Shown: positions 1 to 50,414 of the stretch, piece by piece
Numbering within the stretch: position 1 is the stretch's first letter
Layout of the letters: every line of letters begins with the position of its first letter
Assembly (NCBI GenBank): GCA_903911145.1
Contig: CAIWCD010000020.1
Span: 1 to 50,414 of the forward strand
Reading direction: 5' to 3'
From: an uncultured delta proteobacterium
Lineage (GTDB): Bacteria > Myxococcota > Myxococcia > Myxococcales > 40CM-4-68-19
DNA length: 50,414 nt
Position numbers and translations under genes: made by a program
The notes under the pieces: generated by a model
Told to the model about the DNA's origin: nothing
The model's database searches: none
Seen by the model: the letters and a program-made list of their open reading frames with translations, nothing else

Positions 1-1
1 A

Positions 2-100
2 TTGCCGACGGCGGCGTGGATCAATAAGCCCAAGCTAATCGACGAAACGAGCCCTTCCCTCGATAGCGCTCTTGCTCCCCAGGAGGTGTCTGCTCTCTAA
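2..100 (+). CDS. possible C-terminal end of an upstream protein (partial)
   Basis: A plus-strand frame is open from the window edge to a TAA at 98-100 and gives 32 residues of protein-like composition ending PQEVSAL. Nothing in it identifies a family. It would be convergent with, and directly abut, the truncated membrane protein on the other strand. The frame is short and could be chance, so this is only a possibility. Confidence 0.22.
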   Translation: MPTAAWINKPKLIDETSPSLDSALAPQEVSAL

Positions 101-669
101 TTGCGATCGACCGCTGTCTCATAATCGTTGACAGGTTCCGCCAACGCAAACAAAATTCCTAACCAATAATCGAACTCGAATTCTGTCTGCAGGTAGCGAA
201 GGAAGAACCAAGTGGCGAAAACGATCATGGCCGTGAACGGCACATCGGTCATGAAAGTATTCGACAACGCGAAATACACAGGATTTAGGCACAGAGTAAA
301 CGCGCCCAGAAGCGCCAGCGAGACGGTGCATTGCATTTGCCGAAGCAGGCCGTACATACCCAGCGTCCCGGCTAGGGACAGGGTTAGCGTCGAGGTGCGG
401 AGCGCTGTAAACGAGAACCCTTTCGGCGTACAAAACAGCGCACCCCAAAGAGCTTGTGACACCAATGGCATCGATGTCCAACCGGTGGGGTGGTAGCTCC
501 CTTCTTCTATGAGGCGCTTGACGGTTAGTCCCATGGACCAATCGTCGTTCAACGGAAAATCTCCGAGCGGGTTGGCGATGACGACCGCAATGAGCCAGAC
601 AGTTGACAATCCGAACAACGCGATCAGGTCACGACGTTGATTCAACAACGTAAGCCTCATCGAGTTCAT
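97..669 (-). CDS. truncated GT39/ArnT-like membrane glycosyltransferase, N-terminal part
   Basis: The 190-residue product begins with a membrane segment (about residues 15-33). This is followed by the loop FPLNDDW, which carries the paired acidic residues typical of the first periplasmic loop of GT39/PMT-type lipid-linked sugar transferases. Further hydrophobic segments lie near residues 95-110, 115-135 and 140-165. The family normally has 450-600 residues and 8-13 membrane spans, so more than half is missing. The similarity to the family ends near residue 176 (ILFALA), and the last 14 residues look like out-of-context sequence. I infer a truncated or disrupted gene at the edge of the polysaccharide cluster. 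Its base composition is lower in GC than the neighbouring cluster, which suggests separate transfer. The family call is moderate; the truncation is seen directly. Confidence 0.55.
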   Translation of the reverse strand: MNSMRLTLLNQRRDLIALFGLSTVWLIAVVIANPLGDFPLNDDWSMGLTVKRLIEEGSYHPTGWTSMPLVSQALWGALFCTPKGFSFTALRTSTLTLSLAGTLGMYGLLRQMQCTVSLALLGAFTLCLNPVYFALSNTFMTDVPFTAMIVFATWFFLRYLQTEFEFDYWLGILFALAEPVNDYETAVDRN

Positions 670-844
670 CGCGCTCGCGATCTTTCAAACCCCCGGCCTT
701 CTACTCAAACACAGAGTTCCGAGCTGCGGCCAGCGATTTCGACGCGCCGTCCGCTGGAGGATGGTGCCTTTCCGGGGGCCTTTCTTTCGGCTAGAATTCC
801 CCAATGAAGACTCCTCACCAACGCGCGGCAAAGAAGACCCGCGG

Positions 845-1930
845 ATGAGCCAGCTTCTCCATGGCGCACGCGTCGCGCTCCTGTACGGCCCCGGCAACGT
901 GAACGCCGATTATGCCAATGGCTTGCTCCGTGGAATCGAACGAGGGCTGATGGAGTTGGGGGCTTCGGTCGCAACCCTGAATCTGTCCTTCTTCAAGGGT
1001 GCGATTCGAGGTGGCGATGACGCTTACCCTGACGACTCGCCGCTGGTTGTCGGAATGTCTCGCTTCCTTGAGGAGACCTGGCCGGGTAGTCGAATCGATC
1101 TCTGCTTTGGTCTGTTTCACGATGTCTATTTGCGACCGCGACTGCGTGAGGCGCTTCGCGCGCGCTGCACCCGAGTCGTCAACTATCCGCTCAATCTGCT
1201 CGATCAGCCCCACCGATTCGAGGAAGCACTTGAGTTCTGCGACCTGACTCTCGTCTCCGAGGAAGAGGCCTTTCGGGGCCTGGCGACCCGCTTCGGTCAG
1301 AAGGTTCGCTACACGCCGATGGCATGCGATCCATACATCTTCAGACCGACCGGAGCGCCACGCAATCCGAAGCTCCTATTCGTCGGAAGCCTCTATGCGG
1401 ACCGCCAATGGTTCCTCGATGCATGCGCGCGGCGCATCGACGTCTCCGCGTTCGGCGGGGGCCACGATGTGCCGTCTGTGGTCCGCGGGATCGGCCGAGA
1501 GCTGATCCGCCATCACAAATGGACGTCGCTGCAACAAGCGGCCCGCATGGTCTATCGCGCCGCCGCGCGCGACAGGAGGATCGTCTCCGACGAAGAGGTC
1601 GTCCGGCTCGCCGCGGACCATGGCGTCTCGATCGGGTTCTCCGAGGTCTGGCAGGAGCGGACCGGCCAGCTGCTGCACAAGGTCCGGCTGCGCGAGTACG
1701 AATCGACGATGATGGGACTCTGTCATCTCGCGCGGCGCCTCCCGGAACTCGAGCGCGGATTTGTCGAAGGAAGCGAGATTCTTCTCTATGACTCTCCGGA
1801 GCAGGCGCTGCAGATGCTCGATGGGATCAGTGGCGGCCGGCTCGATTGGCGCGGCATCGGTGCGCGCGCGAGGCTTCGCGCCGAGCGGGACCACACATGG
1901 ACGAGAAGGCTGGAAGCCGCGCTGGGATAG
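845..1930 (+). CDS. CgeB-like glycosyltransferase (GT-B fold)
   Basis: The ATG at 845 (MSQLLHGARVALLYGPG) is preferred because the 28 codons upstream of it do not look protein-like. The 361-residue product has an N-terminal Rossmann-like half beginning ARVALLYGPGNVNADY. The C-terminal half matches the CgeB/Glyco_trans_1_2 pattern: a strand-turn LLFVGSLYADRQWFL near residue 205, then HKVRLREYES and a late helix with RAERDHTWTRRLEAAL. That final WTRRLE-type ending is typical of the family, in which glycosyl groups are moved from nucleotide sugars onto surface glycans or proteins. It is followed 75 bp later by a methyltransferase on the same strand, probably in one operon. The substrate cannot be told. 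Confidence 0.72.
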   Translation: MSQLLHGARVALLYGPGNVNADYANGLLRGIERGLMELGASVATLNLSFFKGAIRGGDDAYPDDSPLVVGMSRFLEETWPGSRIDLCFGLFHDVYLRPRLREALRARCTRVVNYPLNLLDQPHRFEEALEFCDLTLVSEEEAFRGLATRFGQKVRYTPMACDPYIFRPTGAPRNPKLLFVGSLYADRQWFLDACARRIDVSAFGGGHDVPSVVRGIGRELIRHHKWTSLQQAARMVYRAAARDRRIVSDEEVVRLAADHGVSIGFSEVWQERTGQLLHKVRLREYESTMMGLCHLARRLPELERGFVEGSEILLYDSPEQALQMLDGISGGRLDWRGIGARARLRAERDHTWTRRLEAALG

Positions 1931-2005
1931 TGTGCTCACCCACCGTTGCGGGCATTGCAGTGGGCACCGAAACCGCCACCAGGCTGACATGAAGCGGAGC
2001 TGCTG

Positions 2006-3022
2006 ATGAAAGAATCACTGATGCACTACCTGCGTTGCCCCGATTGTCGATCGGAGCTGGCGCTCTCCGTGACCGCTCGTGCCGAGGGGGAGATCGAGTC
2101 CGGCTCGCTCTTGTGCTCGCCATGCGCAGCAACATTTCCGATCCAAGCGTTCATTCCGCGCTTTGTTCCGGAGAGCAACTATGCGGCTAACTTCGGCGCG
2201 CAATGGAAGCGATTCGGAACCACACAGATCGATTCGTTTGCCGGCAACACGATCTCCCGCGATCGATTTCTCGCTACGACCGATTGGTCGGAGAGCTCCG
2301 TCACAGGGAAGGTTATCCTCGATGGCGGCTGCGGAGGCGGTCGATTTGCGGAGGTCGCACTGAGCCTCGGTGCCGAGGTGATCGCGATCGACTTCAGCGC
2401 CGCGATCGACGAGTGCCGCAAGAACCTGCGCTCCTCGAGCCTTCATTGCGTTCAGGCAGACATCGCCAAGCTTCCAATCGCGGATCGGTCCGTCTTCGCC
2501 GCCTATAGCATGGGGGTCCTGCAACACACTCCGGATGTGCGCGCGAGCTTTGCTGGCGTGGCCCGCGTCGTCGCGCCCGGGGGCAGCGTGATCGTCGACG
2601 TCTATGAACTCGGTAAGCTTCGATATTTGAATTCAATCTATTGGTATCGCCCTCTCCTGAAGCATGTGCCTCAGGACGTCCTCTTCGGTGCCGTCGAGCG
2701 CATCGTGACCACGCTGCAGCCGCTCAAGGACAACCTGATGACCCGCTTTCGCGGGCACCCTTTCCTTAGCGTTCTGACTTCGATGGTGATCCCCATCAAT
2801 GCACACCGATATCAATTCCCGTTCCTAAGCCCGGAGCAGGCGCGCGCATGGGCCATCCTGAATACGTTCGATGCCTACTCGCCCACCTACGACCAGCCAC
2901 AGACGCCGGCGACGATGCGCGCTTGGGCGCGCGAGCTGAATCTCGACGGCATCGAAGTATTCACCAAGCCCGGGCATGGCGACGGTACGGCGCTGGTCTG
3001 CCGCGGCGTCATCAAGCGGTAG
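2006..3022 (+). CDS. SAM-dependent methyltransferase with N-terminal Trm112-like zinc ribbon
   Basis: Of 338 residues, the first 55 form a Trm112-like zinc ribbon with C11xxC14 and C37xxC40. A class I methyltransferase domain follows, with motif I VILDGGCGGGRF near residue 105, the motif II acidic strand end VIAIDFSAA, and post-motif GVLQHTPD near residue 170. The C-terminal 120 residues contain a helical insertion often seen in glycan or small-molecule methyltransferases of polysaccharide clusters. Start at ATG 2006. The end overlaps a convergent gene by 11 bases. It probably methylates a sugar or lipid intermediate; the acceptor is unknown. Confidence 0.82.
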   Translation: MKESLMHYLRCPDCRSELALSVTARAEGEIESGSLLCSPCAATFPIQAFIPRFVPESNYAANFGAQWKRFGTTQIDSFAGNTISRDRFLATTDWSESSVTGKVILDGGCGGGRFAEVALSLGAEVIAIDFSAAIDECRKNLRSSSLHCVQADIAKLPIADRSVFAAYSMGVLQHTPDVRASFAGVARVVAPGGSVIVDVYELGKLRYLNSIYWYRPLLKHVPQDVLFGAVERIVTTLQPLKDNLMTRFRGHPFLSVLTSMVIPINAHRYQFPFLSPEQARAWAILNTFDAYSPTYDQPQTPATMRAWARELNLDGIEVFTKPGHGDGTALVCRGVIKR

Positions 3023-3722
3023 CCTTCGCCACGAAGAGCAGGTGCGGCGCGCGATCCGGACGCAGCCTCTCGAAATAGAGGCGCCCAAGCAGGCCCCGCC
3101 CAGCGGTCTGGCGATTGTGCGCGAGCAGCGTGGGCTGCGCAACGACCACCGCGAATCCCGCCTGCACAGCGGCCGACGAGAGCGATTGGACCGTCATGCG
3201 CGCCATATGCTGCATTGGGTGAAAGTGACTACCGCACTCCGGACAGAGCACCTTTGCCCGCTCGAGATCCTCCTGGTGAGGGCATGTGGCGATCAGCAGG
3301 CCTCCGGACTTCAGCGAGCCGCGCAAGTAGGAAAGAAAGCCGACGAGCTGGTCGGGCGCGACGTGCTCGACAACCTCGATTGCCGTCAGGAAGTCGGCCT
3401 TGGGCACATCGGCCGCACCGCTGACGAACGCCCCGAGAAAACCGGGGCGGCCCTGGAGGCGCTTCTGCACCTGCGCGACGCTGTCCTCGGAACTATCAAC
3501 GCCTATCCCGCGATACCCGCGTGAGAGCAGTGCCTCGAGAAAATCTCCCCGTCCGCACCCGAAGTCGAGAACGGTCGCATCAGCCGGCACCCACCGACGG
3601 ATCGCATCCGCGATCGCAAGGCCGTGGTTGGCGCTGAAATATTCGGCCTGCACCGCGGGAATGCGCGAGAGCTTGTTCCAGAAGTCCCGGATCAGCTCGG
3701 GGGTCCAGTTCACTTCATGCAT
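3012..3722 (-). CDS. class I SAM-dependent methyltransferase
   Basis: The start is taken at 3722 (MHEVNWTPELIRDFWNKLS) rather than the longer frame, because that N-terminus is typical of small sugar methyltransferases and the upstream codons look non-coding. The 236-residue product has motif I TVLDFGCGRGDF near residue 50, acidic GIGVDSSEDS, and the post-motif region FLTAIEVVEHVAPDQL near residue 110, as in UbiE/WecE-neighbour methyltransferases. A CPEC pair near residue 160 is a further feature. It lies downstream of the asparagine synthetase-like and GT4 genes on the minus strand and probably ends that three-gene operon. It is convergent with the previous methyltransferase, with an 11-base overlap. 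Confidence 0.8.
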   Translation of the reverse strand: MHEVNWTPELIRDFWNKLSRIPAVQAEYFSANHGLAIADAIRRWVPADATVLDFGCGRGDFLEALLSRGYRGIGVDSSEDSVAQVQKRLQGRPGFLGAFVSGAADVPKADFLTAIEVVEHVAPDQLVGFLSYLRGSLKSGGLLIATCPHQEDLERAKVLCPECGSHFHPMQHMARMTVQSLSSAAVQAGFAVVVAQPTLLAHNRQTAGRGLLGRLYFERLRPDRAPHLLFVAKATA

Positions 3723-3787
3723 GGAAGCTCTCCTTAAAGCGGCGATTGCAGTTCTACCGACACATAGCATTCAGCGGGTATGCCAAG

Positions 3788-4981
3788 TCAGTCGACGCGA
3801 GTTCGAGCGCTGCCGAAGATCGCCAACTTACGTGCAAGCGCCTCGTATTGACGCGTAACCGGCTCCGGACGAAACCGATCGAGCTGCGCATAGGCCGCCT
3901 CTGCGCGTGCCCGCGCCGCGTCGGGATGATCGAGCGCGTCCAGCAATCCCGCGGCAAGCGCGGCGGCATCGTCGACCGGAACCAGCAGCCCGCCCTTCCC
4001 TTCGAGCAGCATCTCCGTCGGCCCGCTCGGGCAGCGGGTCGAGACAATCGGCAGACGCAGCGACATCGCCTCGGTCAGCACGCAGGGCAGGCCTTCCCAC
4101 TCCGACGACATCACCAGCATCGTCGCGCGCGCCATATATCGCCAAGGGTTGCGCTGAAATCCGAGAAAGCGCACGTCGTCTTCAATCCCCAGCGTGCGCG
4201 CCTGCGCTCGGAGCTTCTCGAGATGAATTCCGCGCCCGACGATTGCGAGGCGCGCGGGCCGCTGCCGGCGAACAATCGCGAATGCCTCGAGCAGCAGATC
4301 CTGCCGCTTCTGACGGGAGAGCCGGCCGACGTTGAGAATCAGCGGCCGCTTGGCCCGCTCCTCTTCAGAGAACCACGGATCGTCGACCGGATCGCGCGAG
4401 AGCTTCGCGACCTCTTCCATATCGACGGGGTTGTAGATCAGTTGCACCCGTTCCGCATGAATGCCGTGGTGCTCAATCAGATCGCGGCGACTCTCGTCGG
4501 CGATGCATTTCACCAGATCGGCGCGCTCATTATAGATGCTCGCGAAGTGGCGTCGATAGTACCAACCAAATGCACCGCTAAACGATTCCGGGTCGCGCAA
4601 CGAGGCAGTGACATGCGCGTGTTCTGAAACCGCCAGTCCGAACTTGAGCCCCGAGAGTTTGCGGCCCCAGACGGACGCGAGATTTGAATACGGCACAAAC
4701 GAGATGACCGCGTCAGGCTTGAATTGGCGGAACGCGCGCGCATATCCGGCGATGCGCAGCAGCACGCGAGCGCGCGGGATATCAGGAATCAATCGATCGG
4801 TTTCGATCGATGCATATTCCGGCGGAAATTGATCCGCGAATGCACCTTCGCGCTTATGCAGCAGCATCACCGGTTCGAATTCGGTGCGATCCCAATATTT
4901 CATCAAGCAGCGAACGTCGTGCTGCACGCCGAGATCTTCCAGGTTCGGCACGCAGAGCATCACGCGGATCTTGGTCGTCAT
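3788..4981 (-). CDS. GT4-family glycosyltransferase
   Basis: The 397-residue GT-B protein has the N-terminal nucleotide-fold start KIRVMLCVPNLEDLGVQ. Its acceptor-side region includes FKPDAVISFVPYSN. The GT4 donor domain begins at PLILNVGRLSRQKRQDLLLEAF near residue 215, with the EX7E signature in SEWEGLPCVLTEAMSLRLP near residue 300 and a nucleotide-binding tail SGPTEMLLEGKGG. It should add a sugar to the growing repeat unit at the cytoplasmic face of the membrane. It starts 13 bases after the stop of the amidotransferase gene, so the two are co-transcribed. The specific sugar is not predictable. Confidence 0.87.
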   Translation of the reverse strand: MTTKIRVMLCVPNLEDLGVQHDVRCLMKYWDRTEFEPVMLLHKREGAFADQFPPEYASIETDRLIPDIPRARVLLRIAGYARAFRQFKPDAVISFVPYSNLASVWGRKLSGLKFGLAVSEHAHVTASLRDPESFSGAFGWYYRRHFASIYNERADLVKCIADESRRDLIEHHGIHAERVQLIYNPVDMEEVAKLSRDPVDDPWFSEEERAKRPLILNVGRLSRQKRQDLLLEAFAIVRRQRPARLAIVGRGIHLEKLRAQARTLGIEDDVRFLGFQRNPWRYMARATMLVMSSEWEGLPCVLTEAMSLRLPIVSTRCPSGPTEMLLEGKGGLLVPVDDAAALAAGLLDALDHPDAARARAEAAYAQLDRFRPEPVTRQYEALARKLAIFGSARTRVD

Positions 4982-4994
4982 CGTCGCTCTCTCA

Positions 4995-6917
4995 TCAAAG
5001 TACGGGACGATATTCGCGAGCCCACGCGTCGAGCATGATCAAGTTCCAGACTTCCTGCGCGAGCCACCGCTTGCCGGCTCGAAACTCGCGCCAGACGAGG
5101 CCGGGATCGCCAGCAACGAACCAGTTCTTGACGGGGGACGTCGACGCAGCGAAGCCGTCGCCAATGATCTCCGCGAACACGGGACTATCGAGCCAATCCT
5201 GGAGCGGCAGAGCGAACCCTTGCTTTGGTCGAAAGGTAAACTCAGTGCCCATCTTTTCCGCGCAGAGTCGCTTGAGGATTCGCTTTCCCCATGCTGAGCG
5301 CGGCTCGTTCGCCTCGGCACGAGCAACGAGACGCGGGGGCAGCGACTCGGCGATGGCGATGACATCTTCATCGAGCAGCGGCGAGCGAACCTCAATGGCC
5401 GCGGCCATCGATGCGATATCGACCTTCTTGAGAATATCTCCCGGAAGGTAGACCAACTGGTCGAAGAGCATCGCGCTGCGCAGCGCAGAGGGCTGGCGCG
5501 GAATTCGATTCAGCAGGGAAGGCCAATCCAACGCGGCACCGCCCAGAAGAGGTGCCAGCGCACGCGCGGGCGCGAGGAGATTGGCGACCCGCATCATCTG
5601 GATCTGCTGCTCGACAGCATCGCTGCTCGATGCGTCTGCGACTGAATCGATCTGACTCCGACGCGAGCGCAGCAGGCTTGCGATGCGTGACGCGATGGGT
5701 GCCGGCAGTCCACGCGCAAAAGCCTTGCCGTATGACAATGCACGGCCGAGCACCCTTCGCGCCGCACTCGGGTGGCCGCTGACGAGCTGGCGAAGATAGG
5801 TGTCGTAACCTCCGAACATTTCGTCGCCACCGTCGCCACTCAACACCACCGTGGCGTAACGCTTCGTCGCTTGCGCCATCGCGAGGGAGGGGAGCGCCGA
5901 CGTGTCGCCGAATGGCTCATCATAGGCGCGCGCAACTTCACCAATCAGTCTTGGTGCCGAGAGCTCGACTTCGAGTTCGATATGCTCGCTGCCGATGCGC
6001 TCGGCAACCTGACGGGCAAACGGCCGCTCGTCGCCCTGGCCGTGGAACCCGACCGTGAACGTCCGAAGCTTCTTCACTCCGGCCTCGGCAGCCGCCAGCG
6101 CAACCAGCGTCGAATCCACGCCACCACTGAGGAAGACGCCTAGGGGAACATCGGAGCGCAGGCGCAAGCGGGTCGCATTTGCGAGCGCCGCCGAAACCCG
6201 CTCGCACGCTTCCGCCTCGGTCATCGGGGAGTCACTCGATTGCAGCGTCGGCGTCCAGAACGTGCCCCGCTCAATCCGGCCCTCGCGCACCGAGAGCCAG
6301 CTGCCGGGAGCGGAGCGCTCGATCTCCGACCAGACCCGGGTCTGATCCGGGACGTACATCACGTCGAGATACTGCGCGATCGCCTGCGGGTTGATCCGCC
6401 TCGCCACGCCCGGAAGCCCGAGCAGCGCCTTGGCCTCCGACGCGAATGCGATGAACTCGCCATCCCGGTGCAAGAGATGGAGCGGCTTCTTGCCGAGCGG
6501 ATCGCGAGCGAGAGTGAGAGTTCGCTGGGTCTGGTCCCAGAGCGCGAAGGCGTACATGCCGCGCAGCCGCGAGAAGATCTTCGTGCCCCACTGCTTGAAT
6601 CCGACGAGCAGAACCTCGGTATCGGACTGCGTCTCGAAACGATGGCCGAGCTGCGCGAGCTCAAGTCGCAGCTCGAGATAGTTGTAGATCTCGCCATTGA
6701 AGCAGATCGCCAGACCGAGATCCTCGCGCCGCATCGGCTGCGCGCCCGTCTGCAGATCGATGATGGCGAGGCGCCGATGCACCAGTCCGATCCGATCGCC
6801 GCGCCAGACGCCAGCGCCATCCGGTCCGCGATGGGCGAGCGCCGTCCCCATCGCCTCGAGCAGCTGCGAAGAGATGGGCGCGTCGTCGAAGCGAAGGATG
6901 CCGGCGATGCCGCACAT
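4995..6917 (-). CDS. asnB: asparagine synthase (glutamine-hydrolyzing)-like amidotransferase
   Basis: The start must be 6917, because processing exposes the catalytic Cys2 of MCGIAGILRF; longer frames would bury it. The N-terminal class II glutaminase domain spans about residues 2-190, with AHRGPDGAGVW, NGEIYNYLELR and ASEAKALL. The C-terminal ATP-pyrophosphatase synthetase domain starts with FLSGGVDSTLVALA near residue 262 and ends with helical segments. The length (640) fits the family, in which ammonia released from glutamine is used to amidate a carboxylate after adenylation. Copies inside polysaccharide clusters often modify uronic-acid or amino-acid substituents, so asparagine itself may not be the product. 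First gene of a minus-strand operon with a GT4 and a methyltransferase. Confidence 0.88.
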   Translation of the reverse strand: MCGIAGILRFDDAPISSQLLEAMGTALAHRGPDGAGVWRGDRIGLVHRRLAIIDLQTGAQPMRREDLGLAICFNGEIYNYLELRLELAQLGHRFETQSDTEVLLVGFKQWGTKIFSRLRGMYAFALWDQTQRTLTLARDPLGKKPLHLLHRDGEFIAFASEAKALLGLPGVARRINPQAIAQYLDVMYVPDQTRVWSEIERSAPGSWLSVREGRIERGTFWTPTLQSSDSPMTEAEACERVSAALANATRLRLRSDVPLGVFLSGGVDSTLVALAAAEAGVKKLRTFTVGFHGQGDERPFARQVAERIGSEHIELEVELSAPRLIGEVARAYDEPFGDTSALPSLAMAQATKRYATVVLSGDGGDEMFGGYDTYLRQLVSGHPSAARRVLGRALSYGKAFARGLPAPIASRIASLLRSRRSQIDSVADASSSDAVEQQIQMMRVANLLAPARALAPLLGGAALDWPSLLNRIPRQPSALRSAMLFDQLVYLPGDILKKVDIASMAAAIEVRSPLLDEDVIAIAESLPPRLVARAEANEPRSAWGKRILKRLCAEKMGTEFTFRPKQGFALPLQDWLDSPVFAEIIGDGFAASTSPVKNWFVAGDPGLVWREFRAGKRWLAQEVWNLIMLDAWAREYRPVL

Positions 6918-7020
6918 GGGAGTCCCACCGTCTCTTTGCGAATGGCTCTTTGTACACCTGAAGCGGCCCACGATTCATGCCGCGAGCGAAAGAGCGCGTT
7001 GGAGATATGCTCGCGGCGCG

Positions 7021-8142
7021 ATGCGTGTCGCCTTCCTCAGCAACTATCCGGTCCCCTACCAGCGCGAACTGCTCGAAGCGATTGAGGCTGCGGGGAAGAT
7101 CGAGATGCATCCGTTCTTCCTCGCAGCGCGCGATCCGTCGCGACACTGGCCGGACGAACGGGCGATCGCCCGAGCCCGCATCCCGCGCTCGTTCGGGCTG
7201 CGCGGAGCGCCCGAGGAGCTGCGCGTTCATCCGACGCTGGCGGTCGATCTGCTGCGCACGCGGGCCGACGTCACCATCGTCTGCGGCTATTCGCACGCCG
7301 CCTTCCAGCTCGCGATCGGCGCGCTCACGCTCGCGCGAAGGCCCTTCGTCGTCTGGTCCGAGCTGCCGAGGATTCACCAAGGGAGCGCCTCGATCCGTCT
7401 CGCGCGGCGGGCGCTGATCGCTCCGCTCAATCGCTCGCGCGGACTGCTCGCAATCGGCTCGCGCGCCGCCGAGACGTGGCGCACCGTCCTCGACCGACCG
7501 GTGCCGGTGGTGAACTTCCCCTACAGCTGCAACGTCGAGCGCTACACCGCGATCGAGCGCGGCCCGCGCGCTCCGGGCAGGTTCACGTTCCTCTTCTCCG
7601 GCCAGCTCATTGAGCGCAAAGGAGTCGACGTCCTGCTGCGCGCGTTCATTGCCGCCTGCGCGACGCGCGAGGATCTCAATCTCCGACTCGCCGGCGATGG
7701 CCCGCAGCGCGCAGAGCTGGAAGCGATGGTTCCCGAGCAGCTCCGCGCACGCGTGACGTTTCTCGGATTCGTACCGTGGGAGCGCCTCCCCGAAACCTAC
7801 GCGTCGGCCGATGCGCTGGTGATTCCATCGCGCCACGACGGATGGGCGCTGGTCGTCAACGAGGCGCTCGCGGCAGGCCTGCCCGTCATCGCCAGCGAAG
7901 CGGTCGGAGCCGCGGTTGACCTCGTGCGCGAGGGAACGACTGGGTATCGCGTCGCCACCGAGGACGTCGGCGCGCTCCGCGACGCGCTGCTGCGGATCCC
8001 CGAGACAGCAGAGGCCATGGGAGCTGCGGGGAGGAAGCTCGTGGTTGGACTCGCGCCCGTAGCGGCAGCTGAGCGGCTGTACGAGATTCTACAGGCGGCG
8101 ATGCGCGGAGAGCTGCGCGACCGGCTCGGTCCCGTCCCGTGA
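7021..8142 (+). CDS. GT4-family glycosyltransferase
   Basis: Start at ATG 7021 (MRVAFLSNYPVPYQRELLEA), where GT4 homology begins; the long upstream extension of this frame runs antisense to the amidotransferase gene. The 373-residue product has the short-chain GT4 opening, then a donor domain with FLFSGQLIERKGVDVLLRAF near residue 190 and PSRHDGWALVVNEALAAGLPVI near residue 275, which holds the EX7E-type acidic pair. The gene is transcribed divergently from the amidotransferase across a 103-bp spacer that must contain both promoters. Its stop overlaps the next gene by 4 bases (GTGA), so translation is coupled. Confidence 0.86.
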   Translation: MRVAFLSNYPVPYQRELLEAIEAAGKIEMHPFFLAARDPSRHWPDERAIARARIPRSFGLRGAPEELRVHPTLAVDLLRTRADVTIVCGYSHAAFQLAIGALTLARRPFVVWSELPRIHQGSASIRLARRALIAPLNRSRGLLAIGSRAAETWRTVLDRPVPVVNFPYSCNVERYTAIERGPRAPGRFTFLFSGQLIERKGVDVLLRAFIAACATREDLNLRLAGDGPQRAELEAMVPEQLRARVTFLGFVPWERLPETYASADALVIPSRHDGWALVVNEALAAGLPVIASEAVGAAVDLVREGTTGYRVATEDVGALRDALLRIPETAEAMGAAGRKLVVGLAPVAAAERLYEILQAAMRGELRDRLGPVP

Positions 8143-9176
8143 AGATTCTCGTCGCCGGCGACTTCGCGCACCAGATCTACGAGCCGGACTTCTGCGCCGG
8201 CCTGCGCGAATGCGGCGCGGTCGTCAGCGAGTTCCGCGCGCTCGCGCTGTTCGGCCCGACCGATCTGCTCCGCCGTGCGCAGAGCAAGCTTCTCGTCGGC
8301 CCGGGCATCGCGCTCGCCAACGCGGCGCTGATCGCAAAGTGCCTGCGCGAAAAGCCCGACGTCGTCCTCTGCTGGCGCACCTGCTGGCTGCATTCGGCGA
8401 CCATCCGCGCGATGCGTCTCGCCGGTGCGCAGCGCGTGGTGCTCTACAACAACGACGATCCCTTCGGTCCCGATCGCGAGGCGCTGCGCTGGCGACGCTT
8501 TCGCCGCCTCATTCCGGCAGCGGATCTCTGCTTTGCCTACCGCCGCGCGAACCTCAGCGAATATCGCGAAGCCGGCGCGCGCGAGGTCAAGCTCTTGCGC
8601 TCTTGGTATCGGAGAGAGGTTCACCACCCGGTCGCGCTGAGTGCCGCGGACCACGCCCGTTTCGACTGCGACGTCGTCTTCGTCGGCCACTGCGAGCCCG
8701 ATGAACGGCTCGACCTGATGGATGCGCTGCTCGCGAGCGGCTTGAACGTCAAGCTGTTCGGCACCGACTGGCAAGCGCATGCGCGCGGGCGGCGGTGGGA
8801 GCGAATGAAGATCGAGCCGGTGATCGGCGCGGACTACGTGAAAGCGATCGCGGCGGCGAAGGTCGCGGTTGTGTTCCTCTCGAGGAGAAATCGCGATCAA
8901 TACACGCGCCGATGCTTCGAGATCCCGGCCATCGGCACGCCGATGCTTGCGCCGCGCACGCAGGAGATGCAGGCGCTTTTTGCCGAGAGGAGTGAGGTCG
9001 CGCTCTACGCCAGTGCCGAGGAGCTGCTCGCGACGGCTCGGGCGCTGATCTCCGATCCGTCGCGCCGCGAACGCATGTCGGCCGCTGCGCACGCGCGCGC
9101 CGTGCACGATGGCTACGATGTCGTCGGACGCGCGCGGCAATTCCTCGCGGACCTCGAGGGCGCGGATCTGAGGTAG
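8139..9176 (+). CDS. CgeB-like glycosyltransferase
   Basis: The GTG start at 8139 overlaps the preceding stop as GTGA. The 345-residue product begins MKILVAGDFAHQIYEPDF and keeps the CgeB-type layout. The central DVVFVGHCEPDERLDLMDALL (near residue 180) opens the second Rossmann half. The YTRRCFEIPAIGTPMLAPRT region near residue 260 corresponds to the conserved R-x-FEIPACG block of this family, and a late RERMSAAAHARA-x-HDGY tail follows. Together with the CgeB-like gene at 845, the cluster has two such enzymes. Role: transfer of a sugar within the surface-glycan pathway. Acceptor unknown. Confidence 0.8.
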   Translation: MKILVAGDFAHQIYEPDFCAGLRECGAVVSEFRALALFGPTDLLRRAQSKLLVGPGIALANAALIAKCLREKPDVVLCWRTCWLHSATIRAMRLAGAQRVVLYNNDDPFGPDREALRWRRFRRLIPAADLCFAYRRANLSEYREAGAREVKLLRSWYRREVHHPVALSAADHARFDCDVVFVGHCEPDERLDLMDALLASGLNVKLFGTDWQAHARGRRWERMKIEPVIGADYVKAIAAAKVAVVFLSRRNRDQYTRRCFEIPAIGTPMLAPRTQEMQALFAERSEVALYASAEELLATARALISDPSRRERMSAAAHARAVHDGYDVVGRARQFLADLEGADLR

Positions 9177-9215
9177 CTTGCGCGGTCGAAGGGCCCCTTC
9201 GCGCAGAGAGTAGGA

Positions 9216-11084
9216 ATGCACGTCCTCATCGATGCCATCGCTGCCCGCCTCGGTGGCAACATCACGGTGCTGCGCAACCTGCTCTCCGCGCTCGTCGAGC
9301 AGGATGGCGGACGCAATCGCTACACCGTGCTTGGCCGGCGCAGCCTCGAGCGCGAGCTCGAGCCGCACGCGCGCATCCACTTGCAGACCTCGCGCCTCGC
9401 CGAGTGGAACATCGCCGCGCGCCTCGCCTGGGAGCAGGTCGCGATTCCCGCGCAGAGCAAGTTCGGCGATGTCGATCTCGTCTTTGCCCCGAGCGGCCTG
9501 GCGGTGTTCGCCTCGGCGCGACCGCAAGTCCTGATGTTCCAGAACGCGGCCCCGTTCGACGATCAGGTTCTCTCGACCAGCCCGACGTTCAAGCGGGCGC
9601 GCCTGCTCTCGCTGCAGAAGCTCGGCGTCGCCTCGGCACACGCAGCGGACCGCGTCGTCTTCATCTCCAACTTCGCGCGCGATCTCCTGCTGCCGAAGCT
9701 GGCGATCCCGGCGGAGCGATCGCGGGTGATCTATCTGGGGCACGATCCCGCGTTCGCCCCCTCTGCGCGCGAGCGCGGCGGCGAGGTCCTGGCGAAGTAT
9801 GGGCTGACCGACCCGTACATGATTTCGGTCTCCCATTTTTATCACTACAAGAACATCGTCGAGCTGGTGCGCGGGTTCGCGATCGCGCTTCCCTCGCTGC
9901 ATCCCCGCATGCGGCTTGTTCTCGCGGGCGCGGAGCACGAGGTCGATTACAGCCGCAAGGTGCGCGCGACGGTGCGCGAACTGGGACTCGAAGCGCGCGT
10001 CGACTTTCTCGGCAACGTTCCGCACCGCGACCTGCCCCCGCTCTATGCCAGCGCCGAGGCGTTTCTCTTTCCCTCGCAGTGCGAGAGCTTTCCCAACATT
10101 CTCGTCGAGGGTCTCTCCTCGGGCACGCCGACGCTTGCCTCGCGCGCGGGGCCGATGCCGGAGCTGGCGGGAGATGCGGCGCGCTATTTCGACGGCACCA
10201 ATCCGTCGGAGATCGCGACCGAGCTTGTGCGACTGCAGCAGGAGCCGGCGATCCGCGCGCAGTTGAGCGAGCGCGGGATCGCACAGGCGGCGCGCTACTC
10301 CTGGACGCAGACGGCGAACGCGCTGCTCGAGACCTTCGACGAGCTTGGCCAGTCGAGCCGCCGCAAGCAGACGCCCGCGCCCGAGGCAGAGCACCGCTCG
10401 AGCACCGCGAACTACTTCGGCGGCATGGCCAACACCTGGAGCGATCGCTACGCGAAATCGAACTTCAGCGAGCGGCGCGAGATCGTCTCCCGCTGGCTCG
10501 ATGGACGCGCGCCCGGCCAGCTGATCGATCTCGGCTGCGGCAGCGGTCCGCTCTCGCCCGTCGCGATCGAGAAAGGCTGGCGCGTCACCGGCCTCGACCT
10601 GAGCGTGAAGATGCTCCAGGCCGCGCGCAGCGCAGGTTTGCACAAGGTCTCGGTCGCCGATGCGACGCGCATTCCACTGCGCTCGCAGTGCGCCGACGCG
10701 GTGCTCTGCATCTCCATGCTCGAGTACGTCCCGCGCCCCACGGCCGTCATCGAGGAGCTCGCGCGCTGCATCAGGCCCGGCGGCACGCTGCTGCTCACCA
10801 TCCCGAATCGCGCAAGCACGCTGCGGCGCGTGGAGACGATGGTGGCCCGCCTGCGCAAGCTCAATCTCCTCACCGGCAAGCTGTCGAAGCGCTTCTCGTA
10901 TCTGGAATACCTCGACTACGCGCAGACGGAGATCTCCGCCGAGCAGCTCATCAGCTTGCTCGAATCGTCCGGCTTCCACCTCGAAGGCAGCGGCCACTTC
11001 ACGCCTGCGGGAATGCCCGGCAACCGCTTTCAGGCCCTCGGCATGAACAGCTACTTCATCGCCACGCGCGGACAGAATCCATGA
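9216..11084 (+). CDS. fused GT4 glycosyltransferase and SAM methyltransferase
   Basis: One 622-residue frame encodes two enzymes. Residues 1-375 form a GT4 glycosyltransferase, with donor-domain motif YMISVSHFYHYKNIVELVRGF near 205 and the EX7E region FPSQCESFPNILVEGLSSG near 285. A charged linker (about 378-400, RRKQTPAPEAEHRS) joins it to a class I methyltransferase with LIDLGCGSGPLSPVAIEKG near residue 435, GLDLSVKMLQAAR and CISMLEYVPRPT. Start at ATG 9216, preceded by AGAGAGTAGGA. The stop overlaps the next start as ATGA. The fusion suggests that the sugar added is methylated by the same polypeptide; that is inference. Confidence 0.85.
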   Translation: MHVLIDAIAARLGGNITVLRNLLSALVEQDGGRNRYTVLGRRSLERELEPHARIHLQTSRLAEWNIAARLAWEQVAIPAQSKFGDVDLVFAPSGLAVFASARPQVLMFQNAAPFDDQVLSTSPTFKRARLLSLQKLGVASAHAADRVVFISNFARDLLLPKLAIPAERSRVIYLGHDPAFAPSARERGGEVLAKYGLTDPYMISVSHFYHYKNIVELVRGFAIALPSLHPRMRLVLAGAEHEVDYSRKVRATVRELGLEARVDFLGNVPHRDLPPLYASAEAFLFPSQCESFPNILVEGLSSGTPTLASRAGPMPELAGDAARYFDGTNPSEIATELVRLQQEPAIRAQLSERGIAQAARYSWTQTANALLETFDELGQSSRRKQTPAPEAEHRSSTANYFGGMANTWSDRYAKSNFSERREIVSRWLDGRAPGQLIDLGCGSGPLSPVAIEKGWRVTGLDLSVKMLQAARSAGLHKVSVADATRIPLRSQCADAVLCISMLEYVPRPTAVIEELARCIRPGGTLLLTIPNRASTLRRVETMVARLRKLNLLTGKLSKRFSYLEYLDYAQTEISAEQLISLLESSGFHLEGSGHFTPAGMPGNRFQALGMNSYFIATRGQNP

Positions 11085-13231
11085 AGCAGGTGCTGCAGAG
11101 TTATCGAACCGGTGAGCTCTCCGTCGCCGATGTCCCCGCTCCCGGCCTCGAGCCGGGATGCGTTTTGGTGCTCACGCGCGCGTCGCTCGTCTCGGCGGGA
11201 ACCGAGCGCGCCACCGTCGAGCTGGCGAAGAAGCCGCTCTGGCAGAAGGCGCGCGAGCGGCCGGACCTGGTCAAGAAGGTGCTCGATCGCGTCAAGCGCG
11301 ATGGCCTCTTCGCGGCGGGCAAGGCGGCGATGCAGAAGCTCGATTCCCCTCTGCCGCTCGGCTACTCGTGCGCGGGGATCGTGCTCGCAGTCGGCGACGG
11401 GATCTCCGATCTCGCGGTGGGCGATCGCGTCGCCTGCGCGGGCGCGAAGGCCGCGAGCCACGCAGAGGTGAATCTCGTCCCGCGGAATCTCTGCGCGAAG
11501 ATCCCGAATGGCGTGAGTGACGAATCGGCCTCATTTGTCACATTGGGTGCAATCGCGCTGCACGGCGTGCGGCAGGCCAACGCGACGCTCGGCGAGACCT
11601 TCGCGGTGATCGGCCTGGGCCTCATCGGGCAGATCGTCGTGCAGCTCCTGCGCGCGTCGGGCTGCGCGGTGATCGGGATCGATCTCGACGCGGAGAAGAT
11701 CGCGCTCGCGAAAACGCTCGGCTGCGACAGTGCGGTCCTGCGCTCGGATGACGTGCTCGCCAAGGCGCGTGCGGCGACGGATGGCCGGGGCGTCGATGGC
11801 GTGATCATCGCGGCCAGCGCGGCCTCGAGCGATCCGATCTCTCTGGCGGGCGAGCTCTGCCGCGATCGCGGCCGCGTGGTCGCGCTCGGTGCGGTCGGTC
11901 TCGAAGTTCCGCGCCGGCCCTACTACGAGAAGGAGCTGGTGCTGCTGCAGTCGCGCAGCTACGGGCCGGGCCGCTACGATCCCTCGTACGAAGAGGGCGG
12001 CGTCGACTATCCGATCGGCTACGTGCGCTGGACCGAGGGGCGCAACCTCGAGGCGTTCCTGCAGCAGCTTGCGCTGAAGCGGCTCAACGTCGAGCCCCTC
12101 ATCAGCCACCGCTTCAGCATCGAGAAGGCCACCGAGGCGTACGAACTGCTCTCGGGAGGGCACAACCCGCTCGGCATCGTGCTGACCTACTCGGCGGCGC
12201 AGGCGCCCTCGCGAGATGTCGCTCTCGATGCGCGACCGGTGAACACCGGAGACCTGCGCGTGGGGCTGATCGGCGCGGGGAACTTCGCGTCCGGCACGCT
12301 CGCGCCGCTGCTGACCTCGACGCCGCACGCGCGCCTCACCGCGATCGCCTCTGCTCGCGGCGTGACCGCGCGACATCTCGCTGAGCGCTCGGGAGCTGCG
12401 CGCGCGACCACCGACGGCGACGCGCTGCTCATCGATCCAGAGATCGACGCGGTGGTGATCGCGACGCGCCATCACCTGCACGCACCTCAGGCCGAGGCCG
12501 CACTGCGCGCGGGCAAGCACGTCTATGTCGAGAAGCCGCTCGCGCTCGATGACGAGGGCGTCACGCGCGTGCTCGCGGCGCAGAAGGAGTCGGGCGCGCA
12601 GCTCTGCGTCGGCTTCAACCGCCGCTTCGCACCACTGACACGCACGCTGATCGAGGCGTTTGCCAATCGGCGCGCGCCGCTGGTGATGCAGCTGCGCGTG
12701 AACGCGGGAGAGATCCCCGGCAGTTCGTGGGTGCACGATCCCAAGGAGGGCGGCGGCCGTCTCGTCGGAGAGGCGTGCCACTTCGTCGACCTCTGCCAGG
12801 CGATCGCGGGCGCGCGCGTGACACAGGTCTACGCGCAATCGATCAGCCCCGGCGCAGGCGCGCGCGCAGACGACAACTTCACGCTCTCGCTGCAGATGGC
12901 GGACGGCTCGCTCGCGCAGATCGCCTACGTCGCGACGGGCGACGCGAGCGCAGGCAAGGAGCGCATCGAAGTGATCGGCGCAGGAGTCATCGCGGTGCTC
13001 GACGATTTCCGCAGACTCGAGATCCACCGCGGAGGCAAGAGCAGCGGGGCGCGCGCTCTCTCGCAGGACAAGGGACACGCAGCCGCCATCGCCGCCTTCG
13101 TCGCAGCCGCACGCGGAGGAGCGCCGGCAATTCCTCTCGACGAGATCGAGGCCGCGAGCCGCGCAACGCTCGCCTGTGCGCGCAGTCTGCGCACCGGCCT
13201 TCCCGAATCTGTCGAGCTGGGCGCGCGGTGA
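11081..13231 (+). CDS. bi-domain oxidoreductase (zinc-type dehydrogenase + Gfo/Idh/MocA)
   Basis: The frame starts at ATG 11081, overlapping the previous stop as ATGA, and encodes 716 residues. Residues 1-385 are an MDR-type (GroES-like plus Rossmann) dehydrogenase with PLGYSCAGIVLAVG and the dinucleotide-binding turn VIGLGLIGQ near residue 178. Residues about 392-716 form a Gfo/Idh/MocA oxidoreductase with VGLIGAGNFA near 395 and the catalytic-loop motif YVEKPLA near 483. Proteins with this two-domain layout recur next to heparinase-like genes in exopolysaccharide clusters, as here. A sugar or uronate redox conversion is the likely role; the substrate is not known. The stop overlaps the next gene (GTGA). 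Confidence 0.85.
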   Translation: MKQVLQSYRTGELSVADVPAPGLEPGCVLVLTRASLVSAGTERATVELAKKPLWQKARERPDLVKKVLDRVKRDGLFAAGKAAMQKLDSPLPLGYSCAGIVLAVGDGISDLAVGDRVACAGAKAASHAEVNLVPRNLCAKIPNGVSDESASFVTLGAIALHGVRQANATLGETFAVIGLGLIGQIVVQLLRASGCAVIGIDLDAEKIALAKTLGCDSAVLRSDDVLAKARAATDGRGVDGVIIAASAASSDPISLAGELCRDRGRVVALGAVGLEVPRRPYYEKELVLLQSRSYGPGRYDPSYEEGGVDYPIGYVRWTEGRNLEAFLQQLALKRLNVEPLISHRFSIEKATEAYELLSGGHNPLGIVLTYSAAQAPSRDVALDARPVNTGDLRVGLIGAGNFASGTLAPLLTSTPHARLTAIASARGVTARHLAERSGAARATTDGDALLIDPEIDAVVIATRHHLHAPQAEAALRAGKHVYVEKPLALDDEGVTRVLAAQKESGAQLCVGFNRRFAPLTRTLIEAFANRRAPLVMQLRVNAGEIPGSSWVHDPKEGGGRLVGEACHFVDLCQAIAGARVTQVYAQSISPGAGARADDNFTLSLQMADGSLAQIAYVATGDASAGKERIEVIGAGVIAVLDDFRRLEIHRGGKSSGARALSQDKGHAAAIAAFVAAARGGAPAIPLDEIEAASRATLACARSLRTGLPESVELGAR

Positions 13232-15027
13232 ATCCGCTCCGCTTCATCCGCACCGTCGAGCAGATGAACGTGGGGCAGGCGACCGCGCGCATCAAGCACG
13301 AGCTCTGGCTGCGCACGCGGAGAAAGCGCAGCTGGGCCGCGCTGGGAGCGGACGGGGAGGCCTACTCCATCCAGCGCGACGCTCGCGTCACGCACGTCAG
13401 CGAAGAGCTGGTGCGCCTCAACCGGCTCGCGGATGAGTGGCTGGCGGGTGTCGTCGAGCACGTCGGGATTGCCGGCCAGACGCGCGATTGGAGCGGCATC
13501 GGCAAGCCGAAGCTCTGGCGCTACGAGAAGCACTATCACTCCGAGTTGGTGGCGCTCGCCGCGCGCGCGCACGCAGAGCCAAACGGGCCGTGGGTGCAGG
13601 CTGCGCACGATCTTCAAGAGTCGTGGGCGACCGCGAACCCTCCTGAAAAAGGAGACGCGTGGGAGCCGTACCCGACGGCGCGACGCATTCTCAGCACGGC
13701 TGAGGCGGTCGCGATCGAGCCCGCGATCGCCACTGCGCAGACGGCCACGCAGCTCGCCATCCAGCTCAAGCATCTCGCGCAGCACCTCGAGCATCATCTG
13801 CGCGGCAATCACCTGATCTGCGACGCGGCCGCGCTCTGTGCGGGCGGCGCGGTGCTCGCAGGGCCCGAGGGCGAGGCCGCGATGAAGCTCGGCGCACCGC
13901 TGCTCGAGAAGGAGCTCGCGGCCCAGCTCCTCCCCGACGGCGGCTACGCGGAGCGGACCGTGCAGTACCACGCGCTCGTGATGAAGGACGCGCTGCTGGC
14001 GCTCGAGCTGTCGCGAACGCGATCCGCCGAGCTGCGCCCGCGCATCGATGAGCTGCTCGGCAAGATGGCGCTCTGGCTGTGGCGCTCGCGCAGACCCGAC
14101 GGCACCTGGCCGCTCGTCAACGACGCCGTCCCGCTGGCGTTCTCCTTCGCGCGCGAAGCGCTCTCGCGCGCCGAGATGCTGCATCTCTTCGCCGCGCCGA
14201 CCCCGTTGCCCAACGTCGAGCTGCTCGACACTGGCTGGACGTTCGTGCGCGACGTCGGCACCGAGCTCTTCTTCGACACCGGCATGATCGGCCCGCGCGA
14301 TCAGCCCGGCCACGGACACGCCGACTCGCTCGCCTACGAGCTGCGCTGGTCGGGCGTGCCCGTCGTCACCGACTCGGGCGTCACCACCTACGAGCGAAAC
14401 GACGTGCGCACGTTCGAGCGCTCCGCACCCGCGCACGCGACGATCTCGGTCGATGGATTCGGCATCGACGAGGTCTGGGCGTCGTTCCGCGTCGGCGGCC
14501 GGGGCAAGACGGAAAAGGTTGCTACACCAACGATCGATCCGCGCGTCCGCTTCCTGCGCGGTCGCGCGCAATCGTTCCGTGGATTCATCCACGAGCGCAC
14601 TCTCTGTTTCTGGCCCACGCGCGCGCTGCTCGTCTTCGATCGCGTGCTGCATACGAAGAGCGGCGCGCGCATCCTCTCGCACGTTCCGCTTGCCTGCGGC
14701 TGGAGCGCGGCAGAGGCAAGCGGCGCGCTCTTTCTGCTCGGCCCGGGTGCGCGCGGGCTGCAGCTGCACGTTCTGACCGGCTCGATCGCCGGGATGGCCA
14801 GAGGCGTCGAGAGTCCGCGCGATGGCTGGGAGAGCCACGGATTCGGCGACGCGCAGGCGCGCACCAGCATCTCTCTCGCGGCCGACGCGAGCGGACTCTG
14901 CGGCTACGTCATCCTCGCGCCAGGAGTGACGACGCGGCAGACGACGCAGGGGCTCGCACTGCGGGCGCCCGGCGCGGAGATCGCGCTGCGGCTCGAGAAC
15001 GGAGTCCCGTGCGCATCCTCTACCTGA
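13228..15027 (+). CDS. heparinase II/III-like polysaccharide lyase family protein
   Basis: The GTG start at 13228 overlaps the preceding stop. The 599-residue product has an N-terminal alpha/alpha-toroid region (about residues 40-330), including HLRGNHLICDAAALCAGG and LPDGGYAERTVQYHALVM. A heparinase II/III beta-sandwich domain follows, with PGHGHADSLAYELRWSG near residue 358 and DSGVTTYERND, which carry the conserved His, Asp and Tyr-type positions of the family. No clear signal peptide is visible, so it may act in the cytoplasm or on lipid-linked material, unlike secreted lyases. It is coupled to the bi-domain dehydrogenase upstream and overlaps the next GT4 gene by 19 bases. It may be an epimerase- or lyase-like modifier of uronate-containing glycans. 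Confidence 0.83.
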   Translation: MNPLRFIRTVEQMNVGQATARIKHELWLRTRRKRSWAALGADGEAYSIQRDARVTHVSEELVRLNRLADEWLAGVVEHVGIAGQTRDWSGIGKPKLWRYEKHYHSELVALAARAHAEPNGPWVQAAHDLQESWATANPPEKGDAWEPYPTARRILSTAEAVAIEPAIATAQTATQLAIQLKHLAQHLEHHLRGNHLICDAAALCAGGAVLAGPEGEAAMKLGAPLLEKELAAQLLPDGGYAERTVQYHALVMKDALLALELSRTRSAELRPRIDELLGKMALWLWRSRRPDGTWPLVNDAVPLAFSFAREALSRAEMLHLFAAPTPLPNVELLDTGWTFVRDVGTELFFDTGMIGPRDQPGHGHADSLAYELRWSGVPVVTDSGVTTYERNDVRTFERSAPAHATISVDGFGIDEVWASFRVGGRGKTEKVATPTIDPRVRFLRGRAQSFRGFIHERTLCFWPTRALLVFDRVLHTKSGARILSHVPLACGWSAAEASGALFLLGPGARGLQLHVLTGSIAGMARGVESPRDGWESHGFGDAQARTSISLAADASGLCGYVILAPGVTTRQTTQGLALRAPGAEIALRLENGVPCASST

Positions 15028-16259
15028 GCCAGTATTTCCCCCCGGAGATGGGCGCGCCCGCGGCCCGCGTGAGCGAGCTGTCGCGCGAGTGGGCACGGCT
15101 CGGTCATCGCGTCACCGTGCTCACCGGCTTTCCCAATCATCCCACCGGCGTCATCCCGCCCGAGTACCGCGGCGAACTCTGGCGGCGCGAGGAGCGCGAT
15201 GGCGTGCAGATCATCCGCACGCCGATCTACGCGGCGGCCAATCGGGGCGTGCTCAAGCGCTCGCTCGCGTACATCTCGTCGTCGCTCTCGAGCGCGCTCG
15301 TCGGCCCGCTGCTCGCCGAGCGTCCCGACGTGCTCATCGCGACCTCGCCGCAGTTCCTCACCGCGATGAGCGGCCTCTGGCTCTCGAAGCTCTTGCGCGC
15401 GCCGTTCGTCTTCGAGGTGCGCGATCTCTGGCCGCGCAGCATCGTCGAGGTCGGCGCGCTGCCCGCGGATCATCTCGGCATCCGCGCCCTCGAGAAGCTC
15501 GAGCGGATGCTTTATCGAAATGCTGACCGGATCGTCGCGGTTACGCATTCGTTCGTCGACGAGATCGCCGCGCACGGGATCGATCGCAAGAAGATCGCGG
15601 TCATCACCAACGGCGTCGATCTCGATCTCTTCCAGCCGCGCGATCGCGCTGCGGACCGCGCCCGGCTTGGACTTCCGCACGATGCCTTCATCGCCAGCTA
15701 CGTCGGCACGCATGGAATGGCGCACGGACTCGGCACGCTGGTCGAGGCGGCGAAGCGGCTGCGCGAGAAGGGAGGCGCGGCGTCGAAGGTGCTGCTGCTG
15801 CTGCTTGGCGAAGGCGCAGAGAAGCCGCGGCTCGTCGAGGAGGCGAAAGCGGCGGGCCTGACGAACATCCTCTTCTGGGATCAGCGGCCGCGCGATGAGG
15901 TCGCGCAGGTTCTCTCGGCGAGCAACGCCTGCCTGGTGATGCTCAAGGACGCGCCGCTCTTTCGCACGGTGATTCCGTCGAAGATCTTCGAGTGCATGGG
16001 TGCCGCGCGCGCGATCGTCAGCACCGTCGAGGGTGAGTCGCGGCGGATTCTCGAGGCCGCGGAGTGCGGGATCTTCTCGCCGCCCGAGGACGCGGGTGCG
16101 CTCGCAAATCTGCTCGCACAGCTCGCGGCCGATCCCGCGCGTCTGGATGCGATGGGCCAGAGCGGGCGTGCACACGCGCTGGCGAACTACTCGCGCACTG
16201 CTCTCGCGCGGCGCTATCTCGACGAGGTGCTCGCCCCGCTCGCCGTGCGCGGACCTTGA
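15009..16259 (+). CDS. WbuB-like GT4 glycosyltransferase
   Basis: The GTG start at 15009 (VRILYLSQYFPPEMGAPAAR) gives 416 residues and lies inside the last codons of the heparinase-like gene. The opening YLSQYFPPEMGAPAARVSEL is the signature of WbuB/WcaI-type GT4 enzymes. It continues with VLTGFPNHPTG, FEVRDLWPRSIVEVGAL, the donor-domain start FIASYVGTHGMAHGLGTL and IPSKIFECMGAARAIV. WbuB-type enzymes commonly transfer N-acetylated amino sugars to lipid-linked acceptors. It ends the tightly overlapped run that starts at 7021; the next gene follows after a 71-bp gap. Confidence 0.87.
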   Translation: MRILYLSQYFPPEMGAPAARVSELSREWARLGHRVTVLTGFPNHPTGVIPPEYRGELWRREERDGVQIIRTPIYAAANRGVLKRSLAYISSSLSSALVGPLLAERPDVLIATSPQFLTAMSGLWLSKLLRAPFVFEVRDLWPRSIVEVGALPADHLGIRALEKLERMLYRNADRIVAVTHSFVDEIAAHGIDRKKIAVITNGVDLDLFQPRDRAADRARLGLPHDAFIASYVGTHGMAHGLGTLVEAAKRLREKGGAASKVLLLLLGEGAEKPRLVEEAKAAGLTNILFWDQRPRDEVAQVLSASNACLVMLKDAPLFRTVIPSKIFECMGAARAIVSTVEGESRRILEAAECGIFSPPEDAGALANLLAQLAADPARLDAMGQSGRAHALANYSRTALARRYLDEVLAPLAVRGP

Positions 16260-16330
16260 CGCGCGAAGAAGTTCGATTGCGCGGCGTCACACTCCTGAAG
16301 GCGCGTTTCGACTAATCTCCGGGGCGAACC

Positions 16331-17731
16331 ATGCGCACCGCAGCCTTCGCCTTCTTCATTTCGCTGGTGCTCGCGGCCGTCCTTACGCCGCTGGTGCGGG
16401 CGTTCGCGATCGCGCGCGGCTGGTTCGACTACGGCCTCGAGGCGCGCAAGGTCCACGGTCGGCCCATCCCGCGCCTCGGCGGTGTCGCGATCGTCATCGC
16501 CTTCTACGCGCCGCTCGTCGGAATGCTCCTCTACCCGACGGGCATGGCCGCACACTTCTATTCCGACCCGCATCGCGCCTTCGCGCTCCTCCTCGGGGGC
16601 CTCGCGATCGCGGGCCTCGGTCTCTACGACGATCTGCAGGGCGCAGGCGCGAAGATGAAGCTCGTGGTGCAGCTCGCCGTCGCGCTCGGGCTCTGGTTCG
16701 CGGGCTTTCAGGTCGACGAGTTGGGCCTCCCCGGATTCGGCACGATCGCACTCGGCGCGTTCGCGCTGCCCGTCACGCTGCTCTGGATCACTGGGATCGT
16801 GAACGCGATGAACCTGATCGACGGCCTCGATGGCCTCGCGGGCGGAATCGCGTTTCTCGCGCTCGCGACGAGCTTCGTCGTCGCCTTCGTCCGCGGCGAC
16901 GCGACGATGGCGCTGCTCTGCGCGGCGCTCGCCGGAAGCACCGCGGGCTTCCTCGTCTACAACTTCAACCCTGCCTCGATCTTCATGGGCGACACCGGCT
17001 CGATGTTCCTCGGTTACGTCCTCGCGGCCGGCTCGATCCAGACGCGCCAGAAGGCCTCGACCGCGGTGGCGCTGCTCGCGCCGATCGTCTCGCTCGGCCT
17101 GCCGATCGTCGACACCATGCTCGCGATCGTGCGACGCGCACTGGCAGGTCGCCCCATCTTCTCGGCCGACCGCGATCACATCCATCACCGGCTGCTCGCA
17201 CGTGGCTTCACGCACAGGCAGGCCGTGCTCGTTCTCTACGGCACGAGCCTGCTGCTCTGCGCGTTCGGACTTGCGCTCTCGTTCGCGAGCAGCGCGCAGA
17301 CCGCGGCAGTGCTGACCGCGCTGGCAATGCTCGGTGTCTTCGGCGTGCGGACGTTGCGCCGCGTGGAGAGCAAGGGCCAAGCCGCGGTTGACGTTTCAGT
17401 GCGCACCGCGATCCGTGCACTCGCAGGCCCCCTCGGCGACGCGAAGACGAACGATGCGCTCTTCTCCGCTCTGGGCGCGGCCGCGAGCGCGCTCGGCCTG
17501 GCGCAGCTCTCGCTCCTGCTCCCCAATGAGGCGCCGCGAAATCTGCAGCGTGCGCCCACCCCGACCGCGCCCGTGCTGCGTTGGCCGCTCGGAGAGCCAG
17601 CGTCCGGTGCGCTTGAGTTGGTCTTCGCCGACGGCCGCCGCGCCCCCGATCACGAGCAGGAGATCGCCATCGAGGTGCTGGTGGATCTGATCGCGGTTGC
17701 GCGCGCTCGAATCGCGCAGAGCCGCGCCTAG
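16331..17731 (+). CDS. WecA/TagO-type undecaprenyl-phosphate sugar-1-phosphate transferase with C-terminal extension
   Basis: The 466-residue product is a polytopic MraY/WecA-family enzyme that loads a HexNAc-1-phosphate onto undecaprenyl phosphate, the first membrane step of glycan assembly. Seen motifs are GLGLYDDLQGAGAK (Mg-binding Asp pair, near residue 98), NAMNLIDGLDGLAGG (near 157), FNPASIFMGDTGSMFLGY (near 215) and the HIHH motif DRDHIHHRLLARG (near 280). About 11 hydrophobic segments end near residue 340. The last 120 residues are soluble and not part of the enzyme family: LRWPLGEPASGALELVF resembles a GAF-type strand-turn-strand. The start ATG follows CTCCGGGGCGAACC. Convergent with the next gene. 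Confidence 0.87.
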   Translation: MRTAAFAFFISLVLAAVLTPLVRAFAIARGWFDYGLEARKVHGRPIPRLGGVAIVIAFYAPLVGMLLYPTGMAAHFYSDPHRAFALLLGGLAIAGLGLYDDLQGAGAKMKLVVQLAVALGLWFAGFQVDELGLPGFGTIALGAFALPVTLLWITGIVNAMNLIDGLDGLAGGIAFLALATSFVVAFVRGDATMALLCAALAGSTAGFLVYNFNPASIFMGDTGSMFLGYVLAAGSIQTRQKASTAVALLAPIVSLGLPIVDTMLAIVRRALAGRPIFSADRDHIHHRLLARGFTHRQAVLVLYGTSLLLCAFGLALSFASSAQTAAVLTALAMLGVFGVRTLRRVESKGQAAVDVSVRTAIRALAGPLGDAKTNDALFSALGAAASALGLAQLSLLLPNEAPRNLQRAPTPTAPVLRWPLGEPASGALELVFADGRRAPDHEQEIAIEVLVDLIAVARARIAQSRA

Positions 17732-17746
17732 AGCAGTCGCGCGCGT

Positions 17747-19312
17747 CTACGTGCAAGCAAGAGACAACTCGGAGACGAGCGCGTCGATCGACGTCGCCTC
17801 TCCCGGCGCAAGCTCGTTCCACAGCTCGGGCACCGTCGAACGACCACCGCGCATCCAGAGTGAGCGCAGCGGCTGCAGTGCGCAAGGATTGCGCCACCAA
17901 TCCTCGTCGAACCGCTCGCGCAGGTGGCTGCGCGTTCGGGCCGCCAGAGCGAGTCCGCGCAACTCGGCCCACGGAGAGAGGAAGAGATCGAGGTCGCGCA
18001 GCGCCAGCCCGCTTGGCAGCGCAGTGAGAGACGCGCGCGCGAAGAGCTCGCGATGCAGCGAGGCGGTGCGTGCGCCCAGTCCCGACCGCAGCGCTTCGAG
18101 AGACGCGAGCGTCTGCGCCGCCGCGATGCGCGCCTCGAAGAGGTGGGCCACGGCGAGAGCGCGCGCGTCGTCGACGGAGAGTTCCACTTTCGCGCAGCGG
18201 CGACGAAACCCGTCATCGAGGGCGAGCCCCGCGAAGATGGCACCGCTCGCGATCGGGAGCGCAGGATCGTGGCAGAGCAGATCCTCCGGCGGCGCATTTC
18301 CGGGAGGACCGGCGAAGAGCTGGGCCGCGCCCAGAGCGGACAAGAGCTGCGTCAGCGCCCACGGCCCCTCTTCGGGAAAGAGCTGCACGCGCACCGAATC
18401 GGGCGGATCGATCGGGACTGCGCAGGCCCCTTCGCGCGCGAGCGGGCGCGGCTCTTCGTCGAGACGGATCGCCCGCTTCGCGTCGAGATCGAGCGGCCAC
18501 GCCTCGGCCCAGCGGCGGCAGGTGCGCAACATCTCGCCGCGCGGAAACGCGGGAGAGCAGCGCGGGGCGCGGATGAGATGCATCACGTCGTGCCGCTCGG
18601 CATCGCCGGGGAATGGCCGCGCGCCAGTGTGTCGCTCGAGCAGCCACGCGCCGAGATCGCCTGCGATCGCTTCCGTCCGCACCAGGAGCCGCTCGCAGGC
18701 CGATTCGATCTCTGCAGCGCCCGCGCTCGTTCCTTCGTGCGACGCCCAGCCTCTCGCGTGCAGCGCCGCGGCCGCATCGATCGGCTCGCCGAGTTCGAGT
18801 TCAGAGAGGGCGCTCGCGCCCGCTTCCCACGCGCCTGTGCGCGCGCCATCGCTCTCTCGCACCGCTGCCGCGAGCGCCGCTTCCAGATCTGCGCGTTCAC
18901 CCCGCGAACGCGACCGGCCCAGCTCGCGCTCGACAGCGCGAATCGGCTGCACTCCATGCAAGCCCGCGTCGCCGTGCATCTCCACCGATGGCCGCAGCTG
19001 CGCATCGAGCAGCTCCTGCCACGCGCCCGGCTCGAGAGATTGCGCACGCGCGCGCACGAGCAACTCGCGCAGACCCGACAGGCGCGACACGCGTCCGGGC
19101 TTCGGGGGATCGCTCGCGAGCGCCTCACCGAGCAGCTCGCACGCCTGCGCGAGACCATCGCGCGAGGCCGCCAGCGGATGCTCGCGCAGCCGCTGCAGCA
19201 GACGGCTCTCCTCGGGAAGGCCGGCCGCGTCGCGAAACTGCGCACGCCGCTCGGAGAGAGCAAACGACAGCGCCTCCTCTCGCAGCTCACCCAGTTCTCG
19301 CAGCTCGCTCAT
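17747..19312 (-). CDS. hypothetical protein, 521 residues
   Basis: The protein is Arg/Glu/Ala/Leu-rich, with no signal peptide or membrane span. It is mostly predicted helical from its heptad-like Leu/Ala spacing. A C-terminal block around residues 465-490 (LRERFDEDWWRNPCALQPL, then LWMRGG) stands out as likely conserved. A histidine-rich stretch MHGDAGLHGVQPIRAVEREL near residue 110 does not contain the HExxH metal site expected for a metallopeptidase. I do not recognise the family. The long frame, codon bias like its neighbours and a clean start at ATG 19312 support a real gene. It faces the WecA-like gene tail to tail with a 15-bp gap and is divergent from the cupredoxin lipoprotein gene. 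Confidence 0.7.
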   Translation of the reverse strand: MSELRELGELREEALSFALSERRAQFRDAAGLPEESRLLQRLREHPLAASRDGLAQACELLGEALASDPPKPGRVSRLSGLRELLVRARAQSLEPGAWQELLDAQLRPSVEMHGDAGLHGVQPIRAVERELGRSRSRGERADLEAALAAAVRESDGARTGAWEAGASALSELELGEPIDAAAALHARGWASHEGTSAGAAEIESACERLLVRTEAIAGDLGAWLLERHTGARPFPGDAERHDVMHLIRAPRCSPAFPRGEMLRTCRRWAEAWPLDLDAKRAIRLDEEPRPLAREGACAVPIDPPDSVRVQLFPEEGPWALTQLLSALGAAQLFAGPPGNAPPEDLLCHDPALPIASGAIFAGLALDDGFRRRCAKVELSVDDARALAVAHLFEARIAAAQTLASLEALRSGLGARTASLHRELFARASLTALPSGLALRDLDLFLSPWAELRGLALAARTRSHLRERFDEDWWRNPCALQPLRSLWMRGGRSTVPELWNELAPGEATSIDALVSELSLACT

Positions 19313-19414
19313 TCAAGGACGCATCTACCGCGCGTGCGCGCGTAGCGTCGAGCAAACGTGCGGTCACGTTGAGCCCGCTCGAACCGCTCCCGCCTGCGGT
19401 GTACAACGCGCGCC

Positions 19415-20224
19415 ATGCGCCACAGTCCCGCACTCGTCGCCGCCATCGCCGCCGCGCTCGCCAGCGCCTGCCACGCTCCGGGCGACGCTTCGAACGTCAC
19501 GAAGTCCGCGCCCAGTGCGGTCGGGAGCGATTCTGCTTCGGTCAAGACAGCCAACAGAGGGGTTCAGGTCGAAGGCGCGCGCGGGAATTCCCGCATCACC
19601 GGAAGCGTCCTCTTTCGCGGCCCGGTGCCAACGTTTCGCGAGCCCTCGGCGCCCTTCCCCGAGTGCGGCGCGCGCACGCCGCAGGACCCTCTGCGCGTCT
19701 CGGGCGACGGCCACCTCGCCAACGCGTTCGTCTACATCAAGGATGGTCTGCCGCCGGGCGACTACGCACTCCCGACCGCGCCAGTCCTGCTCGATCAGCG
19801 CGGGTGCGACTACCTCCCGCGCGTCTTCGGCATCCGCGCCGGACAGCAGCTCGTCATCAAAAACAGCGACAAGCTGCTGCACAACGTCCGCTCCCACGCT
19901 GACGGCGCGGGCCTCACGCAGAGCGCCAACAGCTTCAACGTCGCGATGCCCAACGAAGGCATGACGCTCACGAAGACCTTTCCCGAGGCGCAGGTTCCCG
20001 TCGCGCTCAACTGCGATGTGCACCCGTGGATGCGCGCCTACGGCGGCGTGGTCGCGCACCCGTTCTTCGCGGTGACTGGCGACGACGGCGCGTTCTCTCT
20101 CTCGGGCCTCCCCGCCGGTACGTACACGCTCGAGGCCTGGCACGAGCGCCTCGGCCGCACCAGCATGACGATCAAGCTGGGCGCGGACGAGAGCGCGAGC
20201 GCGCAGCTGGAGTTCAAGCCCTGA
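19415..20224 (+). CDS. cupredoxin-like lipoprotein with carboxypeptidase regulatory-like C-terminus
   Basis: The 269-residue product has a lipoprotein signal ending at the lipobox LASAC (Cys19). The mature protein contains a beta-sandwich cupredoxin-like domain with candidate copper ligands His in NSDKLLHNVRSH (near residue 155) and Cys, His and Met in LNCDVHPWMRAY (near 199-205). That is the His-Cys-His-Met set of type I copper sites. The last 50 residues (DGAFSLSGLPAGTYTLEAWHERLG) form a carboxypeptidase regulatory-like beta domain. Methylamine-utilisation and plastocyanin-like proteins share this layout. It should sit on a membrane facing the periplasm and act in electron transfer or copper binding. 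Start ATG 19415. Confidence 0.75.
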   Translation: MRHSPALVAAIAAALASACHAPGDASNVTKSAPSAVGSDSASVKTANRGVQVEGARGNSRITGSVLFRGPVPTFREPSAPFPECGARTPQDPLRVSGDGHLANAFVYIKDGLPPGDYALPTAPVLLDQRGCDYLPRVFGIRAGQQLVIKNSDKLLHNVRSHADGAGLTQSANSFNVAMPNEGMTLTKTFPEAQVPVALNCDVHPWMRAYGGVVAHPFFAVTGDDGAFSLSGLPAGTYTLEAWHERLGRTSMTIKLGADESASAQLEFKP

Positions 20225-20328
20225 GCCGCGTTCGGCAGAGTGGCGCCGCCGCACGCGTATTGATCGACCACGCCCTTCTCCATTAGAAGGCGCGCGAGCA
20301 GAACCTTTCACCGAAAGGCAGAGCAACT

Positions 20329-20679
20329 GTGCAGAGCGTGAACCTGATCAGCGATGCCCGCTTCAGCGACGACAAGGCGACCGTGTTGCATGCGGTGAAG
20401 ACCGATCAGCTCGCGATCGACGGCCTCTACCTCAAGCCGAACCAGTCGACCGGCTGGACGAAGAATCCCGACGGCGACCGCGGCTACATCTGCGTGCAGG
20501 GCACGGGCGAGCTGGTGCTGGAGACGGCGTCGGTCGGCAACGAGCTTCGCATCGCGCTGACGGTCGGCTCGGTCGCGCTGGCGCCGCGCGGGACGTTCCA
20601 CGAGGTGGTCGCGGGGCCGCAGGGAATGGTCGCGTCTGCGCTCGCGAAGTTTCCTGTCCGCGTGATCGAGCGCGGCTAG
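20329..20679 (+). CDS. small cupin-domain protein
   Basis: This 116-residue single-domain protein starts with GTG 20329, with AAAGGCAGAG upstream. The glycine- and proline-punctuated beta pattern, including GLYLKPNQSTGW, VQGTGELVLET, VGSVALAPRGTFHEV and FPVRVIERG, is that of a one-barrel cupin. Only one of the usual metal-binding histidines (in GTFHEV) is evident, so metal binding may be lost or altered. It lies between the cupredoxin lipoprotein and the FmdB-type gene on the same strand. Function unknown. Confidence 0.68.
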   Translation: MQSVNLISDARFSDDKATVLHAVKTDQLAIDGLYLKPNQSTGWTKNPDGDRGYICVQGTGELVLETASVGNELRIALTVGSVALAPRGTFHEVVAGPQGMVASALAKFPVRVIERG

Positions 20680-20734
20680 CGCCCAGTGCGCGCGGCCTTG
20701 ACAGTGCGCGCATGCTGATTACGAAGAGAGAATC

Positions 20735-21010
20735 ATGCCGACCTACGAATACGCTTGCCCGACCTGCGGCAATTTCGAGAAGGACCAGAAGATCACCGAG
20801 CCCGCGCTGGGCGCCTGTCCCAAGTGCGGCGCGGCCGTCAAGCGGCTCATCTCGCGCAGCTCGTTCGCGCTCAAGGGCGGCGGCTGGTACTCGGACGGCT
20901 ACAACTCGTGCAGCAAGTCCGACAAGCGCGAGAGCGCGAGTGCGGGTGGATGCGGCAAGGCCGAGTGCGGCACCAGCGCCTGCCCTGCAAGCGGCCAGCT
21001 GCCGAGCTAA
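20735..21010 (+). CDS. FmdB-family zinc ribbon protein
   Basis: The 91-residue product opens [12 protein letters not shown] and has a zinc ribbon formed by C8xxC11 and C28xxC31, the hallmark of the FmdB/CxxC_CXXC_SSSS family. The tail contains four more cysteines in [14 protein letters not shown], a common C-terminal variation of the family. A ribosome site AAGAGAG lies 7 bases upstream of ATG 20735. The family is thought to be regulatory or to help metal or cofactor handling, but no precise function is established. Confidence 0.85.
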
Positions 21011-21147
21011 ACGCAGAGCCGTTCGTCGCGTGACGACGCGGAGAGCGCATCCCGCCTGCGCGGGAGATGCTTTGTACACAAACTATTTTCGCCTCTCGCG
21101 CGATCAGCTCCGATCGAGCCGCGCGGCAGAGTGCACAGAGGCGTTCG

Positions 21148-22143
21148 ATGAGCTCTCCCGGTGGTCGCGAGCGCAGACCGCGCAGTTCGCGCAGGCCGCC
21201 GTCGCGACTCAGTCTGCGCGTTGAAGAGAGTGATCGCGGGCTGCAGCTTGCGGCCTTCTGCGTGCAGCGCGGCGGCATCTCCCTCGAGGAGGCGCGCGCA
21301 TCGATCCAGCGCGGCGGCACGTACATCAACGGCAAGCGCGTGCATGACGCCGAGCATCTGCTCGTGCCCGGAGAGAGCATCGAGTTGCATCTGCGCGAGC
21401 GAGGCGAGGCTCCGCACGCGGAGGCTCTCGCAGCAGAGAGGATCCTCCATTCCGACGGGCAGGTCATTGCCATCGACAAGCCTGCCGGCGTGCTCGCGCA
21501 GGAAGGTCTCGCAGGCGGCCCCGATCTGCCGTCGCTCACGTCAGCACTGCTCGCCGCTCGAGGAGAAGCGAGCAGTGCGCTGCTGGTGCATCGGCTCGAT
21601 CGCGGCACCACCGGTGTCACGCTGCTCGCGCGCACGAGGGCAGCCCAGAGCGCGCTGCTCGAGGCGTTTCGAGGCGGCCTGGTCGAGAAGGAGTATCTCG
21701 CCCTCTGCGCAATTCCGCCCGATCGCGACGGGTCGGAACTCGCCGACGAGTTCGTCGTGGAGCTCGCGCTGGGCGCGGACGAGCGCATCGCAGGCAACCG
21801 CAAGCCCGACCCGATGGGAGACGCCGCGCGCACCCGTTTCCGCGTGCTTGAGCGATGGCCGCAAGTCGCGCTCATCGCGGCGTTTCCCGAGACAGGTCGA
21901 ACCCACCAGATCCGCGTCCATCTCGCGTCGAACGGCCTGCCGCTCCTCGGCGACGCGCGCTACGGCGGCCCGCGCCTCATCACGAGGCCCGACGGCGCCC
22001 GCCTGGATCTCACGCGCCCGATGCTGCACGCCCGCGCGCTCACCGCCCCGCATCCAGCAGGAGGCACACTGCACGTTGAGTCACCGCGGCCAGCCGATCT
22101 GCTCGCCGCGCTCGAGTTTCTCGCAGGCACTGCGCGGACCTGA
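21148..22143 (+). CDS. RluA-family pseudouridine synthase
   Basis: The start is taken at ATG 21148; the frame is open further upstream but loses protein character. The product has an N-terminal S4 RNA-binding segment (about residues 30-90, RGGISLEEARASIQRGGTYI). The synthase domain follows, with the catalytic-Asp motif LVHRLDRGTTGVTLLART near residue 145, KEYLALC, and GRTHQIRVHLASNGLPLLGD near residue 252. These are the RluA-family motifs for isomerising uridine to pseudouridine in rRNA or tRNA. The target position cannot be told. The gene precedes the tRNA-Pro gene by about 150 bp. Confidence 0.88.
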   Translation: MSSPGGRERRPRSSRRPPSRLSLRVEESDRGLQLAAFCVQRGGISLEEARASIQRGGTYINGKRVHDAEHLLVPGESIELHLRERGEAPHAEALAAERILHSDGQVIAIDKPAGVLAQEGLAGGPDLPSLTSALLAARGEASSALLVHRLDRGTTGVTLLARTRAAQSALLEAFRGGLVEKEYLALCAIPPDRDGSELADEFVVELALGADERIAGNRKPDPMGDAARTRFRVLERWPQVALIAAFPETGRTHQIRVHLASNGLPLLGDARYGGPRLITRPDGARLDLTRPMLHARALTAPHPAGGTLHVESPRPADLLAALEFLAGTART

Positions 22144-22220
22144 ACTCTCGCGGTCCGCCCAAAGGTCACTCTGCGCAGGCACTGGCGCTCCCGCAGTTCA
22201 CGCACGCGATCGCTCTGCCC

Positions 22221-22249
22221 TGTTGACGTCGGCGCCGGGAGGGTGTACG
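22221..22249 (+). promoter_or_regulatory. probable promoter of tRNA-Pro
   Basis: TTGACG at 22221-22226 is separated by 17 bases from TACGCA at 22244-22249. This is a reasonable housekeeping -35/-10 pair ending about 47 bases before the tRNA. The -35 is near consensus; the -10 is weak. Confidence 0.45.
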
Positions 22250-22296
22250 CACGCGCCCCCTTCTCCCGGAGGGGAGTCGTCGACGAGCAGCAATGT

Positions 22297-22502
<206 letters not shown>

Positions 22503-22588
22503 CTGGAGAGTGCGCGAGTTTGGCGCTGAGCCATGGCCGGAACTAAGCACCCCCAAATTGGCGGGCGGTGGCACAAGTTCACCTTCAA

Positions 22589-22739
22589 CGGCTCATCCCA
22601 GCCCGCGCGGGGAACACGGGTCTGCATTGAACCCGACCAACGAGTCATTCGGCTCATCCCTGCCTGCGCGGGGAACACCCGGGCTTCAGTGCGCCAATGA
22701 GAGTGAGTTCCGGCTCATAGCTGCTGACCGGGGCGCTTG
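22589..22739. CRISPR. short type I-E-like CRISPR remnant (2 repeats, 1 degenerate repeat, 2 spacers)
   Basis: Two 29-base repeats at 22589-22617 and 22650-22678 share CGGCTCATCCC and GCGCGGGGAACAC and differ at few internal positions. A third, degenerate unit begins at 22711 with CGGCTCAT and keeps CTGC and CGGGG. The two spacers (22618-22649 and 22679-22710) are exactly 32 bases, giving a strict 61-base period. The repeat closely resembles type I-E repeats of GC-rich bacteria (CGG-TCATCCCCGC-GCGGGGAACAC form). No cas genes are present in the window. Orientation is uncertain: the repeat sequence suggests minus-strand transcription, while the decayed unit is on the right. Confidence 0.75.
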
Positions 22740-22987
22740 ACGGCCGCGCAGATCGTCGGCACTCCGCTGCTCTTTTGAAGCTCGTGCAGTGACGGAAATA
22801 CGTTCGCGTAGTAGTGCGACGAGGTTCTGGTCGCCGTCGGCCGCAGCAAGAACAAGGTGCCGCCAAAGGCTCGCCCGCTGACGTCAACCCGACCGGTCCG
22901 CTGCGAGAAAATCGACGTGTCCACGCACACGCGGCTCCACGTCTGATAGTCATCGGCTGTAGACTGATAAGCATCATGGGTGAGCAT
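22715..22987 (-). CDS. possible small protein divergent from the controller-type HTH gene
   Basis: A minus-strand frame with a possible ATG at 22987 encodes about 90 residues. It contains WSRVCVDTSIFSQRTG, SGRAFGGTLFLLRP and SSHYYANVFPSLHELQKSSG, which read like folded protein and not shadow sequence. It starts inside the 5' end of the opposite HTH gene and ends in the degenerate CRISPR repeat. No family is recognised. It may be a remnant of a larger gene cut by the array region. Confidence 0.35.
   Translation of the reverse strand: MLTHDAYQSTADDYQTWSRVCVDTSIFSQRTGRVDVSGRAFGGTLFLLRPTATRTSSHYYANVFPSLHELQKSSGVPTICAAVKRPGQQL
22941..22971. promoter_or_regulatory. paired CTGATA boxes upstream of the HTH gene (candidate controller operator)
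   Basis: GTCTGATAGTC at 22941-22951 and GACTGATAAGC at 22962-22972 carry CTGATA in the same phase, 21 bp (two helical turns) apart. They end 4 bases before the ATG of a controller-type HTH gene. C-boxes of restriction-modification controllers have a similar size, spacing and place, which suggests autoregulation. Not proven. Confidence 0.4.
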
Positions 22988-23230
22988 CTTTCCACCGTGA
23001 GTTCGACATACCTCCAGTGCTTTGGTGGCCGGATGCGCGCAGAGCACGACCGGTTCGGAGTGTCGCAAGAGGAAATCGCGGATCGAGCGGCGATGCACCG
23101 GACTTACCTTGGGGGCCTCGAGCGCGGCGAGAGGAACGTGGGTCTGCTGAACCTCATCCGCACCGCCCGAGGGCTGCGGGTATCGCCGACAGTGCTGCTC
23201 AAGGACTTCGAATCGAGGAGCACCCGATGA
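22976..23230 (+). CDS. XRE/controller (C)-type helix-turn-helix protein
   Basis: The 84-residue product (ATG 22976) is almost only an HTH domain: FGVSQEEIADRAAMHRTYLGGLERGERN covers helices 2-4, followed by VGLLNLIRTARGLRVSPTVLLKDFE. The HRTYxGGxERGERN core and this size match restriction-modification controller proteins. No Shine-Dalgarno is visible, and a leaderless transcript is usual for such genes. The stop overlaps the next start as ATGA, the tight C-then-R arrangement of type II systems. It probably controls itself and the downstream nuclease-like gene. Confidence 0.78.
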   Translation: MGEHLSTVSSTYLQCFGGRMRAEHDRFGVSQEEIADRAAMHRTYLGGLERGERNVGLLNLIRTARGLRVSPTVLLKDFESRSTR

Positions 23231-24771
23231 CGGTCGAGTTACGAAGGGTAGAGCTGTGGTGTGACAGTTTTCATGAGGGAGCCTGGGCTGCGGAAGGAAT
23301 CCTCAAGCAGTGGCCGAAGGCCATCGTCACGCGAAGCCATCGGCTCGGCTTCATCCCGCAGTACTCGGTGCAGCTCGGACAGGTGCGGCTCGAACTCGAA
23401 GTCTTCGGAGGGTATGGGAACTGGAGCGACCTGCCGACGAAGATCCGGGAACTTCTTGACTGGGGGAAGCCAGATATCGTGGTGTACGACCGTTCAGCCG
23501 ACACCGTGCTCTTCGCTGTCGAAGAGACCGCGGCGGTGCCGACGGGCAACCAAGCGCTTCAGCGCTGTGAGAGAATGCACGGCGCCGGCACGATGAAGGT
23601 CCCGTTCTGGTACCTCCTGAGTCAATTCGGCACCCACGTAGACGAAGGAACACGCCAAGCGTCTCCGTGGCCTGCGCTGATGGCTGTTGCGCTTACTGCG
23701 ACCTTTCGCACGCCCAACATCGTGCTCTTGTACTCGTCGGAAGCATCCCCCGAGGACTACGCGGCAGGCGAAGGGATGGTGCAGCTCTTCCGCATGCTCG
23801 CCAAGATGCTGGAGAACTACGCAACGACAAGGAAGCTGCTCGACGGACTTGATGCCGAACTCACTAGTCACTTCGCGTCGATGCTTCGGTTCATCGGCGA
23901 GACATATGCCAATGTGACCGACTTCCTTCCGCGCGCGGAGTTGCTTGCCGACCCTGCAACCGCCTCAAGGCTGGCCGGGATCGCGTCGGGATCGGACGGA
24001 GGAAGAACGTCCTTCCCGTTGCTCGATTGGCCCAAGTTCAAAGAACTGCCTGCGGCATTTCGGAAGAAGCAAACGGAGGGGACCTTTATCAAGACCGACC
24101 CCTTCCTCGCCCGGCTGGAGGCAGGGCGAGAAACGGGAAACGTATACACGCTCTCAGGAAACGCAGGTTCGCGACCACAGCCCGAGAACGATCTGAAGTC
24201 GTGGATCGACCAGCAGCGGAAGCTCCACGCTGGAGCTCAGGCGCTCAGCCCGCCGGTCGAATTCAAGCTCAAGCTCGACGACTTTCCAGAGAGCAATTCG
24301 GGGCTTCGGCACGTGACGATGGAAGCGATCATCGAGAAGCGCGGCAAAACGATCGCGGCGACCGATCGCGCGGTGCGGGGTCATCGAAAGGCCTGGCTCC
24401 TCCACTGGTTGTTGCAGAGCACGCGGGGATCGACGGCAGTAAGCTGGGCGGTGGCCTCGCGGAGAAGATGGCGCCCGCACTTGGTTGAACCCTGCTGGCT
24501 TTCCGAGGGGAGAGTGCCAGCGAATGCGCGCTTCCGAGCCGGACGGCGGACGAGCATGACCGCCCGCGCTCAGGATGATCGATCGCCCGCGGTTCTGAAT
24601 GATCGCTTCCAACAAGACCCATGTCGCGCGCTGTCGATAAGCCTCGTTGATCATCTTGAGCGGATATTTCATGCTTCTCCTTCGTCAACTTCGCTCGCTG
24701 ACAGCGAACGGATTAACAGGGCCAATACGAATCCGGGCACAGCAGATCGGTGTAACCGCTCGACACGGTGA
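23227..24771 (+). CDS. possible PD-(D/E)xK restriction-like nuclease, probably frameshifted near 24410
   Basis: The frame starts at ATG 23227, overlapping the HTH stop. The N-terminal third has a restriction-fold look: beta strands VRLELEVFGGYGNW, then GKPDIVVYDRSADTVLFAVEE (near residues 83-103) followed by TAAVPTGNQALQRCERM. PD-x-E-x-T would be a variant of the PD-(D/E)xK nuclease site, lacking the usual Lys. The middle is helical. After HRKAWLLHWLLQ (about 24413) the frame turns Arg/Trp-rich and loses protein character. A +1-shifted frame continues sensibly as AEHAGIDGSKLGGGLAEKMA and stops at 24486-24488. I infer a single-base indel, so the real protein (about 420 residues) should end at 24488. 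No methyltransferase partner is nearby. Confidence 0.6.
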   Translation: MTVELRRVELWCDSFHEGAWAAEGILKQWPKAIVTRSHRLGFIPQYSVQLGQVRLELEVFGGYGNWSDLPTKIRELLDWGKPDIVVYDRSADTVLFAVEETAAVPTGNQALQRCERMHGAGTMKVPFWYLLSQFGTHVDEGTRQASPWPALMAVALTATFRTPNIVLLYSSEASPEDYAAGEGMVQLFRMLAKMLENYATTRKLLDGLDAELTSHFASMLRFIGETYANVTDFLPRAELLADPATASRLAGIASGSDGGRTSFPLLDWPKFKELPAAFRKKQTEGTFIKTDPFLARLEAGRETGNVYTLSGNAGSRPQPENDLKSWIDQQRKLHAGAQALSPPVEFKLKLDDFPESNSGLRHVTMEAIIEKRGKTIAATDRAVRGHRKAWLLHWLLQSTRGSTAVSWAVASRRRWRPHLVEPCWLSEGRVPANARFRAGRRTSMTARAQDDRSPAVLNDRFQQDPCRALSISLVDHLERIFHASPSSTSLADSERINRANTNPGTADRCNRSTR

Positions 24772-24792
24772 TCCTCGACGATCACGCCACAG

Positions 24793-25398
24793 TCATTTCG
24801 GAGACCATGGCGGTGTCGGCGGTCGCCTGGTTGGGGGATGAAGGCGGCGCACATTGGACCTCGGAGGCAAAGAGGGAGGAACGATCACATTGTCGACAAT
24901 GCAGTACGAATAGGGATTGATGGCGTCACTGGGATGTGGAGTGCTGGCCTGAGCTTCGCGACGAATTGCCCTCGCCATCGCAGGCATGAGTTCTGCCACT
25001 AGCTGTGCACGGCGTCCGGCATCGGCAGTTCTTCTTCCCCCGCCGGTTGCTTTGAGAATCGCGAAGCGGTCCATTTCGAGTGCGACACGCAACTCTTCGC
25101 GTGCTCGGGCCAGCTCTTGGCCTGTGCCCCACTCATGCTCGTCAGTGTTCTCGCCGATCCTCGAAACGGGCGGGAGGTTCGCTAGCGTTAAGACGCCGCG
25201 TTCTAGCGTCACCTCAATCGACATCCGGAGGCCGTGCGACAGAAGTTGTCGCTGATAGCCTGCAACTCGGTAGCGAAGAAACTCAGCAATCGATACGGAT
25301 GCTCGAACAGCACAGCGTGCGTCCCACCAAGCGGAGAGCCAGTTGCGCTTCAGGAGTGACGTGCCGCAGCCGGATTTCTTGGCAGTGAATACCGTCAT
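24793..25398 (-). CDS. hypothetical protein, third gene of the island minus-strand operon
   Basis: The 201-residue product begins MTVFTAKKSGCGTSLLKRNW. It has a beta-rich middle (SIEVTLERGVLTLANLPPVS) and a helical segment (ELARAREELRVALEMDRFAI), and ends in a Pro/Arg-rich tail that is probably disordered. No signal peptide, membrane span or known motif is visible. The start lies 18 bases after the stop of the TolB-like membrane protein gene, so the two are co-transcribed. Its stop at 24793 faces the nuclease-like gene. Function unknown. Confidence 0.55.
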   Translation of the reverse strand: MTVFTAKKSGCGTSLLKRNWLSAWWDARCAVRASVSIAEFLRYRVAGYQRQLLSHGLRMSIEVTLERGVLTLANLPPVSRIGENTDEHEWGTGQELARAREELRVALEMDRFAILKATGGGRRTADAGRRAQLVAELMPAMARAIRREAQASTPHPSDAINPYSYCIVDNVIVPPSLPPRSNVRRLHPPTRRPPTPPWSPK

Positions 25399-25416
25399 AG
25401 AGATTCTCCCCTCTCG

Positions 25417-26481
25417 CTATTCTGCGTTTGCGTGATCGCGAACCAGCGTCGCGACGGCTTGCTCAAGCGCGGCGTCCAGAGAAACTGTTCGATTCCCATA
25501 GGCAGCGGCTCCACCAATCAGCTGTGCCGACGCTGCATCGTGGAGCTGAAGAGTGAGCGCGAACTGCTTACCGATGATCCGGAGGTCTCCTGAGACAACA
25601 TCGTCTGCGCCGATCTTTCGCGCGGTATCGATATCTCCGTCGCCCTCAAGTTCGTTTAGTTCGCGGCCACCAGCCAGTGCCACGACATTTTCGCGCGTCG
25701 TTACCTTTGCCGTAGGCGCACTCTGCGCGAGGAGAATCCTCACGCGGTCCGTCAGGTGTTTCGCGAGCTGAAGATTGCGCGAGGTCTGGTCCCGGAACTC
25801 AAGTACCGCAACGAACTTGCTATCGAGCAAGTGCCCGGCAGAGGTGACCGATCCGCCGGACACAGTATCGGCAGGAGCGGCTCCCCGCAGCACCAAGGGC
25901 TCCGCAGAAGTGTGGTGCAGGTTCGTTAGTTGTTCTTGGCCATCCGCACTGGACGGTTGTCCTTGCCTGGCGACAATTCCTCCTATCGCTGCGAGCAGGC
26001 CCAGGCTCGCGCATGCAAAGAACACGGCCCTGCCGATCTTCCTCGGCGGGTTGATGTCCGCAGATACCTGACGCCCAACCGTATTCTCGGTGGCGACAGC
26101 CGGAGTACGCCGACGCGCTCCCCCTCCGGCAAAGTGCTCGCAGATTGCCCATTGGCCGAACAGGGCGCGCCAATCGTCGCGTGAGTAAGTGCGCGGAGAT
26201 TTCCAGTGGGGCGCGCTCGGCTCCTGGCTTGCGGCCGATACGATTAACGTGTCGAGACCGACCTGGTGCGAACCAACTCTGGTGCCGGCCCTTTCGCGCG
26301 CAACCAAGCGAAAGAGGCCGGCGACATCCATGCGGTCGCTGCGGCCGCCGTTAATCACGAGCGTGCGGGCCGCATTCGCGTAGGTGATTCTCTCGTGATG
26401 AGCAAGGAGGTGCTCGAGCAAGCCCGCGCACGTCTGCGTCTCCGTCGCGTGCGGGCCATTCGCGAGCAAGGCGCTCTTCAT
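25417..26481 (-). CDS. single-pass membrane protein with possible winged-helix N-terminus and TolB/CsgG-like C-terminal domain
   Basis: Of 354 residues, the first 110 contain LLEHLLAHHERITYANAART and a later GLDTLIVSA then HWKSPRTYSRDDWRALFG. This resembles the small winged-helix-like domains found beside phage and defence genes (weak). One membrane helix spans about 151-171 (AVFFACASLGLLAAIGGIVA). Residues 218-350 (SKFVAVLEFRDQTSRNLQLA, KVTTRENVVALA, ARKIGADDVVSGDLRIIGKQ) match the TolB-N/CsgG-type fold found outside the membrane in CadC-like sensors. The layout suggests a membrane sensor with a cytosolic effector or DNA-binding end. Its start overlaps the XRE gene stop by 4 bases. Confidence 0.62.
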   Translation of the reverse strand: MKSALLANGPHATETQTCAGLLEHLLAHHERITYANAARTLVINGGRSDRMDVAGLFRLVARERAGTRVGSHQVGLDTLIVSAASQEPSAPHWKSPRTYSRDDWRALFGQWAICEHFAGGGARRRTPAVATENTVGRQVSADINPPRKIGRAVFFACASLGLLAAIGGIVARQGQPSSADGQEQLTNLHHTSAEPLVLRGAAPADTVSGGSVTSAGHLLDSKFVAVLEFRDQTSRNLQLAKHLTDRVRILLAQSAPTAKVTTRENVVALAGGRELNELEGDGDIDTARKIGADDVVSGDLRIIGKQFALTLQLHDAASAQLIGGAAAYGNRTVSLDAALEQAVATLVRDHANAE

Positions 26482-27296
26482 GTTGCACCCTGCCCCGCGC
26501 GGAATGGTGTCATCGCATCGCGGACGCCGCGACCACGCGCCTCTGGATGCACGAGCGCGTCCTTGAGAGGAAACACGGCCAAGCAGCTAAACAGCTCCCC
26601 CGGCGAACTCGCGATGCTTCCACGCTGCGTGCGATAGCCGAAGTCGCGGAGGCGCCGCCCCAGAGCGGAATCGGCCTTCACGAATCGAAGGACAGGCGGC
26701 AGCGCAGGGAAATCGGCGAACTTCTTACGGCGTGACTTACGGAGTTTGTACCAGCGGAGCGGCTCACCGTTGTGGCAGAGCAGAATGCGCTGACCAGGCG
26801 CGAGGCGAGCCAGGTAATCAGGTCGATTCCCAAGCGCGTCGAGCAGTGGGCGGCAGAGGATTCCGGCGTCTGCCATTGCGAGCGTATTTGCCGCGTCCGC
26901 GCGTGCGCCGTTGGCCCAATACACCCATGCTGTCGGTCGGTGGAGACGCCCCACGAGGTCGCGGACTCGATCGCGTCCGTCTCGCCGTGCATCACCGTTT
27001 GCACGAACAGTGCGATGCGCGTGAGCCGCGAGACTCTCGTGCTCCGCGGGAGGAGACTCGCTCATCGAGAGGCCGTCGTGCAGAGCCACGAGGGTTCTCT
27101 CCAGATCGCTCAACCTGCACTCGAGCAGGAGCCGGATGACGCGCTGGAGGGCCGGAGGCCACTCCTCGTCCTTGGTCTCCAAGCGCGTCAGCGACTTAGG
27201 CGCAATCCCGAGCAAGCGTGCCATCTGCGCCTGCGTCAGCCCGAGGGCTTGGCGGGTCTGTGCAGCGAGCTTGCCGTGTGTCGTTTGCGCGTCCAT
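26478..27296 (-). CDS. XRE-family HTH protein with uncharacterised C-terminal domain
   Basis: The start is chosen at 27296 (MDAQTTHGKLAAQTRQALGL), where the HTH begins; the frame runs further upstream but across a palindromic operator. Residues 8-60 are an XRE HTH (LGLTQAQMARLLGIAPKSLTRLE). Residues about 110-272 form an unrecognised domain with VYWANGARADAANTLAMADA and APGQRILLCHNGEPLRWYKL, whose strand pattern is loosely reminiscent of PUA/EVE-type domains. It is the first gene of a three-gene minus operon with the membrane TolB-like protein and an unknown, and it probably autoregulates through the palindrome at 27334-27352. Confidence 0.7.
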   Translation of the reverse strand: MDAQTTHGKLAAQTRQALGLTQAQMARLLGIAPKSLTRLETKDEEWPPALQRVIRLLLECRLSDLERTLVALHDGLSMSESPPAEHESLAAHAHRTVRANGDARRDGRDRVRDLVGRLHRPTAWVYWANGARADAANTLAMADAGILCRPLLDALGNRPDYLARLAPGQRILLCHNGEPLRWYKLRKSRRKKFADFPALPPVLRFVKADSALGRRLRDFGYRTQRGSIASSPGELFSCLAVFPLKDALVHPEARGRGVRDAMTPFRAGQGAT

Positions 27297-27333
27297 GGCG
27301 GGAACATATCGGTCGCAGAGTCCTCTCGCCATT

Positions 27334-27352
27334 AGGTCACGATGTGTGACCT
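27334..27352. promoter_or_regulatory. palindromic operator AGGTCAC-N5-GTGACCT
   Basis: Perfect 7-base arms at 27334-27340 and 27346-27352 are separated by GATGT, 38 bp upstream of the XRE gene start, in the 288-bp divergent spacer facing the Nmad-like pair. The size and symmetry suit a dimeric HTH regulator. The rest of the spacer (27353-27584) shows no clear gene. Confidence 0.6.
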
Positions 27353-27584
27353 CAAACGGGAGCACGGCATGCTGCTTTGTGAACCAAAGGCGCGTCGAGT
27401 CTTTGCCAGACACGCTCGCGAGCCATCGCGTCCGTGCGACCATGATTGTTGACGAGTTGAGCAACTTCATCGAGACGGAGGCGTCGACGAGCCGCCACGC
27501 TTGCGGCGCTTGAGTGGCCGCCGTCGATCCGTCCCCCTCGCCGAGCGGGCGCGACACAGCGGTGCGCGACGCATTCTCGAGAAG

Positions 27585-28337
27585 ATGGCATCCTGCCCCC
27601 ATGAGCCCACGCCTTCACGCTGGTTCACGGTGAAGGGGTACCTCGTCCGGGTCGGCGTTGACCAAGCGTACGGTCAATGGAACGCGCCCGTGGACCCGGA
27701 CACTCTCGACTTCGCCTACGTACCGATTCCGGACGGTGCCCAGCATCCGCGCCTGGCGACGCCATACGCGAGCATCGTGGGTACCCTGGCCCGTTTCCCT
27801 GGGGTGCACATGCCTGCGGGGCTGCTGGGCAAGTCAATGCACCTCGACCCAGACTTCAAACACCTGACATACGGCGACAACGGCGCGCGCCGAGGCCGCG
27901 GCGTGGCGAGCCTCGACACTGGTGACTTCATCGCCTTCTTCTCCAGCATGCGACCGACGCGCGAGTGCGATCATACGCTCCTCTACGCGCTGATCGGCTT
28001 CTACAGGGTGCGCGAGGTCGTTTGGGTGAAGGACGTTCCATCGCGCCGCTGGGGCGAGAACGCACACACTCGCCGGCTCAGCCATTCAGAAACCGACGTC
28101 ATCATCCGCGCGGATCCTGCATCGAGCGGTCGGCTGCGTCGGTGCATCCCCATTGGCGAATGGCGCAACCGATCCTATCGCGTCCGGACCTCCCTTCTGG
28201 AGCGATGGGGGCATCTGTCCTGCCGAGACGGCTTCATCCAGCGCAGCGCCGTTCCACCATCGTTTCTAGACCCGGCACGATTTATCGAGTGGTTCGAGGA
28301 GCAGGGCCCGGAACTCCTCGCAACAAACAACCCGTAG
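27585..28337 (+). CDS. Nmad3-like (nucleotide modification-associated) domain protein
   Basis: The start is probably ATG 27585, close to the first conserved strand YLVRVGVDQAYGQWNAPVD. The 250-residue product shows the layout I associate with nucleotide-modification-associated domain 3: FAYVPIPDG (near residue 45), MHLDPDFKHLTYGDNGARRG (near 85-105), SLDTGDFIAFFSS, and TLLYALIGFYRVREVVWVKD. Such domains were defined from gene neighbourhoods of modified-base systems and resemble sensors or readers of modified nucleotides. The last third has WRNRSYRVRTSLLERWGHLS. It is followed 9 bases later by a partner gene. The family assignment is from memory of the pattern, so moderate. Confidence 0.6.
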   Translation: MASCPHEPTPSRWFTVKGYLVRVGVDQAYGQWNAPVDPDTLDFAYVPIPDGAQHPRLATPYASIVGTLARFPGVHMPAGLLGKSMHLDPDFKHLTYGDNGARRGRGVASLDTGDFIAFFSSMRPTRECDHTLLYALIGFYRVREVVWVKDVPSRRWGENAHTRRLSHSETDVIIRADPASSGRLRRCIPIGEWRNRSYRVRTSLLERWGHLSCRDGFIQRSAVPPSFLDPARFIEWFEEQGPELLATNNP

Positions 28338-28346
28338 AGGTTGCCC

Positions 28347-28838
28347 ATGCGGACCCTCGTCTACAAACGCACTCACAACGGTGACCCAGACGAACGCGGC
28401 ACGTTCGGCGTCAATGACTGCATGGGCAGCGTCCGCGGCTGGGAGTTCGAGGCGGTGATTGGCGTGGGTGGCACGGGCGATGAACCGCGCGAACACGGCA
28501 TCGCCGAGAAGATCAACTGGATCGGGATTGGGCCTCACAAGACGCCAGGCTCGCCGCGTGGCCCGCTCGTTACGTTCGACCACTACGTTTACTTTGGCGA
28601 GACGGGACCAGCGTTGGCGGACCAAGCCCCGAACCTTGCGCGTCACATCTACGACATGAACGTGCGGACGCTCATGAACTTCACCCCTGCGGAACAAGGC
28701 GAGGTCGATGCCATCCTGGCACTCGCTCACGACGAGCCGCCCTCTCCGGCACTGTCGAACAGTGCGGCGGGCGCTGAGGCGCAATGCCGCGTCTCAGCCA
28801 CGACGGTGCGGCGGAAGCGAGAGCCTTGTTCCTGCTGA
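28347..28838 (+). CDS. conserved partner of the Nmad3-like protein (Nmad-type candidate)
   Basis: ATG 28347 follows AGAGG at about 8 bases and lies 9 bases after the Nmad3-like stop, so the two form one unit. The 163-residue product opens TLVYKRTHNGDPDERGTFG and has DCMGSVRGWEFEAVIGVGG, KINWIGIGPHKT and GPLVTFDHYVYFG, a compact motif-rich N-terminal domain of about 125 residues. An Ala/Arg-rich, probably unstructured tail follows. I recall this motif set as a frequent neighbour of Nmad-type genes; its activity is not established. The tail is poorly conserved-looking and the stop may have moved. Confidence 0.6.
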   Translation: MRTLVYKRTHNGDPDERGTFGVNDCMGSVRGWEFEAVIGVGGTGDEPREHGIAEKINWIGIGPHKTPGSPRGPLVTFDHYVYFGETGPALADQAPNLARHIYDMNVRTLMNFTPAEQGEVDAILALAHDEPPSPALSNSAAGAEAQCRVSATTVRRKREPCSC

Positions 28839-29010
28839 CCACTGCCTGGGGAAGTGAACGCGGGGGCGCGGCATCTGCCCCCTGCCATATCGCGTCAGCG
28901 CGATCTCGTTAGCTGAAAGGGTTGTCGTCGAGCCGGATCTCCGGATTGCTCGGCGCGTTGCGCAGGACCGCTTGCCGGAGGTTTCGCTCTGCGCACTTCC
29001 GGCCGCAGGC
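28839..29010. other. spacer between convergent Nmad-type partner and HigA-like genes
   Basis: This 172-bp stretch between convergent genes has the imperfect GC-rich inverted repeat GGGGGCGCGGCATCTGCCCCC near 28862, which could terminate transcription, and no convincing gene. Confidence 0.3.
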
Positions 29011-29316
29011 TCACCGGTGCGAAATCAGGTCGAGCTGTAGCCGCGCGCCCAGCGCCATCGCGATGCGCTCGAGGAGGTCGAGCTTCGGGACTGCCTTACC
29101 GGCCTCGATGCGCGCGATGGACGCCTGCCCCGTCCCCGCACGCTCGGCCAGCTCGACCTGGGAGAGCTTGCGACGCGCGCGCAGAGCGCGGACCTGCCGA
29201 CCCAGACCGAGTTGCTGCACGCGCGCTTCCACCTTGGCGTTGAAGCCCGGCTCCTTGGCGTCACGCTCTGCGATGAGGTCTTCGATGGTCAGCTTGCTGA
29301 TGTGTTTGCGGCTCAT
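29011..29316 (-). CDS. HigA-like XRE antitoxin
   Basis: Start at 29316 (MSRKHISKLTIEDLIAERDA). The 101-residue product has an N-terminal extension that can fold over the toxin, then an XRE HTH at about residues 38-92: LRARRKLSQVELAERAGTGQASIARIE followed by KLDLLERIAMALG. It follows the toxin gene by 13 bases on the minus strand, the toxin-first order typical of HigBA pairs. It should neutralise the toxin and repress the promoter at 29664-29692. Confidence 0.85.
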   Translation of the reverse strand: MSRKHISKLTIEDLIAERDAKEPGFNAKVEARVQQLGLGRQVRALRARRKLSQVELAERAGTGQASIARIEAGKAVPKLDLLERIAMALGARLQLDLISHR

Positions 29317-29329
29317 ATGATCTCTCCCG

Positions 29330-29656
29330 TCAGTCCTTGCCGAGCGTCTCTCGCATCCGCTTCCGTGCAACCTCGAGTTCGCGCGGCGGAGCCTTCTGGC
29401 CCTGCTTCTTGTAGGCGTGGAGCAGCACCATCTCTGGCCCCGTCACCACGATGTAGAACACGCGGTCGATCGAAAACTTCAGCTCCCAGAGCTTGCCCTC
29501 GATGTGCCGCGCCTTCACCTCCGCGCCTTCGAGTCCATTCAGGCCGAGATCCTTCAATGCCGCATAGACAGGCTCGGCTCGATCGGTCGGCAGCTCGCGG
29601 AGGTAATCCGCAACCGGCACCCGCCCTGACGCGCTGACGTAGAACCGAATCTTCAC
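29330..29656 (-). CDS. HigB-like (RelE superfamily, Gp49-type) toxin
   Basis: The 108-residue product opens MKIRFYVSASGRVPVADYLR. It continues with VYAALKDLGLNGLEGAEVKA, GKLWELKFSIDRVFYIVVTG and VLLHAYKKQGQKAPPRELEVA, the typical Gp49/phage-derived RelE-like fold of HigB toxins that cut mRNA on the ribosome. Arg/Lys/Tyr positions near the C-terminus fit the basic active face. The first gene of the toxin-antitoxin unit. A strong promoter ends so close to the ATG that the transcript may be leaderless. Confidence 0.86.
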   Translation of the reverse strand: MKIRFYVSASGRVPVADYLRELPTDRAEPVYAALKDLGLNGLEGAEVKARHIEGKLWELKFSIDRVFYIVVTGPEMVLLHAYKKQGQKAPPRELEVARKRMRETLGKD

Positions 29657-29663
29657 CCGCGCA

Positions 29664-29692
29664 GCCTAATGTCAGGATTGACATATGTCAAC
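29664..29692 (-). promoter_or_regulatory. HigBA promoter with palindromic operator over the -35 box
   Basis: On the minus strand, TTGACA (29692-29687) is 17 bases from TAGGCT (29669-29664). TTGACATATGTCAA at 29679-29692 is a perfect 14-base palindrome covering the -35. Outer TGTC (29671) and GACA (29697) extend the symmetry. Repression by the antitoxin complex is likely. The -10 box ends 7 bases from the toxin ATG. Confidence 0.65.
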
Positions 29693-29907
29693 ATCGACAT
29701 CACGCACTGACGCCCGCCGGAGCCGTAGCGATCCTTTGGGCTCCACTCATGGCCCATGTTTCTTGGCACTCCGCTGCACCTAAAATCGCTTCGCCTGCGA
29801 TGGCACCGCGTGGATCGCGTGTATCCGCTGGACGGCATACCTTCGTGATGTCGCGGCTGTGCCAAGAGATGACAACCACTGATTATACCTACATCTTTTC
29901 GATTCCA

Positions 29908-30082
<175 letters not shown>

Positions 30083-30226
30083 CCTTGAGCGGTTGCGTAT
30101 TGGCGCGTGACGAGGTTCTGGCAGGCACGCGCGCAGCGGGCCTCGGGTACAACAGCAACTGATCATCGCGCCGGGCTCATCATGGTTGCTGACGAAGCAG
30201 CCCGAAAGCGGCAGGTGATGTCTGAA

Positions 30227-30778
30227 TCAGCGGCTCGCGACTCGCGACGCGATCAGGAAGCCCTTCGCAAACGCGGGCCTGAATCGCTGCGAATAGATCC
30301 GTCCCAGTAGAGGGACCGCCTCGATCATGTCTCCCAGACTCCACATCTCCTCGTGTTCGGTGACGAGGAAATGCTCGGGAGAATCTGGATCGGCGACCGC
30401 AAACGCGAAGGTCAGGATCGTCCGCAGCGGATACGTAAAGATCGGTCCCAGCTGCTTGAGGTGCATCACTCCGTCGACCATCGCCCGCCCAGTGCGGCCA
30501 TCGGGAGCGAGCGTGACGTTGAGCTGGCGGACGTCGAAGTCGAAACGGAACATCGCGTGGAAGCCAGCCATCCCCGTTCGATACGCATCCTTGCCAACGC
30601 CGGTCTGCCACGGGTCCTTGAAAGTCACGCCCTCGGCGAGATGCGGCGCGACCTCGGCCTCCATGCGCGCCCGTGTGACGCTGGTGTCGTACAGGAGCCC
30701 GGTGAGACGACGAAACGCCCCTTCAAGGACGCGGGTGCGCTGCTCATGGGTCCGGTGCGCTTCGGGCGTCGAGGTCAT
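30227..30778 (-). CDS. SnoaL/NTF2-like domain protein
   Basis: Start at 30778 (MTSTPEAHRTHEQRTRVLEG). The 183-residue product has an N-terminal helix pair and VTFKDPWQTGVGKDAYRTGM, where a ketosteroid isomerase-like cone begins. Beta strands MFRFDFDVRQLNVTLAPDG, RAMVDGVMHLKQLGPIF, ILTFAFAVADP and EEMWSLGDMIEAVPLLG follow. This matches the NTF2-like fold with the EHEEMWSLGDMI edge typical of small uncharacterised members. No catalytic assignment can be made. The gene is just outside the island's right repeat. Confidence 0.7.
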   Translation of the reverse strand: MTSTPEAHRTHEQRTRVLEGAFRRLTGLLYDTSVTRARMEAEVAPHLAEGVTFKDPWQTGVGKDAYRTGMAGFHAMFRFDFDVRQLNVTLAPDGRTGRAMVDGVMHLKQLGPIFTYPLRTILTFAFAVADPDSPEHFLVTEHEEMWSLGDMIEAVPLLGRIYSQRFRPAFAKGFLIASRVASR

Positions 30779-30852
30779 TCGACGAGCGTAACGCCGTGAC
30801 GCGCTCGACGCTGTGTCAGAGGATCGTTCCGCCACGCACGAGAGGAAACAAT

Positions 30853-31071
30853 ATGAAGAAAGCACGTGAGCAAGGATCATCGGCCAGCTCCCTGCGGGAG
30901 ATCCCCGCGGTCGACGTCAAGAGAGCCAGGGTGCGGATGATGGCAAGAGCTTCCCTGCTCGCAGAGTGCAAAGACGGATTCAGGAAGTCACCGCAGCGCA
31001 ATGCTTGCGCCCTTTCCACGCACCCTGTTGAAACCGCGCAGATCCTGCAACGGCCGTCTGGGAGATCCTGA
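30853..31071 (+). CDS. decayed small antitoxin-like protein
   Basis: A good ribosome site (AGAGGA at 30841-30846) precedes ATG 30853. The first 28 residues (SSASSLREIPAVDVKRARVR) resemble short antitoxin-like proteins of the pattern SLREMPEVD-x-x-ARVR. The remaining 44 residues lose similarity and are Ser/Arg-rich. I read it as a start preserved from a small gene whose 3' part was replaced. No toxin partner is visible. Confidence 0.4.
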   Translation: MKKAREQGSSASSLREIPAVDVKRARVRMMARASLLAECKDGFRKSPQRNACALSTHPVETAQILQRPSGRS

Positions 31072-31522
31072 CGATCTGACACGTCACGAAGGGTAGGATC
31101 ATCGTGGTTGAGAGAGCCATGAATTGACGCTGTGCAGTAATCAACTCATGCCCCGCTTCTTGCATGTCATCCGCCTTCTCTTGTGTGCTCCGCTGCCGAC
31201 TCCAGACCGGATTGCGAGGCGATGCAACCAGGTAGCATTCAACGCTCGCACCTCCAGCGAGCGGAGAGGATGATCATGAAGAGCCTCGCGTGCATTGTCT
31301 CAGCCCTGATCGCGCTTCTGGTTGCGAGTTCTGCCGTTGCCCAGACAACCCCACGTTAAGCGCGTCGGTAACATCGACTCCGAACAGTTCCTCTAAACGG
31401 GCCTCCACTTCTACTCGGATCTCAACCAGTCGCGGGAAGCAGCTCTCTCCAGTCGCTCGCTTGGAAGTCGCCCCTTCCCGTCGCCGATTCTCATTTCAAC
31501 CCCCACTCCAGACAGAGGCCTC
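31072..31522. other. intergenic region with a signal-peptide remnant upstream of the symporter pair
   Basis: This stretch contains a truncated secretory leader (31276-31359, listed separately) and otherwise no convincing gene. It must contain the promoter of the DUF485-ActP pair, for which I cannot fix boxes. Confidence 0.4.
31276..31359 (+). pseudogene. isolated signal peptide, remnant of a secreted protein gene
   Basis: After GGAGAGG, the ATG at 31276 opens a 27-residue frame, MKSLACIVSALIALLVASSA continuing VAQTTPR, then TAA. It has a basic start, hydrophobic core and AVA-Q cleavage site, a complete Sec leader with no mature protein. It is probably a gene truncated just after its leader. 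Confidence 0.45.
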
Positions 31523-31900
31523 ATGGCAGACCAGACTCCCGCAACGTCGGGTGCAAAAGAGGACGCACCGGCCCTCAAATCCAATGCTCGGTTGGTATTG
31601 GAATCGCCTGAGCTCAAGCATCTCGTCGTCCGACGCTGGACGGTGTCTCTGACTCTCCTGGCGATCCTCTTCATCGTCTACTACGGGTACATCCTGATGG
31701 TGAAGACGGACCTGATGAGCATGCGCATCGGCACTGTAATCACGCTGGCGATTCCGGTCGGCGTTCTGGTGATCCTCGCCGCATTCTCCCTGACCGCGTT
31801 TTATGTCTGGTGGGCCAACAAGAGTTATGACCCGGAAGTCGCGCGCCTGAAGGAGAAAGCGAAAGAGCTGATCGCCCCGACCAAGGGAGAGACGCGATGA
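31523..31900 (+). CDS. DUF485 membrane protein (YjcH-like)
   Basis: The 125-residue product has two membrane helices near residues 42-63 (VSLTLLAILFIVYYGYILM) and 72-98, preceded by the typical SPELKHLVVRRW and followed by a basic tail. DUF485 proteins are encoded directly before ActP-type acetate symporters and are thought to assist them. The stop overlaps the actP start as ATGA, so the pair is translated together. Confidence 0.88.
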   Translation: MADQTPATSGAKEDAPALKSNARLVLESPELKHLVVRRWTVSLTLLAILFIVYYGYILMVKTDLMSMRIGTVITLAIPVGVLVILAAFSLTAFYVWWANKSYDPEVARLKEKAKELIAPTKGETR

Positions 31901-33504
31901 CTCTACTGACTGCACAAGGCGCGGCCAACCTGCCCGAGTTTGGAAAGGTGAATGTCGTCGCGCTGGTCTTCTTCTTCATCATTGTGGCGATGACGCTGGT
32001 GATTACCTATTGGGCCGCCAAGCGCACCAAGACCACCAAAGAGTTCTATGCCGCGGGCCGCAGCGTTTCCGCGTTGCAGAACGGGCTCGCGCTCGCCGGT
32101 GACTACATGTCCGCCGCGTCGTTCCTGGGAATCTCAGGAATGGTGGCGCTCAAGGGTTATGACGGAATGATCTACGCGACGGGCTGGTTGGTGGGCTGGC
32201 CCGCCCTGATGTTCCTCATCGCCGAGCCCTTGCGCAACCTGGGGAAATTCACCTTCGCGGACGTGATCTCGTTTCGCCTGCAGCAGGGTCCGGTGCGCAT
32301 CGCCGCGGCCTTCGGCGGCGTCTTGACCGTGCTCTTTTATACCATCGCGCAGATGGTTGGATCCGGCACGCTGATCTCCCTCATGTTTGGAATTCCCTAC
32401 CACATCGCTGAAGTGATCGTCGGCGTGGTGATCCTTCTGTATGTGCTCTTTGGTGGAATGCTCGCCACCACCTGGGTGCAGATCATCAAGGCAGTTCTTC
32501 TGCTCGGTGGAGTCACGTTCCTTACCTTACTGGTGCTCGCGCAATTCCACTTTTCACCAACCGATCTGTATGCGGCCGTCGTCTCCAACCAGAACAATCT
32601 GCCCGGCGAGCCCGTCGCCAAACTTCCTCCCTTGTCGAGCATGATGGTTCCGGGAGCGCTGGTGTCGAGTCCGATCGAAGCGGTCTCGCTCGGGCTCGCG
32701 CTGATGCTGGGCCTGCTCGGCCTGCCTCATATTCTACAGCGGTTCTATACCGTCCCGGATGCCAAGGCCGCACGCAAGTCCGTGCTCTATGCAACGGGTC
32801 TGATCGGGTATTTCTATATCATCATCCCCATCGTTGGATTCGGTGCGGCGGCCATCGTGGGACGTGCGGCGATCAGTAAGATCGACCCCGGCGGAAACAT
32901 GGCCTCGCCCATGCTCGCAGCGGTGCTGGGTGGAAATCCGTTCCTTGGCTTTATTGCCGCCGTCGCCTTTGCCACCATCCTCGCGGTGGTGGCGGGACTG
33001 ACTCTCGCGGGCGCGTCTGCTTACTCGCATGACATCTATGTGTCCCTGATCAAGAAAGGCAGTGCCACGGAGCAGGAGCAGGTGCGCGCGGCGAAGATGG
33101 CGACAATCGTGTTTGGTGTGCTGGCGGTGTTGCTTGGAATCGCCTTCAAGGGTCAGAACGTCGCGTTCATGGTTGGACTCGCCTTCTCAATCGCCGCCAG
33201 CGCGAACTTCCCTTCGCTCCTGATGTCGATCGTCTGGCGCCGTTTCAGCACCTGGGGCGCTGTCGCGTCGATCATCACTGGAACTGTGCTCTCGATTGGA
33301 ATGATCGTGCTCTCCCCGACGGTCTGGGTAGACATCTTCAAGCACCCGACGGCAATCGTGGGCCTCAAGAATCCAACCATCGTGTCGATGACCGCGGCAT
33401 TCCTGGTTGGAATTATCGGGTCCCTCCTGTCACCCGACGTGCGCGCCCAGACGATGTACGACGATGAGAAACTCCGCACCTATCTGGGGATCGGCGCGGA
33501 GTAG
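31897..33504 (+). CDS. actP: cation/acetate symporter ActP (SSS family)
   Basis: The 535-residue protein with about 13 membrane helices belongs to the sodium:solute symporter family. The segment EFYAAGRSVSALQNGLALAG leads to GDYMSAASFLGISGMVAL, the SSS signature region near residues 60-85. Other features are LRNLGKFTFADVISFRL and GLLGLPHILQRFYTVPDAKA. ActP-type members take up acetate and other short monocarboxylates with a cation. The paired DUF485 gene supports this substrate class. A strong hairpin follows the stop. Confidence 0.9.
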   Translation: MTLLTAQGAANLPEFGKVNVVALVFFFIIVAMTLVITYWAAKRTKTTKEFYAAGRSVSALQNGLALAGDYMSAASFLGISGMVALKGYDGMIYATGWLVGWPALMFLIAEPLRNLGKFTFADVISFRLQQGPVRIAAAFGGVLTVLFYTIAQMVGSGTLISLMFGIPYHIAEVIVGVVILLYVLFGGMLATTWVQIIKAVLLLGGVTFLTLLVLAQFHFSPTDLYAAVVSNQNNLPGEPVAKLPPLSSMMVPGALVSSPIEAVSLGLALMLGLLGLPHILQRFYTVPDAKAARKSVLYATGLIGYFYIIIPIVGFGAAAIVGRAAISKIDPGGNMASPMLAAVLGGNPFLGFIAAVAFATILAVVAGLTLAGASAYSHDIYVSLIKKGSATEQEQVRAAKMATIVFGVLAVLLGIAFKGQNVAFMVGLAFSIAASANFPSLLMSIVWRRFSTWGAVASIITGTVLSIGMIVLSPTVWVDIFKHPTAIVGLKNPTIVSMTAAFLVGIIGSLLSPDVRAQTMYDDEKLRTYLGIGAE

Positions 33505-33531
33505 GGATCTCGCTCGCGGCTTTGCCAGGCA

Positions 33532-33555
33532 CTGGTTCCCCAGAAGGGGAGCCAG
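33532..33555 (+). terminator. hairpin downstream of actP
   Basis: CTGGTTCCCC (33532-33541) and GGGGAGCCAG (33546-33555) pair over 10 bp, with one G-U, around the tetraloop AGAA. No U-tract follows; instead a partial copy of the tRNA terminator repeat begins at once. Probably a transcription end or mRNA-stabilising hairpin. Confidence 0.55.
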
Positions 33556-33590
33556 CCTGACGGAGAAATCCGAAAGGGGCGCGGCCTTCG
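33556..33590 (+). repeat. third, partial copy of the tRNA-Pro terminator repeat
   Basis: CCTGACGGAGAAATCC and the following GGGGCGCGGCCTTCG match 29968-30002 at 34 of 35 positions (A for G at 33573). The left arm of the hairpin is absent, so it cannot fold like the other two copies. Flanking sequence is unrelated. Confidence 0.7.
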
Positions 33591-33710
33591 GACGCGAATT
33601 ACATCGATGGATTCAAACTCCAGGATGACGGACCGCGGTCGTTTCGTTCGTCGTCACGAGTGACGTCTCCACGCGGGGCCGCGTCAAAGGACCTGCTTGC
33701 CCAACTGAGA

Positions 33711-34184
33711 ATGACAAGGCACTGTCCGCGCGTGCACAAGATCGAGCGGAATCGCCCTCGAGGATTCACCCTGATCGAGCTGGCATTCGTGCTCGCGCTG
33801 ATCGGCCTGCTCTCCGCCGTCGCGACCTCCGACTATGCCGGCATGATGCGCCGCGGGCGAACGCTCGAAGCCCGCAGTCTGCTCCAATCAATCGATGCAG
33901 CAGAACGCGCCTACTATCGTGATCACGGGCAGTACATCGCTGGCGCGCCATCCACAGAATCCGTTCCGCGTGGCAAGCGCGAGCCGTTCAACGACGCGGC
34001 GAGCGGGTGGCACGAGCTGGGCATTCGTCCCGAGGGGCCAGTCTATTATCGCTATCAGGTCACGCTCACGGACAAAGGCTACGTCGCGCAGGCCGAGGGA
34101 GATCTCAACGGCGACGGCGTGACCTCCTTATTCAAGCTCGATGGCCGCACGCACACGCTGACGGTGGAGCACGAACTCGAATGA
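33711..34184 (+). CDS. type II secretion/type IV pilin-like protein (GspG-like)
   Basis: The prepilin motif RGFTLIELAFVLALIGLLSA shows the peptidase site after Gly, Glu5 and the hydrophobic helix. The rest (about 125 residues) has LEARSLLQSIDAAERAYYRD and a beta C-terminal part with DLNGDGVTSLF. That acidic D-x-N-G-D-G loop is like the calcium site of GspG-type major pseudopilins. The start could be ATG 33711, or GTG at 33660 or 33732; 33711 is chosen because it gives a leader of usual length. The stop overlaps the next gene as ATGA; first of an eight-gene unit. Confidence 0.8.
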   Translation: MTRHCPRVHKIERNRPRGFTLIELAFVLALIGLLSAVATSDYAGMMRRGRTLEARSLLQSIDAAERAYYRDHGQYIAGAPSTESVPRGKREPFNDAASGWHELGIRPEGPVYYRYQVTLTDKGYVAQAEGDLNGDGVTSLFKLDGRTHTLTVEHELE

Positions 34185-35047
34185 GCGTCTCGCAAGACGC
34201 CGATCGAGGGACGATCGCACGCCACGTTGCCGTGCTGCGGCGGCGAGGATGGCCGGTCGAGCGTGCCCTCAAGCTGGTGGCGAGCCGTCTGCCGGGTGGC
34301 CGATCGCGTGAAGATGTTGAGCGTGCGCTGGCCGCTCTTTCTCGAGGGGAGATGATCAGCGCGGACGACAATCCGCTGGTCGCACTTCTCGCTCGTGGTG
34401 ATGCCGCGACGCTCGAGAGCCTCGATGAGGCGGTGCGCGCAGCCGAGCTGTCGCTGGCGTCACGACGGGCGGCGCTCGCTGGCTTTGCGGGCCTTGGCGT
34501 GATGGCAGCAGCCTTGGTTGTGCTGCTGCTGATCGGGGCGTTCGTCCTTGAGCCTGCGTGGAGGCCGATGCTCGAGGCGATGGGCGGCGAGATGCCCTTG
34601 CCGACGAGAGCGGCGCTCGCGCTGCTTCGGGTGATGAAACTCGTCGCGCCGCTGCTTGCTGTGGCGCTGATCGCCGTGTGGGGCCGACGCGATCGAATCT
34701 CCCGATTCCTTCCTGGCGTGCGCGCGCTCGAGATGGCAGCTGCACTGCGCTCGCGGCTCGCGGGCCTCGAAGCCGGTGTGGAGTCGGCAAGCGGATTCTC
34801 GTTACAGACTCTCACGGGGCTCGACAGCTACGAGCTGCTGCTCTCGACCCAGCTGCTCGCTGACGAAGGAGCACCCGCTGTGCTCCGGATGCTTGCCCAG
34901 GAGAAGGAGCGCGAGGGACGGGTTGCCGCGGCACGGGTGATGACAGTGCTTCCCGTCTGGCAGCTCTTTCTTGGCGCATTCCTCATCTGCGGATTCGCGA
35001 TCACGATCTGCCTGCCGATCTTCTCCATGTCCGGGTCGGTCAAGTGA
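34181..35047 (+). CDS. GspF/PilC-like inner-membrane platform protein, copy 1
   Basis: The 288-residue product has a cytosolic N-terminal region (about 1-90). It has membrane helices near 98-122 (GLGVMAAALVVLLLIGAFVL) and 150-170, a second cytosolic helical bundle including LLSTQLLADEGAPAVLRML, and a final helix WQLFLGAFLICGFAITICLP ending PIFSM. That last segment resembles the LPIF ending of GspF family proteins. It is shorter than the usual 400 residues. It should form the platform on which the ATPase drives pilin assembly. Starts inside the pilin stop (ATGA) and overlaps the next gene (GTGA). Confidence 0.65.
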   Translation: MSVSQDADRGTIARHVAVLRRRGWPVERALKLVASRLPGGRSREDVERALAALSRGEMISADDNPLVALLARGDAATLESLDEAVRAAELSLASRRAALAGFAGLGVMAAALVVLLLIGAFVLEPAWRPMLEAMGGEMPLPTRAALALLRVMKLVAPLLAVALIAVWGRRDRISRFLPGVRALEMAAALRSRLAGLEAGVESASGFSLQTLTGLDSYELLLSTQLLADEGAPAVLRMLAQEKEREGRVAAARVMTVLPVWQLFLGAFLICGFAITICLPIFSMSGSVK

Positions 35048-35913
35048 ATCGCACGCGCTACGAAGTGCTATCGACGACCCATGCGCTGAGCCGCGGCCTT
35101 CCTCTGGCTCCGGCGCTCGAGCGCGCGATGGGGCAGAAGCCGAGCCGCCGGGAACGCAACGCAATCGCGTCGGCGCGTGCCGGCAATCTCAAAGATGCGC
35201 TCAGCGAGATTGGAATCGATCCGCTGGTGGCGGCGGTCGCGCAGCTCGCGCCGGAGCAGTCGGCCGAGGTCGAGGTCGCGTTGTCGCGCATGCCCGCTTA
35301 TGCCGATCTCCAGCGGCGCGCGCTGCGAGTTCCTTTCGCGATCTTCATCGCGCTCGCCATCATCCAATTCGCGCTCTGCGCAGTCCTGGTCATGTATGTC
35401 GTGCCGACGCTGCGGGCGTTGGCCGTCGATCAAGGCCATTCGCTGCCTCTGCCGACGCAGTTCTTCGTCGATCTCATGGTCTACTTTCAGCCATCGGGCA
35501 GTGGACTCCTGCTGCTCGGAATCGCTATCGGCCCGGCGACGAAGCTCCTGCGCGGACCGCTGAGCCGACTGTTTCGAACCCACGTTCTTTGGAGTCTCGC
35601 CGTCGCGCGCGTCTGCGCCTCCGCGTCGGTTCTCGTTCGCGCTGGGCGCCGACCAGAGGAAGTTCTCTCGACGCTGATGGATGCCGAGCGCGCCGGTGGA
35701 AAAGCACGCAGCGCGCTGAGCTACGGCACACTCGACGGTCCTGGCCTGACCCTGCTCGCGGAGACGTTTGCAATCCGCGCCTCGGCCCGCGCGAACCGCA
35801 TCGGCGATACGCTGCGCGTGGTCATTGCGGCCGGCGGTGCGTTCTTCGCGATGATCGCGCTCTTCGGCATCTACCTCGCGATCTTCCACATCGGGCCGGG
35901 AGTGGGGCTGTGA
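35044..35913 (+). CDS. GspF/PilC-like inner-membrane platform protein, copy 2
   Basis: The GTG start at 35044 overlaps the previous stop. The 289-residue product has an N-terminal cytosolic region in which LSRGLPLAPALERAMGQKPS recalls the start of GspF domains. A helix FAIFIALAIIQFALCAVLVM then ends MYVVPTL, like the first GspF span. A second helical bundle carries CASASVLVRAGRRPEEVLST, and a final helix is GAFFAMIALFGIYLAIFHIG. Second of three successive platform-like proteins. The three may assemble as a hetero-oligomer in place of the usual homo-oligomer; this is inference. Confidence 0.65.
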   Translation: MNRTRYEVLSTTHALSRGLPLAPALERAMGQKPSRRERNAIASARAGNLKDALSEIGIDPLVAAVAQLAPEQSAEVEVALSRMPAYADLQRRALRVPFAIFIALAIIQFALCAVLVMYVVPTLRALAVDQGHSLPLPTQFFVDLMVYFQPSGSGLLLLGIAIGPATKLLRGPLSRLFRTHVLWSLAVARVCASASVLVRAGRRPEEVLSTLMDAERAGGKARSALSYGTLDGPGLTLLAETFAIRASARANRIGDTLRVVIAAGGAFFAMIALFGIYLAIFHIGPGVGL

Positions 35914-36809
35914 ACGGCGCGATCGAAATGGCGGCAGCCGTTGATCGGCTCGCGCATGGAACGGGCGGCGCACGGCGCGCGGGGCAGAAGTTCGTCGCAG
36001 CGCTCGAGAGCGGCGCCACGCCTGCGAATGCGCTCGACCGTTCCGGAGTTCGCGGGGCGGTCGCGCAATTGATCGAGGCTGCGGCCCCTGCGGAACTGGA
36101 GCCGGTGCTGCGCGAACTCGGCGTCGCGGTCGAACTCGCCAACTCGCGATCGCAGGCCGTGCGCAACGCGTCGAGATATCCGCTGCTGCTCGCCGTGGTG
36201 GCGGTGCTGCTCTCCTGGTTGATCGAATCGATGGTGCTTCCGAGCCTGGGCTTGCTGCGGATGAATCTGGACCGGCTCTACGCTCCAGTCTCCGCCGCCT
36301 CGTCGATGGTCGCGCTCACGGTCAGCGCAATCACTCTGGTGTTGCTCGCCATCTCGCTTCGCTCACGCCGGTCGCTCTTTCCGTTTGCGCGCGAGAGGCG
36401 GCAACAGGAGCGCGCCTTGATTGTCGCTGGAGCCGCGACGCTCGCTCGCCACGGAACTCCACTCGCGCTGTCTCTGCGCGCTGGCGCTCATCTTTCGATC
36501 TCCCCTCAACTCTCCGCGGATTGCGTGGCCATTGCGGTTGAGCTCGAGAGCGGCGCGTCGAATGCGGCAGGAACCGAGCTGCTGGGCGAGACCGGTGCCG
36601 CGCTGTTCAAGGCCGCTGCTTCCGAGGGTGCGGGCGCAGAGAGTCTGACTGCGCTTGCCGAACTACACGAGAGCGCCGCGGCCGGCGAGCTGCCCGGTCT
36701 GCTCCTGCGCGCGGAACTGTCCGCGATGCTGCTGGGCGGCCTCGGCATCCTCGCAGGAGGTGCTGCCTTCTACAGCACGTACAGCGGCCTGCTGGCGGGC
36801 GCTCCATGA
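35910..36809 (+). CDS. GspF/PilC-like inner-membrane platform protein, copy 3
   Basis: The GTG start at 35910 overlaps the preceding stop; 299 residues. The first part (AGQKFVAALESGATPANALD) is a diverged GspF-type bundle leading to YPLLLAVVAVLLSWLIESMV, ending VLPSLGLL. This is again the span that in GspF reads as a hydrophobic run before VP or LP. A second helix lies near 130-150, and the C-terminal bundle ends in LSAMLLGGLGILAGGAAFYS. The assignment is by position and topology more than motif. Overlaps the ATPase start as ATGA. Confidence 0.6.
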   Translation: MNGAIEMAAAVDRLAHGTGGARRAGQKFVAALESGATPANALDRSGVRGAVAQLIEAAAPAELEPVLRELGVAVELANSRSQAVRNASRYPLLLAVVAVLLSWLIESMVLPSLGLLRMNLDRLYAPVSAASSMVALTVSAITLVLLAISLRSRRSLFPFARERRQQERALIVAGAATLARHGTPLALSLRAGAHLSISPQLSADCVAIAVELESGASNAAGTELLGETGAALFKAAASEGAGAESLTALAELHESAAAGELPGLLLRAELSAMLLGGLGILAGGAAFYSTYSGLLAGAP

Positions 36810-37984
36810 CGACACGACTCACGGATCAGGGACTCGTCGCCCGCGCGCTGCTTGGAAGAGAGCGCCTCCTGCGCTTCGATGATCTCGAGAGCGTCGACGC
36901 CGGATTTGCCGTCGGCGCGGGCCAGCGAATTTCCGTGGACGCGAATCAAGCTGGCGTCTTGCGCGCGCTGCTCGCGAGCCCATCCTGCGCTGGGAGCTGC
37001 GCGGAGATCGGTGCACGTTTCTCTGAAGCATTCGCGCGTCCTCATTCGTCGCGGCGGCTCGCTGCAGGCCTGCTCGAAGCTGCCGATGCGGTTCGCGCGA
37101 CGGACCTGCACGTCGAGCCATTGATTGAGGGCGCGCAGATCCGTCTGCGCATCGAGGGCGAACTCGCGATGTTCTGCACGCTGCCGGCGAGCGCGACCGA
37201 CCCGCTCGTCGCGGCGCTCAAGGGTCTCTCTGGCTGTCTCCCCTATCGACGCGATCTGGTGCAGGAAGGCCGCATTCCGCGCGCAGGCGTGGGCGCTGAT
37301 ATCCGCGCATCCTTCGTTCCTGTCGCATTGGGCGAGCGCGTCGCGTTGCGGTTGTTCGGTCGCATGCGCACTCTGGATCAGCTCGGGTTCTCGCCGCCGA
37401 TGCTCGACGCGATGAGGATCGTGCTCGCATCTCCGCGCGGACTGCTGCTCATCGCCGGATCGAGCGGCGCTGGAAAGACCACGACGCTCTACGCGGCGCT
37501 GGCACATCTCGCGGCCACTCGGCCGGGCGCGCATCTGAGTCTGGAAGATCCAGTCGAGCAACGTTTGCGCCTCGCGGGGATCGCGGTCGATCAGGTCGAG
37601 CTCGATCCATCGCGGGGCCGCACGGGAGACGTCCTCTTGACCGCAGCGCTTCGCCAGGACGTCGACGTGATCGCGGTCGGCGAAGTGCGCACCAGTGCCG
37701 AAGCTGCACTCGCACTTCAAGCAGCGCACACCGGTCGTCTTGTGCTCGCCGGTGTTCACGCGGGCTCGTGCGAAGAGGCGCGCCAGCGGATGCTCGACCT
37801 CGGCTGCGACGCCGGTGTTCTCGCCACCAGCCTGCGCGGCGTGGTGCACCAGGAGCTGCGAATCGAGAGGTGCGTGTGCTCTGGAAGTTCGTCCTGCCCC
37901 GACTGCCGCGGCGTCGGCCGTCGACGAAAGCTCGTCGCGCAGATCAGCGCGCCCGGACCGCGCGGCCGTCTGGACGTCGCATGA
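36806..37984 (+). CDS. GspE/PilB-family secretion or pilus ATPase, short form
   Basis: The 392-residue ATPase contains the Asp box AVRATDLHVEPLIEGAQIRL (near residue 92), Walker A LIAGSSGAGKTTTLYAALA (near 215), Walker B DVIAVGEVRTSAEAAL (near 290) and His box AAHTGRLVLAGVHAG (near 308). The C-terminal zinc site is compressed: CVC and CPDC at about 353-367, in place of the usual pair of CxxC with a long spacer. The N-terminal domain that binds GspL/PilC is shortened, so the protein is about 150 residues shorter than typical. It should power pilin polymerisation. Both ends overlap neighbours by 4 bases. Confidence 0.87.
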   Translation: MTTRLTDQGLVARALLGRERLLRFDDLESVDAGFAVGAGQRISVDANQAGVLRALLASPSCAGSCAEIGARFSEAFARPHSSRRLAAGLLEAADAVRATDLHVEPLIEGAQIRLRIEGELAMFCTLPASATDPLVAALKGLSGCLPYRRDLVQEGRIPRAGVGADIRASFVPVALGERVALRLFGRMRTLDQLGFSPPMLDAMRIVLASPRGLLLIAGSSGAGKTTTLYAALAHLAATRPGAHLSLEDPVEQRLRLAGIAVDQVELDPSRGRTGDVLLTAALRQDVDVIAVGEVRTSAEAALALQAAHTGRLVLAGVHAGSCEEARQRMLDLGCDAGVLATSLRGVVHQELRIERCVCSGSSSCPDCRGVGRRRKLVAQISAPGPRGRLDVA

Positions 37985-38316
37985 GGCGCGGCTTCACGCT
38001 CATTGAGCTGATGATCTCCGTCGCGCTGATCGGGATTGCCGTCGGCTCGATGGGCGCAGCCACGTCATTCCACCGCAGCACAGCGGTGTCGCTGGTGCTT
38101 CGGGAGCGCGCGATGCAGCTGCTTGAGGCGAGGGCAGATGCGCTCGTGCGAAGCACGCAGCTCGCGCCCGACGACGAGCAGGCGCTGCTCAACGAGTTGC
38201 CGCGTGGCGCGCTCACTGAACGTGTCGATGGTGGACTGCGCATCCTCACCGCGTCGTGGAACGAGGCTTCCGGCAAGCAGACAGTCGAACTCGTCCTCGT
38301 CGAGAGCCACCGATGA
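37981..38316 (+). CDS. minor pseudopilin (GspI/GspH-like)
   Basis: ATG 37981 overlaps the ATPase stop. The 111-residue product begins MRRGFTLIELMISVALIGIA, a very short prepilin leader with the Gly/Phe cleavage site and Glu5. The helix is followed by VLRERAMQLLEARADALVRS and a small beta part. It is the second pilin of the operon. Which minor pseudopilin it is cannot be told by motif alone. Confidence 0.78.
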   Translation: MRRGFTLIELMISVALIGIAVGSMGAATSFHRSTAVSLVLRERAMQLLEARADALVRSTQLAPDDEQALLNELPRGALTERVDGGLRILTASWNEASGKQTVELVLVESHR

Positions 38317-38756
38317 AGGCCCGCGGCTTCACACTTCTCGAACTCGCGATCGTGATGTCGATCGTGGCGATCTTGATTCCCCTCCTCTGGCTGTCCGGTC
38401 GTACGCTCGAGGCCGAGCACAGAGACGCGCTCGCGGACGCAACAGCGGCACGCGAGATGCGCGCGCTCAGCGAAGAGCTTCGCCGCGATCTGCGCACGCT
38501 TCGTTGGCAAGGCTCGACCGGCCTCGTGCTCGAGGGGACCGGTTCCTGTGCGCACGTCGAATACGTCCTGACTGGAGAGGTTCTGGAGCGACGGGCGTTG
38601 GAATCCTGCGGAGGAACCCGCGTCGTCGCCGCCCAGGTTCAAGGGATCGAACGCACAACGCGTCGCCTCGAGGTGCTCTTCGCCCACCATGCAGGCCGCG
38701 AGTCTGAGCACGCGACACGCTTCGTGGCCGTCCTTCCTGGAGACGAGGCGCTATGA
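38313..38756 (+). CDS. minor pseudopilin (GspJ-like)
   Basis: ATG 38313 overlaps the previous stop. The 147-residue product opens MKARGFTLLELAIVMSIVAI, with cleavage after Gly and Glu5 retained. The mature domain has MRALSEELRRDLRTLRWQG and strands through VLEGTGSCAHVEYVLTG, ending FVAVLPG. It is the third pilin, and its size and position fit a GspJ-type tip pseudopilin. Confidence 0.75.
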   Translation: MKARGFTLLELAIVMSIVAILIPLLWLSGRTLEAEHRDALADATAAREMRALSEELRRDLRTLRWQGSTGLVLEGTGSCAHVEYVLTGEVLERRALESCGGTRVVAAQVQGIERTTRRLEVLFAHHAGRESEHATRFVAVLPGDEAL

Positions 38757-39103
38757 CTCCGAGCAGACGACGGCACTCTGGTTTCGCGTTGGCTCTCACG
38801 CTCTGCCTCTTCGCACTGATCTCCTGCGTTTCGCTGATTGCCTGGGCCCGCCTCCACGAGCAGAGGATTGCGCGGCCGCTCTCCGAACATCGAACTCAAG
38901 CGCTGTGGCTCGCACGAAGTGCCGCTGCAGCCGGACGGCCGCTGCAACGCGAAGTCCGTGTTGGCGGCGAGACCGCGACAGTCGCCGTGCGGATCGCCAA
39001 TGGCAGGATCATCGCGAACGCGCAGCTCGCGCGCGGCGGCATCGCCGAGGTCACTGTCACGCCCGGGCAACCGTGGCAGGAGCGGTGGGACGGCGGCCGT
39101 TAA
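38753..39103 (+). CDS. small pilin-like protein (GspK/PilX-like)
   Basis: ATG 38753 overlaps the previous stop. The 116-residue product opens MTPSRRRHSGFALALTLCLF. The basic leader and SGF cleavage site are like a prepilin, but position 5 of the mature form is not Glu. That is a known feature of GspK-type tip proteins, which are usually far longer. The rest is beta-rich (VRVGGETATVAVRIANGRII). It ends the eight-gene run. Confidence 0.6.
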   Translation: MTPSRRRHSGFALALTLCLFALISCVSLIAWARLHEQRIARPLSEHRTQALWLARSAAAAGRPLQREVRVGGETATVAVRIANGRIIANAQLARGGIAEVTVTPGQPWQERWDGGR

Positions 39104-39204
39104 TCCTCCGGAGGCCGCGCACGTCGATTCTCCTGGACCACCTGAAGTCCGCCCAGGTGGAGGCAAGTCTTCACCACCTGCACGGTCTGCGGGATCGTCT
39201 CGCT

Positions 39205-40164
39205 CTACAGAAACAGGATCTCGCCGGCGCCGTCCGCCGGTTGAATGACTGCATCGCTCTTATCGACAGCGTCACCGAGCACGCGTCGGACAAGCGCGCG
39301 CACGCCTTGGGCATCGAGCACCACGTCGCCTCTCGCGATCTCCGCGTCGAGGAGTGCAAACCGCTCGGAGAACTCGCTGCTCTGGTTGCGGACCTGCGCG
39401 AGCGCCTGCTGAAGTCGATCCTGGAACTGCAGATGGACCAGCGCCTGGTTGGAGCGATCGCGAATCTCGCTCGCGTGGTGGGCGAGCTTGAGCAGCGCGC
39501 CGACAATCGAGTCTTGATAGGCTTGGCGACAAGCATCGAGCGCACCTCCGACCCCACGCATGCGCTCGTTGCCTTCGTCCGCGACCTGCCTCGCCGTCGA
39601 CGTCACTGCAGCGAGATTCGACGCGACGGTCTCCCCCATGACATCGATCTCCTGCGCTGCTTGCGCCACGCGACGCGAGTGGGCCTTGAGCGAATCGGCG
39701 ACAACACCGAACGCGGCACCGTGGCTTCCCGCGCGCGCCGCTTCGATGCGCGCGTTGAACGCGAGGATGTGGCTCTCGGCCGTGATCTGCCGGATGTCGT
39801 CGGCGAGCTTCTGGATGTTCGCGACACTCGCAGCGGCGGCGTTTGCCTGCTGCGCCTGCATCTCCGAGTGGGCCATGATCTGCTGCAGAAAGCGCGGGAT
39901 CTCCGCAAGCAGACCGGAGAGTGTCGCGCCGAACGTGGAGCCCACGGCCTGCGCTTCGTTGGTCTCGAGTGTCTGGATCTCGCGCGTGTGCTCCGCGGCC
40001 GCGCTGTAGACCTGCGAAAGGCTCTCTCCAGCCAGCAAGATCTCTGTTTCGCTCACGCTGCGAATGCGCTCGAGTGCGTCGACCGTCAGTCGGTGCCGCT
40101 GCGCCACGTTGTCGTGCACCGCTGCGAGCAGCTCTCGCAGCAGCCAGTTGTCTTGGCGGTCCAT
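39205..40164 (-). CDS. soluble methyl-accepting chemotaxis-like protein
   Basis: Start at 40164 (MDRQDNWLLRELLAAVHDNV). The 319-residue product has no membrane span. Its core (about residues 75-235) is a long coiled coil with the chemoreceptor signalling tip IRQITAESHILAFNARIEAA (near 128-148) and GAAFGVVADSLKAHSRRVAQ, which matches the MCP hairpin consensus. The C-terminal RDRSNQALVHLQFQDRLQQA is the region seen in cytoplasmic MCPs that couple to other systems. It lies next to the pilin operon on the other strand, so a link to surface motility is possible but not shown. Confidence 0.83.
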   Translation of the reverse strand: MDRQDNWLLRELLAAVHDNVAQRHRLTVDALERIRSVSETEILLAGESLSQVYSAAAEHTREIQTLETNEAQAVGSTFGATLSGLLAEIPRFLQQIMAHSEMQAQQANAAAASVANIQKLADDIRQITAESHILAFNARIEAARAGSHGAAFGVVADSLKAHSRRVAQAAQEIDVMGETVASNLAAVTSTARQVADEGNERMRGVGGALDACRQAYQDSIVGALLKLAHHASEIRDRSNQALVHLQFQDRLQQALAQVRNQSSEFSERFALLDAEIARGDVVLDAQGVRALVRRVLGDAVDKSDAVIQPADGAGEILFL

Positions 40165-40485
40165 TCCGCGCCCTCGAGGGAAAGTTGGCGGATTCTCAGC
40201 ACCCATCGAACTGCGGAGAAACCTGCTCTCGCAATCGATGGGTCGAAGCCGCTGCCCACCGACGCGCGCATGGTCATCAAGCCCAACATTGATCCCGTGG
40301 TCAATGAGTTGGACAAGGCAACGTCTTTGCTGCTCAGCGGCGCCTATCGTGCCCAGATGGCGTCACGGCGTTTCGCCAAACCCGGGGGCGCGACCTGCGA
40401 ACTCCGACAAGCCGCTCCGCTGCATATCTTCAGATTTCACTTCCCTGGGCCTGCTCCGGCACCATCGCGACCTCGCCAGAAGCCC
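40165..40485. other. spacer with a protein-like plus-strand frame at 40270
   Basis: Between the chemoreceptor gene and the Omp85 gene, a plus-strand ATG at 40270 opens MVIKPNIDPVVNELDKATSL and continues LLLSGAYRAQMASRRFAKPG for about 55 residues. It then merges into the antisense of the Omp85 gene. It may be a scrap of a lost gene. Nothing else is evident; the chemoreceptor promoter must lie here. Confidence 0.3.
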
Positions 40486-42291
40486 TTACTTCGCGATCGC
40501 CGGAATTGCCTGGCCGAAGGTGAAGACCACGTCGGGCGCGCCGCGCCAGTATCCCGGAGTGATCGGGAATCCAACGTCGACCCGCAGCACCGAGCGCTGC
40601 AGCTGCGGAAACGCGAGGCGCAGACCGGCGCCGACTGCGCTCTTGAGCGCGATCCGGTTGAACCGATCGAACGCATCCCCCGAGTCGGCGAAGAGCACGC
40701 CGCCGACCTGCACCGAGAGGAACTCGAGCGGGATCGATCGGTACTCGAGGTTGCCCACCAGCAGATCGTTGCCGCTGAACTCCGCTGCCGGATAACCGCG
40801 CAGCCGCGTATCGCCGCCGAGCGTGGACTTGAGGTTCAGATAGTTCCGGTAGCGATTGAGCAGGCGCGCGTCGAAGAGGAATCGGCCGAAGTTCAGGAGC
40901 GGCGATTCGAGGCGCAGGCTTGCATCGAGCGAAGCGTCGGGAAGGTTGCCCGCGGCCAGCTCGGTGTTCGACTGCACGCTGAATCGCGCGACGCCGTCGC
41001 CGAGCGGCACCGCGTAGATGGCGATCGCCAGCACATCGACGAAGGTGCGCGACGAGCCGAGCGCGCGCGTGATCGGCGACACTTGCAGAGTCAGATCGTG
41101 ACCGCGCTGCAGATTCTCGGTGAGGCCCAGCGAATCGAAGTCGAGCAGGTCGAGGAAGCGGCTCGAGTAGAAATGGACCTGCGCGGTGGGGCCGATCTGC
41201 GTGTCGGAAAGAGGCACGAGCGTCTGCCGAAACGCCTGCTGATCGGCCAGCGGCAGCGCCGCGATCGCGGAGGCGGTGTACGCGTGGCGCGTGCCGGTGA
41301 AGCCGAGCGTAAAGTCGCGCTTGTTGTCGAGGCCGAACGAGCGGGTGATCGAGAGCAGGCCGACGTCGGTTTCGGCGTGCAGCTGGCAGCGACTGGGATC
41401 GGACGCGCTCTGATCCTGCGCCAGCGCCGTCGCCACGCAGTGGCCCGTCGACGGATCGAAGTCGGTGAATCTGCCGCCGACGAAGCGCCGCGCGATCTGG
41501 TTGACCCACGCGACGCTCGCGCTCCACGCCCACTCCTGGCGGATCGAATAGAGCGGCAGCCCCACTGCGAGCGTACCGGTTGAACCTTCCGCGCTTCCCG
41601 TGTCGCGGTTGATGATCGCATTGCCCGACGCCGTGGCGGTGATGCGGCTGCCAGCGATGCGCGGGAACACGTACTGGAGTCCGAACTGCATCGTCGCCGG
41701 ATCGAGCGCGAAGTTCCCCAGCAGCATCTGGTGCAGCCCGAGCAGATTCTCCTCGGCGGGCTGCAGGACGAGATTTTCCAACCGCCCGTTCTCGAACAGC
41801 CAGCTCGAGTTGAGCCGCAGACTCCAGATGTCCTTGGTGATGGCGAGCAGCCGCACCGTCCCATCGGCGCTTCCTCGCACCGGCACCAGCAGCACGAGAG
41901 AGAGCGGCACCAATGCGCGGAGGTTGCGCGCGCTCTGATCGACCAGCGCCTGATCGTAGAGCTCGCCCGGCACGAGCAGCACCTCGCGCTCGATCACGAA
42001 GTTGCGCGAGGTCGCGTGAAAGGCGTTCGCGAGCGGCCGCACCAGCTCGGGCAAGGGATCGCGCGGCTCGAACACCGGCAGCGGGACGACGTCGGTGCCC
42101 TCGAAGATCTTCCCCTCGGGATGCGGCTCGGCCACCTCTCCGCTCGCGCTGAGGGCGGCGTCGATGGTGGCCTGCTCGTACGGCGAGAGCGTGGGCGCGG
42201 AGTCATACTCAGGTAATACCGGCGCCTGCGCGAAGGCCGCGATGGGCAGCGCGAGCGCGACGGTCAGAAGGAGAAGCGCCGGCTGCGCCAT
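40486..42291 (-). CDS. Omp85/BamA-type outer-membrane beta-barrel protein
   Basis: The start at 42291 (MAQPALLLLTVALALPIAAF, cleavage near AFAQ-AP) gives a 601-residue protein with a Sec leader. Residues about 90-170 hold one POTRA-like unit (FVIEREVLLVPGELYDQALV). The rest is a long series of amphipathic strands. The motif TRLRGYPAAEFSGNDLLVGN near residue 500 is the lid-lock L-R-G-Y/F loop typical of Omp85 barrels. The C-terminal part GAGLRLAFPQLQRSVLRVDV and final strand match the surface-antigen domain. It lacks the five POTRA domains of BamA, so it is more likely a specialised Omp85 protein than BamA itself. Faces the DUF2277 gene upstream. Confidence 0.75.
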   Translation of the reverse strand: MAQPALLLLTVALALPIAAFAQAPVLPEYDSAPTLSPYEQATIDAALSASGEVAEPHPEGKIFEGTDVVPLPVFEPRDPLPELVRPLANAFHATSRNFVIEREVLLVPGELYDQALVDQSARNLRALVPLSLVLLVPVRGSADGTVRLLAITKDIWSLRLNSSWLFENGRLENLVLQPAEENLLGLHQMLLGNFALDPATMQFGLQYVFPRIAGSRITATASGNAIINRDTGSAEGSTGTLAVGLPLYSIRQEWAWSASVAWVNQIARRFVGGRFTDFDPSTGHCVATALAQDQSASDPSRCQLHAETDVGLLSITRSFGLDNKRDFTLGFTGTRHAYTASAIAALPLADQQAFRQTLVPLSDTQIGPTAQVHFYSSRFLDLLDFDSLGLTENLQRGHDLTLQVSPITRALGSSRTFVDVLAIAIYAVPLGDGVARFSVQSNTELAAGNLPDASLDASLRLESPLLNFGRFLFDARLLNRYRNYLNLKSTLGGDTRLRGYPAAEFSGNDLLVGNLEYRSIPLEFLSVQVGGVLFADSGDAFDRFNRIALKSAVGAGLRLAFPQLQRSVLRVDVGFPITPGYWRGAPDVVFTFGQAIPAIAK

Positions 42292-42431
42292 GCGGCGCGT
42301 CCCAGCTTGATCGGGCCCGGCCATCTGTTGAGTTCTATCACGGCGGTCACCGGAAACGCGGCCAGCCGAGCGCGATCGCGAAGGCGCTGGCCAGCGTTGG
42401 TGCCAGCGAGGAAGCAACTCCGCGGCAAGCG

Positions 42432-42722
42432 TCAGCGCATGTACTTGGCGCGCAGAATCGCTTCTCGCTTGCGGCCGCGCTCCGCTGCTTTCTCCTTCTC
42501 GACTTCGCGCGAACGCGGCGGAGCGTGGACCTCGAGCTTCTCGAACAGTCCGAGCGTCAGGGCCGTGATCTGCTCCACAGCGCCATTGAACGCCGCTTGA
42601 TTGGCCTTCGACGGCGCAGCCATCCCGGTCAGCTTGCGCACGTACTGCAGCGCGGACGCCCGAACTTCGTCCTCTGTGGCCGGCGGCTCGAAGTGGTGGA
42701 GGGTCTTTATGTTTCTGCACAT
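42432..42722 (-). CDS. DUF2277 family protein
   Basis: The 96-residue product opens MCRNIKTLHHFEPPATEDEV, which is the DUF2277 consensus, followed by ASALQYVRKLTGMAAPSKAN and a basic helical tail. The family is small, widespread and of unknown function; the N-terminal Cys and His residues may bind a metal. Start at ATG 42722. The gene lies 140 bp upstream of the Omp85 gene on the same strand. Confidence 0.88.
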   Translation of the reverse strand: MCRNIKTLHHFEPPATEDEVRASALQYVRKLTGMAAPSKANQAAFNGAVEQITALTLGLFEKLEVHAPPRSREVEKEKAAERGRKREAILRAKYMR

Positions 42723-42844
42723 GCGTCACCTCGGGTGGGAGCGGATAGTGTCGCTCGTCCGCTTAAGAAAAGCTCGCGCCGACAACGCCCGCTCGCGCCC
42801 GCATGGTAGGTGAGGTACCGGTTGCAGCACGAGCAGCAAAGGAC

Positions 42845-43129
42845 ATGTCTGAGATGCGTTTCGCATGCCCACTTCGTCCGGTGCAGGCCGCTCGCCCAAT
42901 CTTGTGGGCCCTGCTGCTCGCGCTGTTCGCGGCGGTCGATGATTCCGAGCACGATCTCGACGCGATGAGTGGCGCGAGAAGATCGACACGGTTCATCCAG
43001 GCGACACGCCTGCCGCAGCGCGCGAAAGAGAAGATGCCGGACAAAACGGAGGCGCTGCGTGCCATCACCGGGTCAGCAGTTGGCCGAACTGCGGCAGTGA
43101 TCGCGCGGCGCGACTCGATCCGCGGCTGA
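42845..43129 (+). pseudogene. decayed, internally deleted copy of the gene at 45412
   Basis: The frame retains three blocks of the 168-residue protein encoded at 45412-45918. These are a leader with AARPILWALLLALF (against AARAIFCALLCGML), the stretch AVDDSEHDLDAM, and a tail AKEKMPDKTEALRAIT ending IRG. Between them about 50 codons are missing and one short stretch (GARRSTRFIQATRLPQR) reads in a shifted frame of the intact gene. It is therefore a tandem duplicate that decayed. Confidence 0.65.
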
Positions 43130-43179
43130 GCCCGAGTTTCTTTCCACCACCACCCTTACCCTCCACACCTGAGATCCGG

Positions 43180-44247
43180 ATGCGCCACTCACTGTTGACC
43201 ATGATTCCTGTCCTTGCCCTGCTCGCTGCCGCCCCGACTCTGGCGGCCCCGGTGCCGGCACCGACGACGTTCTCCGCCACCTACATCAACGGCATGATGG
43301 GGCCTCCCATGACGGTGGAGTTCCACCGGGATGGAACCAAGGCTCTGGTCGATCAATCTACCCAACCCTCGTCTGAGAGTCCTAAGGGATGGCACCAGAG
43401 GAATTTATACGACGTGTCGGCAGGAGCGAACTTCAGCTTACCGCTCGACAACACCTCAGCGTGCAAAGTGGGCCGGCTCGTCGTGGCGGAGATGGGAGAT
43501 CCGTTCGAGGCATCGGTGCAGCTTCTCGCTCTCGTGGCCAAAGGGAATCCGAAGAAGTTGGAAACTGCAACGGTGAACGGATTTCCAACCCAGATCTCTG
43601 AGATCTCAGATCTTGGCGGAATGGGGCGTGGGAAGATCTGGGTCGACGAGAAGGACAACCTGCTTGTTCGTTGGGTCAGCGTGCCGGCGACAGGTGGTGA
43701 GAAGGTTCTCTGGGAACTCAAGAGCCTGAAGCGAGAGCGGCCTGAGGCCTCGCTGTTCGTGCTTCCCACCGCGTGCAGCTCTGTTGTGATTCCGCCGAGC
43801 CCGGAACAGGAGATTGCAACCGATACCGGTGGGAAGATCGGAGACTACCTTGACGCCAAGATCGGTCCCGCTTCCACTGAGCATTGTCAGGTCCTCTTCA
43901 AGGTCGTCCAGAAGGGCACCATGCAGCAGGTGATCTCAGGGTTTCAGGTTGCGGTTGATACCAGCATCGGCCCTCCGGATCGCAGCTACCAGACCGATAT
44001 GGATCAGGACGGAGTCGCGAAGTTTACCGGCGGCTCCATTCACGAACTGACCAAGCAGCTCAAGAACGGATCGTTGCGGATCGCGAATCCTCCGGAGTCG
44101 TTTCTCGTCTCGGTGAATTTTCCGCACGGCTACGATGTGGATGGCCCGATCTTCCGACGCTGCTTTGGACCGGAGACCACGCTGCTGCTGCTCGTCGATG
44201 AGACGCACAAGCCGCTGCACTGGCTCTGGGTAAAGGCGGCGCACTAA
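43180..44247 (+). CDS. secreted hypothetical protein
   Basis: The 355-residue product has a Sec leader, MRHSLLTMIPVLALLAAAPT, cleaved near TLAAP. The mature protein starts TTFSATYINGMMGPPMTVEF, a strand pair like the opening of LolA/DUF4412-type periplasmic beta proteins. The middle has GRGKIWVDEKDNLLVRWVSV, again like a lipoprotein-carrier type concave sheet. A second domain (about 215-355) with VISGFQVAVDTSIGPPDRSY is not recognised. Base composition is lower in GC than its neighbours. It is convergent with the gene at 44315, sharing a terminator. Confidence 0.62.
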   Translation: MRHSLLTMIPVLALLAAAPTLAAPVPAPTTFSATYINGMMGPPMTVEFHRDGTKALVDQSTQPSSESPKGWHQRNLYDVSAGANFSLPLDNTSACKVGRLVVAEMGDPFEASVQLLALVAKGNPKKLETATVNGFPTQISEISDLGGMGRGKIWVDEKDNLLVRWVSVPATGGEKVLWELKSLKRERPEASLFVLPTACSSVVIPPSPEQEIATDTGGKIGDYLDAKIGPASTEHCQVLFKVVQKGTMQQVISGFQVAVDTSIGPPDRSYQTDMDQDGVAKFTGGSIHELTKQLKNGSLRIANPPESFLVSVNFPHGYDVDGPIFRRCFGPETTLLLLVDETHKPLHWLWVKAAH

Positions 44248-44258
44248 GCGCCCCTCCC

Positions 44259-44299
44259 CCCGCGAGTTGCCGCATGTGCAGGCGGCGACAACTCGCGGG
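44259..44299. terminator. bidirectional terminator hairpin between convergent genes
   Basis: Perfect 11-bp arms CCCGCGAGTTG (44259-44269) and CAACTCGCGGG (44289-44299), with further inner pairing, lie 12 bp after one stop and 16 bp before the opposite one. No clear U-tract is present. Confidence 0.65.
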
Positions 44300-44314
44300 T
44301 CGTCGCACCTTGCG

Positions 44315-44623
44315 TCAGGGATCCGCGCGGTTCTGGTCCCGGTTTGCCTGGGTCCACGCAGCGGCACTCTCTGAGGCATACCGATCACCCCGATATGCAG
44401 GACGGCCGTAGTCATCATAGAGGCGCGTCTCATATTCCCTGTCGACGGCGGCCTCTGGAATCCAGAGCGGGCTGTCCTTGATCTGCTGCTTGGAGATATC
44501 GCAGGTGCGGGTCGTTTGTAAGCACGTCGCGAGCGCGTCGGGATATCCATAGTGTTGATTGTAATCGCGCTCGTATTGCCGCGAGACGGGAAGATCGGTT
44601 TCAACGCTCGGACTGCTCTTCAC
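44315..44623 (-). CDS. hypothetical protein or 3' part of a nonsense-split gene
   Basis: From a GTG at 44623 the frame gives 102 residues with VSRQYERDYNQHYGYPDALA, CLQTTRTCDISKQQ and ETRLYDDYGRPAYRGDRYAS. The two cysteines could form a disulfide. The frame is open upstream to a TAG at 44711-44713, and that stretch (DIDWTGNSFHLALTKEKVKS) also reads as protein but has no ATG. The frame is also in phase with the lipoprotein gene ahead of the TAG. The real start is unclear. No family recognised. Confidence 0.45.
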   Translation of the reverse strand: MKSSPSVETDLPVSRQYERDYNQHYGYPDALATCLQTTRTCDISKQQIKDSPLWIPEAAVDREYETRLYDDYGRPAYRGDRYASESAAAWTQANRDQNRADP

Positions 44624-44710
44624 CTTCTCCTTCGTCAGCGCGAGGTGAAAGCTGTTCCCCGTCCAGTCGATGTCGCGAACGGTGTGCGGCCCAGGACGCT
44701 CTCGCGAGAT

Positions 44711-45304
44711 CTACTTGCTCTCCACCTTCGCTCCCGCGAGCGTGTAGTCGACCGACTCGCTCCCGCGCGGCCCCTTGACGAAGAGGCGCCAGCGCACGTC
44801 GGTATGAAACGGAAGCTGCCGATGAACGATCAGGTGGGTGACTTTGCCGCCTTCGATCTGCGCCTGCGCCGGCGCATCGGCGATCATCCGCGCCACCTGC
44901 GCGAAGTCGACCTCCGACAGTTTGAACAGCGCCGCGTCAGGTCCGTCCGCCGATCTGGGTGAGCCAGTGAGATCGAGAGGCCTCGGCTCGCCGATCGCGC
45001 CGCGCGTGATGAGAATCGAATCGAGTCCGTGCGGATCATCCGGCGAGCGGACCTCCGCACTCGCCGTTGTCTGGTGCAGCACGATTTCGCGCAACGGCAC
45101 GTCGTCGCCGTACTTCGCCTTGATGAGCGACGCCAGCGCAGCGGCATCCTGGAAGTAGTCGATCGTCGGCGTGCGCGCCGCGGCTGCGGGAGGCGCAACA
45201 GTGGTCGACTTGGCGGCCGGGCCGCCCCTGCTGCAGGAGACCAGCGTCACGAGAATGAGCGCGAGCGGAGGCAGTCGGCTAGAAGTATGCGGGTTCAGGA
45301 GCAA
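44711..45304 (-). CDS. hypothetical lipoprotein
   Basis: The 197-residue product has a lipoprotein signal (LPPLALILVTLVSC, lipobox LVSC at about Cys24) followed by a Pro/Ala linker. An alpha/beta domain follows with ALASLIKAKYGDDVPLREIV, GLDSILITRGAIGEP and VTHLIVHRQLPFHTDVRWRL. No family is recognised. The annotated first codon is TTG at 45304, directly after AAGGAG with no spacing. The true start may be a few codons later. The TAG stop at 44711 is in frame with the next gene, so readthrough or a split gene is possible. Confidence 0.6.
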   Translation of the reverse strand: MLLNPHTSSRLPPLALILVTLVSCSRGGPAAKSTTVAPPAAAARTPTIDYFQDAAALASLIKAKYGDDVPLREIVLHQTTASAEVRSPDDPHGLDSILITRGAIGEPRPLDLTGSPRSADGPDAALFKLSEVDFAQVARMIADAPAQAQIEGGKVTHLIVHRQLPFHTDVRWRLFVKGPRGSESVDYTLAGAKVESK

Positions 45305-45411
45305 CTCCTTGTGATTGACCTGCAGAGCTGTTCATTCATCCGCGCTTCGAGGCAGAGATGCAACGAAGCAGCCTGAGTTGTCCTTCGCGCTTCCACCGAG
45401 AGTTCCACGCC

Positions 45412-45918
45412 ATGCCTGAGATGACCTTCACGATTCTCCCTGCGCACGCAGCTCGCGCGATCTTCTGCGCGCTGCTTTGCGGGATGCTCGCAATCTGTCC
45501 GGGTGCTGCAATGGGAGACGCCGACGCGGGAGTGACTGTGTCCGACACGCTCGATGGAGCAGCTCTGGCAAAGGCAGCGCACGCGGCCGTCGATGATTCC
45601 GAGCACGACCTCGATGCGATGCCGTTCTTCATCCGCCCGCTCGCGCGGCGCTCGTTTGAAAAGAGGACCGGCCTGTCGCGCGAGGAGTGGCGCGAGAAGA
45701 TCGACACGATTCATCCGGGCGATACGCCGGCCGCAGCGCGCGCGCGCTGGACGGATGCGGTCGAAGCGTTGACGAAGCTCGCTGAGGATTTCCGCGCGGC
45801 GCCAGTGCGCGCGAAGGAGAAGATGCCGGACAACGTCGAGGCGCTGCGTGTGATCACCGCGTCGGCGGCATCGCGCACGGCGGCGGTGCTGGCGCTGCGC
45901 GACTGGATCCGCGGCTAG
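45412..45918 (+). CDS. hypothetical protein with N-terminal signal/anchor
   Basis: Start at ATG 45412 (MPEMTFTILPAHAARAIFCA). The 168-residue product has a hydrophobic leader ending near AAMGDADAG. A mature helical domain follows with VDDSEHDLDAMPFFIRPLAR, TGLSREEWREKIDTIHPGDT, an Ala-rich helix, and a C-terminal AKEKMPDNVEALRVITASAA. No family is recognised. It is the intact parent of the decayed copy at 42845-43129, which lies on the same strand 2.6 kb away. Confidence 0.62.
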   Translation: MPEMTFTILPAHAARAIFCALLCGMLAICPGAAMGDADAGVTVSDTLDGAALAKAAHAAVDDSEHDLDAMPFFIRPLARRSFEKRTGLSREEWREKIDTIHPGDTPAAARARWTDAVEALTKLAEDFRAAPVRAKEKMPDNVEALRVITASAASRTAAVLALRDWIRG

Positions 45919-46021
45919 CAGGCGCGGCCTCCTGCTGGGCTTCGCCGTTGCGGACACACGCGCCACCGTCGCTGTGCTCCGCAGGAGGAACGACGAAGCG
46001 GAGCCGTTCCCTCGCGGAAGC

Positions 46022-46435
46022 TCAGCGCCCGCGCTCGACCGTCCGCCCGGATTTCTCCCAGCCATAGATCCCCGCGGGCATCACATAGACGCGCGAATAT
46101 CCGAATGAGGCAGCCTGCCTCGCCGCATCGTCGCTCGCGCTGCACATCTCGTTCGCGCAGTAGAAGACGAGCGTCCGATCCTTCTCAGCGGGCAACTCGG
46201 ACGGCTTCACGTCGTTGAAGGCACTCCACGCAGCGCCCGGAAGATGGCCCTTCGCATATCGCTCGGGACCATTGACATCGACGATCGCGACCGTGCCCGC
46301 AGTGATGAGGCCGGCCACTTCATCAATCGACATCTTCCCGACTGCACCCGATTGCGCCACTGCGCCGCAGGTGCCTTGGGCGCAAGCGACGGCGAGCAAA
46401 GGGAGCAGCGCTGCAAATCGAACGAATGAACGCAT
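46022..46435 (-). CDS. periplasmic rhodanese-like protein
   Basis: The 137-residue product has a Sec or lipoprotein-like leader (RFAALLPLLAVACAQGT). A single rhodanese domain follows: VAIVDVNGPERYAKGHLPGA, then the active-site loop VFYCANEMCSASDDAARQAA with the sulfur-carrying Cys93. Cys98, five residues on, is unusual and could form a disulfide with it. It should move sulfane sulfur outside the cytoplasm. The gene is divergent from a second rhodanese gene, with a 72-bp spacer. Confidence 0.83.
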   Translation of the reverse strand: MRSFVRFAALLPLLAVACAQGTCGAVAQSGAVGKMSIDEVAGLITAGTVAIVDVNGPERYAKGHLPGAAWSAFNDVKPSELPAEKDRTLVFYCANEMCSASDDAARQAASFGYSRVYVMPAGIYGWEKSGRTVERGR

Positions 46436-46507
46436 GGATTGCGAACCTCAGAGAGTGCGTCCCGGCTCTCATGTGTTGAGACGAACATCAAGCGCGGGAG
46501 GCGCGTT

Positions 46508-46876
46508 GTGAAGGACAAGCTGGTTCTACTGCTCTCCATTGGAGCCATCCTCATCGCCCTGGGATTCTGGCTTCGCGGCACCTCGGGGGAACAGATCTCC
46601 GGCGAAGCCGCGCGCACGCTCGTCAAGGACGGCGCGCTGCTCGTCGACGTGCGCACGAGCGAAGAGTTCGCCGATGGCCACATCGATGGCGCGATCAACA
46701 TTCCCGTCTCGCAGCTCGACGCGCGAATCACGGAAGTGGGGGCGAAGACGCATCCCGTGGTCGTCTATTGCTTCAGCGGCGCACGCAGCAAGCGCGCCGC
46801 CGATGCGCTTCGCGCGGCGGGCTTCAACAGCGTCTACAACCTCGGCGGCATGAGTCGCTGGCCGCGCGGCGGTTGA
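46508..46876 (+). CDS. membrane-anchored rhodanese
   Basis: The GTG start at 46508 gives 122 residues. A single N-terminal membrane helix (KLVLLLSIGAILIALGFWLR) anchors a rhodanese domain with LLVDVRTSEEFADGHIDGAI and active loop VVVYCFSGARSKRAADALRA, where Cys88 lies in the C-x-x-G-x-R-S type loop of single-domain rhodaneses. The domain should face the periplasm. About 110 bp upstream of the CoA-disulfide reductase fusion, on the same strand. Confidence 0.86.
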   Translation: MKDKLVLLLSIGAILIALGFWLRGTSGEQISGEAARTLVKDGALLVDVRTSEEFADGHIDGAINIPVSQLDARITEVGAKTHPVVVYCFSGARSKRAADALRAAGFNSVYNLGGMSRWPRGG

Positions 46877-46984
46877 CGCGATGGCTGCCAATGAATGGGA
46901 CCAGCGATTCTCTCCCGTGGAACACGTCTACGGCGAGAGCGCGAACGACTTTCTCGTCGAGCCGTCTTGACTCTGGAGAACGAT

Positions 46985-48649
46985 ATGGCGAAGCGCGTGT
47001 TGATTGTCGGCGGCGTCGCAGGCGGAGCCTCTGCCGCGACCCGTCTGCGCCGTCTCGATGAGGCCGCAGAGATCGTCCTCTTCGATCGCGGCCCGTATGT
47101 CTCGTTTGCAAATTGCGGCCTGCCCTACTTCGTCGGCAACGTGATCTCCGACGAGAAGAAGCTGCTCGTCGCCTCGCGCGAGATGTTCCGCGATCGGTTC
47201 AACATCGACGTGCGCACTGAGCACGAGGTGCTCTCGGTCGACGCGGCGAAGCAGATTCTTCGAGTGAAGAATCTCCGCGAAGGGACCGAGCGCGACGAGC
47301 CGTATGACGATCTCGTGCTCTCTCCTGGAGCTGCGCCGATCCGCCCGACCGCGCCAGGCCTGGACTTGCCGGGTGTCTTCGCTGTGCGAACCATCCCCGA
47401 TACGCGCCGCATCCGCAGCTGGCTCGAGCGATCTGATTGTCGCGAAGCAGTGGTCGTTGGCGGCGGCTTCATCGGTCTCGAGATGGCGGAGAACCTCGTC
47501 CACCGTGGGCTCAAGGTCACCGTCCTCGAGAAGCTGTCGCAAGTGATGCCGCCGATCGATCCCGAGCTGGCCGCGGTTGTCGCGAGTCATCTGATCGAGA
47601 AGGGAATCAAGCTGCAGCTCGGAGATGGATTTCGCGCCATCGAGCAGCGCGGCGAGCGGCTCGCCGTGCTCACCGATCGTGGTGCTGAGCTGTCAGCCGA
47701 TCTCGTCATCCTCGCGCTCGGCGTTCGCCCCGAGACGAAGCTTGCGCTCTCGGCGGGGCTCACGCTCGGCGCGCGCGGCGGCATTCACGTCGACGCGACG
47801 ATGCGCACGTCGGACCCGCATATCTATGCGGTCGGCGACGCGGTCGAGGTGCGCGATCTGCTGCTCGGCCAGGAGATGATCGTGCCGCTCGCGGGTCCGG
47901 CCAATCGGCAAGGTCGCGTCGCGGCCGAAGCGATCGCGGGAAAGAAGTCAGAGTTTCGCGGCGTGCAGGCCACCGCGATCGTCTCTGTGCTCGGCCTCTC
48001 TGTCGCGACGACGGGCGCGAGCGAGAAAGGCCTGAAGCGCGCGGGCCACGCGGATTTCAGCGTCGTCTATCTGCACCCGGGCCATCACGCCGGCTACTAC
48101 CCGGGCGCGAATCCGATTCGACTGAAGCTGATCTTCGAGACGCCGAGCGGCCGCATCCTCGGCGCGCAGGCCGTTGGCACCGATGGCGTCGACAAGCGCA
48201 TCGATGTGATCGCGACGATGATCCAGATGCACGGCACCGTCTACGATCTCGCGGAGACGGAGCTCTGCTATGCGCCGCAGTTCGGCAGCGCGAAGGATCC
48301 CGTCAACGTCGCGGGGATGATGGCGGTCAATGCGCTCGAAGGCGAGATGCCGCTCGCCGACTGGGCGCAGCTGCACACCATCGACGCGCTGCTGCTCGAC
48401 GTTCGCGAGCCCGAGGAGTTTGCGCGCGGACATCTCAATCGCGCGCTGCACATCCCGCTCAACCAGCTGCGGCGACGCATTGATGAACTGCCGAAGGATC
48501 GCGAGATCTGGATCTACTGCGCCGCCGGCCAGCGCGGATATTTCGCGCAGCGGATGCTGATGCAGAAGGGATATCGCGCGAAGAATCTCTCGGGCGGATA
48601 TCTGACCTGGCTGCGCTTGAACGAGGCCGGGCTCGCGGCGCAGCGCTAG
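46985..48649 (+). CDS. CoA-disulfide reductase fused to C-terminal rhodanese domain
   Basis: Start at ATG 46985 (MAKRVLIVGGVAGGASAATR), preceded by a TCTGGAGAAC-type ribosome site. Residues 1-445 are a pyridine nucleotide-disulfide oxidoreductase: FAD motif GGVAGGASA, active-site segment YVSFANCGLPYF (single Cys near 44, as in CoA-disulfide reductases), NAD(P) motif VVVGGGFIGLEMAENL (near 157) and YAVGDAVEV (near 280). Residues about 455-554 are a rhodanese domain with LLLDVREPEEFARGHLN and IWIYCAAGQRGYFAQRM (Cys near 512). The 554-residue CoADR-Rhd layout is known for reducing CoA persulfide or polysulfide with NAD(P)H. Confidence 0.9.
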   Translation: MAKRVLIVGGVAGGASAATRLRRLDEAAEIVLFDRGPYVSFANCGLPYFVGNVISDEKKLLVASREMFRDRFNIDVRTEHEVLSVDAAKQILRVKNLREGTERDEPYDDLVLSPGAAPIRPTAPGLDLPGVFAVRTIPDTRRIRSWLERSDCREAVVVGGGFIGLEMAENLVHRGLKVTVLEKLSQVMPPIDPELAAVVASHLIEKGIKLQLGDGFRAIEQRGERLAVLTDRGAELSADLVILALGVRPETKLALSAGLTLGARGGIHVDATMRTSDPHIYAVGDAVEVRDLLLGQEMIVPLAGPANRQGRVAAEAIAGKKSEFRGVQATAIVSVLGLSVATTGASEKGLKRAGHADFSVVYLHPGHHAGYYPGANPIRLKLIFETPSGRILGAQAVGTDGVDKRIDVIATMIQMHGTVYDLAETELCYAPQFGSAKDPVNVAGMMAVNALEGEMPLADWAQLHTIDALLLDVREPEEFARGHLNRALHIPLNQLRRRIDELPKDREIWIYCAAGQRGYFAQRMLMQKGYRAKNLSGGYLTWLRLNEAGLAAQR

Positions 48650-48664
48650 TCGGTATCGCTGCGG

Positions 48665-49480
48665 TTACTTCCCCACCGCGTTCGCGAGTGCAGTCCGCAC
48701 AGCGCGCTGCACCTCTTCGGGAACTGCGCCTCCGGGCAGTCGTCGGCAGAGCGCAGCCGCGTCCTGCAGCGGGCCCATCAGCTCGCGGCATCGCTCGCAG
48801 ATCTTCAAGTGCTCTTCGATCGCCGTGCAGACCGCGCGATCAACGCCAGCGTTGCGGGACGCGTGCAGCGCGGATTGCAGCTCGGGGCACGCGGTAATTC
48901 CGGTCGACGCCGGCTGCTCCTGCAAGAGCGTCGCGAGGTTCACCTTGAGCTGCTCGCGCGCGCGATGCAGGCGGCTCTTGAAGGCCTGCAGCTCAAGCTC
49001 TGCGACGCCGGCCGCTTCTTCGAGCGAGAGATCCTGCACATCCTTGAGCACGACCGCTTCGCGCTGCCCCTCAGGCAAGAGCGAGATGGCCGTGCCGACG
49101 AGCCGGGCCATCTGCGCGTGGCTCGCCTCCGCCTCCTGGTTCTGGTCCTCGTCAGGAATCACTGGCGCTGACAGAGGCACATCGAGCGACACATCATGAA
49201 GCGGAGCAGAGCGCGTGCGCCGGTGCAGCCTTGAGCAGTGCGAGCGCGCGAGCGTGAAGAGCCAGGTCGACAGCTTCGCGTCGCCGCGGAAGGAAGCGAG
49301 CTTCTCGAACGCGGTCAGGAGCGTGTTCTGCAGAACCTCGCGCGCGGCCTCCTCGTCGCCGCACATCCGCAGACCGAACAGATAGACGCTGCGCTCGTGG
49401 CGGCGCAGCAGCGCATCCATCGCTGCCCGATCGCCATCGAGGGCGCGCTGCCACTCTTCACGCTCGTTCGACGCAGGCAT
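48665..49480 (-). CDS. ECF sigma factor fused to zinc-finger anti-sigma-like domain
   Basis: The 271-residue product has sigma region 2 at about residues 20-90 (YLFGLRMCGDEEAAREVLQN, FRGDAKLSTWLFTLARSHCS). Region 4 lies at about 130-185 (LLPEGQREAVVLKDVQDLSL, SRLHRAREQLK). It continues into an extra 80-residue tail with EEHLKICERCRELMGPLQDA, the H-x3-C-x2-C zinc motif of anti-sigma factors. Sigma and zinc-finger parts in one chain suggest self-control by redox or zinc state; no separate anti-sigma gene follows. Convergent with the CoADR fusion (15-bp gap). It may govern the thiol/sulfur genes around it; that is inference. Confidence 0.85.
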   Translation of the reverse strand: MPASNEREEWQRALDGDRAAMDALLRRHERSVYLFGLRMCGDEEAAREVLQNTLLTAFEKLASFRGDAKLSTWLFTLARSHCSRLHRRTRSAPLHDVSLDVPLSAPVIPDEDQNQEAEASHAQMARLVGTAISLLPEGQREAVVLKDVQDLSLEEAAGVAELELQAFKSRLHRAREQLKVNLATLLQEQPASTGITACPELQSALHASRNAGVDRAVCTAIEEHLKICERCRELMGPLQDAAALCRRLPGGAVPEEVQRAVRTALANAVGK

Positions 49481-49517
49481 GCGGAGGCGGTTACTCCTGC
49501 TCGACGAGAGCGGCGAA

Positions 49518-49679
49518 CTATCCAGGGCCCGATAGCATCAGGCCCATCATCGCGCCATAGAGCGTCGAGATGTACGGGTTCGAGGTGATCGGACAGGTGC
49601 CCGTGCGGCAGCCGATGATCCGCTGCCAGGCGAGGCCGGCGACGCCGCCGATGACGACGAATGAGATGGTCTTGACCAT
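49518..49679 (-). CDS. small membrane protein, DUF6132-like
   Basis: Start at 49679 (MVKTISFVVIGGVAGLAWQR). The 53-residue product has a glycine-rich membrane helix, then IIGCRTGTCPITSNPYISTL and a second short hydrophobic segment. The GC-x-x-G-x-CPITSNP signature is that of DUF6132 proteins, which often neighbour rhodanese and sulfur-handling genes. The cysteine pair could carry a thiol or metal. Function unknown. Confidence 0.75.
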   Translation of the reverse strand: MVKTISFVVIGGVAGLAWQRIIGCRTGTCPITSNPYISTLYGAMMGLMLSGPG

Positions 49680-49714
49680 ATTGTTTCCAATCCGGATGCG
49701 CATGCAACGCCCTG

Positions 49715-49912
49715 CTATCTGGAGAAGAGCGACCAGATGCCCGAGCGCTTGCTCTCACCGCTCGGAGAGGCTGCGGCCTTGTCGGCAGACTTCTTCTCGG
49801 CACAGCGGCAGCGCTCACTCTTGGGAACGCCCGCGAGCGCCTGCTCGATGTGCATTCCGCATCCAGTCCAGGTCGGCTTTCCACACTGACCACAATCGAT
49901 TCGTCTGCACAT
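49715..49912 (-). CDS. small cysteine-rich conserved protein
   Basis: The 65-residue product opens MCRRIDCGQCGKPTWTGCGM and continues HIEQALAGVPKSERCRC, then a Lys/Ser-rich tail. I recall this Cys-rich N-terminal pattern (CGKPTW-x-GCG-x-HIEQAL) as a small conserved bacterial protein. Six or more cysteines suggest zinc or iron-sulfur binding. It lies 35 bp upstream of the DUF6132-like gene on the same strand, probably co-transcribed. No function known. Confidence 0.75.
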   Translation of the reverse strand: MCRRIDCGQCGKPTWTGCGMHIEQALAGVPKSERCRCAEKKSADKAAASPSGESKRSGIWSLFSR

Positions 49913-50006
49913 GTTCGGCTCCTTCGGCTTCCCCCCGTTTTCAACTGAGAGCCGCGCGGCACAAGAAAGGGTTCGCGCCGCTGATCGGCAATGCAGTGAT
50001 CGACCT

Positions 50007-50076
50007 CTGAGATCTCAGACCAGCGCAGATTTTCAACCCGTAAGAATCCTCCGCGCGCGCTCCCGGCTCTTACGGG
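50007..50076. promoter_or_regulatory. symmetrical elements upstream of ccoG
   Basis: In the divergent spacer, CTGAGATCTCAG (50007-50018) is a perfect 12-base palindrome. CCCGTAAG (50037-50044) is mirrored as CTTACGGG (50069-50076), ending 19 bases before ATG 50096, with AGGAGGAG between. The second pair could fold in mRNA or bind a regulator. The rest of 49913-50095 holds no gene. Confidence 0.45.
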
Positions 50077-50095
50077 AGTCAGGAGGAGAACGATC

Positions 50096-50279
50096 ATGGA
50101 CGCACCGACGCAAGGCGAGACGGGGCGACCGGATTTCCTCGACGCGAGCGGATACAGAACGAAGATCCAACCCGCCGACGTCAAGGGCCGCTTCCTGCGT
50201 TGGCGACGCATCGTCTACGCAATCCTGATCCTCCACTACCTTGCCCTCCCGTTCATCAAGAACGGCGAGCACCTGAGCT
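50096..50279 (+). pseudogene. ccoG: ccoG (cytochrome c oxidase accessory protein), 5' end cut by an IS element
   Basis: The ATG at 50096, preceded by AGGAGGAG, opens a frame whose residues 22-62 match the CcoG/RdxA/FixG start. TKIQPADVKGRFLRWRRIVY is followed by a membrane helix AILILHYLALPFIKNGEHLS. The homology stops where TGCCCCGTTTTCGTGGACA, an insertion-sequence terminus, begins. The remaining 400 or more residues, including the ferredoxin clusters, are not in frame. CcoG helps deliver copper to cbb3 oxidase by reduction. The gene is inactivated here unless the element is read through. Confidence 0.7.
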
Positions 50280-50414
50280 TGCCCCGTTTTCGTGGACACC
50301 GAGTTTATGCTGCCTCGGCTACAGATCGCCATTCGGATTCGGTGGTGTTCGGACTGCGGTAGCCGTTGCTCGAGTGTAATCTCCTTCGGTTGTAATAGCC
50401 GTCGATGAAGTTGG
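50280..50414 (-). mobile_element. IS3-family insertion sequence, one end
   Basis: The element starts at about 50280 with TGCCCCGTTTTCGTGGACA, whose outward reading TGTCCACGAAAACGGGGCA is an IS3-family type terminal repeat. It encodes the C-terminus of a transposase and runs off the window. The other end and any target duplication cannot be seen. Confidence 0.75.
50305..50414 (-). CDS. IS3-family transposase OrfB, C-terminal part (partial)
   Basis: Read on the minus strand from the window edge, the frame gives NFIDGYYNRRRLHSSNGYRS, then PNTTESEWRSVAEAA and TAA. The YNRRRLHSSNGYRSP block is the conserved end of the DDE integrase domain of IS3-family OrfB proteins. Only 35 residues are inside the window. 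The stop lies about 25 bases from the terminal repeat, as usual. Confidence 0.85.
   Translation of the reverse strand, partial: NFIDGYYNRRRLHSSNGYRSPNTTESEWRSVAEAA

What the first reader, a model, noticed from the sequence alone, without database searches (positions are those of the whole stretch)
22589..22739. Orphan two-spacer type I-E-like CRISPR remnant inside the island
Two 29-base repeats and a degenerate third keep a strict 61-base period with 32-base spacers, the type I-E geometry. The repeat sequence resembles known type I-E repeats. No cas gene lies nearby, so it is a relic, a solo array used by cas genes elsewhere, or a carried mini-array of the kind some mobile elements use against rivals.
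Basis: partly seen in the sequence, partly recalled or inferred. Interest (0 to 1): 0.72.

Follow-up and report, generated by a model that had tools for sequence, protein, structure and literature searches.

The report
Decayed orphan type I-E CRISPR mini-array
A tiny, genuine piece of a bacterial immune memory array (two repeats, two spacers and a worn third repeat) sits at the edge of a tRNA-flanked DNA island in a genome without the matching immune genes, so it is most likely an inert fossil that came in with the island.

Summary
Two 29-nt repeats (27/29 identical) lie 61 nt apart with 32-nt spacers. A third unit in exact register keeps the 8-nt crRNA handle and little else. The same repeat core in other genomes is almost always a type I-E array of period 61, so this is real CRISPR sequence.

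It is an orphan. The 5.3-Mb, 99%-complete genome has no other copy of the repeat and no Cas1, Cse1 or Cas6e. No genome held of its own family (12) has Cse1. Neither spacer matches phages, plasmids, viral contigs or 195 genomes of the phylum.

It shows decay. Both repeats have lost the same stem base pair (C9-G18; G18 is kept in 675 of 687 comparison repeats). The leader-side repeat is degenerate and no leader or promoter was recognised.

It lies 216 bp past tRNA-Pro(CGG), inside a 7.6-kb segment bounded by a 176-bp, 94%-identical direct repeat of the tRNA 3' half. The cargo is a C-protein plus type II endonuclease gene without a recognised methylase, a toxin-antitoxin-like pair and an Nmad3 protein. 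No integrase was recognised.

Best reading: an inert relic carried in by the island. A mini-array for use in hosts with type I-E Cas is possible but unsupported. Modest interest.

The parts
22589..22617 (-). Repeat R1; in crRNA orientation GTGTTCCCCGCGCGGGCTGGGATGAGCCG, stem pair C9-G18 broken (T at position 18)
22618..22649 (-). Spacer S1, 32 nt (AATGACTCGTTGGTCGGGTTCAATGCAGACCC in crRNA orientation); no protospacer found
22650..22678 (-). Repeat R2; GTGTTCCCCGCGCAGGCAGGGATGAGCCG, the same stem pair broken (A at position 18)
22679..22710 (-). Spacer S2, 32 nt (GAACTCACTCTCATTGGCGCACTGAAGCCCGG); no protospacer found
22711..22739 (-). Degenerate repeat R3 (leader side if transcribed like other I-E arrays); 8-nt handle ATGAGCCG intact, hairpin lost
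22297..22373 (+). tRNA-Pro (CGG), likely integration site
22328..22503 (+). Left direct repeat: tRNA 3' half, terminator and downstream DNA
29908..30083 (+). Right direct repeat, 94% identical over 176 bp, first 63 bp identical
22976..23230 (+). XRE-type control (C) protein gene of a restriction system
   Evidence: PADLOC Control_protein, E 3e-15
23227..24771 (+). Type II restriction/nicking endonuclease-like gene; only residues 8-364 match the 488-position model
   Evidence: PDLC03392, E 2e-84
24793..27602 (-). Three reading frames (24793-25398, 25417-26481, 26478-27602 with an XRE domain); relatives of all three lie together on contig C26 of the same genome
27501..28337 (+). Nmad3 (nucleotide-modification-associated) protein gene; the 5' start is uncertain
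   Evidence: PF18754, E 8e-21
29011..29656 (-). Gp49/HigB-like toxin and HTH antitoxin-like pair

Best explanation
This is a decayed fragment of a type I-E CRISPR array that arrived as passenger DNA at the edge of a 7.6-kb tRNA-Pro-associated island and now does nothing in this host. In a cell with type I-E Cas proteins, the minus strand would read R3-S2-R2-S1-R1. Cas6e would cut each hairpin 8 nt before the spacer, and the crRNAs would load into Cascade. Shown here: repeat identity, geometry, orphan status, island setting and stem damage. Inferred: arrival with the island, former function and present inertness.
For: The repeat core occurs in 26 stretches of other genomes, nearly all period-61 arrays with several to dozens of repeats. 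The genome has no Cas1, Cse1 or Cas6e, and cas3_core gives only hits below its cut-off of the kind the control genomes also give. None of the 12 genomes held of its family has Cse1, against 7 of 142 in the order. Position 18 of the repeat is G in 675 of 687 comparison repeats but T in R1 and A in R2, weakening the predicted hairpin from -15.6 to -9.4 kcal/mol. R3 has lost its hairpin. No sigma-70-like promoter, and the flank does not resemble the I-E leaders printed. No spacer match. The neighbouring endonuclease gene matches its model only in part and no methylase was recognised, which suggests the island itself is eroding.
Against: R1 and R2 are otherwise well preserved and the 61-nt register is exact, which argues for recent arrival or some constraint. 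Two different changes at the same stem position are somewhat unlikely under random decay. That the array came with the island, rather than inserting later, is not shown: no relative carries the same island and no empty site was found.
Confidence: 0.66

Rival explanations
1. A working mini-array carried by the mobile island: in hosts that have type I-E Cas proteins its two crRNAs would direct Cascade and Cas3 against rival elements or phages, and it is merely idle in this cas-less host.
For: One to two spacers, no cas genes, on an integrated element with other defence-type cargo, as described for virus-borne mini-arrays (PMC6858448, PMC11656645). Type I-E with similar repeats exists in the same order.
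Against: No protospacer; no recognised leader or promoter; both hairpins carry a stem mismatch; the repeat is not identical to the order's arrays (CCGTTCCCCGCG... there); no second copy of the island is known.
Confidence: 0.2
2. An RNA anti-CRISPR (Racr-like) decoy: the stem-altered repeats bind host Cas6e or Cascade into non-productive complexes and protect the island from type I-E immunity.
For: Repeat mimics on mobile elements inhibit type I-E (PMC10651486); both repeats are altered at the same hairpin position.
Against: Racrs are solitary repeat units, often directly behind a promoter; here there are two repeats with spacers of exact 32-nt length and no promoter was found. The published screen set aside full repeat matches within 100 bp as arrays.
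Confidence: 0.07
3. Not CRISPR at all: a chance or generic intergenic repeat.
For: Very short, no cas genes, no spacer matches.
Against: The repeat core is found elsewhere almost only in I-E arrays; exact 32-nt spacing; a third unit in register; 0 expected by shuffling.
Confidence: 0.03

Closest known systems
Orphan CRISPR arrays on plasmids and other mobile elements (PMC9071438)
   Same: Short array, typable repeat, no cas genes nearby, mobile-element setting; decay is one explanation proposed there for such arrays
   Different: Here on an integrated, tRNA-flanked segment, and no Cas1, Cse1 or Cas6e anywhere in the genome
Virus-borne mini-CRISPR arrays (SPV1/SPV2, PMC6858448)
   Same: One or two spacers, no cas genes
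   Different: Those have leaders with promoters, repeats like the host's own arrays, and spacers that match related viruses; none of this was found here
Type I-E arrays of the same order (G015, G023) and of Belnapia, Corynebacterium, Rothia
   Same: 29-nt repeat, 61-nt period; R1 differs from the Belnapia repeat only at position 18
   Different: Those are long and hold G at position 18; in G015 and G023 the array lies near a Cse1 gene
Racr solitary repeat units (PMC10651486)
   Same: CRISPR repeat without cas genes in a mobile setting
   Different: Two regularly spaced repeats with full-length spacers; no promoter found

Membership tests
Type I-E CRISPR array | 29-nt repeat of the GTGTTCCCCGCGC..GC.GGGATGAGCCG kind ending in an 8-nt ATGAGCCG-type handle | tested here: met
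   handle intact in R1, R2 and R3
Type I-E CRISPR array | 32-nt spacers, 61-nt period | tested here: met
   comparison arrays have period 61
Type I-E CRISPR array | Intact repeat hairpin | tested here: not met
   C9-G18 pair broken in R1 and R2 (-9.4 against -15.6 kcal/mol); hairpin absent in R3
Type I-E CRISPR array | Leader upstream of the first repeat | tested here: not met
   no resemblance by eye to the leaders printed; no promoter
Type I-E CRISPR-Cas system | cas genes (Cas3, Cse1, Cas6e, Cas1) in the genome | tested here: not met
   cas3_core only below cut-off
Mobile-element mini-CRISPR array acting against rivals | 1-2 spacers, no cas genes, on a mobile element | tested here: met
   mobility is inferred from the direct repeats only, no integrase recognised
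Mobile-element mini-CRISPR array acting against rivals | Spacers match related viruses or elements | tested here: not met
Racr (RNA anti-CRISPR) | Solitary repeat unit | tested here: not met
   two full repeats 61 nt apart; definition from PMC10651486
Racr (RNA anti-CRISPR) | Inhibits CRISPR interference when expressed | not testable with these tools
   needs a laboratory assay

The most novel reading that the evidence does not exclude
The island carries a two-unit decoy array whose repeats are both altered at the same hairpin pair under selection, so that its RNA binds but is poorly processed by type I-E Cas6e or Cascade in hosts that have them: an array-shaped RNA anti-CRISPR.
Probability: 0.05. 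Interest if true: 0.6.

Novelty: new member of a known kind. Interest (0 to 1): 0.27.

Why it matters
It adds a small, well-bounded case of CRISPR sequence outliving its cas genes on a tRNA-associated island. If it proved active, it would show cas-less islands carrying guides or decoys for use in other hosts. As it stands it is a relic, useful mainly as a warning that a recognisable I-E repeat does not mean an I-E system.

Tried and rejected
Spacer targets: the only viral-contig seed hit (L061) matches 20 of 32 nt and the non-seed half diverges, as chance would give; phage and plasmid hits were partial with E of 3 or more in the rows shown. A regulator in this host (CreA- or CreR-like guide): considered and rejected, since the effector genes are absent and neither spacer matches elsewhere in the genome with up to 3 mismatches. 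Guide of a CRISPR-associated transposon: considered only; no Tn7-like gene was recognised among the island proteins scanned. Insertion-sequence origin of the flank beside R1: no plasmid match. Empty-site proof: tRNA-Pro contigs of the relatives hold no relatives of the window's flanking proteins, so no empty site could be read. Island relatives: only partial gene-level matches in the order; no plasmid or viral relative of the endonuclease.

Full report
Observation. The window (contig C20, 50,414 bp, of a 5.3-Mb genome in 53 contigs, 98.96% complete) holds two 29-nt repeats at 22589-22617 and 22650-22678, 27 of 29 identical, with a 61-nt start-to-start distance and hence 32-nt spacers. Shuffled sequence gives none and the genome has no other copy within 3 mismatches. 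A third unit at 22711-22739 is in exact register but matches only 15-16 of 29 without gaps. Its certain part is the 8-nt ATGAGCCG handle, which ends only 5 of 50,385 minus-strand positions; the hairpin part alone is no better than chance. No further units lie at the next registers.

Identity. The repeat core with three free positions was found in 26 stretches of public genomes. Nearly all are arrays with a 61-nt period, in Corynebacterium, Rothia, Belnapia, Flaviflexus, Pseudomonas and others; an 8-kb stretch of one uncultured proteobacterium holds a single repeat, and two records with identical DNA hold a small array of three repeats. R1 differs from the Belnapia repeat only at position 18. 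In G015 and G023 of the same order, the positions of the array and of Cse1 fix the direction: repeats read GTGTTCCCC...ATGAGCCG away from the cas side. The window array would therefore be read on the minus strand, with R3 on the leader side.

Orphan status. Cas1, Cse1 and Cas6e are absent from the genome; cas3_core gives only sub-threshold hits, as it does in control genomes without a Cas3 match over the cut-off. Cse1 is found in 7 of 142 genomes of the order and in none of the 12 held of the window's own family. The repeat is absent from the rest of the family with up to 3 mismatches, apart from two 3-mismatch hits of different sequence.

Decay. In 687 comparison repeats position 18 is G in 675. 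R1 has T and R2 has A there, so the fourth pair of the stem is lost in both, and the predicted folding energy weakens from -15.6 to -9.4 kcal/mol. R3 cannot form the hairpin. No sigma-70-like promoter was found between 22374 and 23000 (GC-rich organisms may use others), and the sequence before R3 does not resemble the leaders printed. That two different changes hit the same position is mildly surprising and is the only hint of something other than plain decay.

Spacers. No convincing match was found in phage or plasmid records, in viral contigs with seed and 3'-half patterns or in 195 genomes of the phylum with up to 3 mismatches.

Surroundings. tRNA-Pro(CGG) lies at 22297-22373. Its 3' half, terminator and following DNA (22328-22503) recur at 29908-30083, 94% identical over 176 bp with the first 63 bp exact: the footprint of site-specific integration into the tRNA, or of a duplication there. 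The array starts 216 bp after the tRNA. The segment holds a C-protein gene and a type II endonuclease-like gene, three reading frames whose relatives lie together on contig C26 of the same genome, an Nmad3 protein and a Gp49-like toxin with an HTH partner. No integrase or methylase was recognised. Other genomes of the family also hold separated 3' fragments of this tRNA, in G006 on one contig about 6.4 kb from the full tRNA, so the site seems to be used repeatedly; no integrase was seen among the G006 island proteins scanned.

Verdict. A genuine but tiny and damaged type I-E array fragment on a tRNA-associated island, most likely an inert relic. The carried-weapon and decoy readings are possible, unsupported and testable.

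Noticed in passing
33556-33590: A third copy of the tRNA-Pro terminator region (35 bp, 94-97% identical to the other two) lies 3.6 kb beyond the right direct repeat, suggesting a second, older insertion or duplication at the same tRNA.
   Followed up: partly
L076 (contig C26 of the same genome), 1772-4294: Relatives (55-73% protein identity) of the three island frames 24793-27602, next to a DUF2779 protein and a CARF/Csx1-like protein (7421-8623), though the genome has no Cas1.
   Followed up: partly
L035 and L041 (identical 8-kb stretches), about 2760-2913: Another small I-E-like array of three repeats, one with a damaged hairpin, in uncultured proteobacteria; cas genes in the stretch were not looked for.
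   Followed up: no
L044, 1169-1197: A single, perfect I-E repeat in an 8-kb stretch of an uncultured proteobacterium, a possible solitary repeat unit (Racr candidate).
   Followed up: no
G006:C34 (L082), 8112-8157 and 14559-14693: tRNA-Pro and a 46-bp copy of its 3' part about 6.4 kb apart, so the same tRNA seems to be an island site in a related genus.
   Followed up: partly
42928-43127 and 45582-45916: Three blocks of direct repeats (40-110 bp, 80-92% identical) about 2.7 kb apart.
   Followed up: no
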